Of a stretch of 64,000 bases of DNA, positions 1 through 64,000 are shown piece after piece. This DNA comes from Tenacibaculum maritimum NCIMB 2154 (lineage in GTDB: Bacteria; Bacteroidota; Bacteroidia; Flavobacteriales; Flavobacteriaceae): contig NZ_LT634361.1 in NCBI RefSeq assembly GCF_900119795.1, positions 1,116,001 through 1,180,000 of the forward strand. Direction: 5' to 3'. The first letter of the stretch is position 1. Every line of letters begins with the position of its first letter. A program made the position numbers and the translations under genes. The notes below the pieces were generated by a model. That model was not told where the DNA came from. It saw nothing but the letters and a program-made list of their open reading frames with translations, and did no database searches.

Positions 1-1495
1 AAATCAATAGCTTAGGTTTATTAATAATAGCTCTTGCTAAAATTAATTTTTTAGAAATGGTATAACCAATAAGTTTTCCTTCAGGCTTCAAATCAGTATC
101 CAATCCTTGAGGTTGTTGTTTTAAAAACTCTGTGAGTCCTATTTTACTAAAAACAGCATGGATATCTTCATCGTTAATGGTTGGCGATCCAAAAGTAACA
201 TTTTCTCTAATAGTACCTTCAAACGGAGATTCATTTGACAATGAGAGCCCTAAGTTAGAGCGATAATCATTTTTATTAATCCCTTTCAGAGATAAGTCAT
301 TTATAAAAATACTTCCAGAGGTAGGTTCAATAATTCCTGCAATTAACTGTAGTAGGCTCGATTTTCCAGAACCACTTTCTCCTTGAATTAAAATTCGATC
401 TTTGGGGTGTATTTTTAAAGAAACATTTTTAACAATAAGATTTTCTTGCTCACGAACTCCATAAGAAACATCTTGGATTTCAATTTCTAAAGGCTTGGTA
501 TTGTTAATTTTACTTCCGCCTTGATTTTCAATCGGTTTGTCAATTACCTGCCCTAACTTTTCAATAGAGGTTAGCACATCATAAAAAGATTCTAGGCCAA
601 GAATTAGTTTTTCAACAGAAGTAATCACCAATAGGATAATGATTTCTGCGGCAACAAACTGACCAATATTCATTTGTTGGTTTAAAACTAAGAAACCTCC
701 CATTAACAATAATCCAGCAGTAATAATTACTTTGAAACTAATCATTTGAATGTATTGGATGATTAAAATTTTAAAATGATTTTCTCTCGATTTTAAATAA
801 TCATCTACTAAGAAATCGCTTTTTTCTAAAGCAAGTTTTGTTTTTCCAGATAATTTAAAGCTAATAATGGTTCTAGCTATTTCTTGTAACCAGTGAGCTA
901 CTTTGTATTTATTTTTAGATTCTTTTAAGCTCGTTTTTAATCCTCTCTCAGCGGTATATTTAAAAACAACGTAAATTAAGGCCAAAAGTAAAAAACCAAA
1001 TAAAATAAAAAATGGATGGTAAAATGATAATAACAGTAATGCAAAAATAATTTGCAGAAAGGCAGAAGGAACATCTATTAAAATTTTTGAAATTCCTTTT
1101 TGAATAATAAGAGTGTCAAAAAACCTGTTAGCCAATTCAGGCGGATAGTAATTTCTTAGTTCGCTCATTTTTATTTTAGGAAAACGATAGCTAAGTTCTA
1201 TAGAAGCTCTCGTAAAAATTCGTTGCTGTATGGTTTCTATAATCCTAATTTGCATCAGTTTTAATACGCCACTAAAAGCAACTCCTCCCGTAACCAAAGT
1301 AACTAAAACAATCCACGAAGCCGAAATTTGCGCACCTTGTAATAGGTTAATGATTGCTTGAATTCCTAAAGGAAGAGATAAAGCAACGAGCCCTTCAAAA
1401 ATAGCATAGTATGCTATTTGTAGCGTATCCTTTTTTTCTAGGGTTAAGAGTCCTAAAAATCGTTGCCAAGGAGTTAATGGGTTATTTTTTGTCAT
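1..1495 (-). CDS. ABC transporter, fused permease/ATPase (partial, C-terminus beyond window)
   Basis: Inner-membrane exporter half-transporter. About 498 residues are visible: an N-terminal six-helix membrane domain (about residues 20-300) followed by an ATPase domain with Walker A GESGSGKSS (about residue 375). The window edge cuts the gene at the Walker B strand (KPKLLI). There is no N-terminal C39 peptidase domain. The ABC signature is degenerate: where LSGGQ is expected, the sequence reads IGYTISKK just before LILARAI. The ATG at 1495 lies 14 bp inside the 3' end of the TetR gene in another frame, so the two are translationally coupled. Related Bacteroidota transporters usually pair with an HlyD-type adaptor, which would lie beyond the left edge. 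Substrate unknown. Confidence 0.85.
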   Translation of the reverse strand, partial: MTKNNPLTPWQRFLGLLTLEKKDTLQIAYYAIFEGLVALSLPLGIQAIINLLQGAQISASWIVLVTLVTGGVAFSGVLKLMQIRIIETIQQRIFTRASIELSYRFPKIKMSELRNYYPPELANRFFDTLIIQKGISKILIDVPSAFLQIIFALLLLSFYHPFFILFGFLLLALIYVVFKYTAERGLKTSLKESKNKYKVAHWLQEIARTIISFKLSGKTKLALEKSDFLVDDYLKSRENHFKILIIQYIQMISFKVIITAGLLLMGGFLVLNQQMNIGQFVAAEIIILLVITSVEKLILGLESFYDVLTSIEKLGQVIDKPIENQGGSKINNTKPLEIEIQDVSYGVREQENLIVKNVSLKIHPKDRILIQGESGSGKSSLLQLIAGIIEPTSGSIFINDLSLKGINKNDYRSNLGLSLSNESPFEGTIRENVTFGSPTINDEDIHAVFSKIGLTEFLKQQPQGLDTDLKPEGKLIGYTISKKLILARAIINKPKLLI

Positions 1496-2165
1496 TTAAA
1501 AGAGTGTTTAGAGCTAAATCAGTAAAAAAGATCGTAGGGGTAATGTTATCATTACAGTTGGTTAATGACTTAAAATGTTGTTTTATAAATTGTTGATGTA
1601 AAGCACCTTCAATAATCGTACTTGCTAATGTAAAAGGATGTTGGTATAAACTATTATAATTAGAAATTATAGCAGATAAGCGTTTTACAACTCCTTTATA
1701 TAATTTAAAAAAGCCCTCCTTATTTTCAATATCTACCTCTTTGGTAGAATATGATTTAGAATTTTCATTAATGATAATTGAAGTTAAAGACACTTCATTA
1801 ATATGAGAAAAATTACCATCTTGCTCAGTAGTTCGCGTAACTACTTCAATAGCTTTTATTAATTTTTCTTTTGGGTTATGAATGCTATAAGTTTCTATAA
1901 CTAATTGGTATTGAATCCAACCCCAATACCAAGAGGTTAAATATATTAATAATTTATGTTTGCTTTCAAAATACCTATAAATAGAACTTTCATTAGAACC
2001 GATGCATTTTCCTAATTTCTTGAAATTAAAGTTTTCAAAACCAATTTCTTTAATAAGTTCAATACTGTGTTGGATAATTCGCTTTCCTAAATCAGAAGTT
2101 TCAGGATCTTTGATATAAATCCCAGAAGGGATTTCAATCTTAATATTTGAAAGAAAGTTTTCCAT
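1482..2165 (-). CDS. TetR/AcrR family transcriptional regulator
   Basis: DNA-binding repressor-type protein of 227 residues. An N-terminal TetR helix-turn-helix lies at about residues 28-75 (IIQHSIELIKEIGFENF, then SNESSIYRYFESKHKLL). The remaining roughly 150 residues form a helical ligand-binding region with no recognisable effector signature. Its stop codon overlaps the start of the downstream ABC exporter, so it probably controls its own operon and export of an unknown compound. A promoter-like TAAATTTG sits 19 bp upstream of the start. Confidence 0.85.
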   Translation of the reverse strand: MENFLSNIKIEIPSGIYIKDPETSDLGKRIIQHSIELIKEIGFENFNFKKLGKCIGSNESSIYRYFESKHKLLIYLTSWYWGWIQYQLVIETYSIHNPKEKLIKAIEVVTRTTEQDGNFSHINEVSLTSIIINENSKSYSTKEVDIENKEGFFKLYKGVVKRLSAIISNYNSLYQHPFTLASTIIEGALHQQFIKQHFKSLTNCNDNITPTIFFTDLALNTLLNDKK

Positions 2166-2183
2166 AAATAAGTATTATGGTTT

Positions 2184-2191
2184 CAAATTTA
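2184..2191 (-). promoter_or_regulatory. Candidate -7 box for the TetR gene
   Basis: On the minus strand the sequence reads TAAATTTG, a match to the Bacteroidota -7 consensus TAnnTTTG, 19 bp before the TetR start codon. No convincing -33 TTG was seen at the expected distance, so support is weak. Confidence 0.35.
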
Positions 2192-2409
2192 ACAGTAAAA
2201 CTATTAATTTTAAAAGAAATAGTATTAATTAACATTTTTTTAATTTTAGAGAGAAGCCTTTTTGAAGCAAGGTTATCTTGGTTTATATGTTTAAAGTATT
2301 TGTTTTCAGCGTTTTTAGGTAAGGAGGAGGTTTTAAAGGCTTATTTTTAGATGTGAAATAACGATGCTCTCACTTTATAGTAACGAAACTAAAGTTTGGG
2401 CAGGTATTG

Positions 2410-2458
2410 AAAAAACGAATAACGCCTTAGAAATTTGAGTATCCAAGGCGTTATTCGT
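2410..2458 (-). terminator. Intrinsic terminator after the yceI-like gene
   Basis: A perfect 13-14 bp inverted repeat (arm cgaataacgcctt at 2416-2428, partner at 2445-2457) is followed on the minus strand by six T. It lies just downstream of the YceI-like gene and closes the minus-strand operon that starts at rsfS. The rest of the 2166-2481 gap shows nothing beyond the TetR promoter candidate. Confidence 0.85.
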
Positions 2459-2481
2459 ATTTGTTTGTACTAAAAGGTTTT

Positions 2482-3105
2482 TTAGAAAAGCGTGCTAATA
2501 TTAATTGCTACATCGCTCCATGTTTTAGAAACGCCATCTTCACCTTGGTGTAAATCTTTACAAGCGTCGTTTAAAGATGCTAAAGCAGCCCCTGCTTTCC
2601 AATCTTTTAAATCTAATACGCCTTCCATTTTGAATTGTTTACCATTTATAACATACGTAAAAGGCATTTTATGGGTCACGCCATTCATAGTAATATCAGC
2701 ATATCCCTTTGTATGATCTTCTAACACTAATTTACCAGAAAGTAGTTTAGTGTTTTTCATCATTGAAAAGAAAAACTTTTGAATTTTAAAATCTCTAGCA
2801 TCATTTTTTGTAAAAAGACTGCTAACAGGTACAGCAAATTCGGCATTATTAACGGCTTCTTTTATTGATTTTCCTACTCCTCCAGCAGTAATATCTACAC
2901 TGGTAAATTTACCTCTTACAGGTACCTTTTTAGTAGTTTTATAAGCTGTCCAGTAAATACTGCTTTTAGCATCTTGTAAAGAAAAAGAAGGTTCTTTTTT
3001 TACAACAGGAGCCACCTTTTCTACCTTTTTTTTCTCTTCTTTTTTACAAGATGAAAATTGAAAAGCAGTGCTAAGCGTAAGTACACATAAAATTATTTTC
3101 TTCAT
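2482..3105 (-). CDS. YceI family lipoprotein
   Basis: Exported lipoprotein of 207 residues. The N-terminus is a lipoprotein signal peptide with Cys about residue 20 (FQFSSCKKEE), followed by a lysine/glutamate-rich linker and a YceI-like lipocalin-type beta-barrel domain (about residues 40-207; start SIYWTAYKTTKKVPVRGKF). YceI-family barrels bind polyprenoid or amphiphilic ligands; the ligand here is unknown. It is the last gene of the operon, 7 bp after the acyl-CoA-binding protein gene and just before a strong terminator. Confidence 0.85.
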   Translation of the reverse strand: MKKIILCVLTLSTAFQFSSCKKEEKKKVEKVAPVVKKEPSFSLQDAKSSIYWTAYKTTKKVPVRGKFTSVDITAGGVGKSIKEAVNNAEFAVPVSSLFTKNDARDFKIQKFFFSMMKNTKLLSGKLVLEDHTKGYADITMNGVTHKMPFTYVINGKQFKMEGVLDLKDWKAGAALASLNDACKDLHQGEDGVSKTWSDVAINISTLF

Positions 3106-3112
3106 TTTTAAA

Positions 3113-3370
3113 CTATTTTATTATTGAATTAACTAGGTTTATATATTCTTGTTTAGCTTCGTCAGAAGGAATTCCTTTTAATTGAGCCCATGCGTTAAAC
3201 TTAAAAGCGTTACGTATATTAAAATCAGGGGTAAAAGGAAAATGATCTCCTTGAACGGCTTGTTTATAGTATGCATAGAGTTTTAGCATAATATCTTGAG
3301 GAAGCTTCTGCTTTGTATTAGAAGCTTTTTGATAAGCTTCTCGAAATTGTTTATTTAAATCATCATGCAT
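3113..3370 (-). CDS. Acyl-CoA-binding protein (ACBP)
   Basis: Small cytosolic protein of 85 residues that spans a complete ACBP four-helix domain; the family is normally about 85-90 residues. Recognisable family residues are LNKQFREAYQ, the LKLYAYYKQA segment and FNAWAQLKG. It should bind long-chain acyl-CoA thioesters. I chose the ATG at 3370 rather than one at 3409, because the upstream start would overlap the preceding gene by 29 bp and adds residues not typical of ACBP. Its position after cdsA and the psd-like gene fits a lipid-metabolism operon. Confidence 0.85.
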   Translation of the reverse strand: MHDDLNKQFREAYQKASNTKQKLPQDIMLKLYAYYKQAVQGDHFPFTPDFNIRNAFKFNAWAQLKGIPSDEAKQEYINLVNSIIK

Positions 3371-3380
3371 AAAAAGTGAT

Positions 3381-3956
3381 TTATAATGTGGAAAAAATGT
3401 GTTGCCCACTTTTTACTTGATCGCCCAAATTTACAATTAAATTCGAATTTAAAGGTACTAATAGTTGTACTTTTGAGCTAAAGGGCAAAAAATGAATGGG
3501 TTCCCCTTGTAAAACTTCTGCTTTTAGAGCTGATGTATCCATCGTTTTTTCTTTATTCTTACCAGAAGGAAATACAAGTATGATAGCATTGAAGGGGGAA
3601 TTGTTAATATGAATGCCGTTAGAAACATATGTTATCTTTCCTGCTATAGGGGCATGTATGGTTCTTGTAGTAAATAAGGAGGGGGTTATAGTAATTTGTA
3701 ATTTATGAAGAGTTTTATTTTTTGTAATGCTACTTATTGTTCCATTTATAGGAGCAATAGCATTTTCATTGTTTGTATAGATTTTCTTTTTTGAGTTTCT
3801 AAAAAAAAATAAAGTAGCCAATAAAGGAATTAAAAATAGAAGTTGTGTAATTATTCTATAACCTCTAGTCAAAATAAACTTGTCAATAGCAATGATGCAG
3901 ATAACTGTTATAATAGCTACAAAAGCTATTGATTTAAAACCTTCTTTATGAAACAT
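3381..3956 (-). CDS. Phosphatidylserine decarboxylase-like protein, degenerate processing site
   Basis: Protein of 191 residues in the position usually held by psd in flavobacteria (after cdsA, before acbp). The N-terminus (MFHKEGFKSIAF, then two membrane-associated hydrophobic stretches and FFFRNSKKK) and C-terminus (LLVPLNSNLIVNLGDQVKSG) match the short Psd family, whose active members are about 215-220 residues. The pyruvoyl-forming Gly-Ser of the family (about FGSRVD) is replaced by PFSSKV, so Gly is Ser. The segment that normally carries the conserved His (SPxNVHVxR) reads TPSLFTTRTIH. The middle region is shortened. I infer an inactive or repurposed paralogue or ortholog; the frame is intact. 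Confidence 0.7.
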   Translation of the reverse strand: MFHKEGFKSIAFVAIITVICIIAIDKFILTRGYRIITQLLFLIPLLATLFFFRNSKKKIYTNNENAIAPINGTISSITKNKTLHKLQITITPSLFTTRTIHAPIAGKITYVSNGIHINNSPFNAIILVFPSGKNKEKTMDTSALKAEVLQGEPIHFLPFSSKVQLLVPLNSNLIVNLGDQVKSGQHIFSTL

Positions 3957-3965
3957 TATATTGTT

Positions 3966-4763
3966 TTATTGTAGAAAATAATGAATATATAGGTAAACAA
4001 AAGGAGCTGCAAAAAACAAGCTGTCTAAGCGATCCAACATTCCTCCGTGTCCAGGCATGATATTTCCACTGTCTTTTACATTTGCCTGACGTTTAAATTT
4101 AGATTCTACCAGATCACCAAGAGTTCCAAAAATAGCAACAATAGCAGCAATAATAATCCAAGATAAGGTATTAAAATGGGGGAGATATTGGCTGATGACA
4201 AAAGCAGCAATCAATGAAAAAATAACACCGCCTATAAAGCCTTCGATTGTCTTTTTAGGAGAAATTCGTTCAAATAACTTACGTTTTCCAAAGTTTTTCC
4301 CTACTAAATAAGCAAAACTATCATTGATCCATATTAAAACTAAAATAGCAACAACAATACTAGGGTGATATATATTATTAACAAATGGCAATACAATCAA
4401 AAAGGAAAAAGGGAGTATTACATAGCGAATACATAAGTCCATTTTATCAAAAAAAGTATTTGGATAAGTTATATTTTCAGAATATAGATGATAAACCAAT
4501 CTAAAGGAGCAGAGTAATGTGATAACTGCTACCAAGAATAAGTTATTAGCAGAAGCGTAAGCTATAAATAAGTATATGATACAGGGGAGGAGTAGGTATG
4601 GAATGATATTTTTAAAGCGAATCATTTTAGCAAACTCCCATAAAGAAATGCTAGCGAAAATAGCTGTTAGAATGATATAGCTTTTTTCAGAAAAAAAGAT
4701 AGCGGATAAAAATAAGGAAACATAAATAAATCCAGAAATTGCTCTTGTTAGCAAGTTGCTCAT
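3966..4763 (-). CDS. cdsA: Phosphatidate cytidylyltransferase
   Basis: Inner-membrane enzyme making CDP-diacylglycerol from phosphatidate and CTP, the branch point for phospholipid synthesis. About 265 residues with roughly seven to eight transmembrane helices and the CdsA signature near the C-terminus (KDSGNIMPGHGGMLDRLDSL). An earlier in-frame ATG exists at 4778, but the ATG at 4763 (MSNLLTRAISGF) directly follows the stop of the preceding gene and matches the usual N-terminus. Cotranscribed with the psd-like gene 9 bp downstream. Confidence 0.93.
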   Translation of the reverse strand: MSNLLTRAISGFIYVSLFLSAIFFSEKSYIILTAIFASISLWEFAKMIRFKNIIPYLLLPCIIYLFIAYASANNLFLVAVITLLCSFRLVYHLYSENITYPNTFFDKMDLCIRYVILPFSFLIVLPFVNNIYHPSIVVAILVLIWINDSFAYLVGKNFGKRKLFERISPKKTIEGFIGGVIFSLIAAFVISQYLPHFNTLSWIIIAAIVAIFGTLGDLVESKFKRQANVKDSGNIMPGHGGMLDRLDSLFFAAPFVYLYIHYFLQ

Positions 4764-4764
4764 A

Positions 4765-5355
4765 TTATAGGTCTTCAAAGAGAAGCAAATATAAGTTTTT
4801 TGAATTATTGTTACCGTAATTCATGAAATTATCGTCATTTTTTTTGATAGAATAATTCCTAATTGCACTGATATTTGTTGGAATATTTCCTTTAAAGTTT
4901 GTTTTAATACCAGTAAGTGCTTCTCCTGTGTTTTTAACTAATTGACTAGTAGTGGCATATACAATAAAGTGCTCTGATAGCTCTGAAAGTTTAGTACTTC
5001 CTAATTGATTTGAAGAAAATAATATTTCTCCATTGCTAGCAATCAAATGTTCACAAGTAGTAAAAAAAGGAGCTTTGCCACTTAACCTACAAGCTACATT
5101 TACTTCTAGTAGATTGGTAAATTTAACCAAATCATAATCCGTACAAATTAAATTGGTCCAATTATTTTCAAGTAAAATATTTTTTAGATTCTTAAGAACC
5201 TCATCGGTTTTTACGCAATATAAAAACTTCCCCCCCTTGTCAATAAAGTTATGAACGAAAGAATCATCTAAAGATAAATAAACAGGTTGCTCCTTGATTT
5301 CTTTATCTTTAGATGAATCTCTATATGACTTAAGTAGTTTTTTTAAAAAATTCAT
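4765..5355 (-). CDS. LUD domain protein (LutC/YkgG-like)
   Basis: Cytosolic protein of 196 residues with a LUD-type fold, seen in ACRLSGKAPFFTTCEHLIASNGEILFSS and the following SEHFIVYATTSQLVKN region (quoted here only as landmarks at about residues 85-150). LUD proteins take part in lactate utilisation (LutC), but this standalone gene between ftsH and cdsA is a conserved flavobacterial arrangement with no proven role. There is an 11-bp gap from ftsH, and its stop lies 1 bp from the cdsA start, so it is in the same operon. Confidence 0.75.
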   Translation of the reverse strand: MNFLKKLLKSYRDSSKDKEIKEQPVYLSLDDSFVHNFIDKGGKFLYCVKTDEVLKNLKNILLENNWTNLICTDYDLVKFTNLLEVNVACRLSGKAPFFTTCEHLIASNGEILFSSNQLGSTKLSELSEHFIVYATTSQLVKNTGEALTGIKTNFKGNIPTNISAIRNYSIKKNDDNFMNYGNNNSKNLYLLLFEDL

Positions 5356-5366
5356 TAAAATGGAAA

Positions 5367-7322
5367 CTATTCTTCTGTTTTGTTTTCTACAGTAATAACG
5401 TTTTCTTTTTTGGTTTCTTCTATTTCAAAAGGTCTTTTTCCAAAGATCTTTTCCAAATCATCTTTAAAAATAACTTCTTTTTCTAATAACAGTTCTGCAA
5501 GAACGGTTAATTTTTCTTTATGTTTTTCTAGTAAATCAATAGCTCTAGTGTATTGTCCCTCTATTATTTTAGAGATTTCCATATCAATTTTCTTAGCTGT
5601 TTCTTCACTGTAGGGCTTTACAAAGGAGTCATTTCCTGAAGAGTCATAATAAGTAACATTACCAACTGCCTCATTAAGTCCATATACAGTAACCATTGCT
5701 CTTGCTTGTTTAGTTACCTTTTCCAGATCACTTAGAGCTCCTGTTGAAATCTTATTAAAAATAATTTTTTCAGCAGCGCGCCCTCCTAAGGTAGCACACA
5801 TTTCGTCCAACATTTGTTCTGTTTGAACAATCATTCGCTCAGCAGGTAGATACCAAGCAGCTCCTAAAGATTGCCCTCTAGGAACAATTGTAACCTTTAC
5901 AAGTGGAGCAGCATGCTCTAGCATCCAGCTAACAGTAGCATGTCCAGCTTCATGAAAAGCAATTGTTTTTTTCTCCTTAGGAGTAATTACTTTATTTTTC
6001 TTTTCTAAACCACCTACAATTCTATCAACAGCATCTAAAAAAGCTTGGTGATGAATTGCTTTTTGATTATTTCTTGCAGCAATTAAGGCAGCTTCATTAC
6101 ACATGTTAGCAATATCAGCACCAGAGAATCCAGGTGTTTGCTGTGCTAAAAATTTAATATTTACATCTTCAGCCAATTTTAAAGGTTTGATATGTACTTT
6201 AAAAATTTCTTCACGTTCGTTGATATTTGGAAGATCAACATAGATTTGGCGATCGAAACGTCCGGCACGCATTAAAGCACTATCTAATACATCAGCACGG
6301 TTTGTTGCAGCTAAAACAATTACATTAGTATCTGTACCAAAACCATCCATTTCTGTTAATAATTGATTTAAAGTATTTTCACGTTCGTCATTACCTCCGG
6401 TCATGCTGTTTTTTCCACGAGCTCTACCAATTGCATCTATTTCATCTATAAAGATAATAGAAGGAGATTTTTGCTGTGCTTGTTTGAATAAATCTCTAAC
6501 ACGGGAAGCACCAACTCCTACAAACATTTCTACAAAATCAGATCCAGACAAAGAGAAAAAAGGAACGTCAGCTTCACCAGCAACTGCTTTTGCTAATAAA
6601 GTTTTACCAGTTCCAGGAGGCCCTACTAGCAAGGCACCTTTAGGAATTTTACCACCTAGAGATGTGTATTTTTCAGGGTTTTTTAAGAAATCTACAATTT
6701 CTTGAACCTCTTCTTTAGCCCCTTCTAAGCCAGCAACATTTTCAAAAGTTGTTTTAACTTTGGTATCTTTATCAAATAACTTTGCTTTGGATTTACCAAT
6801 GTTAAAAATTTGACCTCCTCCGCCAGAGCCTGCTGCTCCGCCCGACATTCTTCTCATGAAGAATAACCAAATAGCAATTAATACTATAAAAGGTAAAAAA
6901 CCAATAACAGTATCCATGAAGCTAGTGCGTTCTATGTTAGTTTCATCAAAGTCCAAATTATATTTAGCCTTTGCTTCAGAAATTTGGTTTTCAAAATTTT
7001 GTAAATCACCAAAATCGTAAGAAAATAAAGGAGCTCCTTTCCTATAAAAAGCAGAATTAACCAATTTTTTGTAATCCTCTTTTTTTAAAGCTTCATCTTT
7101 TAAAAAGATTTGCGCTATGTTTTTATTTTCAATGACAATTTTTGAAATATCATTTTCTTTTAAAATCTCAGAAAATCTATTTCGCGAGATATTTTTAGAC
7201 GCTAGATCTCCAGAATTCAGAAACTGAAAAGCTAATAAAAGCACAAATATAGCGCCATATACCCAATAAAAATTAAATTTAAACTTAGGGGTATTTGTTT
7301 TGTTTTTTTTAGAATCACTCAT
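5367..7322 (-). CDS. ftsH: ATP-dependent zinc metalloprotease FtsH
   Basis: Membrane-anchored AAA+ protease (651 residues) that degrades misfolded membrane and regulatory proteins. Two transmembrane segments (about residues 18-36 and 138-157) flank a periplasmic domain. The AAA+ module has Walker A GPPGTGKT at 234-241, Walker B IIFIDEID at about 289-296 and an SRH region ([18 protein letters not shown]). The zinc site HEAGH is at 457-461, with a downstream Asp in LSDLEK. Length and motifs are canonical. It follows rsfS by 21 bp and precedes the LUD gene by 11 bp. Confidence 0.97.
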
Positions 7323-7343
7323 AAATTGAAATCAAATTAAGTG

Positions 7344-7712
7344 TTAGTTAGGACTAATAGAAGTAATTTTGGCGTCACCCCATAAACTTTCAATATCGTA
7401 AAATTCGCGCACCTGTTTTTGGAAAATATGTACAACAACATTTACGTAATCCATTAAAACCCATTCGGCATTGCCTTCACCTTCAACATGCCAAGGCTTA
7501 TCTTTTAATTCTTTACTAACTGTTTTTTGTACCGAGCCAGAAATGGCATTTACTTGTGTGTTAGAGTTACCTGAACAAACGATAAAGTAATCACATACGG
7601 TATTTTCAATTTCTCTTAAATCTAGTAGTTGGATGTCTTCACCCTTTACATCATCTATCCCTTTTATAATCATAGCGATTAAATCATCTATGCTTGCTTG
7701 TTTTTTTATCAT
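7344..7712 (-). CDS. rsfS: Ribosome silencing factor
   Basis: RsfS (Iojap/DUF143) protein of 122 residues. It binds ribosomal protein uL14 and blocks subunit joining when nutrients are scarce. Family landmarks are DYFIVCSGNSNTQVNAI, WHVEGEGNAEWVLMDYVNVVVHIF and REFYDIESLWGDA. It is the first gene of the minus-strand operon running to the YceI-like gene, diverging from birA across an 85-bp intergenic region that contains a promoter-like TAACTTTG. Confidence 0.93.
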   Translation of the reverse strand: MIKKQASIDDLIAMIIKGIDDVKGEDIQLLDLREIENTVCDYFIVCSGNSNTQVNAISGSVQKTVSKELKDKPWHVEGEGNAEWVLMDYVNVVVHIFQKQVREFYDIESLWGDAKITSISPN

Positions 7713-7731
7713 TAAAAATTTTAAATTTTAG

Positions 7732-7739
7732 CAAAGTTA
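7732..7739 (-). promoter_or_regulatory. Candidate -7 box for the rsfS-ftsH operon
   Basis: The minus-strand sequence TAACTTTG matches the Bacteroidota -7 consensus TAnnTTTG and ends about 20 bp before the rsfS start codon. The -33 element is not clear. Confidence 0.45.
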
Positions 7740-7797
7740 TTATTTTTTTGCGAGTAATTTATGTAATATTGATACTTGTTTACACAATAAATTACAA

Positions 7798-8529
7798 GTG
7801 AAATTAATCAAACTTAATGCCATTGATTCTACAAATTCTTTTTTAAAGGATTTGGCACAAAATACAATCTTAGAAAATAAAACCGTAGTAACCGCTACAG
7901 AGCAATTAAAAGGGAGAGGGCAAATGGGAACTGAATGGAGTTCTGAAGCTAATAAAAATCTACTTTGTAGCGTTTTTTTTAGATTTAATAAACTAGCAAT
8001 ATCTCATCAATTTTATTTAAACTTTGGTGTAGCTCTTGCAGTTTTTGATACCTTAAAGAAGTATGATTTGCCAAAATTGGCTATAAAGTGGCCCAACGAC
8101 ATTTTGTCAGAAAAGTCTAAAATTAGTGGAATACTGGTAGAGAATGTCATTACAAATAGACAGATTCAATCTAGCATTATTGGTATAGGAGTTAATGTAA
8201 ATCAAGAAAAATTCCCTGCTAATTTATTGCAGGTAACATCTATGAAGAGGCAGCTAGAGAAAGATGTATCAATAGATCAATTATTGGTTGATTTGGTGGC
8301 AGAATTGTCTAAAAATATTGAATTATTAGAAAAAGGGGCATATAAAACGCTGGAGAAACGTTATTTGGAAGTATTATATAAAAAAAATACTCCAATGATG
8401 TTTAGAAATCGCCAGAGTACTTTATTTATGGGTATGATTATTGGAGTAACTTCTTATGGTAAGCTACAAATTCAATTGGATGATGATACAATTAAAGAAT
8501 TTGGAATAAAAGAAGTTTCGTTTGCTTAA
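7798..8529 (+). CDS. birA: Biotin--[acetyl-CoA-carboxylase] ligase
   Basis: Biotin protein ligase (243 residues) that activates biotin to biotinyl-AMP and attaches it to carboxylase lysines. Motifs: NAIDSTNSFL at the N-terminus, the GRGQMGTEWSS loop (about residues 38-48), KWPNDILS (about 98-105) and SGILVE. There is no N-terminal winged-helix domain, so this is a class I, non-regulatory ligase. The start is GTG at 7798: no ATG exists in frame before the next stop, and the residues right after GTG match the family N-terminus. Its 3' end overlaps the convergent SRPBCC gene by 4 bp. Confidence 0.93.
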   Translation: MKLIKLNAIDSTNSFLKDLAQNTILENKTVVTATEQLKGRGQMGTEWSSEANKNLLCSVFFRFNKLAISHQFYLNFGVALAVFDTLKKYDLPKLAIKWPNDILSEKSKISGILVENVITNRQIQSSIIGIGVNVNQEKFPANLLQVTSMKRQLEKDVSIDQLLVDLVAELSKNIELLEKGAYKTLEKRYLEVLYKKNTPMMFRNRQSTLFMGMIIGVTSYGKLQIQLDDDTIKEFGIKEVSFA

Positions 8530-8915
8530 AGCTTTCCAATGTTTTCTGTTAATGTATCAATGAATTTACCTAATGGTTTTTTTACCATCATTGCCATCAT
8601 AGGGTTAAAATCACCATTAAATTTTAATTGCACTTCACTTGTGCTTTCTGATATTTCTTTGATGTCAGCAGCAAGAGTAAAAGGAAGTTTGCTACTAGCA
8701 GCCCCTAAGGTTATATTAGAAAATTCGGTTTTTTCTTTTAAAACCAATCTAATTTCTGGCATTCCTTTTAATCCAAAAATAAAAGACTCTCCGTCAACTT
8801 CAAACTTTTGGGTGTTTTCAGGCATTAATTGTTCAAAGTTATCGAGTTTTGTTAAAAACTCATAAAGCTCTTTACTTGATTTTTGTACACTTATGTTGTT
8901 TCCTTGAATATCCAT
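8526..8915 (-). CDS. SRPBCC (START-like) family protein
   Basis: Small cytosolic protein of 129 residues with a predicted helix-grip fold: SSKELYEFLTKLDNFEQLMP near the N-terminus, strands in the middle, and a long C-terminal helix (MMAMMVKKPLGKFIDTL). Such proteins bind hydrophobic ligands, but this clade has no assigned function. It lies 52 bp downstream of pyrE in the same orientation, a common flavobacterial pairing, and is probably cotranscribed. Confidence 0.75.
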   Translation of the reverse strand: MDIQGNNISVQKSSKELYEFLTKLDNFEQLMPENTQKFEVDGESFIFGLKGMPEIRLVLKEKTEFSNITLGAASSKLPFTLAADIKEISESTSEVQLKFNGDFNPMMAMMVKKPLGKFIDTLTENIGKL

Positions 8916-8967
8916 TTTATTAAAATCTATTAATTAGTAGTAATACTAGCAATACTTTTGCCAAGTA

Positions 8968-9615
8968 TTATTTTTCTTGATTCCATGTGCTAGGACTAAG
9001 TCGCCAATCTTCTAAGGTTCTTAATTCCTCGCTAGTAATATATTTATTATCTAAAGCCTGTTCAAGTAAATATTCATAATTACTTAAAGTAGTTAAAGAA
9101 ATATGATCTTGTTCAAAATTTTGATTAGCTACCTCAAACCCATAAGAAAAAATAGCCACCATTCCTTTTACTGTAGCTTTACTTTCTTTTAAGGCTTTTA
9201 CGGCGTTTAAACTGCTTTTACCTGTACTAATCAAATCTTCGATGACTACTACATTTTGACCACTTTCTAAATGGCCCTCAATCTGATTTTTTCTACCATG
9301 TTTTTTAGGTTCGGGTCTTACATACACAAAAGGAACACCTAATTCCTGTGCTACTAATATCCCTATGGCAATGGCTCCAGTAGCCACTCCAGCAATTACA
9401 TCGGGTTTTCCGTATTTATCTTCTACTAATTTAGCAATCTGTTCTTTTAAAAAATTTCGAACTGGAGGGTATGATAAAGTAACCCTATTATCACAATAAA
9501 TTGGAGATTTCCAGCCTGAAGCCCAAGTAAAAGGAGCATTAGGGCTTAGTTTGATAGCTTTGATTTGTAAAAGAAGTTCAGCAGTTTTTTTTGCTGTATC
9601 TTTGTTTAAATTCAT
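8968..9615 (-). CDS. pyrE: Orotate phosphoribosyltransferase
   Basis: Pyrimidine biosynthesis enzyme (215 residues) converting orotate and PRPP to OMP. The PRPP-binding motif is VVVIEDLISTGKSS (about residues 122-135); further landmarks are SGWKSPIYCDNR and the GVATGAIAIG loop. The start codon lies only 2 bp from the divergent Nudix start. A TACATTTG promoter-like box ends 5 bp upstream of the ATG, so the mRNA may be leaderless or nearly so. Confidence 0.95.
   Translation of the reverse strand: MNLNKDTAKKTAELLLQIKAIKLSPNAPFTWASGWKSPIYCDNRVTLSYPPVRNFLKEQIAKLVEDKYGKPDVIAGVATGAIAIGILVAQELGVPFVYVRPEPKKHGRKNQIEGHLESGQNVVVIEDLISTGKSSLNAVKALKESKATVKGMVAIFSYGFEVANQNFEQDHISLTTLSNYEYLLEQALDNKYITSEELRTLEDWRLSPSTWNQEK
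9574..9604 (+). promoter_or_regulatory. Promoter of the Nudix gene (TTTG-N19-TATCTTTG)
   Basis: TTTG at 9574-9577 and TATCTTTG at 9597-9604 are separated by 19 bp, an exact fit to the Bacteroidota sigma-ABfr consensus TTTG-N19-TAnnTTTG. The element lies inside the 5' end of pyrE and ends 13 bp before the Nudix start. Confidence 0.6.
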
Positions 9616-9617
9616 AA

Positions 9618-10229
9618 ATGCAAATGTATAAAGTTTTTATAAATGATAAGCCAATAATTTTAACAGATTCTTTTAAAGATGAAAGTATATTTCCTTCTTA
9701 TATATATGAAGAAATAAACTTGACTGAATTGGTTTATACCTTGAATGAAAAAGCTATTGGAGGTGCCATTTTACATACGTTAAACTTAGAAGATTCATGG
9801 AGGGAGTTTAGAGCATGGTTTAAAGTGATACAAGCGGCTGGTGGTTTAGTAATTAATGAGAAAGAGGAAATCCTTTTTATTTTTAGGAGAAATAAATGGG
9901 ATTTGCCTAAAGGTTGGATAGAAGAAGGAGAAACCGTAAATTCAGCAGCTATTCGCGAAGTAGAAGAGGAATGTGGAATTTTTAATTTAACCATAAAAAA
10001 AGAATTGCTAACAACGTATCATTTGTTCTTTCAGAAAGGGAAAATATATTTGAAAGAAACATTTTGGTTTTTGATGTATTCTGATGATACAAAAAAACCA
10101 ATACCGCAAATAGAGGAAGAAATTACAGCAGTGGAGTTCAAAAGCAAAGAAGAAATAAAAGAGGCGCTCTCAAATACATACGCGAATATAAAACTAGTTA
10201 TTGAAAAGTATCAAGGGGTAATAAGCTGA
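9618..10229 (+). CDS. Nudix hydrolase
   Basis: Protein of 203 residues with a complete Nudix box GWIEEGETVNSAAIREVEEE followed by CGI (about residues 98-120), which binds Mg2+ and hydrolyses nucleoside-diphosphate-linked substrates; the substrate is unknown. An N-terminal extension of about 70 residues precedes the Nudix domain, as in flavobacterial relatives. Either ATG 9618 or ATG 9624 could be the start; both are downstream of the good promoter at 9574-9604. Confidence 0.88.
   Translation: MQMYKVFINDKPIILTDSFKDESIFPSYIYEEINLTELVYTLNEKAIGGAILHTLNLEDSWREFRAWFKVIQAAGGLVINEKEEILFIFRRNKWDLPKGWIEEGETVNSAAIREVEEECGIFNLTIKKELLTTYHLFFQKGKIYLKETFWFLMYSDDTKKPIPQIEEEITAVEFKSKEEIKEALSNTYANIKLVIEKYQGVIS
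9621..9628 (-). promoter_or_regulatory. Candidate -7 box for pyrE
   Basis: The minus strand reads TACATTTG, a TAnnTTTG match, with only 5 bp to the pyrE ATG. A TTG lies 23 bp further upstream, a looser spacing than normal. The box sits within the first codons of the divergent Nudix gene. Confidence 0.4.
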
Positions 10230-10268
10230 CATTTTTTAGTGATGATGTTATTTGAGAATGACTAAAAA

Positions 10269-10283
10269 ATGACACTCTGTCAT
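10269..10283. promoter_or_regulatory. Perfect palindrome upstream of dnaK (possible operator)
   Basis: The sequence atgaca-ctc-tgtcat is a perfect 6-3-6 inverted repeat 115 bp upstream of dnaK. It lies 17 bp before TACCTTTT (10301-10308), a near match to a -7 box, so it would overlap the -33 region. It is not CIRCE (TTAGCACTC-N9-GAGTGCTAA). A heat-shock operator role is inference from position. Confidence 0.4.
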
Positions 10284-10397
10284 AAAAAAAAACTTTTTAA
10301 TACCTTTTACTGCCAAAATAAAAGTAGAAATCTAATGGCACACATCTTGACTATATCCACTCGTAAAATTGAATTAAAAATTTAAAGAATATAAGTT

Positions 10398-12305
10398 ATG
10401 AGTAAAATTATAGGTATAGATTTAGGTACTACTAACTCGTGTGTTTCTGTAATGGAAGGAAATGAACCAGTGGTAATTCCTAATGCAGAAGGAAAGAGAA
10501 CAACTCCATCTATTGTAGCATTCGTAGAAGGAGGAGAGCGTAAAGTAGGTGATCCAGCAAAAAGACAAGCGGTGACAAACCCAACTAAAACAGTTTATTC
10601 TATTAAACGTTTTATGGGGAATAAATTTTCTGAATCTTCGAAAGAAGTAGGAAGAGTACCATATAAAGTGGTAAAAGGAGATAACGATACTCCTCGTGTT
10701 GATATTGATGGTCGTTTATATACACCGCAAGAAGTATCAGCAATGGTGTTGCAAAAAATGAAAAAAACAGCTGAAGACTATTTAGGTCAAGGTGTTTCAG
10801 AAGCGGTAATTACAGTACCAGCATATTTTAATGATGCACAGCGCCAAGCAACAAAAGAAGCGGGTGAAATAGCTGGTTTAAAAGTACGTCGTATTATCAA
10901 CGAGCCAACAGCGGCAGCATTGGCCTATGGATTAGATAAGTCTAATGATGATAAAAAGATTGTTGTTTTTGACTTTGGAGGAGGTACACATGATGTTTCT
11001 ATCTTAGAATTAGGCGATGGTGTTTTTGAGGTATTAGCAACGGATGGAGATACACACTTAGGAGGAGATGATGTTGATGAGAAATTAATTAATTGGTTGG
11101 CGGAAGAGTTTAAAGCTGAGGAGAATATGGACTTGCGTCAAGATCCTATGGCTTTACAACGTTTAAAAGAAGCAGCTGAAAAAGCTAAGATAGAGTTATC
11201 TAGTACAACTTCTACAGAAATTAATTTACCGTATATTACAGCAACGGCATCAGGTCCTAAACACTTAGTAAGAACATTAAGTAGAGCTAAGTTTGAGCAA
11301 TTAATAGATGATTTGGTAAAAAGAACTATTGAGCCTTGTGAAACAGCATTAAAAAATGCAGATTTATCAATTTCTGATATTGACGAGATTGTGCTAGTGG
11401 GAGGATCTACTCGTATTCCAGCAGTACAAGAAGCAGTTGAAAAATTCTTTGGAAAAGCACCGAGTAAAGGAGTAAATCCTGATGAAGTAGTCGCTTTAGG
11501 AGCTGCTATTCAAGGAGGGGTTTTAACAGGTGATGTAAAAGATGTATTGTTACTAGATGTAACTCCATTATCATTAGGTATTGAAACTATGGGGAATGTA
11601 TTCACAAAGTTAATTGATGCGAATACAACAATTCCTACAAAGAAATCTCAAGTATTTTCTACAGCAGTAGATAATCAACCGTCAGTAGAAATTCACGTAT
11701 TGCAAGGTGAAAGAGCAATGGCAGCAGATAACAATACTATTGGTCGCTTCCATTTAGATGGTATTCCACCGGCAGGTAGAGGGATTCCTCAAATTGAAGT
11801 AACTTTTGATATTGATGCGAATGGAATAATCAAAGTATCAGCATTAGATAAAGGAACAAATAAATCTCATGAAATTCGTATTGAAGCTTCATCTGGATTG
11901 TCAGAAGAAGAGATCGAGAAGATGAAAAGAGAAGCAGAAGCAAATGCGGATGCAGATAAAGAAGCAAAAGAAACTGCAGATAAAATTAATGGAGCAGATT
12001 CTATGATTTTCCAAACAGAGAAACAATTGAAAGAGTTTGGAGATAAGTTATCAGCAGGTAAGAAAGAGCCAATTGAGGCTGCTTTAGCAGAGTTGAAAAC
12101 GGCGCATGAAGCAAAAGATATTGCTCAGATAGATGCAGCGATGGAAAAAATTAATGAAGCATGGAAAGCTGCTTCTGAAGAAATGTATGCAGCTCAGCAA
12201 GCTGCGGGAGGAGCAGATGCAGGAGCTCCTCAACAAGAACAGCCAGAGGCTAATAATGCTCAAGGAGACAATGTTGAAGATGTAGATTTCGAAGAAGTAA
12301 AATAA
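10398..12305 (+). CDS. dnaK: Molecular chaperone DnaK
   Basis: Hsp70 chaperone of 635 residues. The N-terminal ATPase domain opens with [19 protein letters not shown] and carries phosphate loops [20 protein letters not shown] (about residues 192-211) and [13 protein letters not shown]. The substrate-binding domain is followed by a helical lid and an acidic C-terminal tail ending [11 protein letters not shown], close to the EEVD-like tail of the family. dnaJ and grpE are not adjacent. It is monocistronic: a palindrome and promoter-like region lie upstream and a strong terminator downstream. Confidence 0.98.
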
Positions 12306-12327
12306 GTAATCTAATTATTTTGATAGA

Positions 12328-12360
12328 AACGCAACCTAATTTAGGTTGCGTTTTTTATTT
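12328..12360 (+). terminator. Intrinsic terminator after dnaK
   Basis: An 11-12 bp GC-rich inverted repeat (aacgcaaccta / taggttgcgtt) with a very short loop is followed by TTTTTT. It ends dnaK, and the next gene starts 9 bp later. Confidence 0.85.
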
Positions 12361-12368
12361 TTGAAACT

Positions 12369-12791
12369 ATGAAATTTTATCAAAAAGAAATTCAATTGCC
12401 AGAGTTTAAAAGAGGATACCATTTGATTACAGATATCTTGCTAAATGCGCTTCCTGAGGTTTTACAGATAGAGACAGGGCAATTTCAAGCTTTTATAAAG
12501 CATACTTCTGCAAGTTTGACTATTAATGAGAATGCAGATCCTACAGTTCGTATGGACTTTGAATCTCATATAAATAAAATGATTCCTGAAAATATGCCTT
12601 ATTATAAACATGACTATGAAGGTGCTGACGATATGCCTGCTCATATAAAAAGCTCAATTTTAGGATGTCAAGTCCAAATACCTATAACGAAAGGGAGGTT
12701 AAATTTAGGAACTTGGCAAGGAATTTATTTAGGGGAGCACCGAAATTATGGAGGGAAACGAAAGGTAGTTATTACTATATTTGGAAACTAA
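12369..12791 (+). CDS. Secondary thiamine-phosphate synthase-like protein, YjbQ/UPF0047
   Basis: Cytosolic protein of 140 residues. Family landmarks are FIKHTSASLTINENADPTV, the MPYYKHDYEGADDMPAHIKS region with conserved histidines, and LGTWQGIYLGEHR. YjbQ-family proteins show weak thiamine-phosphate synthase activity, but their main role is unsettled. Its stop codon overlaps the next ATG (TAATG). Confidence 0.88.
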   Translation: MKFYQKEIQLPEFKRGYHLITDILLNALPEVLQIETGQFQAFIKHTSASLTINENADPTVRMDFESHINKMIPENMPYYKHDYEGADDMPAHIKSSILGCQVQIPITKGRLNLGTWQGIYLGEHRNYGGKRKVVITIFGN

Positions 12792-13333
12792 TGAAGTTTG
12801 ATAAGCATAATTTTTTTAGATACACTTATTGTGAGTTTAAAATGCAAGACATTGATTTTTTTAAGGAAAAAGTAGCACATTTCCAAAGTAAATCGGGAAG
12901 CTATTATTTTTATACAGATAAGGGAGTTTTCAGATACTCAAACCATTGGGGTAGAGTAGCTAATTGTAGATGGAAGATTCAGGGAATTGAAGCCTATAAA
13001 AACCAAAATTACTATGTAGGATATGCAAATTGGAATGATTTTTATGCTTTGAATAGTATAGAAAAAGTTTTTTATATAACAGTGAATTTTGAAACTAAAC
13101 AGGCTAAAATATGTAGGGTTAAAGAAGAAGATGATGGCTCTCCTTTTTTAATGACTTCTGAATTTGCCCACCAAAGATTAAAGCAAGTTCAAATGTTATT
13201 TAAAGAATATAAATGGGCAAAGTATTTTGAGGAAGATATTGAAGTTTTGAGGGTAAAAATTATTACAAAAATGATAAATTCTACAGCACCATTACAATTA
13301 TTAAAACAAGAGTTAAAGACCGAGTTTAACTAA
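12791..13333 (+). CDS. Conserved hypothetical protein
   Basis: Function not recognised. I chose the ATG at 12791, which overlaps the yjbQ stop as TAATG and gives 180 residues; an in-frame ATG at 12665 would lie deep inside yjbQ. The protein is soluble, rich in Phe, Tyr and Lys, with no signal peptide and no membrane segment. A Tyr/Trp-rich centre (YYVGYANWNDFYALNSIEKV) suggests a beta-rich fold. It is probably cotranscribed with yjbQ and sits 44 bp before ndh. Confidence 0.7.
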   Translation: MKFDKHNFFRYTYCEFKMQDIDFFKEKVAHFQSKSGSYYFYTDKGVFRYSNHWGRVANCRWKIQGIEAYKNQNYYVGYANWNDFYALNSIEKVFYITVNFETKQAKICRVKEEDDGSPFLMTSEFAHQRLKQVQMLFKEYKWAKYFEEDIEVLRVKIITKMINSTAPLQLLKQELKTEFN

Positions 13334-13377
13334 AAATGAGTAGTTTTGTATTTAGATTTCAACTTTAATAAATCTAA

Positions 13378-14682
13378 ATGAATATACCACAAACCAGTTT
13401 TCCTAGAGTAGTAATTATTGGAGGAGGATTTGCAGGATTGGCAGTTGCTAAAGGGCTAGAAAAACAAGAGTTGCAAGTTGTTTTACTAGACAAGCATAAT
13501 TACCACACTTTTCAACCTTTATTATATCAGGTGGCTACTGGAGGGCTAGAACCAGATTCCATAGCGTTTCCTCTTCGAAAAACATTTAATGATCTAGAAA
13601 ATTATCATTTTAGGTTAACTGAAGTTCTGAAGATAAATGCTGATGAAAACGAGATAACGACCACTATAGGGAATTTGACTTATGATTATTTAATCGTGGC
13701 AACAGGGTCTAAAACTAACTTTTTTGGGAATAAAAATATTCAAAAGCATACAATGGAAATGAAATCCATTCCTCAGTCTTTGAATATAAGAAGTCTTGTT
13801 TTAGAGAATTTTGAAGAAGCACTATTGGTTTCAGATTTGGAAAAAAGAAAGTCCCTAATGAATTTTGTTATTGTGGGAGGAGGGCCTACGGGAGTAGAAC
13901 TTGCTGGTGCTTTGGCTGAAATGAAAAAGGGGATTTTACCCAAGGATTATCCAGATTTAGATATCCGAGAAATGAAAATAAATCTGATTCAAAGCTCAGG
14001 AGAAATTTTGAAAGGGATGAGTGATAAAGCTTCAGAAAAAGCGGAGGATTATCTGATAAAACTAGGAGTAAATGTATGGAAAAACCTTCGAGTATTAGAT
14101 TATGATGGAACTCTTGTAACTACTAATGGAGAGGATCATTTTAAGGCAGCCACTGTAATCTGGGCTGCTGGTGTACAAGGAAAAACTATTGGCGGATTAA
14201 TGGCTAGTTGTGTTATAGAAAGATCTAATAGAATTAAAGTAAATGAATTCAATAAGGTAGTAGATACTAAGAATATTTATGCGATAGGAGATGTGGCTTG
14301 TATGCAAACAGAAAGATATACCTATGGACATCCGATGATGGCACAACCAGCTATCCAACAAGGAAAATTATTAGCAAAAAATATTTTAGCAGCTATCAAA
14401 GGAAGGAAGCAAAAGCCTTTTCGCTATCATGATAAGGGAGCTATGGCTACAATTGGCCGTAATAAAGCAGTGGTAGATTTACCAAAATGGAAAACACAAG
14501 GAGTTTTTGCTTGGTTTGTATGGATGTTTGTTCATTTATTTTCGTTAATAGGCTTTAGAAACAAAGTGATTGTATTTATGAATTGGGTGTATAATTATAT
14601 TCGCTTTGATAGAGAAACAAGGCTTATTATTCGTCCATATAAAAATAAGAATCGCTACTCATTTAGAAAGGAAGATGTCTAA
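13378..14682 (+). CDS. ndh: Type II NADH dehydrogenase (NDH-2)
   Basis: Flavoprotein of 434 residues that oxidises NADH and reduces quinone at the membrane without pumping protons. FAD-binding motif VVIIGGGFAGLAVAKGL (about residues 11-27), NADH-binding motif FVIVGGGPTGVELAGALAEM (about 162-181), a second FAD contact IYAIGDVACMQ (about 300), and a C-terminal hydrophobic/amphipathic stretch (FAWFVWMFVHLFSLIGF) for membrane attachment. Length is typical. Its last 8 bp overlap the next gene. Confidence 0.92.
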   Translation: MNIPQTSFPRVVIIGGGFAGLAVAKGLEKQELQVVLLDKHNYHTFQPLLYQVATGGLEPDSIAFPLRKTFNDLENYHFRLTEVLKINADENEITTTIGNLTYDYLIVATGSKTNFFGNKNIQKHTMEMKSIPQSLNIRSLVLENFEEALLVSDLEKRKSLMNFVIVGGGPTGVELAGALAEMKKGILPKDYPDLDIREMKINLIQSSGEILKGMSDKASEKAEDYLIKLGVNVWKNLRVLDYDGTLVTTNGEDHFKAATVIWAAGVQGKTIGGLMASCVIERSNRIKVNEFNKVVDTKNIYAIGDVACMQTERYTYGHPMMAQPAIQQGKLLAKNILAAIKGRKQKPFRYHDKGAMATIGRNKAVVDLPKWKTQGVFAWFVWMFVHLFSLIGFRNKVIVFMNWVYNYIRFDRETRLIIRPYKNKNRYSFRKEDV

Positions 14683-14983
14683 ACAGTCAAATATAAAGTG
14701 TTTAGAGTGCGGTGTTTTTACTGCTAATAATGATTATTGCAAGAATTGTGGCGCGTTGATTTCTTATGAAAAGAAAAGAGCATTAAGAGAAAAGGCTGTA
14801 GAAGAAGAGCGAGTTTATGAAGCATTAGAAGCGCTTGAAAAACCCAGTTTACCTGAAAGGTTAAAAAAGCACCCTATATTTTTAATGCGAATTATAGGGT
14901 GGATTTTACATTCTGTTTTCTTAATTGTTAATATAATTGGTTTAGGATTGGCTTGGTTTATAGCAATGGTGGCTGCTGGATGA
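14675..14983 (+). CDS. Zinc-ribbon membrane protein
   Basis: Protein of 102 residues starting at ATG 14675, which overlaps ndh by 8 bp. Two Cys pairs (CLEC and CKNC, about 15 residues apart) form a zinc-ribbon-like motif. A charged helix follows, then a hydrophobic C-terminal stretch (about residues 70-100) that forms one or two membrane helices. Function unknown. The tight overlap with ndh and with the next gene indicates an operon. Confidence 0.75.
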   Translation: MSKQSNIKCLECGVFTANNDYCKNCGALISYEKKRALREKAVEEERVYEALEALEKPSLPERLKKHPIFLMRIIGWILHSVFLIVNIIGLGLAWFIAMVAAG

Positions 14984-15339
14984 AAAAACATCTATTATAT
15001 TATTACTATATAGTGTCATTAATTATAGGAACTATTATATATAGCCTATCTAAAACAGATATATATATTCCCGAATGGGCTAGGTTTTATGTAAATGACT
15101 TTTTAATAACCCCCATTGTTTTAACAAGCTCTTTATACTGTATTCGTATTCTTAAAAACGATAGAAAGTATAGATTACCAGTGTTAATTATAGTGTATGT
15201 ATGTGGCTTGTATAGTATATTATTTGAATGCGTACTGCCAGCCTTTCATTCAAGGTACACTACTGATTGTATAGATATAAGTTTGTATTTTGTAGGTGGT
15301 TGGGTGTTTTATAGACTCCAAAAGTCTGATATTGATTGA
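14980..15339 (+). CDS. Small polytopic membrane protein
   Basis: Protein of 119 residues with about four predicted transmembrane helices. The start ATG at 14980 overlaps the upstream stop (ATGA), the best-supported start; an earlier in-frame ATG at 14953 lies inside the zinc-ribbon gene. No family recognised. It ends the ndh operon, and no clear terminator follows. Confidence 0.7.
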   Translation: MKKHLLYYYYIVSLIIGTIIYSLSKTDIYIPEWARFYVNDFLITPIVLTSSLYCIRILKNDRKYRLPVLIIVYVCGLYSILFECVLPAFHSRYTTDCIDISLYFVGGWVFYRLQKSDID

Positions 15340-15416
15340 AGGTAAGGTTACCATTTATTTAGGGGATAAAAGGTTATAATATTACTAAGAGAATAAAAAA
15401 TGACGTAGTATAAAGA

Positions 15417-15629
15417 TTATTCTATATCAGGATTGTTTCTTTGAGGGGTGTTTTCTTTTCCAAGAAGGTAAAGAGTCAAGCCAATGGCAACCGTAGAAAA
15501 CTTTATAATCCACGAAGTAGGCTGTCCCCAGTTATACATCCATGTTAGCAGGCTAGGAACTCTATTCATAAGCTTTAAAATAATAGCAAAACAGCCAATA
15601 ACCGCAATAAAAGATCCAATTTTTCTCAT
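15417..15629 (-). CDS. Small membrane protein, hypothetical
   Basis: Seventy residues with two hydrophobic segments (about 5-25 and 40-60) separated by a Trp-containing loop (MYNWGQPTSWIIKF), and a polar C-terminus. No family recognised. It is read convergently to the ndh operon. The 15630-15873 gap upstream is AT-rich and shows nothing else definite. Confidence 0.6.
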   Translation of the reverse strand: MRKIGSFIAVIGCFAIILKLMNRVPSLLTWMYNWGQPTSWIIKFSTVAIGLTLYLLGKENTPQRNNPDIE

Positions 15630-15835
15630 AAAAAAATATAGGTTTTAAAATGTCGTTTAAATTAAAAGAATCATAAAAAAATATAAATGTTTTATTTTTT
15701 CACATAAAAAATACTTATAATTAGTGTATTTTAAATTAATAGTGTTAAAAAATTAAACGATATAAAATTGTGATTATTTTATACAACCTATTTTTTTACT
15801 AGGGTATTATAAAATACTAGTTTATGGATTGATAA

Positions 15836-15865
15836 TAAGCCACCAAAAATAAATCTGATGGCTTA
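15836..15865 (-). terminator. Weak terminator-like hairpin after the metalloprotease gene
   Basis: Inverted repeat taagcca / tggctta with a 16-base loop lies 9 bp beyond the protease stop codon. The following minus-strand sequence is only modestly T-rich, so termination is uncertain. Confidence 0.35.
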
Positions 15866-15873
15866 ATTATTGT

Positions 15874-18800
15874 TTATTGTATAATTATTTTTCTAATGAT
15901 ACTATCTTTAGAAGTGTTTATTTTTAAGAGATAGGTACCTTTGGGTAGGTGTTGCACGGATATTCTATCGGTATTTGTAAAATGACCTATTTTTTTACCT
16001 TGAAGGCTAAAGATTTGAATAGAAAGGAAGCTTTTTTTATCTCCTTTGATATATATATAATCAATAGCGGGGTTTGGGTATATTGATAGATTCGTTACAT
16101 CTGCTTTGCGAGGACCTTGAGAAGGAAGAGAAATTGTTAGAGGAGTACTCCATTTACTATATTCTACTCCATTTGTGGCTCTAACTCTAAAAGTATGCTC
16201 AGAAATAGTCGTTTTTCTTTCAATCCATAAATAATAAGAAGAAGAAGTACCTTGCATTTCCCAATTTCCATTATTGAGTAGTTGTACTTCATAAGAATCT
16301 ATGTCAGAAACAGTATCCCAAGCAGCATAGAACCCAGTATTATAAGCTCCAGCTGATCGAATATTTAAAGGAAGCGCTAATGAGGGAGTATTTCCTTTAG
16401 AAGCAAACTCAATAGTATAATCTTCAATTTCTCCAGCTCCAATAGTAGTACATGCATCATTAGGAGCACTATAATACTTCATTATAACGCGCATTCTTGT
16501 TGTTCCAGCAGCAGAGCTTTCAACAATGAAATTTCTTGAAACGCTGGTAGTTCCGTGAATACCATTTACGACTTGTTCATTAGCTTCGAAAATGTTATTT
16601 TTATTATAATCGATGTAAACAGCCCAATATTGGGTATAAGGAGTACTTGAGAATCCGGGAGTTAAATTAATAGTAGCGTTACTCCCAGGGATTAATGAGA
16701 TTGTTTGATGAGTATAATCTCCATATCCATTCGTATTGGCAGTAGAAGTATTTACAAAATTACCAATACTTACAGTTTGAATATATTCATAAGCACTATC
16801 TCCCAAGATATTACAATAAGAAGTATTAGCGTTGCTATTGGTGGTTATTGAAACTTCGTTTGAAGGAGTCGAATCAATATTGTTTACAAAAGCACGAACC
16901 CTATATGTATAAGTCGTATTTTCAGTAAGATTAGTGTCTGTAAAACTGTTAGTATTAGTAGGAACAGAAGAAATTACTTCAAAAGAACCACTATTAGTAA
17001 CTCTTTCAATTCTAAAGCCATTTTCATTAGTAGAATTATCCTGCCAATTTAAAGTAATTTTAGAAGTTGAATTGGCGATGGCGCTAAGGTTACTAGGAGC
17101 TATTACAGCTTCTGAAAAACTAACAGTATAATCTTCAGCTTCTCCATCGCCAATAGGGAGGCAACCATTAATAGGAGTGCTATCGTATTTCATAATGATG
17201 CGCATTCTTGTAATACCTACGGCTTGTTCACTTACTAAAAAGCTACCTGATACGGTGGTGTTTCCAGAAATTCCATCTAGCACACGCTCATCAGTTTCAA
17301 ATAAGTTATTTTGGTTATAATCTATATAAATAGCCCAATGTTCAGAATAAGTATTGCTTAAAAAACCAGGGGTTAAACTAACGTTAACATTTGCACTAGG
17401 TGGTAAGTCTATGATTTTAGAAGTATAATTTCCATATCCATTAGTATCAGCTCCAGAAGAGTTTATAAAACTATTTATAGAGATGGCTTGTATATACTCG
17501 TAGTCGTTATTCCCATTAATAGCGCAGTAGTTATCCGTTTGAGTATGATCAGCTGTAGTTACTTCAGCGATATTAGAATAGGTTGAATGTGCATTTCCAG
17601 AAAAGGATTGGATTCTATAAGAGTACGTCGTATTTGCTGTTAGAGAGCTATCTGTATAAGTAGTGCTATTCGCTCCAATAGTTGTTATAAGAGAATAGCT
17701 TCCATTATTATTCAACCGTTCAATTTTGAATCCTTCTTCGTTATCAGAATTATCATTCCAGTTTAAAGTGATCTCAGAAGAAGTTGCAGCAGAAGCTGTT
17801 AAGTTGGAAGGAGCATTAATATTGATAATAGTATTGTTAAGTGTAGTTTGGCCAGCTAGAATATCTCCATTAGGTTTGGTTGAAAAGGCATATTCTTGAA
17901 CTATCATGGTATTTCCATCAGTACTAACAGTAACCTGCATCCATCCAAGTACAGTTTCATCGTTATGAATAGCAGAAAATCCTATGTATCCCGTATTGCC
18001 ATCCCATTCAGTATGATTTTCGGTTCTAAGATCTAGCTGATCAGGATATGCTCCTGGTTCCGTAAAATTGCTGGTTGTTGAAATAAGTTCATCTTTGGTT
18101 AGCAAGGCAATGTTTCTACTAGCGGTATTGGTAACCAATTTCTTTCCATAAGTTTCCATTTTTAAATGTCCGTTTTTATAATGCCAAGCCCCATAAGAAC
18201 CTTCTCCATTTATTTTAGGGAGGTAAAAGAATTTCCAACCATTGGTAGAGTCTGCTGAAACATCGGTAAAATCTTCATAAATAATTTCAAAAGGATCGTA
18301 AAATTTAAGTTTTAGACTGATAGAAGAACAAGCTAAATTTTGATTAGAAGCTAGTGCACTTTCTTTAAAATTTAATGTTAAAGTTTGGTTGTTAATAGCA
18401 GTATGATTAGAAGCAGTACCTGTAATAGTAATAGTAGCTGTTGTATTAGAAGTGGTTTGGATGGTAGCAGATAAGCCTTGAGGAAGCGGTAATGAATAAT
18501 CTACCTCAGGTGTTAATATTGCTCCAGAAGAATTAAAATTAGTTCCGTTTACAGTTACGGTAGTTGTTTGATTGAATGTTCCGTTATTGTTGATAGATTC
18601 TTTAAATATATTGTTATTGATAGAAAAAGAAGCACCTGAATTATGAACACCTGTGTCAATTAAATTTTGAGGTTTCCATAGCGTTTGACGAGCAGGGTGT
18701 TGTAGCGCAGCTAGCATACGATCGGTTTGTCCTTTTGTGAACATTCTATAACAGCCGTCAGCAGCACCGTTGTATCCCATGTAATTTTCATAATTGATAA

Positions 18801-19629
18801 AGTTTCCTTCACAATTTTTAATAGGGGAGCAGTTAGCACCAACAGTTGAAGCATCTTCAGGAGGAGTGTCACTAACCTCATCATTAGGGTAGGTACAACC
18901 TCCTTCAAAAGTATGTATTAAGTTAAAGAAATGCCCGAATTCGTGCGTCAATACAGAAGCGAATTCGTCACCTGTATTTCCATGTAAGTAAGCACCGTTA
19001 TAAACAACCCTAGCAGTATTAGCATCAGACATAGCGCTATTAGGATACCAAGCAACTCCTGAGTTAGAGGTACTTCCATCAGCATATAAATCTCCCTGAA
19101 GATAAACATTCATATACTTGTAATTATCCCATGCATCATTACTGATTTGAGAGTCATATCCTCCTCCATTACCGTAGCCAGATTTTTCATCGTAGTATAT
19201 GACTCCTGTTGTACAGTTTCCATTAGGGTCTAGCTGGGCTAATTTAAATTCGATACTTAACGTACTTTTTATAGAATTGAAATAAGGATCCACGTCTTTA
19301 AAATCAGCATTTAAACCTTGGAAATCATCGTTTAGTTTTTGTAAAGCTATTTTTATTTTTTCAGTAGTTACGGTAGCCCCATTTTGCGTAGCTCCATATA
19401 CGTGGAATACTACTGGTATTGTATAAGTGCTAGCAGCTTTCTTTTGGTGTTGATTTGCCGTGTATTTTTTGGTAAACGTATTAAAATTTAGGTATTCTAT
19501 TTTAGATTTAGGGTACCTTTTAAAGTAAATGTCATTTTGTTCTTTCGCTTTACATGAATGCTTTGTTTGTGAAAATGTTTGGAGCGAAAAAAAAAGTAAT
19601 AATGTAATTAAAATTGACTTTTGTTTCAT
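15874..19629 (-). CDS. Secreted M43-family metalloprotease with FnIII/GEVED repeats and T9SS sorting domain
   Basis: Large secreted protein of 1251 residues. Signal peptide about residues 1-20 (ending FSLQTFSQ). The M43 (pappalysin/cytophagalysin) catalytic domain has zinc motif HEFGHFFNLIH (His 229, 233, 239) and a downstream Met-turn (MGYNG). The middle holds a roughly 300-residue region with a repeat of beta modules, then tandem FnIII-GEVED, FnIII-GEVED (about residues 625-1095) and a third FnIII-like module. The last 70 residues are a type A T9SS sorting domain (NLSIYPNPAIDYIYI, ending LLKINTSKDSIIRKIIIQ). It should be exported by type IX secretion and act on extracellular protein. Monocistronic. 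Confidence 0.93.
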   Translation of the reverse strand: MKQKSILITLLLFFSLQTFSQTKHSCKAKEQNDIYFKRYPKSKIEYLNFNTFTKKYTANQHQKKAASTYTIPVVFHVYGATQNGATVTTEKIKIALQKLNDDFQGLNADFKDVDPYFNSIKSTLSIEFKLAQLDPNGNCTTGVIYYDEKSGYGNGGGYDSQISNDAWDNYKYMNVYLQGDLYADGSTSNSGVAWYPNSAMSDANTARVVYNGAYLHGNTGDEFASVLTHEFGHFFNLIHTFEGGCTYPNDEVSDTPPEDASTVGANCSPIKNCEGNFINYENYMGYNGAADGCYRMFTKGQTDRMLAALQHPARQTLWKPQNLIDTGVHNSGASFSINNNIFKESINNNGTFNQTTTVTVNGTNFNSSGAILTPEVDYSLPLPQGLSATIQTTSNTTATITITGTASNHTAINNQTLTLNFKESALASNQNLACSSISLKLKFYDPFEIIYEDFTDVSADSTNGWKFFYLPKINGEGSYGAWHYKNGHLKMETYGKKLVTNTASRNIALLTKDELISTTSNFTEPGAYPDQLDLRTENHTEWDGNTGYIGFSAIHNDETVLGWMQVTVSTDGNTMIVQEYAFSTKPNGDILAGQTTLNNTIININAPSNLTASAATSSEITLNWNDNSDNEEGFKIERLNNNGSYSLITTIGANSTTYTDSSLTANTTYSYRIQSFSGNAHSTYSNIAEVTTADHTQTDNYCAINGNNDYEYIQAISINSFINSSGADTNGYGNYTSKIIDLPPSANVNVSLTPGFLSNTYSEHWAIYIDYNQNNLFETDERVLDGISGNTTVSGSFLVSEQAVGITRMRIIMKYDSTPINGCLPIGDGEAEDYTVSFSEAVIAPSNLSAIANSTSKITLNWQDNSTNENGFRIERVTNSGSFEVISSVPTNTNSFTDTNLTENTTYTYRVRAFVNNIDSTPSNEVSITTNSNANTSYCNILGDSAYEYIQTVSIGNFVNTSTANTNGYGDYTHQTISLIPGSNATINLTPGFSSTPYTQYWAVYIDYNKNNIFEANEQVVNGIHGTTSVSRNFIVESSAAGTTRMRVIMKYYSAPNDACTTIGAGEIEDYTIEFASKGNTPSLALPLNIRSAGAYNTGFYAAWDTVSDIDSYEVQLLNNGNWEMQGTSSSYYLWIERKTTISEHTFRVRATNGVEYSKWSTPLTISLPSQGPRKADVTNLSIYPNPAIDYIYIKGDKKSFLSIQIFSLQGKKIGHFTNTDRISVQHLPKGTYLLKINTSKDSIIRKIIIQ

Positions 19630-19828
19630 AATTGTAGTTTTTTATGGTTATTTGATGGTAAAATTACAATACTTTAACATTTCTTTAACTTGGTTTTTAC
19701 CTAAAAAGCATACTATATTATCCTTAATTATTTCATTGAAGGAATTGTGTTGCATCATTGGTAAATCAGAAGTGAAAAAGTAATATATTGGAAGTTCATT
19801 TTTAGGAAACTAGAGTAATAAAAGAGAT

Positions 19829-20248
19829 ATGCAAAAAATAGTATTGGTACTTACATTGTTGGTTTTAGGAGTATCGTCATCATTAGGGCAAGAAAAATAC
19901 AGTATGACTATAGCGTTTAAAGGAATGAAGTCAGATAAAGGGAACTTATATATAGCTATTTATAATAAAGAGAAAGACTTTTTAAAAAGAGCATTGAAAG
20001 GGGCAGTTGTAAAGATAAAAGATAAGGAAGCATTAGTAGTGTTTGACCATCTTTTGTCAGGAGAATATGCTGTTTCTGCATTTCACGATGAAAATAATAA
20101 TAAAAAAATGGACACCAAAATTTTTGGAATCCCCAAGGAGCCTGTTGGAATTTCAAATGATGCGAAAGGGTTTATGGGACCTCCTAAATATAGAGATGCG
20201 AAGTTTAAGCTGGTTAAAGATGTTTCATTAACCATTCAGCTTAAGTAA
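19829..20248 (+). CDS. DUF2141 domain protein, secreted
   Basis: Exported protein of 139 residues with signal peptide about 1-20 (ending SSSLGQ). The rest fits DUF2141: a beta-sandwich with the Asp-rich loop HDENNNKKMDTKIFGIPKEP typical of the family, likely binding calcium. Function unknown. Monocistronic; no convincing terminator was seen in the 200 bp that follow. Confidence 0.85.
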   Translation: MQKIVLVLTLLVLGVSSSLGQEKYSMTIAFKGMKSDKGNLYIAIYNKEKDFLKRALKGAVVKIKDKEALVVFDHLLSGEYAVSAFHDENNNKKMDTKIFGIPKEPVGISNDAKGFMGPPKYRDAKFKLVKDVSLTIQLK

Positions 20249-20450
20249 ATGATTGATATTTAATGAAAAAAAATTGCCTCTATTTATTGAATTGAAGAAT
20301 GTTTTAAGCATTCTTAAGTTCTTTTAATAGTATAAAGGGTGTTTTATAGTGATCGCTTTAGCTTAGAGAGTAAGTATTATTTTGATTGAATAAGGATTAA
20401 AAAAAATCAAAGTTCTATTTTTACAAGCGCTAACATAAATTTTGAGAAGA

Positions 20451-21110
20451 ATGGCTTTAAAAGCAGTTTTATTTGATATGGATGGGGTTATTGTAGATAC
20501 GGAACCACTTCATAAAAAGGCATATTTTTTAATGTTTGATAAGGTGGGGATTACAGTATCTAATGATTTATATGAATCTTATACTGGACAATCTACGTTA
20601 GAAATATGTAAAGATTTAGTGAGTAGGTTCAAATTAGTATTAAGGGCAGAGGAGTTGGTGGCTTATAAAAGAGCTTTTTTTAAAGATATTTTTTTTAATG
20701 ACAATGATTTACAATTGATGGATGGAGTTTTAGCATTAATTAAAGATTATCATCGGAATCATGTCACTTTAATTTTGGCATCATCGGCGTCTATGTTTAC
20801 TATAAACAGTGTTTTTGATCGATTTAATTTAGGTCCTTATTTCAAAGGGAAGTTAAGCGGAGCAGATTTAAAGGCATCAAAACCGCATCCAGAAATTTTT
20901 ATAAATGCAGCAAAAGCATCTGGTTTTAATAAGGATGAATGTATTGTTATTGAAGATTCAACTAATGGGATAAAGGCATCTTATGATGCAGGAATCTATT
21001 GCGTTGCTTTTAAAAGTGAAAATTCTAAAAACCAAGATTACACATTGGCTAATAAAGTAATAACTAGTTATAAAGAATTAGCATATAATAAAATTAAAGA
21101 TATTGTGTAG
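20451..21110 (+). CDS. HAD-superfamily phosphatase / beta-phosphoglucomutase-like
   Basis: Cytosolic protein of 219 residues. HAD motif I VLFDMDGVIVDTEP (nucleophile Asp, general acid Asp), motif II ILASSAS, Lys in GADLKASKPHPEIF and motif IV IVIEDSTNGIKAS are all present with a helical cap between. The substrate may be a sugar phosphate or related phosphoester. I chose ATG 20451 (MALKAVLFDMDG) over an upstream TTG. It ends 5 bp from the convergent response regulator gene. Confidence 0.88.
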   Translation: MALKAVLFDMDGVIVDTEPLHKKAYFLMFDKVGITVSNDLYESYTGQSTLEICKDLVSRFKLVLRAEELVAYKRAFFKDIFFNDNDLQLMDGVLALIKDYHRNHVTLILASSASMFTINSVFDRFNLGPYFKGKLSGADLKASKPHPEIFINAAKASGFNKDECIVIEDSTNGIKASYDAGIYCVAFKSENSKNQDYTLANKVITSYKELAYNKIKDIV

Positions 21111-21115
21111 TCTTT

Positions 21116-21754
21116 TTATTCTGTAAACCCGTTTTTTAAAGCATATACGGCTAGCCCAACTCTTGTTTTAAGCGCTAGTTTTTCAAATAGACTATCTCTA
21201 TAATTTTCTACAGTTCTTGGGCTACAGAACATTTTTTCTGCTATTTCTTTATACGTCATTTCTGTAACGGTATATTTAAGAAATTCAATTTCGCGATCAG
21301 ATAATTTGAGCTGTTGCATAGTGTTGGTTGTATTACTGATACTATCAAAAATTTTAGAGGAAGCCCATTCAGGGAAAAAGCGACCTTTTTCAATGAGTTT
21401 TTTCAAGGCGCTTTCTAACTCAGTAGGATACACGTTTTTTAAAAGATATCCTTTTGCTCCATTTTGAACCATTTTGATAAGGCTTGAGTCATCATCCTGC
21501 ATACTCAATGCCATTACTAAAATGTTAGGATGCGTATTTTTAATCCATTTAGCGGTTTCAAAGCCGTCCATGACAGGCATACTAATATCTAGTAAAACAA
21601 TGTCGGGTACTCCTTTTAAGTTGATTTTTTCTTGAAAGTCTTTCCCATTTTCACAAGTATAGTGTACTTCGAATTCTTGAAAATTAGAAATAATTTTAGC
21701 CAAAGCTTGCGCAATTAAAATATGATCGTCAATAATAACAATACTCTTTTTCAT
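21116..21754 (-). CDS. NarL/FixJ-type response regulator
   Basis: Transcription factor of 212 residues. The receiver domain (about 1-120) has acidic pocket IIDDH, phospho-acceptor Asp in IVLLDISMPVMDGFE and Lys in KGYLLKNVYP. The C-terminal LuxR-type HTH (about 145-205) reads KLSDREIEFLKYTVTEMTYK, then EIAEKMFCSPRTVENYR. Its start overlaps the kinase stop by 1 bp, so they form a cognate pair. The tandem may respond to a cell-envelope or intracellular signal; targets unknown. Confidence 0.92.
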   Translation of the reverse strand: MKKSIVIIDDHILIAQALAKIISNFQEFEVHYTCENGKDFQEKINLKGVPDIVLLDISMPVMDGFETAKWIKNTHPNILVMALSMQDDDSSLIKMVQNGAKGYLLKNVYPTELESALKKLIEKGRFFPEWASSKIFDSISNTTNTMQQLKLSDREIEFLKYTVTEMTYKEIAEKMFCSPRTVENYRDSLFEKLALKTRVGLAVYALKNGFTE

Positions 21755-22530
21755 TAATGTGGAATTTTTAAAGTTAATTTTGTACCAGACCTTTTGGAGC
21801 TTTCTAATAGCATACTTCCACCTATTAGTTCTGTTCGCTTTCTGATGTTTTGCAGGCCAATTCCCTTTGGTTTGATAGTTTCAGTTTCAAAACCGATACC
21901 ATCATCTCTTAAATTAAGATAGACAATAGCATTTGAAATATATAATGAAATTACAATATTTTTACAATTCGAATGCTTAATACTATTTTGAATAAACTCT
22001 TGGGTTATTCGTAATAGAATACTTTTTACTTGATAAGAGTCTAGCGTTTTTTCGATCTTTTTAGAAAATTGAACATTGCATTTTTTTAAATCATTTACTT
22101 TTTTACATTCATTTTGAATGAGTTTACTGATAGAGTTATTTTTTATAGAGTCATCGGTTAAAGACTTAGATAAATGGCGTAACTCTCGTAAGGATTGATT
22201 AATAATATCATTAATACCCCTAATGTTTTCATTGATTTCAGGAGTCTTATTTTCAAAAATTAATTGTTGTGTATAGATGCTAGCTAATGTTAGCTTCTGT
22301 CCGATATTATCATGTATTTCTTGTCCTATATATTGCATTGTTTGGGCTTGTATTTCTATCTGTGTTTCCAGTAATTCTTTTTTATGATGCGCGTCAATAC
22401 TAGAAATTTGCTTTAAATGAGCTCTTTTTTTTATCCGATATTGATAGATAAAGATGGCAATACCACTTAAAAAAGCGATAAAAATAATATTGAATAAGAT
22501 TAAAGTGACTATGATTGGTGTTTCCCCCAT
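21754..22530 (-). CDS. Sensor histidine kinase (HisKA_3/NarX-like)
   Basis: Protein of about 258 residues starting at ATG 22530 (MGETPIIVTLILF); an upstream in-frame ATG at 22602 would place 72 more bases inside the previous gene. One N-terminal membrane helix, a short coiled coil, phospho-acceptor His in GQEIHDNIGQKLTLASIYTQ, and an HATPase domain with DDGIGFE and GIGLQNIRKRTELIGG. There is no periplasmic sensor domain, so input probably comes through the membrane partner encoded just upstream. Confidence 0.88.
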   Translation of the reverse strand: MGETPIIVTLILFNIIFIAFLSGIAIFIYQYRIKKRAHLKQISSIDAHHKKELLETQIEIQAQTMQYIGQEIHDNIGQKLTLASIYTQQLIFENKTPEINENIRGINDIINQSLRELRHLSKSLTDDSIKNNSISKLIQNECKKVNDLKKCNVQFSKKIEKTLDSYQVKSILLRITQEFIQNSIKHSNCKNIVISLYISNAIVYLNLRDDGIGFETETIKPKGIGLQNIRKRTELIGGSMLLESSKRSGTKLTLKIPH

Positions 22531-23156
22531 ATAAAAGAAGCTGCAAATAATAGATACATGAATATGTTCGAAGTTACAAAATAAAAGTAATAGGCATTCC
22601 AAATAGCAACATGTTTTAGTAATTCATGATAAAAAGCAGAAAAAGGATATGTACCAACATAGAACAATATAACCCCTAGATTTATATAAAACATTTTATT
22701 TTCTTTAAACTTTAATATATTATCATTTCTGATTTGCTTTAAGAATTCCAGAACAACTAAAACAATCAAAATAATGCTACCTATGGTTAAATTAACAGGA
22801 TATAAAATTCTTATCTTTTGATCAAAAATTTCGAAAGGAATAAAGGTTGTTAGGTATATCAATGAAGAGATAAAAAATATTTTTTTGCTTTTTAAAGACT
22901 TAAGACCATATAACCAGTATAAGAATAAATATTGAAAAGGAATACCCAAGAAGGCATAATATTCTTGCTTTTTTATATTGAAGATAAATTTGGTGTCTTT
23001 CCATAAAAACTCTTGGATAAAAACAAAACATAAGTAAAATGTAAACCACTTCCAGTAAGTATATTTTATTTTGGGTAAATAATATAAAGAAATTAGGGCA
23101 GTAGTAAATTCTGCCCCGAGTAGTAGTTTGTTTAGAAATGGATAGTAATTGTACAT
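22509..23156 (-). CDS. Polytopic membrane protein, likely part of the two-component operon
   Basis: About 215 residues from ATG 23156 (MYNYYPFLNKLLLGAEFTTA), the first ATG after the preceding gene's stop; an ATG at 23189 would overlap that gene. Six or seven predicted transmembrane helices rich in Phe, Tyr and Trp; no family recognised. It overlaps the kinase start by about 20 bp. A sensory membrane partner for the short kinase is a reasonable inference. Confidence 0.7.
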   Translation of the reverse strand: MYNYYPFLNKLLLGAEFTTALISLYYLPKIKYTYWKWFTFYLCFVFIQEFLWKDTKFIFNIKKQEYYAFLGIPFQYLFLYWLYGLKSLKSKKIFFISSLIYLTTFIPFEIFDQKIRILYPVNLTIGSIILIVLVVLEFLKQIRNDNILKFKENKMFYINLGVILFYVGTYPFSAFYHELLKHVAIWNAYYFYFVTSNIFMYLLFAASFIWGKHQS

Positions 23157-23166
23157 TTTTTTAGGA

Positions 23167-23847
23167 TTAAAAGCTAACTCCAGGATCATCTGCTGGAGGA
23201 ATTAAACTCCCATGATTTTGAGAAAGCACGGTTGTTTTTGCTACTAGGTTGTTAGTTAAAGTAGTAGGATTTATTCCTGATAAAGCAGGTATTCTTGTTT
23301 TAGGATTTATGTCTCCTTGCACCTTTGGCAATCCGTTTTTATAAGTGTTTTTATCTTTAGGATTAAAATCCATAGCTACGTTATTGGCATTTTTTATAGT
23401 CGGAATCATTACTAAAGTATGCAGTTTTTCATATTGTTTAGTAATAGGATCAGCCAAAAATAAAGACAAGTCACTAAACGGTTTTTTCCAAGTTTTTATA
23501 GAAGGGTAGCGCGAGTAATAGATGCGAAGCCCTAGTTGCTTACTACTAACATTATTTTGTTTAGCATTTGTTTCTACATGATATATAAAAGACTTTAGCG
23601 TTTCTAAGTCGAACCAGATAGAGTGCGCATCATTTAGATCCAAACCATTATTAATTTTTGCAAGTTGGTTTTTTTTATAACCATTGACCATTTCGTGGAT
23701 CAATGATAAGTTTAATTCGCTTCCTTTTTCATGAGAATAGTCCATACATATCTTTTCAGATAAACGAGCAGGCTTTTTAGGAGGGTATTTATATATATAT
23801 ACTCCAGAGGCAATAGACACTACTGCTAATAATAAAGATGTAATCAT
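23167..23847 (-). CDS. Hypothetical protein with N-terminal membrane anchor
   Basis: Protein of 226 residues. One N-terminal hydrophobic helix (TSLLLAVVSIASGVYIYKY), then a soluble domain with no recognised family (landmarks IWFDLETLKSFIYHVE and LGLRIYYSRYPSIKTW) and a Pro/Asn-rich C-terminus (about 165-226). It is the first gene of the four-gene operon with the two-component system, divergent from the 24-35 kb cluster across 247 bp. Confidence 0.65.
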   Translation of the reverse strand: MITSLLLAVVSIASGVYIYKYPPKKPARLSEKICMDYSHEKGSELNLSLIHEMVNGYKKNQLAKINNGLDLNDAHSIWFDLETLKSFIYHVETNAKQNNVSSKQLGLRIYYSRYPSIKTWKKPFSDLSLFLADPITKQYEKLHTLVMIPTIKNANNVAMDFNPKDKNTYKNGLPKVQGDINPKTRIPALSGINPTTLTNNLVAKTTVLSQNHGSLIPPADDPGVSF

Positions 23848-24094
23848 AGTTTGTTTGGTTTTAAAGGTTTAAATATACTTTTTTTTCTCCTGCAAAGAAA
23901 CAATGTATCATAGGTCGGATATTAAAATAAATAACCTGAATACATAGGGTTAAATAACCTAAAAAATAAGAGGTGAACTTACGGTAATTTTAAGGTTTTT
24001 AGGCGCTCAATTTCATCTAAAAGATTGATGAAGTTTGTAACGTAAAACGAAATGACTTATAAACAAGAGTATATAAGAGTTTAAAAATAATCAA

Positions 24095-25150
24095 ATGGAA
24101 AATAGTGTAATCATCAACTCAATAGGAACAGCAACCCCAAGTGTATCCAAAATTTTATCAGAAGCATTTAAAATGCCGCAAGAATTTATCTTAAAATTAC
24201 TGTACAACGCTCCCACGGTTTTATTTCAAAAAGTAGATGAAGCATTAGCAAAAAAAGCGGAAAAAACATTGTCTGAATTAGGTTTGGAGGTTCAAATAGT
24301 CAATGAGAAAGAAGTAATAGCCTTAGCTAAGGAAGAGGTAGAGGTAAGTATCTTTTTTGAAGATGTTTTAAAACTACCAGAAGTAATTCAACAATTATCA
24401 GATTTTTTAGGGTGTAAGCCTGTAGAATCGCTAAATATGTTATTGACATCCCCGAGTATTGTGTTAGGGGGAGTATCTGAAGCAACTGCAAAAGCATTAG
24501 AGGAACGTATTGATGCCGCTGTATGTTATTCAAACCCTAAGCACGATCTGTTTACAATATATGTACCCGCTAGCTTTTCAAAAGATGCCCTTGAAAAAAT
24601 TATGTTAAAAGCAAAAAGAACAACGTATGAATCAGTTGATGCAGGAATTCTTATAAAAGATGTAGCTTATAAAGAGAGTAGTTTAATTTGGAGAGAATAT
24701 CAGTCTGAAAAAGAGTTAAAAGTGATTAACCAAACGCATCAATTAAGCGATGTAGTATTGTTGTCTTTTGAAAAAGAGAATAAGGAACAATCGTCATTTT
24801 TAACAGAGAAAGTAGGAATTCCACTTCATCTATTGCCAATATTAGATAAACATTTACCAATTACGCTTTATGAAAACATTAGCACACAGTCAGCTGAAAA
24901 AATAAGTAAGCTGTGCAAAGATATAGGTATGGATACCTATTTAAAAAAGAAGGTTAAGAGTACTAGGAGGTTGAGCATAGAGGATATCAAGGATAAAGAA
25001 GGAGTTAAGAAAGTGCTACAACAGTTCATAACGTTAAATTCTTTAGGAGAAGGAACTTCTTGGGAAGCTCCAAATCCAATACCTGACTTAATTGCTCGCT
25101 ATTTATATGCTCAATTAGAATATATAAACTGTACCCCAAAAATTAGTTAA
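24095..25150 (+). CDS. Protein of three or four ribosomal L7/L12 C-terminal-domain-like repeats
   Basis: First gene of the unusual cluster; 351 residues, no signal peptide. The N-terminal 75 residues resemble the L7/L12 C-terminal domain in pattern: a helix, a 'KLLYNAPTVLFQKVDEALAK' segment and then AEKTLSELGLEVQIV, comparable to L7/L12 'lvesaP..lke.v...eAe.lk..LeeaGA.vel'. Similar helix-strand blocks recur at about 85-155 (LLTSPSIVLGGVSEATAKAL) and 230-300 (LDKHLPITLYENISTQSAEK). The C-terminal 50 residues differ. L7/L12 similarity is my reading by eye, not a search result. Ends 2 bp before the TPR gene, so the two are coupled. Confidence 0.6.
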   Translation: MENSVIINSIGTATPSVSKILSEAFKMPQEFILKLLYNAPTVLFQKVDEALAKKAEKTLSELGLEVQIVNEKEVIALAKEEVEVSIFFEDVLKLPEVIQQLSDFLGCKPVESLNMLLTSPSIVLGGVSEATAKALEERIDAAVCYSNPKHDLFTIYVPASFSKDALEKIMLKAKRTTYESVDAGILIKDVAYKESSLIWREYQSEKELKVINQTHQLSDVVLLSFEKENKEQSSFLTEKVGIPLHLLPILDKHLPITLYENISTQSAEKISKLCKDIGMDTYLKKKVKSTRRLSIEDIKDKEGVKKVLQQFITLNSLGEGTSWEAPNPIPDLIARYLYAQLEYINCTPKIS

Positions 25151-25152
25151 AT

Positions 25153-25698
25153 ATGGAAAATAAGAGAATGTTGCATTACAGAATAGCAGAACGAGGAAAG
25201 TTGCATGCATTAGAAAAGAATTATCAAGAAGCTTTAAGACACTATAAAGAAGCACTCAGGCTTACACAGTATGAGAAAGATAGTGAGTTATTTTTTCAAC
25301 ATTATAGTCAGTGTGTGATGGAAGCTTTAGAGCAGCTAGGTTCTTATGATGAAGTTATCTCGTTTTGTAAAAATTATAGAGCTTTTTTAGAAGGAAAAGA
25401 GCAAAGTGTTTTGGTTAAAAAACACGATGCTTTTGTAAGTGAGCGACAGGCAATTCAGCATATTTTAAAAGAAGAATCAGAAGAGGCTAAAGAGTTGTTA
25501 TTAAAAATACAACAAAACCTAGGTAAAGGAAAGCACCCCATTACTGACGCATTATTGAGTTGGCTACTAAGAGGATACAAGATCAGTAAAAATCAACTGA
25601 ATAAGTTACAAGAAAAACACCAATATTTCATTGTCAGAAAAGAACTAGTAAATCCTCATGTAGCCATAGATTTACCACAAAAATTATCACCTTTTTAA
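25153..25698 (+). CDS. TPR-like protein
   Basis: Cytosolic helical protein of 181 residues. The N-terminus carries a TPR-like pair (about residues 10-75): AERGKLHALEKNYQEALRHY and the following KEALRLTQYEKDSELFF block. The rest is helical with a basic C-terminus. No signal peptide. In such a cluster a TPR protein typically acts as an adaptor or assembly chaperone; this is inference. Starts 2 bp after the previous stop and ends 18 bp before the next gene. Confidence 0.65.
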   Translation: MENKRMLHYRIAERGKLHALEKNYQEALRHYKEALRLTQYEKDSELFFQHYSQCVMEALEQLGSYDEVISFCKNYRAFLEGKEQSVLVKKHDAFVSERQAIQHILKEESEEAKELLLKIQQNLGKGKHPITDALLSWLLRGYKISKNQLNKLQEKHQYFIVRKELVNPHVAIDLPQKLSPF

Positions 25699-25716
25699 TA
25701 ACTAAATACGATATAA

Positions 25717-27489
25717 ATGCCAACAATTAAAACATTTGAACAAGGGGCAAAAATACTACAGAATACAGATGTGAGTAGTATTGTAACAGGCCTAGCTTTA
25801 GGAATTGCTGAAGCTCAAGAACGATTAGATAATAATTCAGTGAAGCAAATCACCAGATTGTCTGAAACAGCAATAGGAGGAAAGTCTTTATTGGAGCTCG
25901 GATTTCAGCCTGCTTTTTATGCATTTGAGTATGCAGATGTATCCGCGTCTATTAATTTGAAGATGGCTATTCAAGAAGAGTTTGAAATAGATTTTAGTTT
26001 AGCATATGATGCCACTAAAAAGAAAGGATATACAGATGAACATATTCAAAAGATAGAAAATAGTTATAAGGAAGAAAAATATAGAGAATTTAAGAGCAGT
26101 AGAAAATATTGGACAACCTTATCTAATGAGCATACATTAAAAGTTAATCAAACAACGGTAAGTACAAGTACAGAAGTAGGAAGTATTAATAGGATAGAAG
26201 AAACGGCTGAAAAGTTGTCTTCAGATTCGCAGATAGATCGCGTAGATTCACAGGTAATTGAAACGAAGGATGTAGAGAGTACAGATCATACTAACGAGGT
26301 TAAAGTACATAACTATAATGGATTTGGAATGCTGTCTTTAATGGATTATTATGCGGAAGATATTGGGATTTTAAAAATTAAAGATTATACGGGATTAAGT
26401 ATAGCCTTGAATAGTTCCTTGACGTTAGGAGGAAGTACATTATCAGATAATTTAACAGCTATAGGAAGTAGTAGCTTTAAATTAGGAGTAAAAGATAATG
26501 ACCATTTGGAAGTGTATTTTGCTTTTTCAAAGCACCATGCATTAGATTTCGCATATAGCCAGGGAGGTAGCCCTAACAATACAGATTTTTTGAAAGAAAA
26601 GCTAAGAGCTTTGGCTTTTATTATGATGAATGATACAGCAGTAAGCGTTAAAGTAACAGGGCATACGGATAGCGTGAGTGGTGATACATTTAATAAGGAT
26701 CTTGGTTTAAAAAGAGCGAATACAGTAAAAAATTATTTAATAGGTTTAGGGGTAAATGAAGCTCAAATAACTGAAATTGATTCTGAAGGGGAGCAGTTAG
26801 CTAAAGTGAATATAGGAAATGATAAAAATGATCCGGTTTATCGAAAAGCTGTTATTCAAGTAGATACTAATGGAAATGATTACATTTTTGTAGCGGGAGG
26901 TGATTTTGATTTTACGAATTCAGAAGCTATTGCTGATTGGAATGTTGCTAACTTTGGAATATTACAGAAATACGAAAAAACGGATAGTACTACAATTACA
27001 AAAAAACTTAAAGTACAATCAGGAGTTAGTGATGTTTCAGTAGATAAAACTGTAAAAAGTCTAACGGATATAGAAACGGAATTAAATAACACCAATAAGT
27101 TTTATGCTCAGGTTTCAGGAGATATTGTTTACTTATTAAGAAAGGATGCTAAAATAGAATATACATTATTTTCTAATAGTAATGAAGAAATTACTATAGA
27201 AGATACATCTACAAGTACTCAAAACCTTTCGAATAATAATGATACTTTAGAAATACATAAGGTGATTAATAGTAAATATTTTGCTAAATCTGATTTAAAA
27301 AGTATTAAAGATCCTAAAATATCTGCATGGAGTGGTTCTTTAGATGTACGTTATGCACGTCAATTTGGAATGTCAGTAGAAGGAAATGCATCAGTATCGG
27401 CTCGTATGGTTGCTGTACCACCGCCAACAGGTTTAGAAAACTATATTCAAACTGTGTCAGGAAACGTAACCAATTCTTCCGGAAACTAA
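25717..27489 (+). CDS. Cluster paralog with inserted OmpA-like peptidoglycan-binding domain
   Basis: Protein of 590 residues without signal peptide. Its two ends match the small paralogs of this cluster: the N-terminus has the helix (VTGLALGIAEAQERLDNNS) and LLELGFQPAFYAF, and the C-terminus has VRYARQFGMSVEGNASVSAR followed by MVAVPPP. Between them is an insertion of about 430 residues containing an OmpA-type domain (about 265-390) with TGHTDSVSGDTFNKDLGLKR, whose Asp and Arg are the diaminopimelate-binding pair of the family. So a peptidoglycan-binding module is carried on a protein with no export signal. Seven bp separate it from the next paralog. Confidence 0.7.
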   Translation: MPTIKTFEQGAKILQNTDVSSIVTGLALGIAEAQERLDNNSVKQITRLSETAIGGKSLLELGFQPAFYAFEYADVSASINLKMAIQEEFEIDFSLAYDATKKKGYTDEHIQKIENSYKEEKYREFKSSRKYWTTLSNEHTLKVNQTTVSTSTEVGSINRIEETAEKLSSDSQIDRVDSQVIETKDVESTDHTNEVKVHNYNGFGMLSLMDYYAEDIGILKIKDYTGLSIALNSSLTLGGSTLSDNLTAIGSSSFKLGVKDNDHLEVYFAFSKHHALDFAYSQGGSPNNTDFLKEKLRALAFIMMNDTAVSVKVTGHTDSVSGDTFNKDLGLKRANTVKNYLIGLGVNEAQITEIDSEGEQLAKVNIGNDKNDPVYRKAVIQVDTNGNDYIFVAGGDFDFTNSEAIADWNVANFGILQKYEKTDSTTITKKLKVQSGVSDVSVDKTVKSLTDIETELNNTNKFYAQVSGDIVYLLRKDAKIEYTLFSNSNEEITIEDTSTSTQNLSNNNDTLEIHKVINSKYFAKSDLKSIKDPKISAWSGSLDVRYARQFGMSVEGNASVSARMVAVPPPTGLENYIQTVSGNVTNSSGN

Positions 27490-27495
27490 TTTACT

Positions 27496-27987
27496 ATGAT
27501 GAGTGCAACACCTCAAGTTATACAGCAAATAACCAATGCTCCATTATCGTTAATGATAGAAAAGTTAGGGACTTCTATAGCAAATGCACAGGCAGCATTA
27601 GATGCAAATGCTATTCGTTTGGCTAATGAGATGACAACTAAAAAGTTACAGATGGGAGATGAAGAACATAATTTAATTAGCCTTGGTTTTACTCCCACTT
27701 TTTATGCATTTACAGAGGCTTCTTTTGAGGTTAAAATGGAGTTTTCGGTAGCAGAGGCGGAAGATTATGGAGGCGTATTGGATATTGATTATGGCAATAC
27801 CAAAAAGTCAGGAGGAAACGGGAGTGGAGAAACACAAACACAAATGTTTGGTATTTCTATATCGGCACATTATGCAAGAAAATTTTCTGTGTCAGCAGAG
27901 GCATCTTCTTCTATTGCTGCGAAAATAGTATCACTTCCTGCGCCTGATAGTTATTATGAAATATTGAAATCAACGATAAAAAAATAA
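27496..27987 (+). CDS. Small cluster paralog (GFTPTFY / PAP motif)
   Basis: Minimal member of the family, 163 residues. N-terminal amphipathic helix (LMIEKLGTSIANAQAALDAN), LGFTPTFYAF, a beta strand (SFEVKMEFSV), a variable Gly-rich loop (about 95-115), then YARKFSVSAEASSSIAAKIV and a C-terminal SLPAP motif. No signal peptide or membrane segment. The order of elements resembles DUF2589-type proteins as I remember them, but I could not test this. It is followed by a 229-bp gap (27988-28216) with no clear gene, which may carry an internal promoter. Confidence 0.65.
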   Translation: MMSATPQVIQQITNAPLSLMIEKLGTSIANAQAALDANAIRLANEMTTKKLQMGDEEHNLISLGFTPTFYAFTEASFEVKMEFSVAEAEDYGGVLDIDYGNTKKSGGNGSGETQTQMFGISISAHYARKFSVSAEASSSIAAKIVSLPAPDSYYEILKSTIKK

Positions 27988-28216
27988 AATTGAAGCTGAT
28001 ATTAAGATTGTAGCTAGCAATAAATGTAAAAATAAGACTACAGTTTGTATTGATCCTATTCATAGGAAGTGAGTTGGTAACAAACGGGTTGCGTACAAGT
28101 ATTGCTAATTATGATTTAAAATTACTTTCAAAGAAAAGTCCTTTTTATATCGGCAGTTTCAATTGATAAATAGTAGTAAGAATAAAAAAATAAATATTTA
28201 ACTAAAAATAATAATT

Positions 28217-29005
28217 ATGTTTAGAAATAATCCAAGAATAGGGCAAGAGTTGCTAGATGTTCCCATGGGGGATATGATTAAAGAAATGGCATTTGCTATT
28301 GCTGAAGCACAAATGAGATTGGATGAAAATTCCATGGAAGTGGCGGAAATGATGGGGGGACTAAAAACGGTTACAAGGCCTATTACGAAGCCAGATGGAA
28401 CTACGGAAGAAGTGGTAACTTTTGAAGATAGTCGTGTGTTTTTTGGTCAAGAGAAAATTTCAGTATCAGATGCAGTAACGGTATATAATACCACGAAGGA
28501 TGAAGCTTTAAAGGAGCAAATTTATAAAGAAAATACAGCGAGTTCGGGGGGGACTAGTAATGGAAAAAATGAAAATATTTTTGAATCGGATGGAGTAGAT
28601 AAGATAAAGGAAAAAGGGAGTAATACTATCAAGGAAATTATAACCCCTTTGCGCCTTTCTATGTTAGAATTGGGTTTTACCCCTACTTTTTATCAATTTG
28701 TAGATTCAGTAATACAATGCGCCATTACGATTAAATTTACAAGAGAAGGATCTTCATCAGTATCAGTATCTAATAAGAATGAACGTAAAAGTGGAGGGGT
28801 CTCTTTTGGTTTTAGAAGAGGATTAAGAAGTAGTAGAAATGTAAGTACTTCTCAAGTAAATGCAAACTACTCTCAGAAATATAGCTATTCTGCAGAAGGA
28901 TCAAGTTTACTACGTACCAAATTAGTCCCTATTCCACCACCAGCAATTTTAGAAGAGCGTATTCAGCAACAAATGGAGTTAGCAAGAGAACGAAGTACTA
29001 CCTAA
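28217..29005 (+). CDS. Cluster paralog with long insertion after the first helix
   Basis: 262 residues with the same architecture: helix DMIKEMAFAIAEAQMRLDEN, then an insertion of about 110 residues (VTRPITKPDGTTEEVVTF onward), then LELGFTPTFYQFVDSV, a Ser/Arg-rich loop, NYSQKYSYSAEGSSLLRTKL and VPIPPPAILEERI. The C-terminal half is close to that of the next gene (YSQKYxYSAEGSSxxRTKLV), so the two arose by duplication. Fourteen bp from the next gene. Confidence 0.65.
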   Translation: MFRNNPRIGQELLDVPMGDMIKEMAFAIAEAQMRLDENSMEVAEMMGGLKTVTRPITKPDGTTEEVVTFEDSRVFFGQEKISVSDAVTVYNTTKDEALKEQIYKENTASSGGTSNGKNENIFESDGVDKIKEKGSNTIKEIITPLRLSMLELGFTPTFYQFVDSVIQCAITIKFTREGSSSVSVSNKNERKSGGVSFGFRRGLRSSRNVSTSQVNANYSQKYSYSAEGSSLLRTKLVPIPPPAILEERIQQQMELARERSTT

Positions 29006-29018
29006 ATACCAAACAAAT

Positions 29019-29507
29019 ATGGCTAATATAACTAGAGATTTATTAAATGCACCATTGCCAGAAATGGTAAAAACGTTAGGTGTTGGAATAGCTCAAGCAC
29101 AACGCGCACTAGACAAGGTTTCTATGGAGTTGGCAAAAGAGTTGGTGGATACAAAAGTAGAAATGGGAGATGAAGAATATAGTTTATTAGCTTTAGGATT
29201 TACCCCTACCTTTTACCAATATGTAGATACTATTTTAGAAATTAAGATGTCTGTTTCTATGAGTAAGACAACGGAATTTGGTGTTGCTACATCAGTAAGT
29301 GGAGGGGTTAATGTAGGCTTTGTAGCAGTAAGTGCTTCGGTATCTGCTAGTTTTTCTCAGAAATACCAGTATTCTGCCGAAGGAAGTTCTATGGTAAGAA
29401 CTAAGTTAGTAGCAATACCTAATCCACCAGCGTTTGAGCAACGTTTAAAAGCAATGATAGCTACGGAATTGGAAGATAAAAGAAATCAATTAACCTCCAT
29501 TTCTTAA
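29019..29507 (+). CDS. Small cluster paralog (GFTPTFY / PNPP motif)
   Basis: 162 residues. Helix MVKTLGVGIAQAQRALDKVS, ALGFTPTFYQY, strand ILEIKMSVSMS, a Gly/Val/Ser-rich hydrophobic central part (about 95-115), then FSQKYQYSAEGSSMVRTKLV and AIPNPPAFEQRL. No signal peptide. It is the simplest form of the shared fold and the natural query for profile building. Four bp separate it from the next gene. Confidence 0.65.
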   Translation: MANITRDLLNAPLPEMVKTLGVGIAQAQRALDKVSMELAKELVDTKVEMGDEEYSLLALGFTPTFYQYVDTILEIKMSVSMSKTTEFGVATSVSGGVNVGFVAVSASVSASFSQKYQYSAEGSSMVRTKLVAIPNPPAFEQRLKAMIATELEDKRNQLTSIS

Positions 29508-29510
29508 AAT

Positions 29511-30650
29511 ATGGCAACACATTGGAAACATCTTTTACATGAAGAAGCTATTGAAAAGAAGCTTATACATACGCAAAATGATGCTAGGATAATTTTTAAT
29601 GAAAAAAATGAAAAAGCACAATTAAAGGAATTTGCGGCATCAGCTGTCGCATCAAGTACCAATTTGAAATCTTTATTGGAAGAGCAAAGGAAATTAGAAG
29701 AAGAAATGAATGCTCTTACAGGAAAAACTGAGGAGCATTCAAATTCAAATAAAAAATATAATCAAACAATAACTACAATTTATGAGAAGAAGAAGAAAGC
29801 AAAAGAAGAAGTAAAAAAGACTAAAAGAATACGTAGAAAACAAGAAATAACGAAGTCGGAAAGATGGTTGAAAAAAGAAAAGGAGAGGTTTGATTTACAA
29901 GCTAGAATTGATTCGAGTAGGAGGAGAGCAGCGAAAAAGAAAAAAGTAGGTTTAGGAACCTCTTTAGAGGATATCGCAAATAAAAAAGAGGAAAGAAAAG
30001 TAAGCATAAAAAAAGGTTACAATACCAAAGAGAAGAAAGGTAAACAAGTAGTAGGTAAAAAGGATTCGACTTTTGTAGTAAAGAATAAAACAGATACATT
30101 TTTTAAAAAAGGGGGAAACAAGGCAGATGAAGTTCATAGATTAGGTAAAAAGCGGTTGAATATAGAAGTAGTTGATAAAGAACTGGAAAGAAGAGATAAG
30201 GTTTTTAAGTTGGCAACCAATAAAAGCAGAGAATTTAAAAGAAGTCCACCATTGAAGACAATTACAAAAAATAAGGAAACTTTTAATGAAAAGATAAAGG
30301 AGTCTGAATTTGAAAAGAAAGAAAAGAAGAGGTTTTCAATGAGCAATCGTTTTAGGAAAACCAATGATTTTTTGAAAGTATCTAATAGCTATTTGAATAA
30401 AACAAATCAAGTAGCAAAGCATTTTAATGGTTTTTTAAAGAAAACAGATCATCTCTTTCAAAAGGAAAATCACCAAGAAAAACTATTTTCTATGAATTCT
30501 TTGCCCCGTGTTTTTACAGGTGAAGAAGAGAGGAATAAAGAATTTAATTTTAATAAGGGGGTGAATGAGGCACTCTTGCTTTCCAAAAAAGCAAAGCTAG
30601 ATGAATTGCCTAAAAAAAGAAGAACAAAACAGAAAAAGGATAGGTTGTAA
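29511..30650 (+). CDS. Lysine-rich, highly basic helical protein
   Basis: 379 residues, very rich in Lys, Arg, Glu and Asn with almost no hydrophobic core. Long charged stretches (about residues 65-160) predict coiled coil or disordered helix; repeated phrases such as KTNDFLKVSNSYLNKTN appear near residue 285. No signal peptide or recognised domain. The strongly basic composition suggests binding to nucleic acid, acidic polymer or a protein scaffold, but no sequence motif decides this. Tightly placed between the paralogs (4 bp and 27 bp gaps). Confidence 0.65.
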   Translation: MATHWKHLLHEEAIEKKLIHTQNDARIIFNEKNEKAQLKEFAASAVASSTNLKSLLEEQRKLEEEMNALTGKTEEHSNSNKKYNQTITTIYEKKKKAKEEVKKTKRIRRKQEITKSERWLKKEKERFDLQARIDSSRRRAAKKKKVGLGTSLEDIANKKEERKVSIKKGYNTKEKKGKQVVGKKDSTFVVKNKTDTFFKKGGNKADEVHRLGKKRLNIEVVDKELERRDKVFKLATNKSREFKRSPPLKTITKNKETFNEKIKESEFEKKEKKRFSMSNRFRKTNDFLKVSNSYLNKTNQVAKHFNGFLKKTDHLFQKENHQEKLFSMNSLPRVFTGEEERNKEFNFNKGVNEALLLSKKAKLDELPKKRRTKQKKDRL

Positions 30651-30677
30651 ACCTAGTTTTTATAACACATTATTATC

Positions 30678-31379
30678 ATGGATGGAGCACATACAGCAAT
30701 CACGTTAAAAGAAATTTTATTAGGAATATCTGACAGTTTAAATGAGGCGCAGCATCAATTACGAAATGCGACTCCTTATGATGAATATGGGAGGCCGAAT
30801 ACCTTATACACATTACCTTATTTGGATTTTAATTTGCAAGTAGAAACAACCTTAGAAAAGGCAACTCATACAGTTTCTAATACTGACAAAGCAGGAATGG
30901 AAAGAGAATATGCTTTCACAAAAAAGAAGTATTCGCCTATAATGAGATACCGCCCTGTTAGCAAAACAACAAATAGTAAAAAAGGAGATAAGGTTACGAG
31001 CACCATATCAGGGCGCTTTGTAGCTATAGCTCCTAATGAAGGGCTACCGCAATTAATTATAGAGGCAAAACCAATCAAAACGGAAGTGTTAGGTGTTTAT
31101 AATATTGAAGTAAGCGTATTTAACTCAGCAGGTGAAAAAATACCAGGGGCGTTGGTAGAATTTAATTACAACAAAGCAAAAACCACTTTGATTAACTCAG
31201 GAATTTCTTTACAGCATACAACCAACTTTGTTAAACAAGGAGAGTTAATTACGAATCATGAAGGAAAAGTTTTTAATAAAATAAGAATAAATACTACTGA
31301 TTACAATGCTAAATGCATCATTCAAATAGATATTAACGTAGGAACAGTGATCACAAAAATTTCAATTCAAAAATATTAA
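30678..31379 (+). CDS. Cluster protein: divergent paralog N-terminus plus Ig-like domain
   Basis: 233 residues. The first 130 residues weakly follow the family order: helix LKEILLGISDSLNEAQHQL, LPYLDFNLQVETT in place of the GFTPTFY strand, then ISGRFVAIAPNEGLPQLI like the C-terminal proline motif. The last 100 residues look like an Ig-like/Big domain (GVYNIEVSVFNSAGEKIPGA, then an all-beta stretch). Its stop overlaps the next start (TAATG). Confidence 0.6.
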   Translation: MDGAHTAITLKEILLGISDSLNEAQHQLRNATPYDEYGRPNTLYTLPYLDFNLQVETTLEKATHTVSNTDKAGMEREYAFTKKKYSPIMRYRPVSKTTNSKKGDKVTSTISGRFVAIAPNEGLPQLIIEAKPIKTEVLGVYNIEVSVFNSAGEKIPGALVEFNYNKAKTTLINSGISLQHTTNFVKQGELITNHEGKVFNKIRINTTDYNAKCIIQIDINVGTVITKISIQKY

Positions 31380-32839
31380 TGATGTCAGTTAAATATCGTT
31401 CGCTATCATTTCAATGTCAATTATATACAGCAGCTAATCAAGGTGTAATGAATTATTTGATTGATATAGAGTTTTTTAATATAAATCAAGGAAAATGGGA
31501 CAAATTACAAAAAGAACTTCCTTTTAAGGAGGGGAAGTGTACCTTTTTATATACCATTCCATCACGTATTCCTAGAACAGCTATAGTACCTAGAATGATA
31601 AGAGAAACTATAGCGTCAGGAAGTATGCCAATGTTTCGTATTGTTGTTTCAGGAATTGAAAAAACGCAAATAATAGCAGAGGCACCATTGGTAAATATAC
31701 ATCCTAAAGAAGCACGCATTAGTATCGATTTCCAAAAATTATGGCTACTGGATAAGGCGCTAGTTGTAAATAGAAATGTAGAAAGCATTATTGCAACTCC
31801 TGTCTTTTTGGGAGCGATAGAAAAAGAGCAAATCAAGCTGAGGAAAGAAAAAGAAAAATTGATAGAAAAAATTGCGATGCTTCAATCAGAAAATGAAGAG
31901 ACCAGAAGCACTTTAAAAGGAGAGATAAATAGGTTATATGTTAATTTAAGAGAGTTGCGAGAAAACACAAACGCAATTAAGGAAGTTTTAGAGAAAAAAG
32001 AAAAGGAAATAGTGGCGTTAAAAGAACGTTTAAAAAATAACGATGTAATTAATAATAATGCTGAAGAAGTAAGAGAGTTGCGTTTAAAAATTAAAGCATT
32101 GACGGAAGCAATAGAGATACTAAAGAAAGAATACTTTTTTCTAAAAAAAGAAAAGCAGCAAATTGAAGCAACGTTAGAGAAGGCACAGAACGATTTGATA
32201 GTTAATCAAACAACAATAGATAAGCTAGTAACTCAGCTTAAAGAGATGCAAGCTAGTAATAAAGATAAAAACCATGAGATTAAAAGATTACTAGCAACGG
32301 TAAAGGATAAAGATCAGGATCTTAAGGATTTAGAAAAGCGTTTGGAAGAGGTGAAAAGTTATATAGATGCAGAACACCCTAACAAATTAGCAGCTAAAAA
32401 AGTGTATCATAGTATAATGAGTGATATTGCTATAGCAGATAAAGAAATGAGTACTTCTAGATTTAAATTAGCTAATATTTCAATGAATTTAAAAGCAACT
32501 ATTGAAAAAGGACCAGAGGGTACTATGTTAGGGTTGTTAGATTTTGAAGCAGCAAAGCAAATTAATGGAGCGGCTGTTAGTGATATTCATATTGATATCA
32601 TTCCTAATCAAACAACAACAGCAAAAACCAATACCATTCCTAACATAATAGGTTTAACGGAAACAGCTACAAGAAAAATGTTAACAAGCTACGGGCTTAA
32701 ATTAGAAGTGGTATATCAGCCAACCAATGATCCTAAATTAATAGAAGGACAAGCCATTAGGCAATCTCCCGAAGCAGGAAAAGAATTTTATGAAGGAGAA
32801 GAAGTAATTGTAATTTTTGCCAAACCATTAAAAAACTAA
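31379..32839 (+). CDS. Coiled-coil protein with C-terminal PASTA domain
   Basis: 486 residues, no signal peptide. A beta-rich N-terminal domain (about 1-140), a long coiled coil (about 145-345; landmarks KLIEKIAMLQSENEETRSTL and LKEMQASNKDKNHEIKRLL), a linker region, and a C-terminal PASTA domain (about 420-484: NIIGLTETATRKMLTSYGLK, then AIRQSPEAGKEFYEGEEVIV). PASTA domains bind muropeptides or cell-wall fragments on exported proteins. ATG 31382 is an alternative start, one codon later. Confidence 0.7.
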   Translation: MMSVKYRSLSFQCQLYTAANQGVMNYLIDIEFFNINQGKWDKLQKELPFKEGKCTFLYTIPSRIPRTAIVPRMIRETIASGSMPMFRIVVSGIEKTQIIAEAPLVNIHPKEARISIDFQKLWLLDKALVVNRNVESIIATPVFLGAIEKEQIKLRKEKEKLIEKIAMLQSENEETRSTLKGEINRLYVNLRELRENTNAIKEVLEKKEKEIVALKERLKNNDVINNNAEEVRELRLKIKALTEAIEILKKEYFFLKKEKQQIEATLEKAQNDLIVNQTTIDKLVTQLKEMQASNKDKNHEIKRLLATVKDKDQDLKDLEKRLEEVKSYIDAEHPNKLAAKKVYHSIMSDIAIADKEMSTSRFKLANISMNLKATIEKGPEGTMLGLLDFEAAKQINGAAVSDIHIDIIPNQTTTAKTNTIPNIIGLTETATRKMLTSYGLKLEVVYQPTNDPKLIEGQAIRQSPEAGKEFYEGEEVIVIFAKPLKN

Positions 32840-32845
32840 GAAAAA

Positions 32846-33517
32846 ATGTCAAAGAATTCATACGACTATTTAAAGGATGCTTTTGCAGCACCTTTAGGAG
32901 ATTTTATAGCCTCAATAGGAGAAGGAGTAGGAGAAGCACAAGCAGCTTTGGATAAAGGATCATTAAGTCAAACATTAGAAATATATAATGAGGATCCTGA
33001 TAACTCAGAAGCTTCTTTACAATTATTAAGAGAAGTAGGGTACCAACCAACCTTTTACACCATTCCTAAAACAACAGCAAAGGCTAAAATAGCATTGTCA
33101 TTATCACAACAGCCCAATACTGTTTTGAATGGGAGCGCTGTTTTTAAACCTAAGATGTATGCAACTCCAATAAATGCAACCAATAGTAATAGATACAATA
33201 TGAACTTGAATGCAAGTGCCGAAATACAATTTGATATTGTGCCGATACCTCCTTCTGATAGTCAGTTGATTAGGTTTTTGCCTAATGTAATTTTAACTAA
33301 TAAAAAGAATGCAGAAGGAAATTTGATGCCAAGGAGGTTTAAAGAAATTAAACTATTACTCAATGAGTATAATTTAAGGTATGCTTTTTCAGAAGAAGTG
33401 AAAGAGGAGGAAGTGACAGAAGATACTGTTTTCTCAACGCAAATTCCTGCTTATTTTGAAGGGAAGAAGCAAATTTTAAAAGTAGATGATATTATTATAC
33501 TAGGAGGTGTGTTGTAA
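32846..33517 (+). CDS. Cluster paralog (GYQPTFY / VPIPPS motif)
   Basis: 223 residues. Helix LGDFIASIGEGVGEAQAALD, REVGYQPTFYTI, strand AKAKIALSLS, RYNMNLNASAEIQFDIVPIP followed by PSDSQLI, then an extra C-terminal region (about 150-223) unlike the other paralogs. No signal peptide. It is the last structural gene before the amidase block, which follows after 118 bp. Confidence 0.6.
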   Translation: MSKNSYDYLKDAFAAPLGDFIASIGEGVGEAQAALDKGSLSQTLEIYNEDPDNSEASLQLLREVGYQPTFYTIPKTTAKAKIALSLSQQPNTVLNGSAVFKPKMYATPINATNSNRYNMNLNASAEIQFDIVPIPPSDSQLIRFLPNVILTNKKNAEGNLMPRRFKEIKLLLNEYNLRYAFSEEVKEEEVTEDTVFSTQIPAYFEGKKQILKVDDIIILGGVL

Positions 33518-33524
33518 AAAAGGC

Positions 33525-33557
33525 ATATAAGCATGGTTTTTATAAAAGTGCTTATAT
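33525..33557. other. Hairpin between the paralog block and the amidase gene
   Basis: Nine-bp inverted repeat atataagca / tgcttatat with a 15-base loop. No T-run follows on either side, so it is not a standard terminator; it could be an attenuator or RNA processing site. Confidence 0.35.
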
Positions 33558-33635
33558 AATAAAGGAAGGAGGATATAAAAAGATGCTTGGGAAAGAAAAA
33601 TAATACATAAAAATGAAAATTAAATAGCACAGGAA

Positions 33636-34193
33636 ATGATACCAATTATAGATACAGGACATGGGTATAATACACCAGGAAAAAGAAGCGAAGGATTTTA
33701 TAATGAAGAAGGAAGGGTTTTATTAAAAGAAAATTCCGTGAATGAGGCTGTGGGCAATAAACTTTCTTTATTATTTTATTTAAATCATAAAGAAGCTCAT
33801 TTTATAAGTAATGAATGGTATGATATTTCTCTTGAAGAAAGGATAAGAAGAGAAAAGGAACTAGCAAATGATAATACTTTTTTTATAAGTATCCATGCAG
33901 ATGCTTTTCATGTAAAGAATAAAGCTAAAGGAGGTAGGTTTTTTTATTATTCAAATAAAGGAAGGGAAATTGCTTTACATTTAACAAATTATTTAAAAGG
34001 TAATGGATATGGACTTTCATTGAGAGAACCTATGAAAGCTAATTTTAAAGTATTAAGAGCTACTCAAAGTCCTGCTGTATTATTTGAAATGGGATTTATG
34101 ACTACGAAATCTGATTTAGAAATATTATTAACAGATGAGTTTAGGAATAAAACTGCAGCATTACTATATGAAGCTATAACCTCTATGCGATGA
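33636..34193 (+). CDS. N-acetylmuramoyl-L-alanine amidase (Amidase_3), no signal peptide
   Basis: 185 residues that form just the Amidase_3 catalytic domain. Zinc/catalytic residues visible: His in IDTGHGYNTPG (about residue 9), Glu in NSVNEAVGN (about 38), His in SIHADAF (about 88) and Glu in LFEMGFM (about 150). It cleaves the bond between muramic acid and the stem peptide. There is no signal peptide, lipobox or wall-binding domain, so it looks like a phage-type endolysin rather than the exported AmiC class. Its stop overlaps the next start. Confidence 0.85.
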   Translation: MIPIIDTGHGYNTPGKRSEGFYNEEGRVLLKENSVNEAVGNKLSLLFYLNHKEAHFISNEWYDISLEERIRREKELANDNTFFISIHADAFHVKNKAKGGRFFYYSNKGREIALHLTNYLKGNGYGLSLREPMKANFKVLRATQSPAVLFEMGFMTTKSDLEILLTDEFRNKTAALLYEAITSMR

Positions 34194-34561
34194 AAGATAA
34201 GTATTACATCATAATGATCGTTCTTGTTTCTGCCATAGGGTTAGGGAAACATTATTATGATAAGAAAGAGTTCAATGCTCTGATGATTCAAGTCAAAGAA
34301 GATTTGGAAAGAGAAAAGAAAAATGTTGTTAGCTTAAAAGATAGTATTCTTTTAAGGAGGAATAGTGAAATTAATCTATTAATTGAAGAAAATGAAAAAG
34401 CAAAAGCAAAAAGCGCCTATTGGTACACTATTGCAAAACGTAAAAATCTTAATCCTGATTACGATATTGATTTTATTACCGCAGCAAACATACTCGCAAA
34501 TAGTAAGTATAGACCTACAAAATCAAAAGACAGTATTAGACAGGAAAGCTACGATAGATAA
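34190..34561 (+). CDS. Single-TM coiled-coil protein (i-spanin-like)
   Basis: 123 residues. An N-terminal transmembrane helix (IIMIVLVSAIGLGKHYYD), followed by a charged coiled-coil region (about 25-80, FNALMIQVKEDLEREKKNVV). ATGA overlap with the amidase gene shows coupling. Its 3' 170 bp overlap the next gene in another frame. Size, membrane anchor, coil and nested neighbour mirror phage Rz (i-spanin), but no sequence homology is claimed. Confidence 0.65.
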   Translation: MKDKYYIIMIVLVSAIGLGKHYYDKKEFNALMIQVKEDLEREKKNVVSLKDSILLRRNSEINLLIEENEKAKAKSAYWYTIAKRKNLNPDYDIDFITAANILANSKYRPTKSKDSIRQESYDR

Positions 34562-34952
34562 AGCGAAATTTGTAGAGAATGAAAAGCGATTACGGATAGC
34601 AAATACAAAATTATTAGAAATAATTAGAAAGCAAGATAGTGCTATCCAGTCGTTATCTAGCACGAATATTTCTAAGCTAGAAACGATTAAACTTCAAAAC
34701 ATACAAATACTTAAACTTAGTCAAACTGTTCAACGATATACAGAGATGCAATTAGGTTATGAGGAAAAGAAAAAAAGGAAACTTACTTCATTATTTTTTA
34801 AGTTAAGAGCGGATTACTTACCAATGACAAATCAGTATTTGCCAAGTACGGGACTAACATATTTTTGGAGAAAAGTAGGAGGAGGGATTCACATAGGCTT
34901 TTTTAAAGATAGAATTACTTATGGAGCTGAAATAGCTATCAGTGTGTTTTAA
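34392..34952 (+). CDS. Signal-peptide coiled-coil protein overlapping the previous gene (o-spanin-like)
   Basis: 186 residues from ATG 34392; a TTG at 34383 is upstream. The signal peptide (IGTLLQNVKILILITILILL, then LPQQTYSQ) precedes a coiled coil (about 45-120) and a C-terminal, probably beta-rich region (residues 140-186: ADYLPMTNQYLPSTGLTYFW) suggesting outer-membrane attachment. There is no lipobox Cys. The start is embedded in the preceding gene out of frame by about 170 bp. Together with the amidase it completes a lysis-like cassette. Confidence 0.6.
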   Translation: MKKQKQKAPIGTLLQNVKILILITILILLPQQTYSQIVSIDLQNQKTVLDRKATIDKAKFVENEKRLRIANTKLLEIIRKQDSAIQSLSSTNISKLETIKLQNIQILKLSQTVQRYTEMQLGYEEKKKRKLTSLFFKLRADYLPMTNQYLPSTGLTYFWRKVGGGIHIGFFKDRITYGAEIAISVF

Positions 34953-35370
34953 TGCGTAAAGAAAAATTGATTTAAGTAGTGGTTCTTTTAATAACTTCTG
35001 AAGAAACTTCAATAAAAAAGTGGGATTTTGAAAAAAAACATTGTAGTGAATATAAGTGATACTTTATAGAAATAGTTGTTTATTTGTGATTCAAATAAAA
35101 TTACTGATGCGATGAAAATTAATATGTTAATTTACGGTTTACTTATATCCTTATTTTCACACCCGCATCTTGACATTTAGCGTCAGCGTAATGGCAAGTA
35201 TTAAAAGGAGGTTTAAAAAGAAACGAGCATATTATTAGCCATTTATAATGGTAAAACGATAAGTTAAAAAAGAAGCTACCTTACATTGTTTTGTGAGGTA
35301 GTTTTTTGTTTCATAAAAATAGTAGCAAAATAAAAACGGTTGCCATTGCAAATGGCAACCTGCAAAGGGG

Positions 35371-35547
35371 TTTAGTAACTCTTTATCGTTAAGTTGTTCT
35401 GCATTACCACCATTCATTAAAAAGTCAGTTGTAGTATTTACAGCAATGGCAATTTTTTTTAATACGTCAGAAGAAGCGTTAGATTTACCAGTTTCATATC
35501 TACCAATCTGTATGTATGTAATACCAACTTTATCGGCTAGTTGTATG
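35371..35547 (-). pseudogene. XRE-type HTH regulator fragment trapped between repeats
   Basis: The minus strand reads 59 codons of an XRE helix-turn-helix protein: IQLADKVGITYIQIGRYETG, then KSNASSDVLKKIAIAVNTTT and DFLMNGGNAEQLNDKELL. Both ends stop at repeat sequence (gtgaggtag from 35548 on one side, cctgcaaagggg ending at 35370 on the other), so the N-terminus and C-terminus of the gene are missing. No start codon precedes it. A fragment, not a working gene. Confidence 0.8.
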
Positions 35548-35783
35548 GTGAGGTAGTTTTTTGTTTCATAAAAATAGTAGCAAAATAAAAGCGGTTGTCA
35601 TTGCAAATGGCAACCTGCAAAGGGGAATGAAACCTCTCCGTACCTTGACATTTAGCGTCAGCGCAATGGCAAGACTTAAATGTAGGTTTAAAAAGAAACT
35701 GGCATATTATTAGCTATTTGAAATGACATAAAGAGAAGCTTACAATAGTAATATTAAAGCTTTTTTTGTATTTTAGTTGTGTT

Positions 35784-36347
35784 ATGAGTAAAGGAACAAC
35801 AAGTTACAGAATACAAGATGAAAATGCATTATATTTTTTAACATTTAGTACGGTAGAATGGATAGATGTTTTTACAAATAAGAAATACCAAGATATTGTA
35901 GTAACAAGTTTACAATATTGTATAGATGCAAAAGGCTTAGAGTTGTGTAGTTGGGTAATCATGAGTAATCATATACATTTAGTAGCAAGAGCCAAAGAAG
36001 GCTATAAAATGACAACTATTTTACGAGATATGAAAAAGTTTACAAGTAAGAAAATACTAAAAGAAATACAAGAAGGTTCAGAAAGTAGGCGAGATTGGTT
36101 GTTGTTAGTTATGAAAAAGTCAGCGGAGAAAAATAGTAAAAAGCAAAATTATCAGTTATGGCGAAATGATAATCATCCAATAATTTTGTATTCTAATGCG
36201 GTTATTTACCAAAAGATAAATTACGTACATCAAAATCCAGTAAAAGCAGGTTTGGTTTTCAATCCGGAAGATTATGTATACAGTAGTGCTGTAGATTATT
36301 CAGGGAAGGCAGGTTTGTTACCAGTAATTAAGACTAAGCTTTTTTAG
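35784..36347 (+). CDS. REP-associated tyrosine transposase (RAYT, Y1_Tnp)
   Basis: 187 residues from ATG 35784; an earlier TTG at 35766 is less likely. Domain: FLTFSTVEWIDVF, the HUH motif in IMSNHIHLVARAKEG (His-x-His, metal-binding), and the C-terminal INYVHQNPVKAGLVFNPEDY followed by VYSSA, which is characteristic of RAYT proteins. It nicks and moves REP-type hairpins as single strands. It lies inside the repeat region, and the neighbouring hairpins are its plausible substrates. No frameshift, so it may be active. Confidence 0.88.
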   Translation: MSKGTTSYRIQDENALYFLTFSTVEWIDVFTNKKYQDIVVTSLQYCIDAKGLELCSWVIMSNHIHLVARAKEGYKMTTILRDMKKFTSKKILKEIQEGSESRRDWLLLVMKKSAEKNSKKQNYQLWRNDNHPIILYSNAVIYQKINYVHQNPVKAGLVFNPEDYVYSSAVDYSGKAGLLPVIKTKLF

Positions 36348-36596
36348 ATCAAAGACCCATGCTAGCACGAGTATTTAAAGTAATTCCACACCTTGACATT
36401 TGAGCTTTAGCGGAAATGGCAAGTTTTAAAAGGAAGTTTAAAAGAAACTATAATATTATTAGCTATTTATAATGGCAAAACGATAAGTTAAAAAAGAAGT
36501 TATCTTGCATTAAATGGTGAAGTAGTTTTTTGTTTCATAAAAATAGTAGCAAAATAAAAACGGTTGCCATTGCAAATGGCAACCTACAAAGGGGAA

Positions 36597-36713
36597 GATC
36601 TTCTGGAGTTAACAACAACAACAACAATTCAAGGTTCTAATAAAGAGCAAAAAGCTTTTATTAAAGAGATGTTAGGTAAGGCTAAAGATTTAGGTAACGA
36701 TTTAAAAAAATAG
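36597..36713 (+). pseudogene. C-terminal remnant of an unknown protein
   Basis: An open stretch of 38 codons with no start codon ends at a TAG six bases before the next ATG. It reads DLLELTTTTTIQGSNKEQKA, then FIKEMLGKAKDLGNDLKK. It abuts a repeat at 36596. The charged helical end directly followed by a small acidic gene resembles a toxin C-terminus with an immunity gene, but no family is recognised. Confidence 0.5.
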
Positions 36714-36719
36714 ATTACT

Positions 36720-37004
36720 ATGAAATATATTAGAAGATTAGAGTCTAAACATTTAGATAATGTAATTTATGAATCTAAAAATTCAAATTCAAATTTTGTC
36801 ATTGAAATAGCAAAGAAATCTTTTTATTTAAAATTGAATTCAGAAATAGAAGATGAACCAAAGAAAGTTTATGAGGATGAAAAAGTTATATTTGTAGAGC
36901 TAAATAATACAGTTTTTATTTTTTCAGTTAGTGAAGGTAGTTTACTATTTATGAGTAAAATGTATGATGATTTTGATTCAGTGAATAAAGTATATAATGG
37001 TTAA
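36720..37004 (+). CDS. Small hypothetical protein (immunity-like position)
   Basis: 94 residues, acidic, no signal peptide or membrane helix. N-terminus MKYIRRLESKHLDNVIYESK, with beta-strand-rich sequence such as VIFVELNNTVFIFSVSEGSL. It begins 6 bp after the fragment at 36597-36713 and lies between repeat copies. The reading appears to continue in another frame (36997-37095), so the original gene may have been longer. No homolog recognised. Confidence 0.5.
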   Translation: MKYIRRLESKHLDNVIYESKNSNSNFVIEIAKKSFYLKLNSEIEDEPKKVYEDEKVIFVELNNTVFIFSVSEGSLLFMSKMYDDFDSVNKVYNG

Positions 37005-37095
37005 AATCTTTCCTGATTTCATTGAAGATTATGAAGTTATTAATAAAAAGTTATGTGTTTTTTTAAATGATGAAAAGTTCGAACTTTTATTATAA
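36997..37095 (+). pseudogene. Possible out-of-frame tail of the 36720 gene
   Basis: A 32-codon open frame (MVKIFPDFIEDYEVINKKLC, then VFLNDEKFELLL) overlaps the end of the previous gene by 8 bp in another frame. Protein-like composition suggests either a small separate gene or the frameshifted C-terminus of the preceding one. Confidence 0.35.
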
Positions 37096-37121
37096 TGTAT
37101 TGATAATGTTAACAGCCCCCG

Positions 37122-39383
37122 CACCTTGACATTTAGCGTCAGCGTAATGACAATATTTAAATGGAAGTTTAAAAAGAAACGAGCATATTATTAGCCATTT
37201 GTAATGGCATAACGAGAAGTTAAAAAAGAAGCTACCTTGCATTGTTTTGTGAGGTAGTTTTTTGTTTATTAGGAGTATGCTTTTTTAGTTTTGGCATCTC
37301 CGCACCTTGACATTTAGCGTCAGCGTAATGGCAATATTTAAATGGAAGTTTAAAAAGAAACGAGCATATTATTAGCCATTTGTAATGGCATAACGAGAAG
37401 TTAAAAAAGAAGTTTCCTTGTATTAGATTGTGAAGTAGTTTTTTGTTTCATAAAAATAGTAGCAAAATAAAAACGGTTGCCATTGCAAATGGCAACCTGG
37501 AAAGAGGAATGAAACCTCTCCGCACCTTGACATTTAGCGTCAGCGTAATGGCAATATTTAAATGGAAGTTTAAAAAGAAACGAGCATGTTATTAGCCATT
37601 TGCAATGGCAAAACGATAAGTTAAAAAAGAAGTTTCCTTGTATTAGATTGTGAGGTAGTTTTTTGTTTATTAGGAGTATGCTTTTTTAGTTTTGGCATCT
37701 CCGCACCTTGACATTTAGCGTCAGCGTAATGGCAATATTTAAATGGAAGTTTAAAAAGAAACGAGCATATTATTAGCCATTTGCAATGGCAAAACGATAA
37801 GTTAAAAAAGAAGTTTCCTTGTATTAGATTGTGAGGTAGTTTTTTGTTTATTAGGAGTATGCTTTTTTAGTTTTGGCATCTCCGCACCTTGACATTTAGC
37901 GTCAGCGTAATGGCAAGGTTTAAAAAGATGTTTAAAAAGAAACGAGTATATTATTAGCTATTCTATAATGGCAAAACGAGAAGTTTAAAAGAAGCTACCT
38001 TATATTAGTTTGTGAGGTAGTTTTTTGTTTTATAAAAATAGTAGCAAAATAAAAACGGTTGCCATTGCAAATGGCAACCTAGAAAGAGGAATGAAACCTC
38101 TCCGCATCTTGACATTTAGCGTCAGCGTAATGGCAATATTTAAATGGAAGTTTAAAAAGAAACGAGCATGTTATTAGCCATTTGCAATGGCAAAACGATA
38201 AGTTAAAAAAGAAGTTTCCTTGTATTAGATTGTGAGGTAGTTTTTTGTTTATTAGGAGTATGCTTTTTTAGTTTTGGCATCTCCGCACCTTGACATTTAG
38301 CGTCAGCGTAATGGCAATATTTAAATGGAAGTTTAAAAAGAAACGAGCATATTATTAGCCATTTGCAATGGCAAAACGATAAGTTAAAAAAGAAGTTTCC
38401 TTGTATTAGATTGTGAAGTAGTTTTTTGTTTCATAAAAATAGTAGTAAAATAAAAACGGTTGCCATTGCAAATGGCAACCTGGAAAGAGGAATGAAACCT
38501 CCCTCTCCGCACCTTGACATTTAGCGTCAGCGTAATGGCAATATTTAAATGGAAGTTTAAAAAGAAACGAGCATGTTATTAGCCATTTGTAATGGCATAA
38601 CGATAAGTTAAAAAAGAAGTTTCCTTGTATTAGATTGTGAGGTAGTTTTTTGTTTATTAGGAGTATGCTTTTTTAGTTTTGGCATCTCCGCACCTTGACA
38701 TTTAGCGTCAGCGTAATGGCAATATTTAAATGGAAGTTTAAAAAGAAACGAGCATATTATTAGCCATTTGTAATGGCATAACGATAAGTTAAAAAAGAAG
38801 CTACCTTGCATTGTTTTGTGAGGTAGTTTTTTGTTTATTAGGAGTATGCTTTTTTAGTTTTGACATCTCCGGACCTTGACATTTAGCGTCAGCGTAATGG
38901 CAATATTTAAATGGAAGTTTAAAAAGAAACGAGCATATTATTAGCCATTTATAATGGTAAAACGAGAAGTTAAAAAAGAAGCTACCTTATATTAGTTTGT
39001 GAGGTAGTTTTTTGTTTTATAAAAATAGTAGCAAAATAAAAACGGTTGCCATTGCAAATGGCAACCTAGAAAGAGGAATGAAACCTCCCTGCAAGGTGCA
39101 GGACGCTTTTGTGGCTGCAATGAAACCTCCCTGCAAGGTGCAGGACGCTTTTGTGGCTGCAATGAAACCTCCCTGCAAGGTGCAGGACGCTTTTGTGGCT
39201 GCAATGAAACCTCCTTGCAAGGTGCAGGACGCTTTTGTGGCTGCAATGAAATCTCCCTGCAAGGTGCAGGACGCTTTTGTGGCTGCAATGAAACCTCCCT
39301 GCAAGGTGCAGGACGCTTTTGTGGTTGCAATGAAACCTTCCTGCAAGGTGCAGGATGCTTTCGTGGAGAAATGAAACCCACCA
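37122..39383. repeat. Ten-unit tandem array of 181-bp and ~220-bp modules
   Basis: Unit starts fall at 37122, 37303, 37523, 37704, 37885, 38104, 38285, 38510, 38691 and 38872, ending at 39384. Spacings are 181, 220, 181, 181, 219, 181, 225, 181, 181 and 512 bp. The last is 219 plus a 293-bp minisatellite. The 181-bp form ends in ttaggagtatgcttttttag; the longer form replaces this with the ggttgccatt hairpin tail and a gaatgaaacct end. The two types share the first about 150 bp nearly unchanged. No coding capacity beyond chance. Confidence 0.85.
39078..39370. repeat. 42-bp minisatellite, seven copies
   Basis: Seven head-to-tail units starting at 39078, 39120, 39162, 39204, 39246, 39288 and 39330, the last one base shorter. 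Each starts atgaaacctccctgcaaggt and contains the palindrome cctgca-agg-tgcagg. It is much richer in G+C than the surroundings. Since 42 is divisible by three, several frames stay open on both strands (e.g. repeated MKPPCKVQDAFVAA), but there is no supporting gene context. A partial, decayed copy lies near 39565. Confidence 0.9.
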
Positions 39384-39711
39384 CACCTTGACATTTGAGC
39401 GCTAGCGGAAATGGCAATATTTAAATGGAAGTTTAAAAAGAAACGAGAGTATTATTAGCCATTTGTAATGGCAAAACGGTAAGTTAAAAAAGAAGCTACC
39501 TTATATTAGTTTTTGAGGTAGTTTTTTGTTTCATAAAAATAGTAGCAAAATAAAAACGGTTGGGCAGGATGCTTTCGTGAATGTAATGAAACCTTGTTAC
39601 CCCACTGCTGCGCGAATGAGCTGGACTATTCCAATACATTTGATGTCTTTTTTATGAATGGAGTCTCTTGATATTTAGCATAATCATAATGACAAGTGTG
39701 TTACAGAATGT

Positions 39712-40131
39712 TTATAGGGAGTCGTTTTTAGGTTTTTTGATAGAATCTTTTTTAAATATCTTTTCAAAGTTTTCTAAAGCTTTTTCTTTAATTTCTTGTT
39801 TGATGTTTTTGGTAATATTATCCTTAATACTTTTTTCTATAATATATATTGATTTATCTATTTTTGATTTGGTATCAAACACTATCTTATATTCATAATA
39901 TTGGAACACGCTGATAAGGATTGCAATGAGGCCTATAAATAATCCAATTAAAGAGAGATATGTCTTTTGTAAATAAAAAAAAGAGATCAAACAAAGTAGA
40001 ATGGCAATGCAACTTGGAAAAATTGCATAGAAGCCAATACAAGGAATCAAAGAAAAAAGTAGCGAATAAATAGTTAAGAAAAAGCTTATTATTGTTAATG
40101 ACTTAAGATTTTTTGAAAGGTTGAAATTCAT
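39712..40131 (-). CDS. Membrane protein with C-terminal charged helix, hypothetical
   Basis: 139 residues. Three or four transmembrane helices in the first 90 residues, then an amphipathic, Lys-rich helix (about 95-139; KSIKDNITKNIKQEIKEKAL). No family recognised. It begins just after the last decayed repeat copy. The 40132-40432 gap upstream holds only the terminator of the next gene. Confidence 0.6.
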   Translation of the reverse strand: MNFNLSKNLKSLTIISFFLTIYSLLFSLIPCIGFYAIFPSCIAILLCLISFFYLQKTYLSLIGLFIGLIAILISVFQYYEYKIVFDTKSKIDKSIYIIEKSIKDNITKNIKQEIKEKALENFEKIFKKDSIKKPKNDSL

Positions 40132-40360
40132 ATTCCGTGTTGTTTATAAAGGGCAAAGAGGAGCTGTTTTTAGGGAATAAAAAAGTTAAGGTACTTTTAT
40201 AAACGCTAAAAATAGCAGCAAAGTGCTTCACTGATTATTTGTATTGAATATTTTATAGCAGATTTTTAATTTAATAAACTGTGTATAGTCTTAAATATAC
40301 AAAAAAGATACGAATGGTAAACACCAGCTTTTTTGTTATGTTAAAAGGAAGAGAAAGTAA

Positions 40361-40412
40361 AAAACTTTGTTAATCACTTTGGCATTAGAGCTTGTAACTA
40401 ACAAAGTTTTTA
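40361..40412 (-). terminator. Terminator of the 40433 gene
   Basis: A perfect 13-bp inverted repeat (aaaaactttgtta / taacaaagttttt) with a 26-base loop directly follows the minus-strand gene ending at 40433; the T-rich arm makes a terminator tail. Confidence 0.7.
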
Positions 40413-40432
40413 TAGCTATTTAGGAGAAAGGG

Positions 40433-41602
40433 TTAAAGTATCTCCTGAATTTTTTGAATTTGAATGTCATAGGACAATTTCTCTATTGCAAATTTTTTAT
40501 CGCTTTTAAGAAACCTAAAAGAGAGCACTCCACTGTTGTAGTTACCTGTTTCAATGGCATTAGGTATATTAAGTGACTGCTTAGCAATATAAAAAATATA
40601 ATTCCCTTTTTCATCAATTTTAACATCCTCTTTAGTAAGTTGTGTCTTAGTAATTAGGTAGTTAGGTGTGGTATAGTAAGGAGAATAAAATGTCCAAGAG
40701 AAATAATCACATTTTGGTTGATTTTGTACTGTAACTTTAGCAATTTCATCGTTTTGCAAACTCAAATATACTCCTTCGTAAAAGATATTTTTAGAAGGAA
40801 AAAGAGCTGCTGCATTTTTAGGATTTAAAATGATTTTAGCATCTGTGCTATTTGGAAATTTACTAAGAGAGTTTGTTAAATCAATAGAATTGGCAACCAA
40901 ACTAGTTACAAAGGAAGAAAAATTGCTTTTGGTGCCTTCATTTTTAGTATTGGTTTCTTTACTATTTACACTGGAAGTGTTTTCAATATATGGCATCGTT
41001 TTTAGGTCAGATAAACGAAGCTGGTAGTTATCATAATATTCTCTTACGATAACGATATAATCTTCTTCTTGAATAGGAAGCCAATTGGTATCTTTAAAAA
41101 GGTTTTCTTTAGCAAGGATGATTTCATAATCGCCATTAGCCTCTATGGTTATTTCTCTAGAAGAGATATTTCCAGAAGGGTAGTTAAAGCCATCTTCTTT
41201 TCCATATACTTGAATCCCTATATAAAGCGCCTTTCCTTTATTTCCCTTGATTTTATAAGTATGTTTGTTAGAAATAAAAGCGGAGTAGTAGTTGGTGGAA
41301 GGATTGTCTCCAGCAACTTTTCTTTCAAGGGTAATCCAGTTCGTAAACTTAGGAGCTGTGGTGCTGTTGTTTTGATACAGTAGGTCTTTTGCCAAAGAAA
41401 GAGTATTGACAAAAAAGTTCATTGATTCTTTCTGATATGAATGTACTTGGTGTTTTTTACTAAAAGCTTCTAACGTATGTAATTGATCTGATAAGAAGTT
41501 ATTTTCCTAAAACTTTTTATTCGGATTCTCTTTCTCTTGAGAGCAAGAGCCTAAAAGAAGAATTGTAGCTGAAAAAAGTACTGCTTTTTTTAAAAAAAAC
41601 AT
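40433..41602 (-). pseudogene. Lipoprotein gene interrupted by an in-frame TAG
   Basis: From ATG 41602 the minus strand encodes a lipoprotein signal peptide (FFLKKAVLFSATILLLGSCS), then 11 residues to a TAG at 41507-41509. The same frame then continues without other stops: ENNFLSDQLHTLEAFSKKHQ, VHSYQKES, then the 329-residue frame that begins with an ATG at 41422. Without the TAG the product would be 389 residues. The long part has no recognised domain; it is beta-rich with a Ser/Asn linker (about 140-165). Translation may restart at 41422, giving a protein without its lipoprotein signal. Either a nonsense mutation or a sequencing error. Confidence 0.65.
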
Positions 41603-41620
41603 AAGCTATTGTTTTTTAGA

Positions 41621-42439
41621 TTATTTACAGTCGTTTTCTGTTAATAAACGTATTTGATTTGTTTTAATAAGCTCAAAAGTACTATGATATCGAGAAGGAA
41701 ATTCTCCAAATTCTGCTTTTCCCGTATCAATAAGCTTTAACTCAGCAAAAACTTCCGTATAAGGTTCTTTCTCTTTTGTAAGTTCATTATATTGTTTCGT
41801 TAGTTCATTATGCTGATCGTTAATCCAATAATTTTTATGCTCTCCACAAGGTGTAAAAGAAGAAACTTCAAAACCAATGACTAAGGTTCCTTTATAAACT
41901 TTAGGAGTTTGCTTAAATAAAAGTGTTTCTCCTTTTCTTAAAGAAGTTTCTCCTTGCCATTGTATAAGCTCATAGATATTATTACTATATCTAACTCCAG
42001 AAGCAGAAGGAACTTGTGTTAATTGTATCAAATCACCTTTAAATATAAGTTCTACGTCATCAGTGTTTTCAGGGAAAAATAGTTTTAAAGAAGTTCCATC
42101 ATCACCAATAAAAGAATGGTAAAAATCACCAGCATTTATAACAGTTGTGTCATTTTTTATTTTTGAAACCTCTTTAATTAGTTTATATGCAGCAGGAGAA
42201 GATTTTTCTTTTCTAGCTACTTCAATAAGGTATTCAAATCCTGGTTCGTATTCAAATCCTTCAATAGTATCATAGAGTTCCCAAGCGTTGCTGTTTTCTC
42301 TCTTTACAGGTAGGCAGCCGGTAGTTGTTTTGGTACAATCGAAGTTATAAGGTGCAACTGTAAATTTTAAAGTATTTTTTGGTGCATCACAGGATACAAA
42401 TAAAATAGCTGTAAGTAATAATAAAGGGATAGTTTTCAT
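41621..42439 (-). CDS. Lipoprotein, possibly DUF4377-containing
   Basis: 272 residues with lipoprotein signal peptide (LLLLTAILFVSCDAPKN, Cys about 17). The region IEGFEYEPGFEYLIEVARKE (about 59-78) resembles the DUF4377 signature. A lone Cys pair (CTKTTTGC) lies near residue 35. Function unknown; the C-terminus is EFPSRYHSTFELIKTNQIRL. It lies 18 bp upstream of the interrupted lipoprotein gene in the same direction, so they may be cotranscribed. Confidence 0.7.
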   Translation of the reverse strand: MKTIPLLLLTAILFVSCDAPKNTLKFTVAPYNFDCTKTTTGCLPVKRENSNAWELYDTIEGFEYEPGFEYLIEVARKEKSSPAAYKLIKEVSKIKNDTTVINAGDFYHSFIGDDGTSLKLFFPENTDDVELIFKGDLIQLTQVPSASGVRYSNNIYELIQWQGETSLRKGETLLFKQTPKVYKGTLVIGFEVSSFTPCGEHKNYWINDQHNELTKQYNELTKEKEPYTEVFAELKLIDTGKAEFGEFPSRYHSTFELIKTNQIRLLTENDCK

Positions 42440-42641
42440 ATGGATATTAGATATATTTTTTATACAAAACTATCAAAAAAAGGGAGGAAGAACCCCGATA
42501 AATAAGTTAATAAAAAAGTTAAAATTGGCTACTACATCTTTTTTTAGTGGGGAAATTATCTAGTATTTTAAGTGCTTTTTGTAAAAAAAAGCATAAATCA
42601 TTAGAGAAATATGATACATTGTTATAAGTAAGAGTGACGAC

Positions 42642-43592
42642 TTATGTAGAGGTATTTTTGATTTGAATGATTTGGGCAGCAATGCTGACTGCAATTTCTT
42701 CAGGAGTTTCACTTTTGATAGAGAGGCCGATAGGAGCATAAATAGAATTAAGTTCATTTTGAGAGAAGCCGTCTTTTAGTAACGTTTCCCACATAGTTTT
42801 CAATTTAGCATTACTTCCTAAAACACCAATAAACTTGTAATTACCTTTTATTAACTTACTGAGTACTAATTTGTCATCAACATATTTGTTTGTCATAATA
42901 GCAATATAAGTATTGTTCTCTTCTGGAATTAATGAGTTAATGCTTTGGTAATCCGTCACAATTTTTTGATGAGCACTGTTGTTGTTTTCTAAGGTATTTA
43001 GTTGTTCCCTATTATCTAAAACAACAACATAAAAGCCTAATTTTACAAATAGTTCAGAGACAGCGAAGCTTACATGTCCTCCTCCAATAATGTATAAAGT
43101 GTTTTTGAATCCGATATGTTCTTTAAAAAACCAATTTTCCTTAGAACTAATTAAGCATTCAAACCTATGCTCTAAAATGTCAGAGGAAAAATCAAGATGA
43201 GAAGGAAACAGACTTAAAGTACCTTTTTCTCCATTAACTAAGCAAGAAATAATACGTTGGATACAACTGCTGTATGAGGGAGTTAAAAGATGAAAAGCCA
43301 CTGTTTGCTCGCCAGAACAAATCATTCCAGAACCATCCTTAATAGTTCCGCGATGAATTTGTTTTTTTATAAATATAGGAGGTTTTTTGAGTATTAATAG
43401 CTGTTGGGCTTCTTCTACAAGTGAAAACTCCATAACACCTCCCCCTATAGAACCAAAAATAAAACCATCTTCTGCAACCAACATTTTAAAGCCTTTTCTA
43501 CCAGGAGAACTCCCTAAATTGTCAATAACTGTTAGAAGATATACGTTTTGGTGGTTTTGTAATTTAGTAAGTAAATGTTTCCAGAGTTTCAT
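42642..43592 (-). CDS. xdhC: XdhC/CoxI family molybdenum cofactor insertion protein
   Basis: 316 residues from ATG 43592; an ATG at 43601 is possible. The XdhC N-terminal domain has SSPGRKGFKMLVAEDGFIFG and GMICSGEQTVAFH (a conserved Cys region), and the C-terminal Rossmann-like domain has LYIIGGGHVSFAVSELFVKL. XdhC binds molybdenum cofactor and passes it to xanthine dehydrogenase, so it fits the adjacent xdhAB genes. Confidence 0.85.
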   Translation of the reverse strand: MKLWKHLLTKLQNHQNVYLLTVIDNLGSSPGRKGFKMLVAEDGFIFGSIGGGVMEFSLVEEAQQLLILKKPPIFIKKQIHRGTIKDGSGMICSGEQTVAFHLLTPSYSSCIQRIISCLVNGEKGTLSLFPSHLDFSSDILEHRFECLISSKENWFFKEHIGFKNTLYIIGGGHVSFAVSELFVKLGFYVVVLDNREQLNTLENNNSAHQKIVTDYQSINSLIPEENNTYIAIMTNKYVDDKLVLSKLIKGNYKFIGVLGSNAKLKTMWETLLKDGFSQNELNSIYAPIGLSIKSETPEEIAVSIAAQIIQIKNTST

Positions 43593-43662
43593 AATATTCA
43601 AAATTTATAGTTTTACGTAATTTTTGAAAGAAGATGATCGTATTAAAATTTATACTGGTTAG

Positions 43663-44046
43663 CTATTTAAAGATCGTTTCACTTAAGGCATAGTAAATAG
43701 CCATTACCGCAGAGAAAATAGCACTTGCCATAAAACGCCAATCCAATCGAATTTTATTTTGTATGATAAAATTAGCTACCAGAGAAATAGGAATATTGGC
43801 TATAAAAGACCAAACAGCAATAAGAAAGAGTTGTATATTAATTTGTGCATAATTTCCTGAAAAAAGTTTGATAAAAACTAAGTGCCTAAAAATCCATAGA
43901 GGATTGAAGTAAGCGATTGCTAAGCTAGTTTTAGCAAGTGTTTTTTTAAAACCGTTTAAAGAAACGGTTTTTTGATCAATCCAAGTGAAATAATTAGGAA
44001 TTTCAAAGGCGTAGATAGTAGCTCCAATCAGGAGCATTCCGAGCAT
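43663..44046 (-). CDS. Membrane protein between xdhB and xdhC; true start probably upstream
   Basis: 127 residues from the first ATG, with three to four transmembrane helices (e.g. LGMLLIGATIYAFEIPNYF). The same frame stays open about 40 codons further upstream with protein-like sequence (LKYTQQNILKGAVIYSTGDT, then IAALLLHDFSLYR) and no ATG, GTG or TTG there; CTG 44145 is the nearest alternative. Either a rare start is used or the original start was lost. Function unknown; its location suggests a purine-linked role. Confidence 0.55.
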   Translation of the reverse strand: MLGMLLIGATIYAFEIPNYFTWIDQKTVSLNGFKKTLAKTSLAIAYFNPLWIFRHLVFIKLFSGNYAQINIQLFLIAVWSFIANIPISLVANFIIQNKIRLDWRFMASAIFSAVMAIYYALSETIFK

Positions 44047-44196
44047 TCTATACAGAGAAAAATCATGTAATAAAAGAGCTGCAATAGTATCTCCAGTACT
44101 ATAAATAACAGCTCCTTTGAGTATGTTTTGTTGCGTATATTTCAGAGTAATTGAATTTAAAATGGTGAACCGATTAAAAAGTTAATTATAAAAACC

Positions 44197-46461
44197 TTAT
44201 GTAGTTTCATAGAGTGCCATTAATACCTTTTCAGGAGTAAAAGGAGCATGAAATTTCAACGTATGTTTAGAATTGAATGCTTTTACAGCTTGTTGAATTG
44301 CAAAATAAGTACCAATTCCGTACATTAAAGGAGGTTCTCCCACAGCTTTTGATTTTTGAATAGCCATATCGTTTCCTTTTGTTACTACAGGGATTATTTC
44401 TACTGTTTTTGGTGCAGAAAAAATATCAGGAACTTTATAGGTGGATAAAGCATTAGATAATAATTTTCCTTCTTTATTATATGCGATTTCTTCCATAGTC
44501 ATCCATCCGATACCTTGTGCTAGTGCGCCTTCTATTTGACCAATATCAATACCTAAATTCATAGAAATACCAAAATCATGCACAATTTTTACGGCATCTA
44601 CTTCATAAGTACCTCGTAAGCAATCTACTGTAACACAGGTGATAGCCGTACCATATACATGATAGGCAAAAGGATGCCCTTTTTCTTTAGTCTTATCAAA
44701 ATGAATTATAGGAGTGGCATAATGAGCATTTTCAGAAAGCGCTACACGTTGAAGCATTGCTTCAGCAATTAATGCTTCCCAAGAAAGAGTCGTTTTTTCA
44801 CCAGCTACAAGAATCGCATCATTTTGAAATGTGATGGTTTCTTTTTTTGAAGAAAGTATTTGAGCAGCTACTCGGGTTAATCTTTCTATCAAAGCATTGC
44901 AAGCCATTTCAACAGCTTTACCATTCAAATCAGCAGTAGAACTAGCAGCGGTAGGAGAAGTGTTGGCTACACGAGTCGTATTGGTGGTTTCTAATTTTAT
45001 CTTATTAGGAGATATTCCCATAATAGATTGTGCAACTTGTAGCATTTTAGTATTTACACTTTGCCCCATTTCTACGGCACCAGTAGAAATTCCTACACTG
45101 CCATCTTGATAAATATGAACCAAAGCGCGTGCATGATTCATGGGGGTGTTGGTAAATGAAATACCAAAAGTAATTGGCATTAAAGAAATTCCTTTTTTAT
45201 AATGCTTGTTTTTTTGATTAAAAGCGGTAACATCTTGTGTTAGTTTTTCTAGATTAAATTTTTCTTTAGCAGTAAACCAAGTATTCTTAGCTTCTACTTG
45301 CGTAGCTATTTGTCCGTATGAAAACTCATCATTCTCGCTTAATAAGTTAGCTTCTTGTATTTGTATTTTAGAAACTCCTATTTTATCGGCAGCATTTGCA
45401 ATAGCACTTTCAATAACAAACATTCCTTGTGGACCTCCAAAACCTCTAAAAGCAGTATTGGGAGGTAAGTTCGTTTTACAGCTATAAACCGTAGTGCTTA
45501 CATTAGGAATAAAATAGCTATTGGTTGCATGAAACAGCGTTCTTTCAGCAATTGCAGGAGACAAATCAGCAGCGGCGCCAGAGTTTTGTAAAAAAGACAC
45601 CTCAAAAGCTTTTACTTTTAAATCTTTAGTCAATCCGATTTTGTAAAAAGAAGTATAAGGATGACGTTTTCCTGTCATTCGTAAATCATCATGCCGATTT
45701 AGCATATACTTAATAGGGCGATTCAAGTGTTGTACGGCTACAGCTGCCATAACAGCCCAAGGAGTTGCCTGGTCTTCTTTTCCGCCAAAACCACCACCAA
45801 GACGAATTACATCTACCTCTATTTTATGCATTGGAATGCCTAATACCTTAGCAGCTGTTTTTTGAACAGCAGTAGGCCCTTGAGTTGACGAAATCAATTT
45901 GATAGTTCCATTTTCTTGAGGAATCGCATAGCAGCCTTGTGTTTCTAGGTACAAATGTTCTTGACCATTTGAAAAAGTTTCTCCTTCAAAAACATATTCG
46001 CAATCAGAAAAAGCCTTGTCAGAATTTCCTAGCTTAAAAGAGCGAGGAGCATTGATAAAATGTTCCTTTTCTTTAGCTTCTTTTGCGGTGGTGATAACTG
46101 GTAACTCCTCAATATCAATTTCAATTAAAGCTCTTGCTTGTTTGGCAATAGCCTCACTTTCAGCAACTATAAAAGCTATTGGTTGCCCCCAGAAATGTAC
46201 TTCGTCCTCTGCCCATAATGGTTCGTCAGGTATAATTCCTCCAATTTGATTTTCTCCTAATATATCTTTGTAAGTGAATATTTTTACAACACCATCTAAA
46301 GCTTCCGCTTTGGTATAGTTTACATTTTTTATTTTTCCATGAGCTTTAGGAGAGTCAAAGCATAACCCAATCAAAGCATCTTGCCTTAGCATTAAATCGT
46401 CAACAAATAATGATGTACCTCTAACGTGTGTAAAACTGTCAATATTTTTCATGGTTTTCAT
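44197..46461 (-). CDS. xdhB: Xanthine dehydrogenase, molybdopterin-binding subunit
   Basis: 754 residues, large subunit that oxidises hypoxanthine and xanthine at the molybdenum centre. Landmarks: RLGGGFGGKEDQATPWA (the GGKE glutamate of XDH), TAFRGFGGPQGM (active-site Arg), and KAVGEPPLMYGIG with the catalytic Glu. All three key residues of the XDH family are present. The start overlaps the xdhA stop by 1 bp. It starts with MKTMKN; a second in-frame ATG lies three codons later. Confidence 0.94.
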   Translation of the reverse strand: MKTMKNIDSFTHVRGTSLFVDDLMLRQDALIGLCFDSPKAHGKIKNVNYTKAEALDGVVKIFTYKDILGENQIGGIIPDEPLWAEDEVHFWGQPIAFIVAESEAIAKQARALIEIDIEELPVITTAKEAKEKEHFINAPRSFKLGNSDKAFSDCEYVFEGETFSNGQEHLYLETQGCYAIPQENGTIKLISSTQGPTAVQKTAAKVLGIPMHKIEVDVIRLGGGFGGKEDQATPWAVMAAVAVQHLNRPIKYMLNRHDDLRMTGKRHPYTSFYKIGLTKDLKVKAFEVSFLQNSGAAADLSPAIAERTLFHATNSYFIPNVSTTVYSCKTNLPPNTAFRGFGGPQGMFVIESAIANAADKIGVSKIQIQEANLLSENDEFSYGQIATQVEAKNTWFTAKEKFNLEKLTQDVTAFNQKNKHYKKGISLMPITFGISFTNTPMNHARALVHIYQDGSVGISTGAVEMGQSVNTKMLQVAQSIMGISPNKIKLETTNTTRVANTSPTAASSTADLNGKAVEMACNALIERLTRVAAQILSSKKETITFQNDAILVAGEKTTLSWEALIAEAMLQRVALSENAHYATPIIHFDKTKEKGHPFAYHVYGTAITCVTVDCLRGTYEVDAVKIVHDFGISMNLGIDIGQIEGALAQGIGWMTMEEIAYNKEGKLLSNALSTYKVPDIFSAPKTVEIIPVVTKGNDMAIQKSKAVGEPPLMYGIGTYFAIQQAVKAFNSKHTLKFHAPFTPEKVLMALYETT

Positions 46462-47879
46462 TAGGCAGTTAGTTTATTAATATCAATTTGATTAGGAAAT
46501 AATTCAAGAAAATGTGCAAAGAAGAGTTGTCTGGCTAATAAGCGTTTATAAGTGGCAGTTCCTCTAACATCGCTTATTGGAGAAATTTCTAATTGTAATA
46601 TTTTTTCAGCTTCTTTTACTGTTTCATTGGAAAGTTGCTTTCCTATTAGGTAAGCATTTGTTTTATGAAGATATTTAGGAATGGCGGCCACACCTCCCAT
46701 AGAAAAATGGGCTTCTGTGATACAATTGTTTTTTACACTTATACTACCAGCAGAATTAACACTAGCAATATCTAAATGAGTACGTTTACTTACTTTTTCG
46801 AAGTTAAAGAAATCATAGACTTTAGGAGTTTTGAATGAAATTTCTTTGAGAATTTCATCATGCTCTAAATCAAAAACCTTATAATCTTTATGAAAATTAT
46901 AAAAAGAGATTTTCCTTGTTACCCCATTTTTATTTTGAATAGTTAAGTTTGCATTCAATGCTAAAAAGAAAATAGACATATCTCCAATAGGAGAAGCATT
47001 AACAAAATTACCTCCAATAGTTCCCATATTCCTAATTTGCTCAGAAGAAACCAACTTTAAAAATTGTTTTAACTTAGGAAAGAAACCTTCTAGTTGTTTG
47101 TTCTCTAAGATTTCAGTAACGGTTGTGTTGGCGCGTAAAGAACAGGTATTTTCTGTAAAGGAAATACCTTTTAGAGTAGGATTGTTGGCAAGTAAACAAA
47201 TATTTTCTTGTGCCATTTGGTCGGCGTAACGTACATACACATCTGTTCCGTTAGCAACTTTAGTGCTATTTAAAGAAGGCGACGTAGATGCATTACCTGA
47301 GTTGTTTAGTAGTGCTTTTAAGCGTTGAGGAATGCTTTCAAAATAATCAGGAAGAAACCCCTCTTTGATTAGCCATTTTAGGGGAGCATTATCATTTTTT
47401 TGTTGCAGTTTATGAGTTATTTCAATACCTGCTTTTTCAATAGATTTATAGCCTGTGCACCTACAAATATTTCCACTAATAGCATCGTTGCAAGTAGTTG
47501 TTTTATCATTATTTAAAGCAAATCCTGTCATAGATACCACAAAACCAGGGGTACAAAAACCGCACTGAGTAGCATAATTACTTACCATTGCTTTTTGAGT
47601 TACATTTAATAAGTTATTCGGTAAATTAATACCTTCTATAGTAACAATATGTTTGCCGTTTGCATTTCCTAAAGGAGATATACAAGAAGTAATGCTTTTA
47701 TAAGTAATGGAATTATTATTAGGAGTACCTACTAAAACGGTACAAGCTCCACAATCGCCTTCTCTACAGCCTATTTTAGTACCTTTTAGTTGTTTGTGAT
47801 TTCTAATAAAATCGAGCAAAGTAACTCCTGTTTTTACAGATGTTTTGATAATCTGATTGTTAAGTATAAATTGTATCAT
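46461..47879 (-). CDS. xdhA: Xanthine dehydrogenase, 2Fe-2S and FAD subunit
   Basis: 472 residues. The N-terminal ferredoxin-like cluster (GCREGDCGACTVLVG) and second 2Fe-2S domain (CGFCTPGFVVSMTG, GNICRCTGYKSIEKA) are followed by a FAD domain (NMGTIGGNFVNASPIGDMSI) and a CO-dehydrogenase flavoprotein C-terminal domain. It passes electrons from the Mo centre to NAD+. First gene of the operon xdhA-xdhB-(membrane protein)-xdhC; purine catabolism is the inferred role. Confidence 0.94.
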   Translation of the reverse strand: MIQFILNNQIIKTSVKTGVTLLDFIRNHKQLKGTKIGCREGDCGACTVLVGTPNNNSITYKSITSCISPLGNANGKHIVTIEGINLPNNLLNVTQKAMVSNYATQCGFCTPGFVVSMTGFALNNDKTTTCNDAISGNICRCTGYKSIEKAGIEITHKLQQKNDNAPLKWLIKEGFLPDYFESIPQRLKALLNNSGNASTSPSLNSTKVANGTDVYVRYADQMAQENICLLANNPTLKGISFTENTCSLRANTTVTEILENKQLEGFFPKLKQFLKLVSSEQIRNMGTIGGNFVNASPIGDMSIFFLALNANLTIQNKNGVTRKISFYNFHKDYKVFDLEHDEILKEISFKTPKVYDFFNFEKVSKRTHLDIASVNSAGSISVKNNCITEAHFSMGGVAAIPKYLHKTNAYLIGKQLSNETVKEAEKILQLEISPISDVRGTATYKRLLARQLFFAHFLELFPNQIDINKLTA

Positions 47880-48173
47880 ATTCAGGGAGCAAGATACAAA
47901 ATTGTAAGGATTCTTTTTAAAAGTGATTCACTAATAAAGAGCCTTTTATAATGAAAGCAACGCTTTATATTGTGAAGTGATTTCAACTTTTTGTTTTGAA
48001 GCGAAAATTTAGGGTTTTTTATCCTAATACGTCTTTTTTGAGTAATATAGCCTTCGCTACGTTGTGAAAAAAAGCTAAAATTAGGGAGAAATAAGACAGC
48101 TTTGCAGGCATCAAAAAAAGTTGCAACCACTTCTGTATTTGAATTTCAAAAAGAAGAGTGAAATTAAAGAGCT
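47880..48173. other. Intergenic region upstream of xdhA
   Basis: About 290 bp between xdhA and the GH114-like gene's terminator. An 82-codon open frame on the minus strand (47882-48130) runs through it, but composition and context give no reason to call it a gene. No clear promoter motif was found. Confidence 0.5.
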
Positions 48174-48198
48174 AAAAAAAGCCTCTAAAAAGAGGCTT
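48174..48198 (-). terminator. Terminator of the GH114-like gene
   Basis: An 8-bp stem aagcctct / agaggctt with a 4-base loop is followed on the minus strand by seven T; located 30 bp beyond the stop codon of the gene at 48228. Confidence 0.85.
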
Positions 48199-48227
48199 AT
48201 GAAATACTATAAAAGGGAAAGTCTTTT

Positions 48228-49043
48228 TTAATAGTGAACGTATCGTTGTAAATTTGCATCTTCACAAATAAAAGATAAGTTAGGACTGTAAATATTCGTA
48301 TATTCTAAGTAAGCCTCGCCGCAATCAGGTTCGTTATAGTGATTTACGATTACTAATTTTCCTTGCTTTAAAAACTCTAGAGCGTCAGATTCAATCCACC
48401 AATTTTTATTGTAATTATGAGATTCATATAAAACACCATCAAAGTTTTCAGCATTTTTTACCGTATTTTTCGCCATACATTTCATACCTTTCTTATGAAC
48501 ATAATCACAAAGTGCTTGAAAATAAGCGATTCCTTCTTCCTCAGTAACTTGAAATCCATATTCTTCTTTCAGTTTCTTATCGGCAAACCAATCCATATTG
48601 TCAAACTCAACCCAGTCGCATCCCCAAGAGGCTATTTGATCTATTCGAGCTTTCATAATGTCAAGTATTCCTGTAGTTGTAGAGTTTACAAAGTATTCTT
48701 GATTCCATCGCGACCAAGCTTTTTTTACTAAAAAAGGCTTTATCTTAGAAAAGTCAGCTCTAAAAATCTCACCAGTACCGATACTAATATAAGCACCTAC
48801 TTTGTTGTTATGTGCTTTTATATCAGCAACAGATTGCGCAATGTTTTCTTGAAAAGGATCGATCAATACATATGCATTTCTAGCTCTTACTAAAATTTCA
48901 GGAATTTTGTCTTTTTCATAATTTTCTTGATAAGCTTGATTGAACACAGTGATAGCTCTAGAATTAGCTCTTGATTGACTTTCCTTACTGCAAGAAATAA
49001 AGAGTAAGGCATTTGTTAAAAATAAAAAGAGATATTTTTTCAT
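48228..49043 (-). CDS. Lipoprotein of the GH114 / endo-alpha-1,4-polygalactosaminidase-like family
   Basis: 271 residues, lipoprotein signal peptide (FLTNALLFISCSKESQ, Cys about 18). The rest is a TIM-barrel-like domain of the GH114 type: YVLIDPFQENIAQSV, KVGAYISIGTGEIFRADFSK, and the acidic WVEFDNMDWF motif with likely catalytic Asp residues. Such enzymes cleave galactosaminidic or related polysaccharides; the substrate is not known here. Anchored in the envelope and monocistronic. Confidence 0.8.
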   Translation of the reverse strand: MKKYLFLFLTNALLFISCSKESQSRANSRAITVFNQAYQENYEKDKIPEILVRARNAYVLIDPFQENIAQSVADIKAHNNKVGAYISIGTGEIFRADFSKIKPFLVKKAWSRWNQEYFVNSTTTGILDIMKARIDQIASWGCDWVEFDNMDWFADKKLKEEYGFQVTEEEGIAYFQALCDYVHKKGMKCMAKNTVKNAENFDGVLYESHNYNKNWWIESDALEFLKQGKLVIVNHYNEPDCGEAYLEYTNIYSPNLSFICEDANLQRYVHY

Positions 49044-49650
49044 GGGGTTTAATTGTTTAGTTATAAGTATGATAAACGATTATTTTTTTGATTTATTGTG
49101 CGTTGTAAAACGCTATAGAGCCTAAATGAATGGGTACAAGAAACTCCTGTAGCATCAAATAATGAATTAAAAATTACTAGAAAATAGTGTTTTATTCAAA
49201 AAAAGGCAATGAGAATAACTAACTTTTAGCTAATAAGAGAAATGAATATGTAAAAGTTTATTGAAAAATAAGCAAAATTTTTGTAGTGTAATTCTTTTTG
49301 TTTCATGGGGGAATAATTAAGTTTAGAATTTTAGGATAAAATTATTAGTTTTCTATAAAAAAAACAACTTTTTTTATTTGTTTATTGCTGTGCACTGTCA
49401 TCTTATATAAAATTAAACCTTAGTTTTGTAAACTATTTAGTAAAAAAGAAATAGAAACTATTGCTTAATATCGTTTTTATATACGGTTACATTGCTAAGT
49501 TTGCTTTATTTTTTGAAAGCGGATAAAACTATAAAACAATTCTAAAAAAGGAAAGGTGTAATAATTGTTAAAATTGATGATTCAACAGAAAAAAACAATA
49601 ATAGAAAAGGGTAATTTTATACCTTTAGAAAATAATTTAGATGGATAAGC
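49044..49650. other. Intergenic region between the GH114-like and PPK2 genes
   Basis: About 600 bp of AT-rich sequence with no ORF of note. TAGTTTTG at 49421-49428 matches the -7 consensus TAnnTTTG on the plus strand, about 220 bp upstream of the PPK2 gene, without a clear -33 partner. Confidence 0.45.
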
Positions 49651-50505
49651 ATGGATTCAGCAAAATATAGGATAATTGAAGAGGTTCAATTAAAAGAATC
49701 TGTAACGTATGAAGTGATTGAGGATGCTGATAAAAAATTGAAAAAGATACGAAAGAAGTTAGGCGAGCTTCAAAATACAATGTACGCAGAAGGAAAATAT
49801 AGTGTACTTATTTGCCTTCAAGGAATGGATACTTCTGGGAAAGACAGCTTAATACGTGAAGTATTCAAACAATGCAATGTTAGAGGTGTAGAAGTGCATA
49901 GTTTTAAAGTACCCACAGCATTGGAATTAAAGCATGATTTTTTATGGCGACATTATATTGCCTTACCAGCAAAAGGAAAAGTAGGAGTATTTAATAGAAC
50001 GCATTATGAAAATGTGCTAGTAACAAGAGTTCATCCTGAATATATATTTTCAGAAAACATTCCTACAGTTAAAACTATTGATGATTTGGATGATGCTTTT
50101 TATGAAAAAAGAATGGAACGAATCAATGAGTTTGAAAAACATGTTTCAGAAAATGGAACGATTATTTTAAAGTTTTTTTTAAATTTATCAAAAGAAGAGC
50201 AAAAAAATAGGTTGCTAAGAAGACTGAATCTTCCTGAAAAAAACTGGAAATTTTCTGCGGGAGATCTTGAAGAGCGTAAGCTGTGGGAGCGGTATCAGTT
50301 TTGTTACGAAGAGGTATTAAACAAAACATCTACAAACTATGCCCCGTGGTTTGTAATACCAGCAGATGATAAAAAAACATCTAGATACATTGTAGCTGAA
50401 ATTTTATTAGAAGAACTAACAAAATATGGGTTTAAAGAACCTCTATTGTCAGCTAAGATGCAATCACAAGTAGCAGCATTTAAAGAACAATTAAGAAACG
50501 AATAA
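49651..50505 (+). CDS. PPK2-family polyphosphate kinase / polyP:nucleotide phosphotransferase
   Basis: 284 residues. Walker A-like CLQGMDTSGKDSLIREVF (about 58-75), the PPK2 signature VGVFNRTHYENVLVTRVHPE (about 113-132) and lid region RRLNLPEKNWKFSAGDLEER. It transfers phosphate from polyphosphate to nucleotides (AMP or ADP), or the reverse. The class cannot be set with confidence; class III is a guess from the N-terminus. Ends 64 bp before the exonuclease gene. Confidence 0.88.
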   Translation: MDSAKYRIIEEVQLKESVTYEVIEDADKKLKKIRKKLGELQNTMYAEGKYSVLICLQGMDTSGKDSLIREVFKQCNVRGVEVHSFKVPTALELKHDFLWRHYIALPAKGKVGVFNRTHYENVLVTRVHPEYIFSENIPTVKTIDDLDDAFYEKRMERINEFEKHVSENGTIILKFFLNLSKEEQKNRLLRRLNLPEKNWKFSAGDLEERKLWERYQFCYEEVLNKTSTNYAPWFVIPADDKKTSRYIVAEILLEELTKYGFKEPLLSAKMQSQVAAFKEQLRNE

Positions 50506-50569
50506 ATAATTTATAAGAAGAAAGTATGGTATGAGTAATGCCTTCCTTTTTTCTATTTTACGATATCAC

Positions 50570-51397
50570 ATGAATTTAAAATTAACAAAACCAATTATAT
50601 TTTTTGATTTAGAAACTACAGGCGTTAACATAGCCAAGGATAGGGTTGTAGAAATATCTATATTAAAAGTATTTCCAAATGGAAACAAAGAAAGTAAAAC
50701 ATGGTTAGTAAATCCTGAAATAGAAATTCCGAAAGAATCCTCAGATATCCATGGAATCACCAATGAAAAAGTAGTTAATGAGCCTACTTTTAAAACATTA
50801 GCTCCTCAGATTAATGCAATGATTGCTGATGCTGATTTAGCTGGATTTAATTCTAATCGATTTGATATTCCGTTACTAGCAGAAGAACTATTAAGAGCAG
50901 GTATTGATTTTAATATGAAAGATCGTAAGGCTATTGATGTGCAAGTAATTTATCATAAAAAGGAGCAGCGAACATTGAGTGCTGGATATGAATTTTATTG
51001 TGGAAAAGAATTGGTAGGAGCCCATGGAGCAGAAGCAGATACAAATGCTACTTACGAAATTTTATTAGCGCAGTTAGATAAATATGATGATATAGAAAAT
51101 ACAGTAGCAGCATTGAGTGAATTTTCAACACACGGAAAACGTGCCGACTTTGCAGGGTTTGTATTGTTTAATGAAAATGATGAAGAAATATTTTCATTCG
51201 GAAAGTATAAAGGAAGGGTGGTAGAAGAAGTATTAAAAGAAAACCCAGGGTATAATGCATGGATTCAAAATGCAGACTTTCCTTTATATACTAAAAAAGT
51301 GCTAAAGGAAATTAAGCAACGAATGTCAGTTCCTAAAAAAAAGATGACTGATGAAGAAAAACTAAAAGCTTTACAACAAAAGTTTAATTTAAGATAA
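50570..51397 (+). CDS. DnaQ-like 3'-5' exonuclease
   Basis: 275 residues from ATG 50570 (MNLKLTKPIIFFDLETTGVN); an ATG at 50531 adds 13 residues. The DEDDh core is present: FDLETTG (DxE), NSNRFDIPLLAEEL (Asp), and GAHGAEADTNATYE (His and Asp). A C-terminal extension of about 80 residues contains FSFGKYKGRVVEEVLKENPG, similar to the tail found in other flavobacterial exonucleases. It may act in DNA repair or RNA turnover. Confidence 0.88.
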   Translation: MNLKLTKPIIFFDLETTGVNIAKDRVVEISILKVFPNGNKESKTWLVNPEIEIPKESSDIHGITNEKVVNEPTFKTLAPQINAMIADADLAGFNSNRFDIPLLAEELLRAGIDFNMKDRKAIDVQVIYHKKEQRTLSAGYEFYCGKELVGAHGAEADTNATYEILLAQLDKYDDIENTVAALSEFSTHGKRADFAGFVLFNENDEEIFSFGKYKGRVVEEVLKENPGYNAWIQNADFPLYTKKVLKEIKQRMSVPKKKMTDEEKLKALQQKFNLR

Positions 51398-51446
51398 AAA
51401 ATATTGTAACTGTTTTTTAGTAAAAAAGATACTTAATAATATAACA

Positions 51447-51932
51447 ATGTACACAACTTATAAAGAATTACCTCATAATGCTCGTATTTGGGTGTATCAA
51501 TCTAATAGAGAATTAACCACTAAAGAGGTAGAAATAATATCAGAAAAGGCAACAGAATTTATCAATCAATGGACTCGCCATGGAGATGATTTAAGAGGGT
51601 CATTTATTATCAAATACAATCATTTTTTAGTATTAGCAGTAGATGAAAGTTTTAACAATGTTTCTGGGTGTTCTATAGATGCTTCTGTTCGTTTTGTGAA
51701 AGGTATTGAAGAGATGCTCAAAATCGATTTTATGGATAAAATGAATGTGTCTTTTAAGGATAGGAACATGATCAATATTTTAAAATTATCAGAGTTTCAA
51801 AAGTTTGCCAAAGCGCAAAAAATAACATCAAATACAATTGTATTTAACAATATGGTCAACACAAAAGAAGACTTTGAAACAAAATGGGAAGTTCCAGCAG
51901 ATCAAAGTTGGCATAAACGTTTTTTGGTATAA
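51447..51932 (+). CDS. Conserved hypothetical protein (often misannotated 'ABC transporter ATPase')
   Basis: 161 residues, no Walker motif, so it is not an ATPase. Strong flavobacterial conservation as I recall: MYTTYKELPHNARIWVYQSN, FINQWTRHGDDL, AVDESFNNVSGCSIDASVRF (a conserved Cys), and the end SWHKRFLV. Function unknown. It lies 49 bp after the exonuclease gene and 50 bp before the GH3 gene. Confidence 0.75.
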   Translation: MYTTYKELPHNARIWVYQSNRELTTKEVEIISEKATEFINQWTRHGDDLRGSFIIKYNHFLVLAVDESFNNVSGCSIDASVRFVKGIEEMLKIDFMDKMNVSFKDRNMINILKLSEFQKFAKAQKITSNTIVFNNMVNTKEDFETKWEVPADQSWHKRFLV

Positions 51933-51982
51933 AAATTGATCAAAAACAACGTATTGTTGTAACCAAGGGTAAATTTAGAAAT

Positions 51983-54904
51983 ATGAAGAGAAGAATACTT
52001 TCATTATGTCTTTTAATGATAGGGATACTTGCTGTACAAGCGCAAAGTATTGCCCCGTTGAGAGCACACGATGTTGTAAAACAAGAGAAATGGGTAGATA
52101 GCATTATTAGCTCCATGACTATTGATGAAAAGATTGGGCAGCTTTTTATGGTGCAGGCCTATTCAAATAAAGGAGTAAAGCACGAAAAGTTTATTACAGA
52201 TATGATCAAAAAGTACCATATAGGTAATTTGATTTTTATGCAAGGAACTCCCAAAAAACAGGCGCTATTAAATAATAAATATCAAGCACTGTCCAAACTT
52301 CCTTTAATGATAGGTTTTGATGGGGAATGGGGATTGGATATGCGTTTAAAAAACACTTATCGTTTTCCTTGGAATATGACTTTAGGAGCTATACAAGACT
52401 TATCACTGATAGAGGAATTTGGAGAGCGACTAGGGCAACATTGTAAGCGATTAGGGATTCATATTAATTTTGCACCTGTAGTAGATGTAAATACAAATCC
52501 TAATAACCCTATTATAGGAAACCGTTCTTTTGGAGAAAGTAAAGAAAATGTAGCGGAAAAAGCAATAGCTTTTACAAAAGGAATGCAACGTGTAGGGGTG
52601 TTGGCAAATGCAAAACATTTTCCAGGGCATGGAGACACGGCAACAGATTCTCATCATACTTTGCCTACGATTAATTTTACAGAACAACGATTGGATTCTG
52701 TGGAGTTATACCCTTTTAGAAAGTTATTTGATGCAGGAGTAGGAAGTGTGATGACTGCCCATTTAAGTATTCCTGATTTAGAAGCAAACAGAAAACTGCC
52801 ATCATCGTTATCCCCTAGTGTTGTTACAAATTTATTACAACAAAAATTAGGTTTTTTAGGTTTGGTAATTACTGATGGGTTGAATATGAAAGGAGCGGCT
52901 AATTATTCTTCTTCGGCAGAAATAAACCTAGCAGCAATTCAAGCAGGAAATGACCTTTTATTAATACCCCAAGACATTCCTAAATCAGTACAATTGATAA
53001 AGAAATCTATAAAAAGTGGTATTTTATCAGAAGAAAGGATAGAAAGATCTGTTAGGAAAATTCTTAGCGCAAAATACTTAGTAGGACTGCATGCTTATAA
53101 GCCTATTTCTTTAGATGATTTACAGGAAGAATTAAATAGTTTAGAAGATGAGGTACTTCATAGAAAATTAATAAAAAATGCGATAACGGTTCTGAAAAAT
53201 AAATCGGAAGAAATTCCTGTAAGAGATTTAAAAGATAAGAAAATTGCTTACGTAGCATTAGGAGATGCAAAAGGGAATCATTTTTCAAGCATGCTAAAAA
53301 AGTACACAGAAGTAACTACGGTATCTGATAGTAATTTAAGTAACCTTATCCATAAATTAAGTCCATATAATTTAGTAATTATTGGATTTCATAAATCAAA
53401 TGCGACCCCATGGAAATCGTATAAGTTTTCAAATAAAGATTTAGTGTGGTTGCAAGAAATAGCAAGGAAAAAGACAGTTATTCTTGATGTTTTTGCAAGT
53501 CCTTATAGCTTATTAAAAATCAAAACATTTAAGAATATAGAAGGGGTAATTGTATCGTATCAAAATAGTATATTATCTCAGGAGCTTTCAGCACAAGCAA
53601 TTTTTGGAGGCATTGCCTTAAAAGGAAAGTTGCCGGTTTCTATTAAAAGGAAGTTTAAAGAAGGAACAGGTATTATAACTCCAAAGTTAAATAGGTTGCA
53701 ATATACGATACCAGAAGAAGTAGGAATGTCATCAGAAAAGTTATCGGAAATAGATAAGCGAATAGATACGATCTTACAAGAAAAAATGGCCCCAGGAGGG
53801 CAAGTAATTGTAGCGAGGCATGGAAAGATAATTTATAATAAAACCTTTGGATATCATACCCATCTAAAAAAGAGAAAAGTAAAAGAAACAGATATTTATG
53901 ATTTGGCTTCACTAACTAAAATATTAGCATCGCTTCCAATGATAATGAAGGCTGATGAAGATAAAAAAATATCCATTTATTCTAGTTTGCAAGAGGTGTT
54001 ACCTTCTCTTAAAGGAACCAATAAAGATACGGTGGAAATAAAGGAGGTTCTTTCTCATATGGGGAGATTAAAAGCTTGGATTCCTTTCTATAGAAAAACG
54101 CAAGATAGTGTTACTAGAAAAAATTTAACGGCATTATACCGTTCTCGAAAGTCTAGTAAATACCAAATAAAAGTAGCTAAGAATTTGTATTTGGATAAAA
54201 GTTATAAGGATTCTATTTATAAATATATAAAAGAGGCAGATCAAAGAGAGCGTAAAGATTATAAGTATAGCGATTTAGGATATTATCTTTTAAAAAGAGC
54301 TTTAGAAAAGAAATATAAAAAACCTTTAAACAATTTAGTAGATGAAGAGTTTTATGCTTCCTTAGGAGCAAATCGTACTTCTTATTTACCTTTAGAGAAA
54401 TTTAAAAAATCGGAAATAGTACCTACAGAAAAAGATACTTATTATAGAAATCAATTAGTGCATGGATATGTTCATGATATGGGAGCTGCTATGCAGGGAG
54501 GGGTAGGTGGCCATGCAGGACTATTTGCAAATGCAAATGATGTTGCCAAAATTATGCAAATGTATTTGCAAAAAGGAACTTATGGGGGAAAAACATATCT
54601 AAAACCAGCAACAATAAAAAAATACAATAAAAGATACTATGCGAATAAAAAGGTTCGTAGAGGATTGGGGTTTGATAAACCGCAAATAAACCCTAAAGAA
54701 AAACCAACATGTGGTTGTGTTTCTGATAAAAGTTTTGGACATAGTGGTTTTACAGGAACTTATGCTTGGGCAGATCCAGAAAGCGATATTGTGTATGTTT
54801 TTTTGTCTAATAGAGTGTATCCTACCATGCGAAATAGAACTTTAGTAAAAACAAATATGAGAACTAAGATACAAGAAGATATTCAGCATGCGATTCTCGA
54901 TTAA
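51983..54904 (+). CDS. GH3 (NagZ-like) glycosidase fused to a beta-lactamase-family serine hydrolase
   Basis: 973 residues, signal peptide about 1-20 (ending IGILAVQAQS). The N-terminal GH3 domain (about 30-400) has NAKHFPGHGDTATDSHHTLP (His/Asp dyad of NagZ-type N-acetylglucosaminidases) and VITDGLNMKGA (nucleophile Asp). A short GH3 C-terminal domain follows (about 400-570). The C-terminal domain (about 590-973) is class C beta-lactamase-like, with SLTK (nucleophile Ser in LASLTKILASLP), YSDLGYYLL and HSGFTGT. It probably acts in periplasmic or secreted cell-wall turnover; this fusion is common in Bacteroidota. Confidence 0.92.
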   Translation: MKRRILSLCLLMIGILAVQAQSIAPLRAHDVVKQEKWVDSIISSMTIDEKIGQLFMVQAYSNKGVKHEKFITDMIKKYHIGNLIFMQGTPKKQALLNNKYQALSKLPLMIGFDGEWGLDMRLKNTYRFPWNMTLGAIQDLSLIEEFGERLGQHCKRLGIHINFAPVVDVNTNPNNPIIGNRSFGESKENVAEKAIAFTKGMQRVGVLANAKHFPGHGDTATDSHHTLPTINFTEQRLDSVELYPFRKLFDAGVGSVMTAHLSIPDLEANRKLPSSLSPSVVTNLLQQKLGFLGLVITDGLNMKGAANYSSSAEINLAAIQAGNDLLLIPQDIPKSVQLIKKSIKSGILSEERIERSVRKILSAKYLVGLHAYKPISLDDLQEELNSLEDEVLHRKLIKNAITVLKNKSEEIPVRDLKDKKIAYVALGDAKGNHFSSMLKKYTEVTTVSDSNLSNLIHKLSPYNLVIIGFHKSNATPWKSYKFSNKDLVWLQEIARKKTVILDVFASPYSLLKIKTFKNIEGVIVSYQNSILSQELSAQAIFGGIALKGKLPVSIKRKFKEGTGIITPKLNRLQYTIPEEVGMSSEKLSEIDKRIDTILQEKMAPGGQVIVARHGKIIYNKTFGYHTHLKKRKVKETDIYDLASLTKILASLPMIMKADEDKKISIYSSLQEVLPSLKGTNKDTVEIKEVLSHMGRLKAWIPFYRKTQDSVTRKNLTALYRSRKSSKYQIKVAKNLYLDKSYKDSIYKYIKEADQRERKDYKYSDLGYYLLKRALEKKYKKPLNNLVDEEFYASLGANRTSYLPLEKFKKSEIVPTEKDTYYRNQLVHGYVHDMGAAMQGGVGGHAGLFANANDVAKIMQMYLQKGTYGGKTYLKPATIKKYNKRYYANKKVRRGLGFDKPQINPKEKPTCGCVSDKSFGHSGFTGTYAWADPESDIVYVFLSNRVYPTMRNRTLVKTNMRTKIQEDIQHAILD

Positions 54905-54925
54905 GATACTATAGTTTGAACATAG

Positions 54926-55010
54926 AAAAGAAGCTTATGTTACATTGAATTAAGCTTCCTTTCCTGCTAACAAACTAAACTATACGACGAATATAGCTCA
55001 GAAAAACATG
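54926..55010 (-). repeat. Diverged relative of the 220-bp array element (left edge)
   Basis: The hairpin gaagctta...taagcttc next to actaaactat and aatata matches the array layout but with other stem and loop sequence. Together with the copies at 57541-58185 it shows that the hairpin plus neighbouring element is kept while the rest diverges. Confidence 0.55.
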
Positions 55011-55119
55011 GATTTATGAAGAAAAAAGATAAATGAAATGAAGGTATAGTCGAAACGTCCTTTTTTTAAGGAGAATGAAATGAACAAGTAGTTCAATTCT
55101 TTCTAATAAGGTGTTTAAA

Positions 55120-57385
55120 AAGTAAAAAAGAAGCCATCCCCCCGGATTGAGCTTCTTTTTTTAATAAATAACTAAACTATGTGGTAAATATACTCCCAAA
55201 AGGAGAAGCTGCTACCTAAATTAGACGAGCTGAATTATGATACCGTTGAAGAGGTATTTTCTTTCACTAAAAGGCTATTACGAGCCAGCTTTTTATGAGG
55301 CAAATAAGTATTCAATTCTTTCTAATAGGGTATTTGAAAAGTAAAAAAGAAGCCATCCCCCCGGATTGAGCTTCTTTTTTTAATAACTAACTAAACTATG
55401 TGGTAAATATACTCCCAAAAGGAGAAGCTGCTACCTAAATTAGACGAGCTGAATTATGATACCGTTGAAGAGGTATTTTCTTTCAATAAAAGGCTATTAC
55501 GAGCCAGCTTTTTATGAGGCAAATAAGTATTCAATTCTTTCTAATAAGGTGTTTAAAAAGTAAAAAAGAAGCCATCCCCCCGGATTGAGCTTCTTTTTTT
55601 AATAACTAACTAAACTATGTGGTAAATATACTCCCAAAAGGAGAAGCTGCTACCTAAATTAGACGAGCTGAATTATAATACCGTTGAAGAGGTATTTTCT
55701 TTCACTAAAAGGCTATTACGAGCCAGCTTTTTATGAGGCGAATAAGTAGTTCAATTCTTTCTAATAGGGTATTTGAAAAGTAAAAAAGAAGCCATCCCCC
55801 CGGATTGAGCTTCTTTTTTTCTTATAACTAACTAAACTATGTGGTAAATATACTCTCAAAAGGAGAAGCTGCTGCCTAAATTAGACGAGCTGAATTATGA
55901 TACCGTTGGAGAGGTATTTTCTTTCAGTAAAAGGCTATTACGAGCCAGCTTTTTATGAGGCAAATAAGTAGTTCAATTCTTTCTAATAGGGTATTTGAAA
56001 AGTAAAAAAGAAGCCATCCCCCCGGATTGAGCTTCTTTTTTTCTTATAACTAACTAAACTATGTGGTAAATATACTCCCAAAAGGAGAAGCTGCTACCTA
56101 AATTAGACGAGCTGAATTATGATACCGTTGAAGAGGTATTTTCTTTCAATAAAAGGCTATTACGAGCCAGCTTTTTATGAGGCGAATAAGTAGTTCAATT
56201 CTTTCTAATAGGGTATTTGAAAAGTAAAAAAGAAGCCATCCCCCCGGATTGAGCTTCTTTTTTTCTTATAACTAACTAAACTATGTGGTAAATATACTCT
56301 CAAAAGGAGAAGTTGCTACCTAAATTAGACGAGTTGAATTATGATACCGTTGAAGAGGTATTTTCTTTCACTAAAAGGCTATTACGAGCCAGCTTTTTAT
56401 GAGGCAAATAAGTATTCAATTCTTTCTAATAGGGTATTTGAAAAGTAAAAAAGAAGCCATCCCCCCGGATTGAGCTTCTTTTTTTCTTATAACTAACTAA
56501 ACTATGTGGTAAATATACTCTCAAAAGGAGAAGCTGCTACCTAAATTAGACGAGCTGAATTATGATACCGTTGAAGAGGTATTTTCTTTCAATAAAAGGC
56601 TATTACGAGCCAGCTTTTTATGAGGCGAATAAGTAGTTCAATTCTTTCTAATAGGGTATTTGAAAAGTAAAAAAGAAGACATCCCCCCGGATTGAGCTTC
56701 TTTTTTTCTTATAACTAACTAAACTATGTGGTAAATATACTCCCAAAAGGAGAAGCTGCTACCTAAATTAGACGAGCTGAATTATGATACCGTTGAAGAG
56801 GTATTTTCTTTCAATAAAAGGCTATTACGAGCCAGCTTTTTATGAGGCGAATAAGTAGTTCAATTCTTTCTAATAGGGTATTTGAAAAGTAAAAAAGAAG
56901 CCATCCCCCCGGATTGAGCTTCTTTTTTTCTTATAACTAACTAAACTATGTGGTAAATATACTCTCAAAAGGAGAAGTTGCTACCTAAATTAGACGAGTT
57001 GAATTATGATACCGTTGAAGAGGTATTTTCTTTCACTAAAAGGCTATTACGAGCCAGCTTTTTATGAGGCAAATAAGTATTCAATTCTTTCTAATAGGGT
57101 ATTTGAAAAGTAAAAAAGAAGCCATCCCCCCGGATTGAGCTTCTTTTTTTCTTATAACTAACTAAACTATGTGGTAAATATACTCTCAAAAGGAGAAGCT
57201 GCTGCCTAAATTAGACGAGCTGAATTATGATACCGTTGAAGAGGTATTTTCTTTCACTAAAAGGCTATTACGAGCCAGCTTTTTATGAGGCAAATAAGTA
57301 TTCAATTCTTTCTAATAGGGTATTTGAAAAGTAAAAAAGAAGCCATCCCCCCGGATTGAGCTTCTTTTTTTTAATAAATAACTAA
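55120..57385 (-). repeat. Eleven-copy tandem repeat of 219-223 bp with terminator-like hairpins
   Basis: The hairpin element aaaaaagaagccatcccccc, then ggattgagcttctttttt, recurs at 55131, 55350, 55569, 55789, 56011, 56234, 56454, 56676, 56898, 57119 and 57340. Spacings are 219, 219, 220, 222, 223, 220, 222, 222, 221 and 221. Each hairpin is flanked on the side upstream for a minus-strand transcript by a conserved stretch (tatatttaccacatagttta, read on the minus strand), which fits promoter + short leader + terminator. No unit holds an ATG-started gene. The minus strand is my inference; the hairpin itself is nearly symmetric. Confidence 0.8.
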
Positions 57386-57540
57386 ACTATATATGGCAAA
57401 TATAGTGTTGAATACCACTATTTTTTAATCCATTTAGATTGATTGCCCCATAGTATGGATGAGATGCATGGTATTTTCAATAAATGGAAATTAATACTTT
57501 AATATAATAGCTGGAATGTCTAGTTTTGATTGAAGTTAAT

Positions 57541-58185
57541 ATAAAAAAAGAAAGAAACTTATTTAATTAGCATAAGCTTCTTTCCTTATAAAAACAAAAC
57601 TATATAACAAATATAGTTTAAGAGGTTCGCTTTTTCTTATAAGGAAGTTCAATGGGTAAAAAGTATCGATAAAAGGCGGTTTTCTTTCTATAAATAAAAG
57701 TAAGAGAAAAGAAGGAATAAAGACATGCCATTTTAAAAGAATATAAAAAGTAACTTTTTGGATATGAATTTTTCTAGAAGCCTCAGACGGTTAGGAGGAT
57801 AGTCTTATGAGATAGTAGAGCGCTTTAAATAAGAAGAACGCAACTGGTTTGAAAGTATTTAGAGCGCGTAATGGTATAAATTTATACAAAAAAGAAAGAA
57901 ACCAGCCTTTTAGGCAAAGTCTCTTTCTTAATGAAAACAAAACTATAATGCATAAATATAGTTAGTACTGAGAAAGTTTTTTATAGTAATAGTTAAAGAG
58001 GTTAAAAGTATCGTTGGGTAGTAGGGGGCTTGGTATGAAAAGAGTTTAAGAGGATTCATAGTTTTTATATTTATGAAACGAAGTGCTTGGATTTATTAGT
58101 TGTCTCTAAAATGAGAAAAGAAGCTGTCCCCCCGGATCAAACTTCTTTTCTTATAACTAACTAAACTATAAGATAAAAATAGCTA
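57541..58185 (-). repeat. Three diverged relatives of the 220-bp array element (right edge)
   Basis: Copies near 57541-57616, 57885-57965 and 58105-58185. Each has an AGAAA.../...TTTCTT hairpin and a TATAGTTT-type leader on the minus strand. The first has an exact -7 box, TATATTTG, at 57608-57615; the third keeps the ccccccggat loop. The rest of 57400-58317 shows no gene. Confidence 0.55.
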
Positions 58186-58317
58186 GAAATAAGTCTTTAT
58201 TTTACGAATATTAGTCCAAATAAAAGAAACTATCGACGAGTTGCACTCATTTTCTAACAACAAGTAAATACGTCAAATAATAAGGAGTTATTGCAATGGT
58301 TTTAAAAGCTATAAAAC

Positions 58318-58962
58318 TTAGTTTTTGAAAGCATATTCAATAATGTTACTTCCCATTTGAAGCGCTTTTTGTCGTACATGTTTAGGATTATGATGTACTT
58401 CAGAATCTTCCCAACCATCACTAAGATCACTTTCATAATCATAAAATACAATTAACCTACCTTCATAAAATAGGCCAAAACCTTGAGGCGGCTTTTTATC
58501 ATGTTCATGAATCTTAGGCATTCCCTTAGGAAAAGAAAATGTTTGGTGATATATAGGATGTTCTTTAGGGATTTCTTGAAGACTTAACATAGGAAATAGT
58601 TTTTTTAACTCTCTTCGGATATGTTTATCGAGTCCATAATTATCAGAAATATGTAAAAAGCCTCCAGACATTAAATACATTTTTAAATTTTGAAGATCTT
58701 CATCAGAAAAAAAAACATTTCCATGCCCCGTCATAAAAAGGATAGGGCAGTTGTATAAATCTTCGCTATCAGGAGTAATAGTTAGGATTGTTTTGTTAAT
58801 TTTTGTATGTGCATATTGATTTGAAAACTCAATCAAATTAGGAAGGGCAGTAGGATTGGCATACCAATCACCTCCACCATGATATTTTAAAATAGCTACC
58901 TGTTGTGAGAATGAGAAAAAAGAAAGCAAAAGGAAGGAAATAAGAAATAAAAAATTCTTCAT
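58318..58962 (-). CDS. DUF4159 domain protein, secreted
   Basis: 214 residues from ATG 58962; an ATG three codons upstream is possible. Signal peptide about 1-20 (ending LLSFFSFSQQ). DUF4159 landmarks: ILKYHGGGDWYANPTALPNL, ILFMTGHGNVFFSDEDLQNL and GFLHISDNYGLDKHIRREL, with conserved GHG and Asp residues reminiscent of a glutamine-amidotransferase-like fold. Function unknown. It stands alone, 3' of a minus-strand terminator. Confidence 0.85.
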   Translation of the reverse strand: MKNFLFLISFLLLSFFSFSQQVAILKYHGGGDWYANPTALPNLIEFSNQYAHTKINKTILTITPDSEDLYNCPILFMTGHGNVFFSDEDLQNLKMYLMSGGFLHISDNYGLDKHIRRELKKLFPMLSLQEIPKEHPIYHQTFSFPKGMPKIHEHDKKPPQGFGLFYEGRLIVFYDYESDLSDGWEDSEVHHNPKHVRQKALQMGSNIIEYAFKN

Positions 58963-59005
58963 GATTATCATACTAGTTTGTATGCAATATAGGAATATTT
59001 ATAAC

Positions 59006-59038
59006 AAAAAAGACACTATCATACGAATAGTGTCTTTT
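59006..59038 (-). terminator. Terminator downstream of the AraC-type gene
   Basis: A perfect 12-bp inverted repeat (aaaagacactat / atagtgtctttt, 7-base loop) is followed on the minus strand by a T-run. It lies about 200 bp after the regulator's stop codon and just before the DUF4159 start, isolating the two. Confidence 0.75.
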
Positions 59039-59184
59039 AATAACTTTCCCTTCTACATTGAGAATAAATCCCATTAGTTTGTTAGCTAATTTCCCTTCAA
59101 AAATTTAAAGCCCTTCAATACTTTAAAATAATAATCTTAGATTGTTAAGACTTTTCCAAATGTAGATAAGAATTCCGATAAGAG

Positions 59185-59219
59185 AGTCCGAAATCATCCA
59201 ATTTGGACGTTTTCGGACT
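59185..59219. other. Nested inverted repeat just downstream of the AraC-type gene
   Basis: Outer arms agtccgaaa / tttcggact (9 bp) enclose a second palindrome tccaa-t-ttgga. A third related half-site (attccgat) lies at 59171-59178. It falls in the 3' UTR of the regulator, too far from a T-run to be a simple terminator. Possibly an RNA structure or protein-binding site. Confidence 0.4.
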
Positions 59220-59239
59220 ACTTTCAGAAAAGTATTTTA

Positions 59240-60397
59240 CTAAATATGCAAGTTTTTGTATCGTTCAGGGGTACAATTCATATGTTTTTTGAATACCGCA
59301 TAAAAAGAAGATTTGGAGTTAAACCCAGACTCTAACCCTATTGAAGTAACAGTGTATTGTTCATATTTTGAAGAAGTTAATAATTCCTTCGCTTGATTCA
59401 CTCTCATTTGATTAATATAGTCCACAAAACTCTTGTTAGCATTGTTATTTATAATAGAAGATAAGGTACTAGGGCTAAGGTTTAAATCTTTTGATAAATT
59501 TTGTAAAGTGTACTTTGGAAGCAGAAATTTCTTCTTGCTTTTTATAAAAAGGTCGATTTTTTGGAACTGATCGTGCTGTTTTTCTGCTTCTTCACTAATC
59601 GTATCACTTACATCAATAGTATCATAAACAACATTACTATTCGTGGCTAAAAAAGGCAATGAGTTTCTAATTTGCTCTCGCTCTTTTAAAATTCTTAGCT
59701 GAACAAAACCTTGATAGCCTAGCCAATAAGTTAAAATGGTGGTTGCAATACGAAGAGGATAATAAGAAAATAAAAAACCACTAAAATTTAAATTAACTTT
59801 TATGACCAAAGCAGTTATCCAAAGCAGGTACATTATAAAACCTATTTTAAAGAAACTATAAATCCATTGCAAGTCATCAAAGGCTAATATCTTAGGAAAA
59901 AGTTTTTCTTTTTTATAAAGTGTATAAAAAGAAAAACTAAAAATGCCAATAGAAACTAAGAGGCTGAAAATTTCTTCAAAAGAAGTGTATTTTTCATATA
60001 AAAAATCAAGTTCAGTGTTGGTTGCTTTATCATTGAAATAAAAAACAAAAGTAATTTGCGATGCAATTGTTAAAATAAAAATGGGAGCTATATACGTTAA
60101 AATATTAAAAGATCTTTCAGCAATGTCTAAATAATGAATTAAAAACATATAAAAGAAAGGAGCTACTAAAAAATGCCAAGGAACTTGTATATAATCGAGC
60201 ATAAATTTATGTTGAAATAAATGCTCTGCTAGTGCCCAAGATTGTATGTTGTTTAGAGAAATAGAGAGTATTAGTAAGTTAAGAAATAGCATACTTCTAT
60301 CTTTCCCATTTTTAGAACAAAAAAGGATAAAAGAAAAAACAAAGCCATGTATAGCACTTACTAATAGGAAAAGATTAAATAAATCAGTAGTATTCAA
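59240..60397 (-). CDS. AraC-family regulator with N-terminal membrane domain
   Basis: 385 residues. Six or seven transmembrane helices in the first 230 residues (e.g. SAIHGFVFSFILFCSK, VPWHFLVAPFFYMFLIHYL), a linker, and a C-terminal AraC HTH domain (about 280-380): YTLQNLSKDLNLSPSTLSSI, then TSIGLESGFNSKSSFYAVFK and KHMNCTPERYKNL. It is a membrane-tethered transcription factor whose ligand and targets are unknown. Monocistronic. Confidence 0.9.
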   Translation of the reverse strand: MNTTDLFNLFLLVSAIHGFVFSFILFCSKNGKDRSMLFLNLLILSISLNNIQSWALAEHLFQHKFMLDYIQVPWHFLVAPFFYMFLIHYLDIAERSFNILTYIAPIFILTIASQITFVFYFNDKATNTELDFLYEKYTSFEEIFSLLVSIGIFSFSFYTLYKKEKLFPKILAFDDLQWIYSFFKIGFIMYLLWITALVIKVNLNFSGFLFSYYPLRIATTILTYWLGYQGFVQLRILKEREQIRNSLPFLATNSNVVYDTIDVSDTISEEAEKQHDQFQKIDLFIKSKKKFLLPKYTLQNLSKDLNLSPSTLSSIINNNANKSFVDYINQMRVNQAKELLTSSKYEQYTVTSIGLESGFNSKSSFYAVFKKHMNCTPERYKNLHI

Positions 60398-60438
60398 TTG
60401 TAAATAAGTTTGTTAGGGAGGTAAAAATACGAAATATT

Positions 60439-61146
60439 TTATTGATTAATGAAAGCTATGTTTTGCACAGCCATTAGACCAGCGGTTTCAGTTCTTAAAC
60501 GGCTTTTTCCTAAAGAAATGGCTAGGAATCCTTTTTCAATAGATTGTTGTATTTCTTCTGAAGAAAAATCACCTTCAGGGCCAATAAAAATAGTAAGCTT
60601 CTCAGTGGGAGTAACTATATTTTTCAACAATGTTTTATTTCCCTCTCCACAATGAGCAATACATACCTTTTCATCAAAATCTTGTTGTATGAAGTCAGTA
60701 AATTTTAGAGGTGGGTTTAATATAGGTATTGTGTATTTTAGTGACTGTTTTGCGGCTGCATGGATGATTTTTTCTAATCGCTCCATTTTAACTATTTTTC
60801 GTTCAGAGTTTTGGCATATGATAGGCGTAATTTCATCAATGCCAATTTCAGTAGCCTTTTCTAAAAACCATTCAAGGCGATCGTTATTTTTGGTAGGAGC
60901 AATAGCAACGTGTAAATAATAATTCCAGTGCTTTTCTTTTTGCTCTGTTTTGACAATAGCAGCAATACATTTTTTATCACTAGCAATAGTAATTTTAGCG
61001 GTAAACAAGTACCCTTTACCATTAGTAATATGTAGCGTATCTTGCTCTTTTTTTCTTAAGACTCTAACAATATGTCTGCTTTCATCTTTACTAAAGGTAA
61101 TTAGCTTAGTGTCTTTTAAAATTTGAGGATTGTAAAAAAGTTGCAT
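60439..61146 (-). CDS. rsmE: 16S rRNA (uracil(1498)-N(3))-methyltransferase
   Basis: 235 residues. SPOUT-type methyltransferase that modifies U1498 in helix 44 of 16S rRNA. Landmarks: DESRHIVRVLRKKEQDTLHI, the knotted SAM-binding segment LTIFIGPEGDFSSEEI, then LGKSRLRTETAGLMA. Length is normal. Its start overlaps the stop of the upstream GNAT-like gene by 1 bp, so the two are cotranscribed. Confidence 0.94.
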   Translation of the reverse strand: MQLFYNPQILKDTKLITFSKDESRHIVRVLRKKEQDTLHITNGKGYLFTAKITIASDKKCIAAIVKTEQKEKHWNYYLHVAIAPTKNNDRLEWFLEKATEIGIDEITPIICQNSERKIVKMERLEKIIHAAAKQSLKYTIPILNPPLKFTDFIQQDFDEKVCIAHCGEGNKTLLKNIVTPTEKLTIFIGPEGDFSSEEIQQSIEKGFLAISLGKSRLRTETAGLMAVQNIAFINQ

Positions 61147-62264
61147 TATAATTTTAGTGTATAAGTTCTTCTTCTTTTATGTGTTATAGGGTTGAAATCT
61201 TTCCAGAGCTTATTAATGGCTTCATTATCTTCTAGTTCAGGTGTTCTGATACAGGTTTGAATACCTTTTGGAGCAAAAGTTTTTGCGTATTCATCAAATA
61301 TGATAGCCGTAACGCCTTTGTTTTGGTAATCAGGATGCACACCAATTAAATAAAAAGTAACATCTTTAGCATTTTTTCTTGCTTTTAACAGGTGAAACAA
61401 ACCAAAAGGAAAGAGTTTTCCTTTGGCTTTTTGCAAAGCCTCAGAAAAGGAAGGCATGACAATGGCAAAGGCAGCAATTTTATGATTTTGGTCTAGTACA
61501 AATTTAATATATTCAGGATTGATGAAGCTGATGTACTTTTTTTTGAAATATTGTATCTGCGCATCTGAAATAGGAACAAAAGTAGAAAGTTTTGAATACG
61601 ACTCACTAAATACCTCAAACATTTCATCAACATAAGGCATAATATCTTTAGTAGCAGAAAAATTAAGAGCTTTTAATTGGTATCTTTTCTTAATAATGTT
61701 GGCTATTCTAGCATAGTAAGCAGCATTTACATTTTTAAACTCAAACTTGTTTTCTAAATATTCCTTTTCCTTCTGGAAGCCAAGGGCTTCTAAATGATCT
61801 TTATAATAAGGGTGGTTGTACCATGTAATCATGGTACCAATATGATCAAACCCTTCTATTAAAACGCCGGTTTTATCTAAATTGTTAAATCCAATAGGGC
61901 CTTCCATATATTCCAAACCATTTTCTAGCCCTATTTCTTTAACTTTGTTAATAAGTGCTTTAGAAACCTCAAGATCATCAATAACATCAAACCAACCAAA
62001 ACGTACTTTTTTTAGGCCTTGTTGCACTACTTCATAATGATTGATGATGATGGCAATGCGTCCCACAATTGTATTATTTTTTAAAGCAATAAAAAAGGAA
62101 GCGTTAACATGTTCAAAAACAGGGTTTTTAGTTTGGTCAAAGTTTTCGAGTTCCTCTTTAATAATAGGAGGTACCCAGTATTTGTTATTTTTATAAAGTG
62201 AAAAAGGAAATGTAACAAATTGTTTCATTTCCTTTTTTGAAGTTATTTTTTTTAGCTGAATCAT
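61146..62264 (-). CDS. GNAT-like N-acetyltransferase superfamily protein
   Basis: About 372 residues from ATG 62264 (MIQLKKITSKKEMKQFVTFP); an ATG at 62282 adds six residues. The N-terminal part reads SLYKNNKYWVPPIIKEELEN and MEGPIGFNNLDKTGVLIEGF, and the C-terminal acetyltransferase-like part YLIGVHPDYQNKGVTAIIFD. This is a large conserved Bacteroidota GNAT-like protein of unknown substrate. It is encoded 21 bp after the outer-membrane gene and overlaps rsmE. Confidence 0.8.
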   Translation of the reverse strand: MIQLKKITSKKEMKQFVTFPFSLYKNNKYWVPPIIKEELENFDQTKNPVFEHVNASFFIALKNNTIVGRIAIIINHYEVVQQGLKKVRFGWFDVIDDLEVSKALINKVKEIGLENGLEYMEGPIGFNNLDKTGVLIEGFDHIGTMITWYNHPYYKDHLEALGFQKEKEYLENKFEFKNVNAAYYARIANIIKKRYQLKALNFSATKDIMPYVDEMFEVFSESYSKLSTFVPISDAQIQYFKKKYISFINPEYIKFVLDQNHKIAAFAIVMPSFSEALQKAKGKLFPFGLFHLLKARKNAKDVTFYLIGVHPDYQNKGVTAIIFDEYAKTFAPKGIQTCIRTPELEDNEAINKLWKDFNPITHKRRRTYTLKL

Positions 62265-62285
62265 ACAGCAAATGTAAGTCATTGT

Positions 62286-63713
62286 TTATTCTTTTTCATT
62301 CTCCTGCTCTTTTTCCTTTTCTTTTTTTTCGAGTTCCTCCTCTTTTTTAAGTTCCTCTTCAAGTTCTTTTATTTCTTTTTCAAGCTTTTCAGCTTCTTCT
62401 TTTTTCTTTTTTTCGTCATTAAACTTTTTTTCTAGCGCTTCCCCTTCCAATGCTTCTTGTTCTTTTTTAAGTTTCTTTTCAAGTTTACGTAACTCTTTCT
62501 CTGCTTTTCTTTTTTCTTTTTCAGCCTTTTTTAAAGCCTTCTTTTCTGCCTTTCTTTTTGCTTTTTTTGCTTTTCTTAAAGCTTTTTCATTTTCTTTAAT
62601 AGTTTTCTTCTTAGCCTTCTTATCATCTTTAATAATACCATCTACCAATGATTTTTGTCTTTTTCTTTTAGTGTTCCCTTGTGCCTTTTCAGCACCTTCT
62701 TCATTCGGGGTAATATCTAAAGGCACCTTATTTTTAGGTTTCCCTTTAAAAATGGAACCAATTTTATGCAATAATCGCCCAAAGAAATTCTTATTTTCTT
62801 TATACTTAGTAGGCTTATTTTCTTCAATTTTGTTGCCAAGTTTATCTATTTCTATAAACTTATCCACGTGTTTGTTAATTCTATAAGAAACACCAATACT
62901 GGCATAGTACCCAATATTCTCTTTTAAATAATCTCCTCTTACAGAAGCATTTATTTGCAGATTTTGATTGTACAAATACGCAACTCCAGCACCAATTCTA
63001 TTATGGATCTCATACTTTTTAAAAATTTGTTGAATTTCAGCAAAAGCAGACCAATAATCATTATAATTATAGGTTCCAGAAAGCACATAAGAAAACTCAG
63101 TAAAATCACTACCAATATTATTATAAAACACATTGGTAATCATATAAAGCTTATGTGAAAATTCGTTTTGTAAAAGCAGGCCAACTCTAGGAGTAATTCC
63201 TCCTTCATTATGATAATCTGTTAAAAAGCTTCCGAAATTAGCCCCCGCATAAATTCCAATATGAGGAATCCAACGCTTCCAATCAAAAGAATGCTTAGCT
63301 TTCCAGCTTCTTATTTCTTTAGATTTATCTGTATAAGTAGGAGTATAGATCAAATATTTAGCACCTAAAGTAAACCTACTAAATCCTGTTTTATTAAAAG
63401 AAAAAGATTCAACAACATTTCTAAAAGCAATATTATCTTTTTCAAAAGTAGTATTTAAATTGAATTCAAGTCGCTCACTAAGAAAGCTCGTTCTAAAAAG
63501 TAAATTAAGTCCTAAAGCTTTCGGATTGCTAAAAAGAGGTGTGCTGTTAGCCTTTCTAAAAAATAAACTAGTTTCAAATTGGTAAATTCCCGATCCAACA
63601 CTATATGGGCTTTCTGAAACCCCAGGGCGATTAGAGTTTATAACAGTAGTATATTGCGCATTTACCAATAATGGAGAAAGAAGAATAAATAATAAAAAAA
63701 GTTTTTTAGCCAT
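62286..63713 (-). CDS. Outer-membrane beta-barrel protein with long Lys/Glu-rich C-terminal tail
   Basis: 475 residues. Signal peptide about 1-19 (ending LLVNAQYT). Residues 20-290 are alternating beta strands typical of a barrel of the 'transporter'/phenol-MetA-like family: SNRPGVSESPYSVGSGIYQF and YYASIGVSYRINKHV. Residues about 335-475 are almost pure Lys, Glu, Ala, Leu and Arg, forming a long charged helix or coiled coil (ALRKAKKAKRKAEKKALKKA). The tail could lie in the periplasm and contact peptidoglycan or other proteins; inference. First gene of the operon with the GNAT-like gene and rsmE. Confidence 0.8.
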   Translation of the reverse strand: MAKKLFLLFILLSPLLVNAQYTTVINSNRPGVSESPYSVGSGIYQFETSLFFRKANSTPLFSNPKALGLNLLFRTSFLSERLEFNLNTTFEKDNIAFRNVVESFSFNKTGFSRFTLGAKYLIYTPTYTDKSKEIRSWKAKHSFDWKRWIPHIGIYAGANFGSFLTDYHNEGGITPRVGLLLQNEFSHKLYMITNVFYNNIGSDFTEFSYVLSGTYNYNDYWSAFAEIQQIFKKYEIHNRIGAGVAYLYNQNLQINASVRGDYLKENIGYYASIGVSYRINKHVDKFIEIDKLGNKIEENKPTKYKENKNFFGRLLHKIGSIFKGKPKNKVPLDITPNEEGAEKAQGNTKRKRQKSLVDGIIKDDKKAKKKTIKENEKALRKAKKAKRKAEKKALKKAEKEKRKAEKELRKLEKKLKKEQEALEGEALEKKFNDEKKKKEEAEKLEKEIKELEEELKKEEELEKKEKEKEQENEKE

Positions 63714-63816
63714 GCTTTAAAATCAATTTTTTAGCAATTATACAAACATACTGTAAAAATATGAATACTCATATAAGTTTTATAAACTCTTAACGCAACC
63801 ATTTACTTCAAATTGT

Positions 63817-63824
63817 TATTTTTG
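63817..63824 (+). promoter_or_regulatory. Candidate -7 box for the DUF4834 gene
   Basis: TATTTTTG matches TAnnTTTG, 55 bp upstream of the DUF4834 start. The -33 element is unclear. Confidence 0.4.
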
Positions 63825-63878
63825 ATTATTTTTTATGAACTTTATTTATTTATGATAATTATAAACGAAGCGGGACCT

Positions 63879-64000
63879 ATGAATTTTTTACGAACAATAT
63901 TCTTTATTATTTTAATATACTACGCATTTAAATATTTAATGAAGTTATTTGGACCTTATTTAATGAAAAGGATGGTGAGTAAAATGCAAGAAAAAGCCAA
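63879..64000 (+). CDS. DUF4834-like membrane protein (partial, C-terminus beyond window)
   Basis: About 40 residues are visible: one N-terminal transmembrane helix (MNFLRTIFFIILIYYAFKYL) followed by a basic stretch (KRMVSKMQEKA). This is the start of the small flavobacterial DUF4834 family (about 90-100 residues). Function unknown. Cut by the window end. Confidence 0.75.
   Translation, partial: MNFLRTIFFIILIYYAFKYLMKLFGPYLMKRMVSKMQEKA

Follow-up and report, generated by a model that had tools for sequence, protein, structure and literature searches.

A ten-gene operon conserved across phyla may encode a novel type of particle or scaffold in bacteria

Thirteen open reading frames, here called A to M, lie on the plus strand between positions 24095 and 34952 of the window, that is, the whole 64,000-nt stretch of the Tenacibaculum maritimum NCIMB 2154 genome that was analysed. 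As noticed in the preliminary description, the gaps between them are mostly very short; the one between D and E is 229 nt. The first gene, A (24095..25150), encodes repeats resembling the C-terminal domain of L7/L12 and the second, B (25153..25698), a TPR protein; both earlier assignments are borne out by Pfam (PF00542, E 1.4e-4; PF00515, E 1.7e-5), though below the curated cut-offs. The internal repeats A1-A4 give hhalign values of 70-97 (A1-A2 96, A1-A4 97). Then comes a series of paralogs: C (25717..27489), which is split by an insert whose OmpA-type peptidoglycan-binding domain caps a hairpin; the short D (27496..27987); E (28217..29005), with a longer middle part; and F (29019..29507), which is short again. 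G (29511..30650) is a Lys-rich protein, with a family median net charge of 5.9 per 100 aa, and is among the least conserved of the ten genes A-J, its profile scores being low and uneven. H (30678..31379) has the paralog domain at its N-terminus followed by a C-terminal part; the Ig-like fold once suggested for it found no Pfam match up to E 1. I (31379..32839) consists of an N-terminal part, a coiled coil of variable length and a PASTA domain at the C-terminus, and J (32846..33517) is a further paralog with a PASTA-like C-terminal tail. Most of the genes A-J have no specific family name in the libraries searched.

The last three genes resemble a phage lysis cassette. K (33636..34193) is an endolysin-like Amidase_3 (PF01520, 2.3e-26; phrog_435 endolysin, 7.5e-22), which confirms the amidase named in the preliminary description. 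L (34190..34561) has no Pfam match, and a hydrophobic N-terminus and a coiled coil can be read from its sequence. M (34383..34952) overlaps L, and Croceibacter phage P2559S encodes a homologue of it (E 4e-35; 43.9% identity across residues 33-189, which make up 83% of the query) with an amidase gene just upstream. On the other side of the run, divergent from A-J, a minus-strand block (21116..23847) encodes a LuxR-type response regulator (21116-21754), a HisKA_3 kinase (21754-22602), a membrane protein (22509-23189) and a 226-aa protein with a hydrophobic N-terminus (23167-23847).

Is the run more than a chance arrangement of genes? It is, and the synteny with relatives, which the preliminary description had wished to see checked, is not lost: the order of A-J holds across phyla, namely Bacteroidota, Pseudomonadota and one Gemmatimonadota. 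All ten families, each at 60 bits or more, are found in 64 of 82 loci, a count made with profiles built from those same loci. The gene order is kept in 63 of the 64 complete loci, and the only exception, L076, is also in order when judged by gene ends. Among the 18 incomplete loci, 13 are cut by the end of the contig or locus (two of them, L020 and L030, additionally without a full G), and five are variants (L084, L085, L090, L066 and L011). For single families the number of loci is, for example, 74 for A, 76 for B, 81 for E and 71 for G. Over 65 loci there is also agreement among the trees built for A, C, D, E, F and J, with rho of 0.69-0.88 against a permuted maximum of 0.13. Note that the conserved unit is smaller than first proposed. 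Thirteen genes had been described as one assembly, and the run does exist, but only the ten genes A-J (24095-33517) are conserved; blastp (E<=1e-3) against the other 81 loci gave no match for K, L or M, which were seen in the window alone.

The earlier observation that the run repeats paralogs of one fold is confirmed by hhalign (D-F 100, E-F 100, D-J 99.5, Cn-D 99.5). The domain is common to C, D, E, F, J and, more weakly, H (Hn-J 93.5 or 95.7 in two runs). In an AF2 model of moderate quality (pLDDT 68.4, pTM 0.47), F is a helix, two strands of about 20 residues each and a helix, and the model has no PDB match at E<=0.001. Searching with F gives 389 homologues at E<=1e-3. To what known family is this domain related? 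The nearest is DUF2589 (PF11655), which has no known function, and which shows a colinear hhalign match of 53 with D and 64 with D and F merged, while with F alone the value is only 5. A profile made from DUF2589 loci was compared with 6738 ORFs of A-J loci, giving 22 matches at E<=1e-3 (17 D, 4 F, 1 E) and 93 at E<=1 (37 D, 29 E, 26 F, 1 J), with D matched most often; no ORF outside D, E, F and J was matched, C and H included, and a reversed-sequence control gave one match. The Pfam model PF11655 itself has no match in A-J, where its curated cut-off is not reached, nor in the window's genome, and it is not among 25 of the 28 families listed for 117 F homologues. Judged from these profile matches on D, E, F and J, the shared domain is a member of the DUF2589 superfamily, itself uncharacterised, and only in this sense are several genes of the run homologous to a known system.

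Many DUF2589 loci that we read are made of three genes (DUF2589, t1 and t3), whereas A-J has ten, including OmpA, PASTA, L12-like and TPR members. Between the two sizes there are five-gene mini-clusters, one on a Sphaerotilus plasmid (L011) and one in G172 (L139), which like A-J hold F-like, D-like and coiled-coil genes in one run; A-, B- and C-type genes were not seen in them. Their F-like genes match the DUF2589 profile at E 1.1e-6 and 6.6e-6 in a set of eight. The triads and A-J also share a neighbour. A block related to the divergent two-component genes adjoins A-J in L012, L014 and L015, making four A-J loci with the window, and it stands beside DUF2589 triads in some Flavobacteria as well, the closest (L158) with identities of 70, 61, 50 and 47%; no match to it was found at G028 (L140/L141). 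We propose that this block is the regulator in Tenacibaculum-type loci.

Two kinds of wall-binding domain, both pointed out before, are confirmed and nearly universal. The OmpA-type domain of C (PF00691, 2.2e-9) is present in 73 of 77 members and sits at the tip of the arm in the AF2 model. Asp 318 is kept in 73/77 and Arg 333 in 77/77 members; such residues hold diaminopimelate. Having the OmpA fold together with the conserved Asp and Arg, C is predicted to bind peptidoglycan. Unlike in the OmpA/Pal anchors, the domain is built into a DUF2589-type subunit, and no signal peptide is evident. The PASTA domain of I (2.2e-10) is C-terminal in 70 of the 72 members scanned (75 found), and the tail of J aligns with it at an hhalign value of 97.8. 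The first eleven products had been described as free of signal peptides and membrane helices. By a simple measure of hydropathy (a Kyte-Doolittle mean above 1.6 over 19 residues), 0 to 8 members per family are flagged in B-J, but 17 of 74 proteins in A.

Though K-M were found in the window alone, the link with wall hydrolases suggested earlier does recur beside A-J in distant relatives. A wall hydrolase adjoins A-J in 10 of the 82 loci, counting the window; these come from Bacteroidota, Gammaproteobacteria and Verrucomicrobiota, and five Pfam families take this place: Amidase_3 in the window, Amidase_2 in L081, L085 and L061, GH108 in L084, CHAP in L024, L074 and L046 (the last below the cut-off), and M15 in L086 and L089. 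In L024, L061 and L074 the hydrolase gene precedes A, with which it shares the strand, at distances of 13, 16 and 17 nt. Hydrolases make up 9 of 139 adjacent genes against 2 of 450 genes at ranks 2-5, a comparison in which most queries were the adjacent genes themselves, which favours adjacency; both of the rank 2-5 hydrolases (L084, L085) lie within a hydrolase or paralog run beside J. Queries from DUF2589 loci are free of that bias, and they match three A-J loci, all in adjacent genes. Partial scans found no hydrolase neighbour in the other 72 loci, and the flanks of A-J gave no match to two holin queries. Lysis-type genes were also read at 4 of 22 DUF2589 loci (L156, L157, L181 and L166/L167) and not in the remaining 18; the four are not fully independent, because the same sdh genes adjoin L156 and L157, both from one genus, and L181 shares its genome with L156.

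What could such an operon make? The reading we prefer, with a probability of roughly 45%, is that A-J encode a wall-docking assembly which is built in the cytoplasm, works with an endolysin and is perhaps released by lysis. C, D, E, F, J and probably H would be the DUF2589-superfamily subunits of one large assembly, each with two helices framing a long beta arm of two strands, and the arms would probably line up next to one another to make a ring, tube or lattice. From the OmpA domain that C displays at the tip of its arm, and from the PASTA-type ends of I and J, we infer that the assembly docks on peptidoglycan. A might serve as an assembly chaperone or adaptor, B likewise as a chaperone, and G as a basic scaffold. 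An endolysin-type hydrolase, whose gene is a direct neighbour in some loci and presumably lies elsewhere in the rest, would meet the wall along with the assembly. This enzyme would either free the finished particle by lysis or open the wall at the docking site.

No known system that we checked matches this set, as had been surmised. Tailocins and extracellular contractile injection systems are assembled in the cytoplasm, make contact with the wall and in many cases are released by lysis, features that the proposed assembly would share. However, profile searches (A-J against Pfam, NCBIfam and PADLOC; A, B, C, E and H-M against PHROGs) agree with the earlier reading that no sheath, tube, baseplate, ATPase, capsid or terminase is recognisable; in particular, sheath, tube, baseplate and AAA+ were not found at E<=1 by Pfam in A-J or by PHROGs in those ten proteins. 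The coiled coil of I brings up tape-measure and pilot families in PHROGs (best 3.6e-4). Reading the window ORFs by eye, we saw no capsid, portal, terminase or integrase gene near the run; the lysis-type K-M are present. As for anti-phage defence, no specific PADLOC model matches A-J; at E<=0.1 only I was matched, through its coiled coil and, for PD-T4-6, through the PASTA region.

A different and less probable explanation is that the assembly is never released, A-J forming a ring or lattice on the wall while the hydrolase opens the wall locally, as for envelope-spanning machines. The OmpA and PASTA domains and the hydrolase neighbours suit it too, and the weak structural matches of F include long-hairpin ring or barrel proteins (FliF, FlgH, SpoIIIAG and binary-toxin pores). 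Rather improbable is a purely intracellular filament, shell or sensory body, with OmpA and PASTA binding other ligands and the hydrolase neighbours marking insertion hot spots. Gas vesicles and R-bodies are also made from several paralogs of one small protein, and GvpA is itself helix-strand-strand-helix; the few hydrophobic segments, the two-component block at four loci and the 72 loci where no hydrolase was found would fit as well. On the other hand, window A-J have no GvpA-family or Reb-family Pfam match up to E 1, their strands of about 20 residues and their wall-binding domains set them apart, and both the conservation of Asp 318 and Arg 333 and the recurrence of five hydrolase families, some so close before A, speak against such a body. 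That A-J are the remnant of a prophage or tailocin is very improbable: M does match a phage protein encoded beside an amidase gene, DUF2589 occurs near contractile-tail genes in one IMG/VR contig (L165) and one unverified 4-kb phage record, and an unnamed viral protein (A0A516MP19) matches the F model at E 2.5e-6, but synteny of the ten genes holds in 64 loci from three phyla, F-type proteins have no match in 50,697 phage records and none confirmed in IMG/VR viral contigs, and no tail or capsid profile is found in the proteins searched, apart from the coiled-coil matches of I.

Some DUF2589 loci also carry holin, LexA/CI-like repressor and fibre-like genes. As a tentative extension of the wall-docking assembly, one that we consider doubtful, A-J and the DUF2589 triads might be the large and the small version of a single class of bacterial particle that has gone unrecognised, made of DUF2589-type subunits instead of phage tail or capsid parts. 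Such particles would be built in the cytoplasm, the large form with wall-binding domains, be paired with interchangeable endolysins, and act outside the cell once lysis had set them free or they had been pushed through the wall. In any case, the conservation of ten linked genes in several phyla points to a machine overlooked so far, and the DUF2589 family gains a context as the subunit of a proposed wall-engaging assembly. If particles are found, they would represent a phage-like strategy carried out with non-phage parts.

The plus-strand run was read from the open reading frames of the window as ten genes, A-J (24095-33517), and three genes resembling a phage lysis cassette, K-M (33636-34952), in a genome of 3.44 Mb on a single contig that has Tenacibaculum as its nearest named relatives. 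Is this run conserved elsewhere, and where does the unit end? A profile of the F-type protein was searched against one genome per species in 84,980 species and gave 137 confirmed loci; the best 80 of these (L012-L091), the window and one plasmid locus (L011) make up a set of 82. Family profiles were built from the 82 loci and then run back over six-frame ORFs of the same loci. With profiles so derived, all ten families are found at 60 bits or more in 64 of the 82 loci, and the order A-J is held in 63 of these 64; the other, L076, is ordered when judged by gene ends. The median span is 9.1 kb, and median gaps are -4 to 28.5 nt. Of 18 incomplete loci, 13 are interrupted by a contig or locus end, and variants are found at L084 and L085 (C and G without a match at threshold), L090 (G without a match at threshold), L066 of Anaerolineales (rearranged and cut) and L011 (a mini-cluster). 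Outside the 82 loci, genome G028 from the genus of the window has A-J in order too (L140). The preliminary description had taken A-J and K-M as one assembly; the unit is A-J. Directly downstream of the run there is a Y1_Tnp (IS200-like) transposase gene (35766-36347; PF01797, 2.9e-8). Tandem-repeat arrays with units of 181 and 401 bases lie at 37119-39378, and the long ORFs yielded on both strands by a 42-base unit repeated 7.2 times (39077-39378) are probably not genes. Minus-strand genes at 42642-47879 appear to resemble a xanthine-dehydrogenase-type cluster.

By record title, the best 80 genome loci comprise 42 of Pseudomonadota, 34 of Bacteroidota and single loci of Gemmatimonadota, Chloroflexota, Latescibacterota and Verrucomicrobiota; the 64 complete loci are the window, 34 of Pseudomonadota, 28 of Bacteroidota and one of Gemmatimonadota. 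The F family is rare in relatives of the window (2/59 genomes, its own among them) and in a phylum sample (2/296, its own and a mini-cluster in G172). Trees built for genes A, C, D, E, F and J from 65 loci are concordant, with rho between 0.69 and 0.88 against at most 0.13 in permutations. A branch with support 1.0 sets the 29 Bacteroidota rows, with L035 as their sole companion, apart from all others, and Gammaproteobacteria are split (largest pure side 6/21). L035, which groups with Bacteroidota, has the record title Glaciecola amylolytica (Gammaproteobacteria), and its flanking genes cluster with Fluviicola loci; the genome is possibly mislabelled.

Is the domain common to the paralogs related to any known family? 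It occurs at both ends of C, in D, E, F and J, and N-terminally in H, with a weak trace at most in I. The order of elements led us to consider kinship with DUF2589. Pfam DUF2589 occurs in 7 of 59 genomes of relatives and 18 of 296 in the phylum sample, and was not found in the window's own genome. Profile-profile comparison is colinear but weak (D 53, D and F merged 64, F alone 5). Against 6738 ORFs of the A-J loci, a DUF2589 profile made from the DUF2589 loci of this analysis gave 22 matches at E<=1e-3 (17 D, 4 F, 1 E). Relaxing the threshold to E<=1 raised this to 93, every one in D, E, F or J, against one match in reversed sequences. Trypco domains are treated in PMC7159879; among 117 F homologues, three match Trypco2 weakly (best E 0.051). 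In Archaeoglobus, the short DUF2589-related genes AF0414-AF0417 are up on lactate, according to PMC3949148. Five-gene mini-clusters including F-like, D-like and coiled-coil genes, at L139 (2293-5658, minus strand) and L011 (13646-16425, plus strand), are possibly a minimal form.

An independent line linking A-J with DUF2589 is the divergent block of two-component genes, which adjoins A-J in the window, L012, L014 and L015 and was not found beside A-J at G028. Related kinase and regulator genes are present at 6 of 10 DUF2589 loci (L151-L155, L158), and blastp matches the membrane gene in three of these six. L158 is closest to the window (regulator 70, kinase 61, membrane protein 50 and 226-aa protein 47% identity); at the remaining loci the regulator is 44-47% and the kinase 33-37% identical.

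If A-J forms a particle that docks to the cell wall, are wall hydrolases found beside it? In the window K is an Amidase_3, and M matches a protein of Croceibacter phage P2559S whose gene has an annotated amidase directly upstream. By blastp, nothing at the other 81 A-J loci matches K, L or M. Other hydrolases lie downstream of J at L081 (Amidase_2, 5 nt), L085 (Amidase_2, 25 nt, a second Amidase_2 next) and L084 (GH108, beyond an extra paralog), and upstream of A at L024 (CHAP, 13 nt), L061 (Amidase_2, 16 nt), L074 (CHAP, 17 nt), L046 (CHAP below cut-off, 224 nt, other strand), L086 and L089 (both M15). In total 10 of 82 loci, window counted, have such a neighbour, in nine lineages at most since L086 and L089 share one genus. 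Fourteen hydrolase queries match 9 of 139 adjacent genes versus 2 of 450 at ranks 2-5 (Fisher 6.5e-5), a test biased because 11 of the 14 are the neighbour genes themselves; the two matches at ranks 2-5 are at L084 and L085. The even part of the test is the five queries taken from DUF2589 loci, which match three A-J loci (L024, L046, L074), each at an adjacent gene. No hydrolase neighbour was found at the remaining 72 loci, where neighbours were profile-searched in part. An envelope scaffold that is never released, the strongest alternative, is unlikely but deserves weight.

Of 77 C proteins, 73 carry OmpA. I proteins number 75, and PASTA is present in 70 of the 72 that were scanned; the tail of J aligns with this PASTA of I at a score of 97.8. 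Within OmpA, Asp 318 (73/77) and Arg 333 (77/77) are conserved, which we take to be the residues holding diaminopimelate. Repeats in A resemble the L7/L12 C-terminal domain. In Pfam, NCBIfam and PADLOC no family is matched above noise by D, E, F, G, H or J, and PHROGs, searched with A, B, C, E, H, I, J, K, L and M, matched C via OmpA, I via coiled coil and K as endolysin. A hydropathy scan flagged 17 of 74 A proteins, and between 0 and 8 proteins in each of the families B-J. That A-J makes an intracellular body, whose parts would stay in the cytoplasm, is rather improbable.

Lysis-type genes occur at 4 of 22 DUF2589 genome loci examined. L156 reads S24-type repressor, DUF2589, t1, t3, CHAP, holin, a 195-aa protein (N-terminus hydrophobic) and a 620-aa protein that matches a family of tail fibres. 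L157 has a repressor that reads as similar and a CHAP-like protein with matches to families of tail lysozymes and endolysins; L181, in the same genome as L156, has two DUF2589 genes, a CHAP-like protein of the L157 kind and a holin. L156 and L157 both adjoin the same sdh genes. At L166/L167 there are an M15 endolysin, a patatin-like protein, the three-gene DUF2589 triad and a 1649-aa protein whose tail matches are weak. On the minus strand of L166 (7534-16421), this giant protein, weakly matching phage, and one of 1253 aa, with no PHROGs match at E<=0.001, adjoin the triad. Neither a tail sheath nor a capsid gene was seen in the stretches examined. A fifth such locus, on the IMG/VR contig L165, has DUF2589, M15 and patatin-like genes near contractile-tail-type genes (DUF2586, tape-measure, baseplate-type), so a phage connection stays possible. 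Among 50,697 phage records none matches F itself; F has no confirmed match in IMG/VR and one matching plasmid record, and a phage remnant is very improbable as a reading of A-J.

Literature searches on the A-J operon returned nothing; gas vesicles, R-bodies and injection systems are the systems with which A-J may be compared. A-J is a conserved operon with a common domain, kinship to DUF2589, OmpA and PASTA domains and recurrent hydrolase neighbours. Our leading but tentative reading, at a probability of roughly 0.45, is a wall-docking particle: the subunits would assemble with their arms packed together, the OmpA and PASTA domains would bind the wall in life, and a hydrolase may free or admit the assembly.
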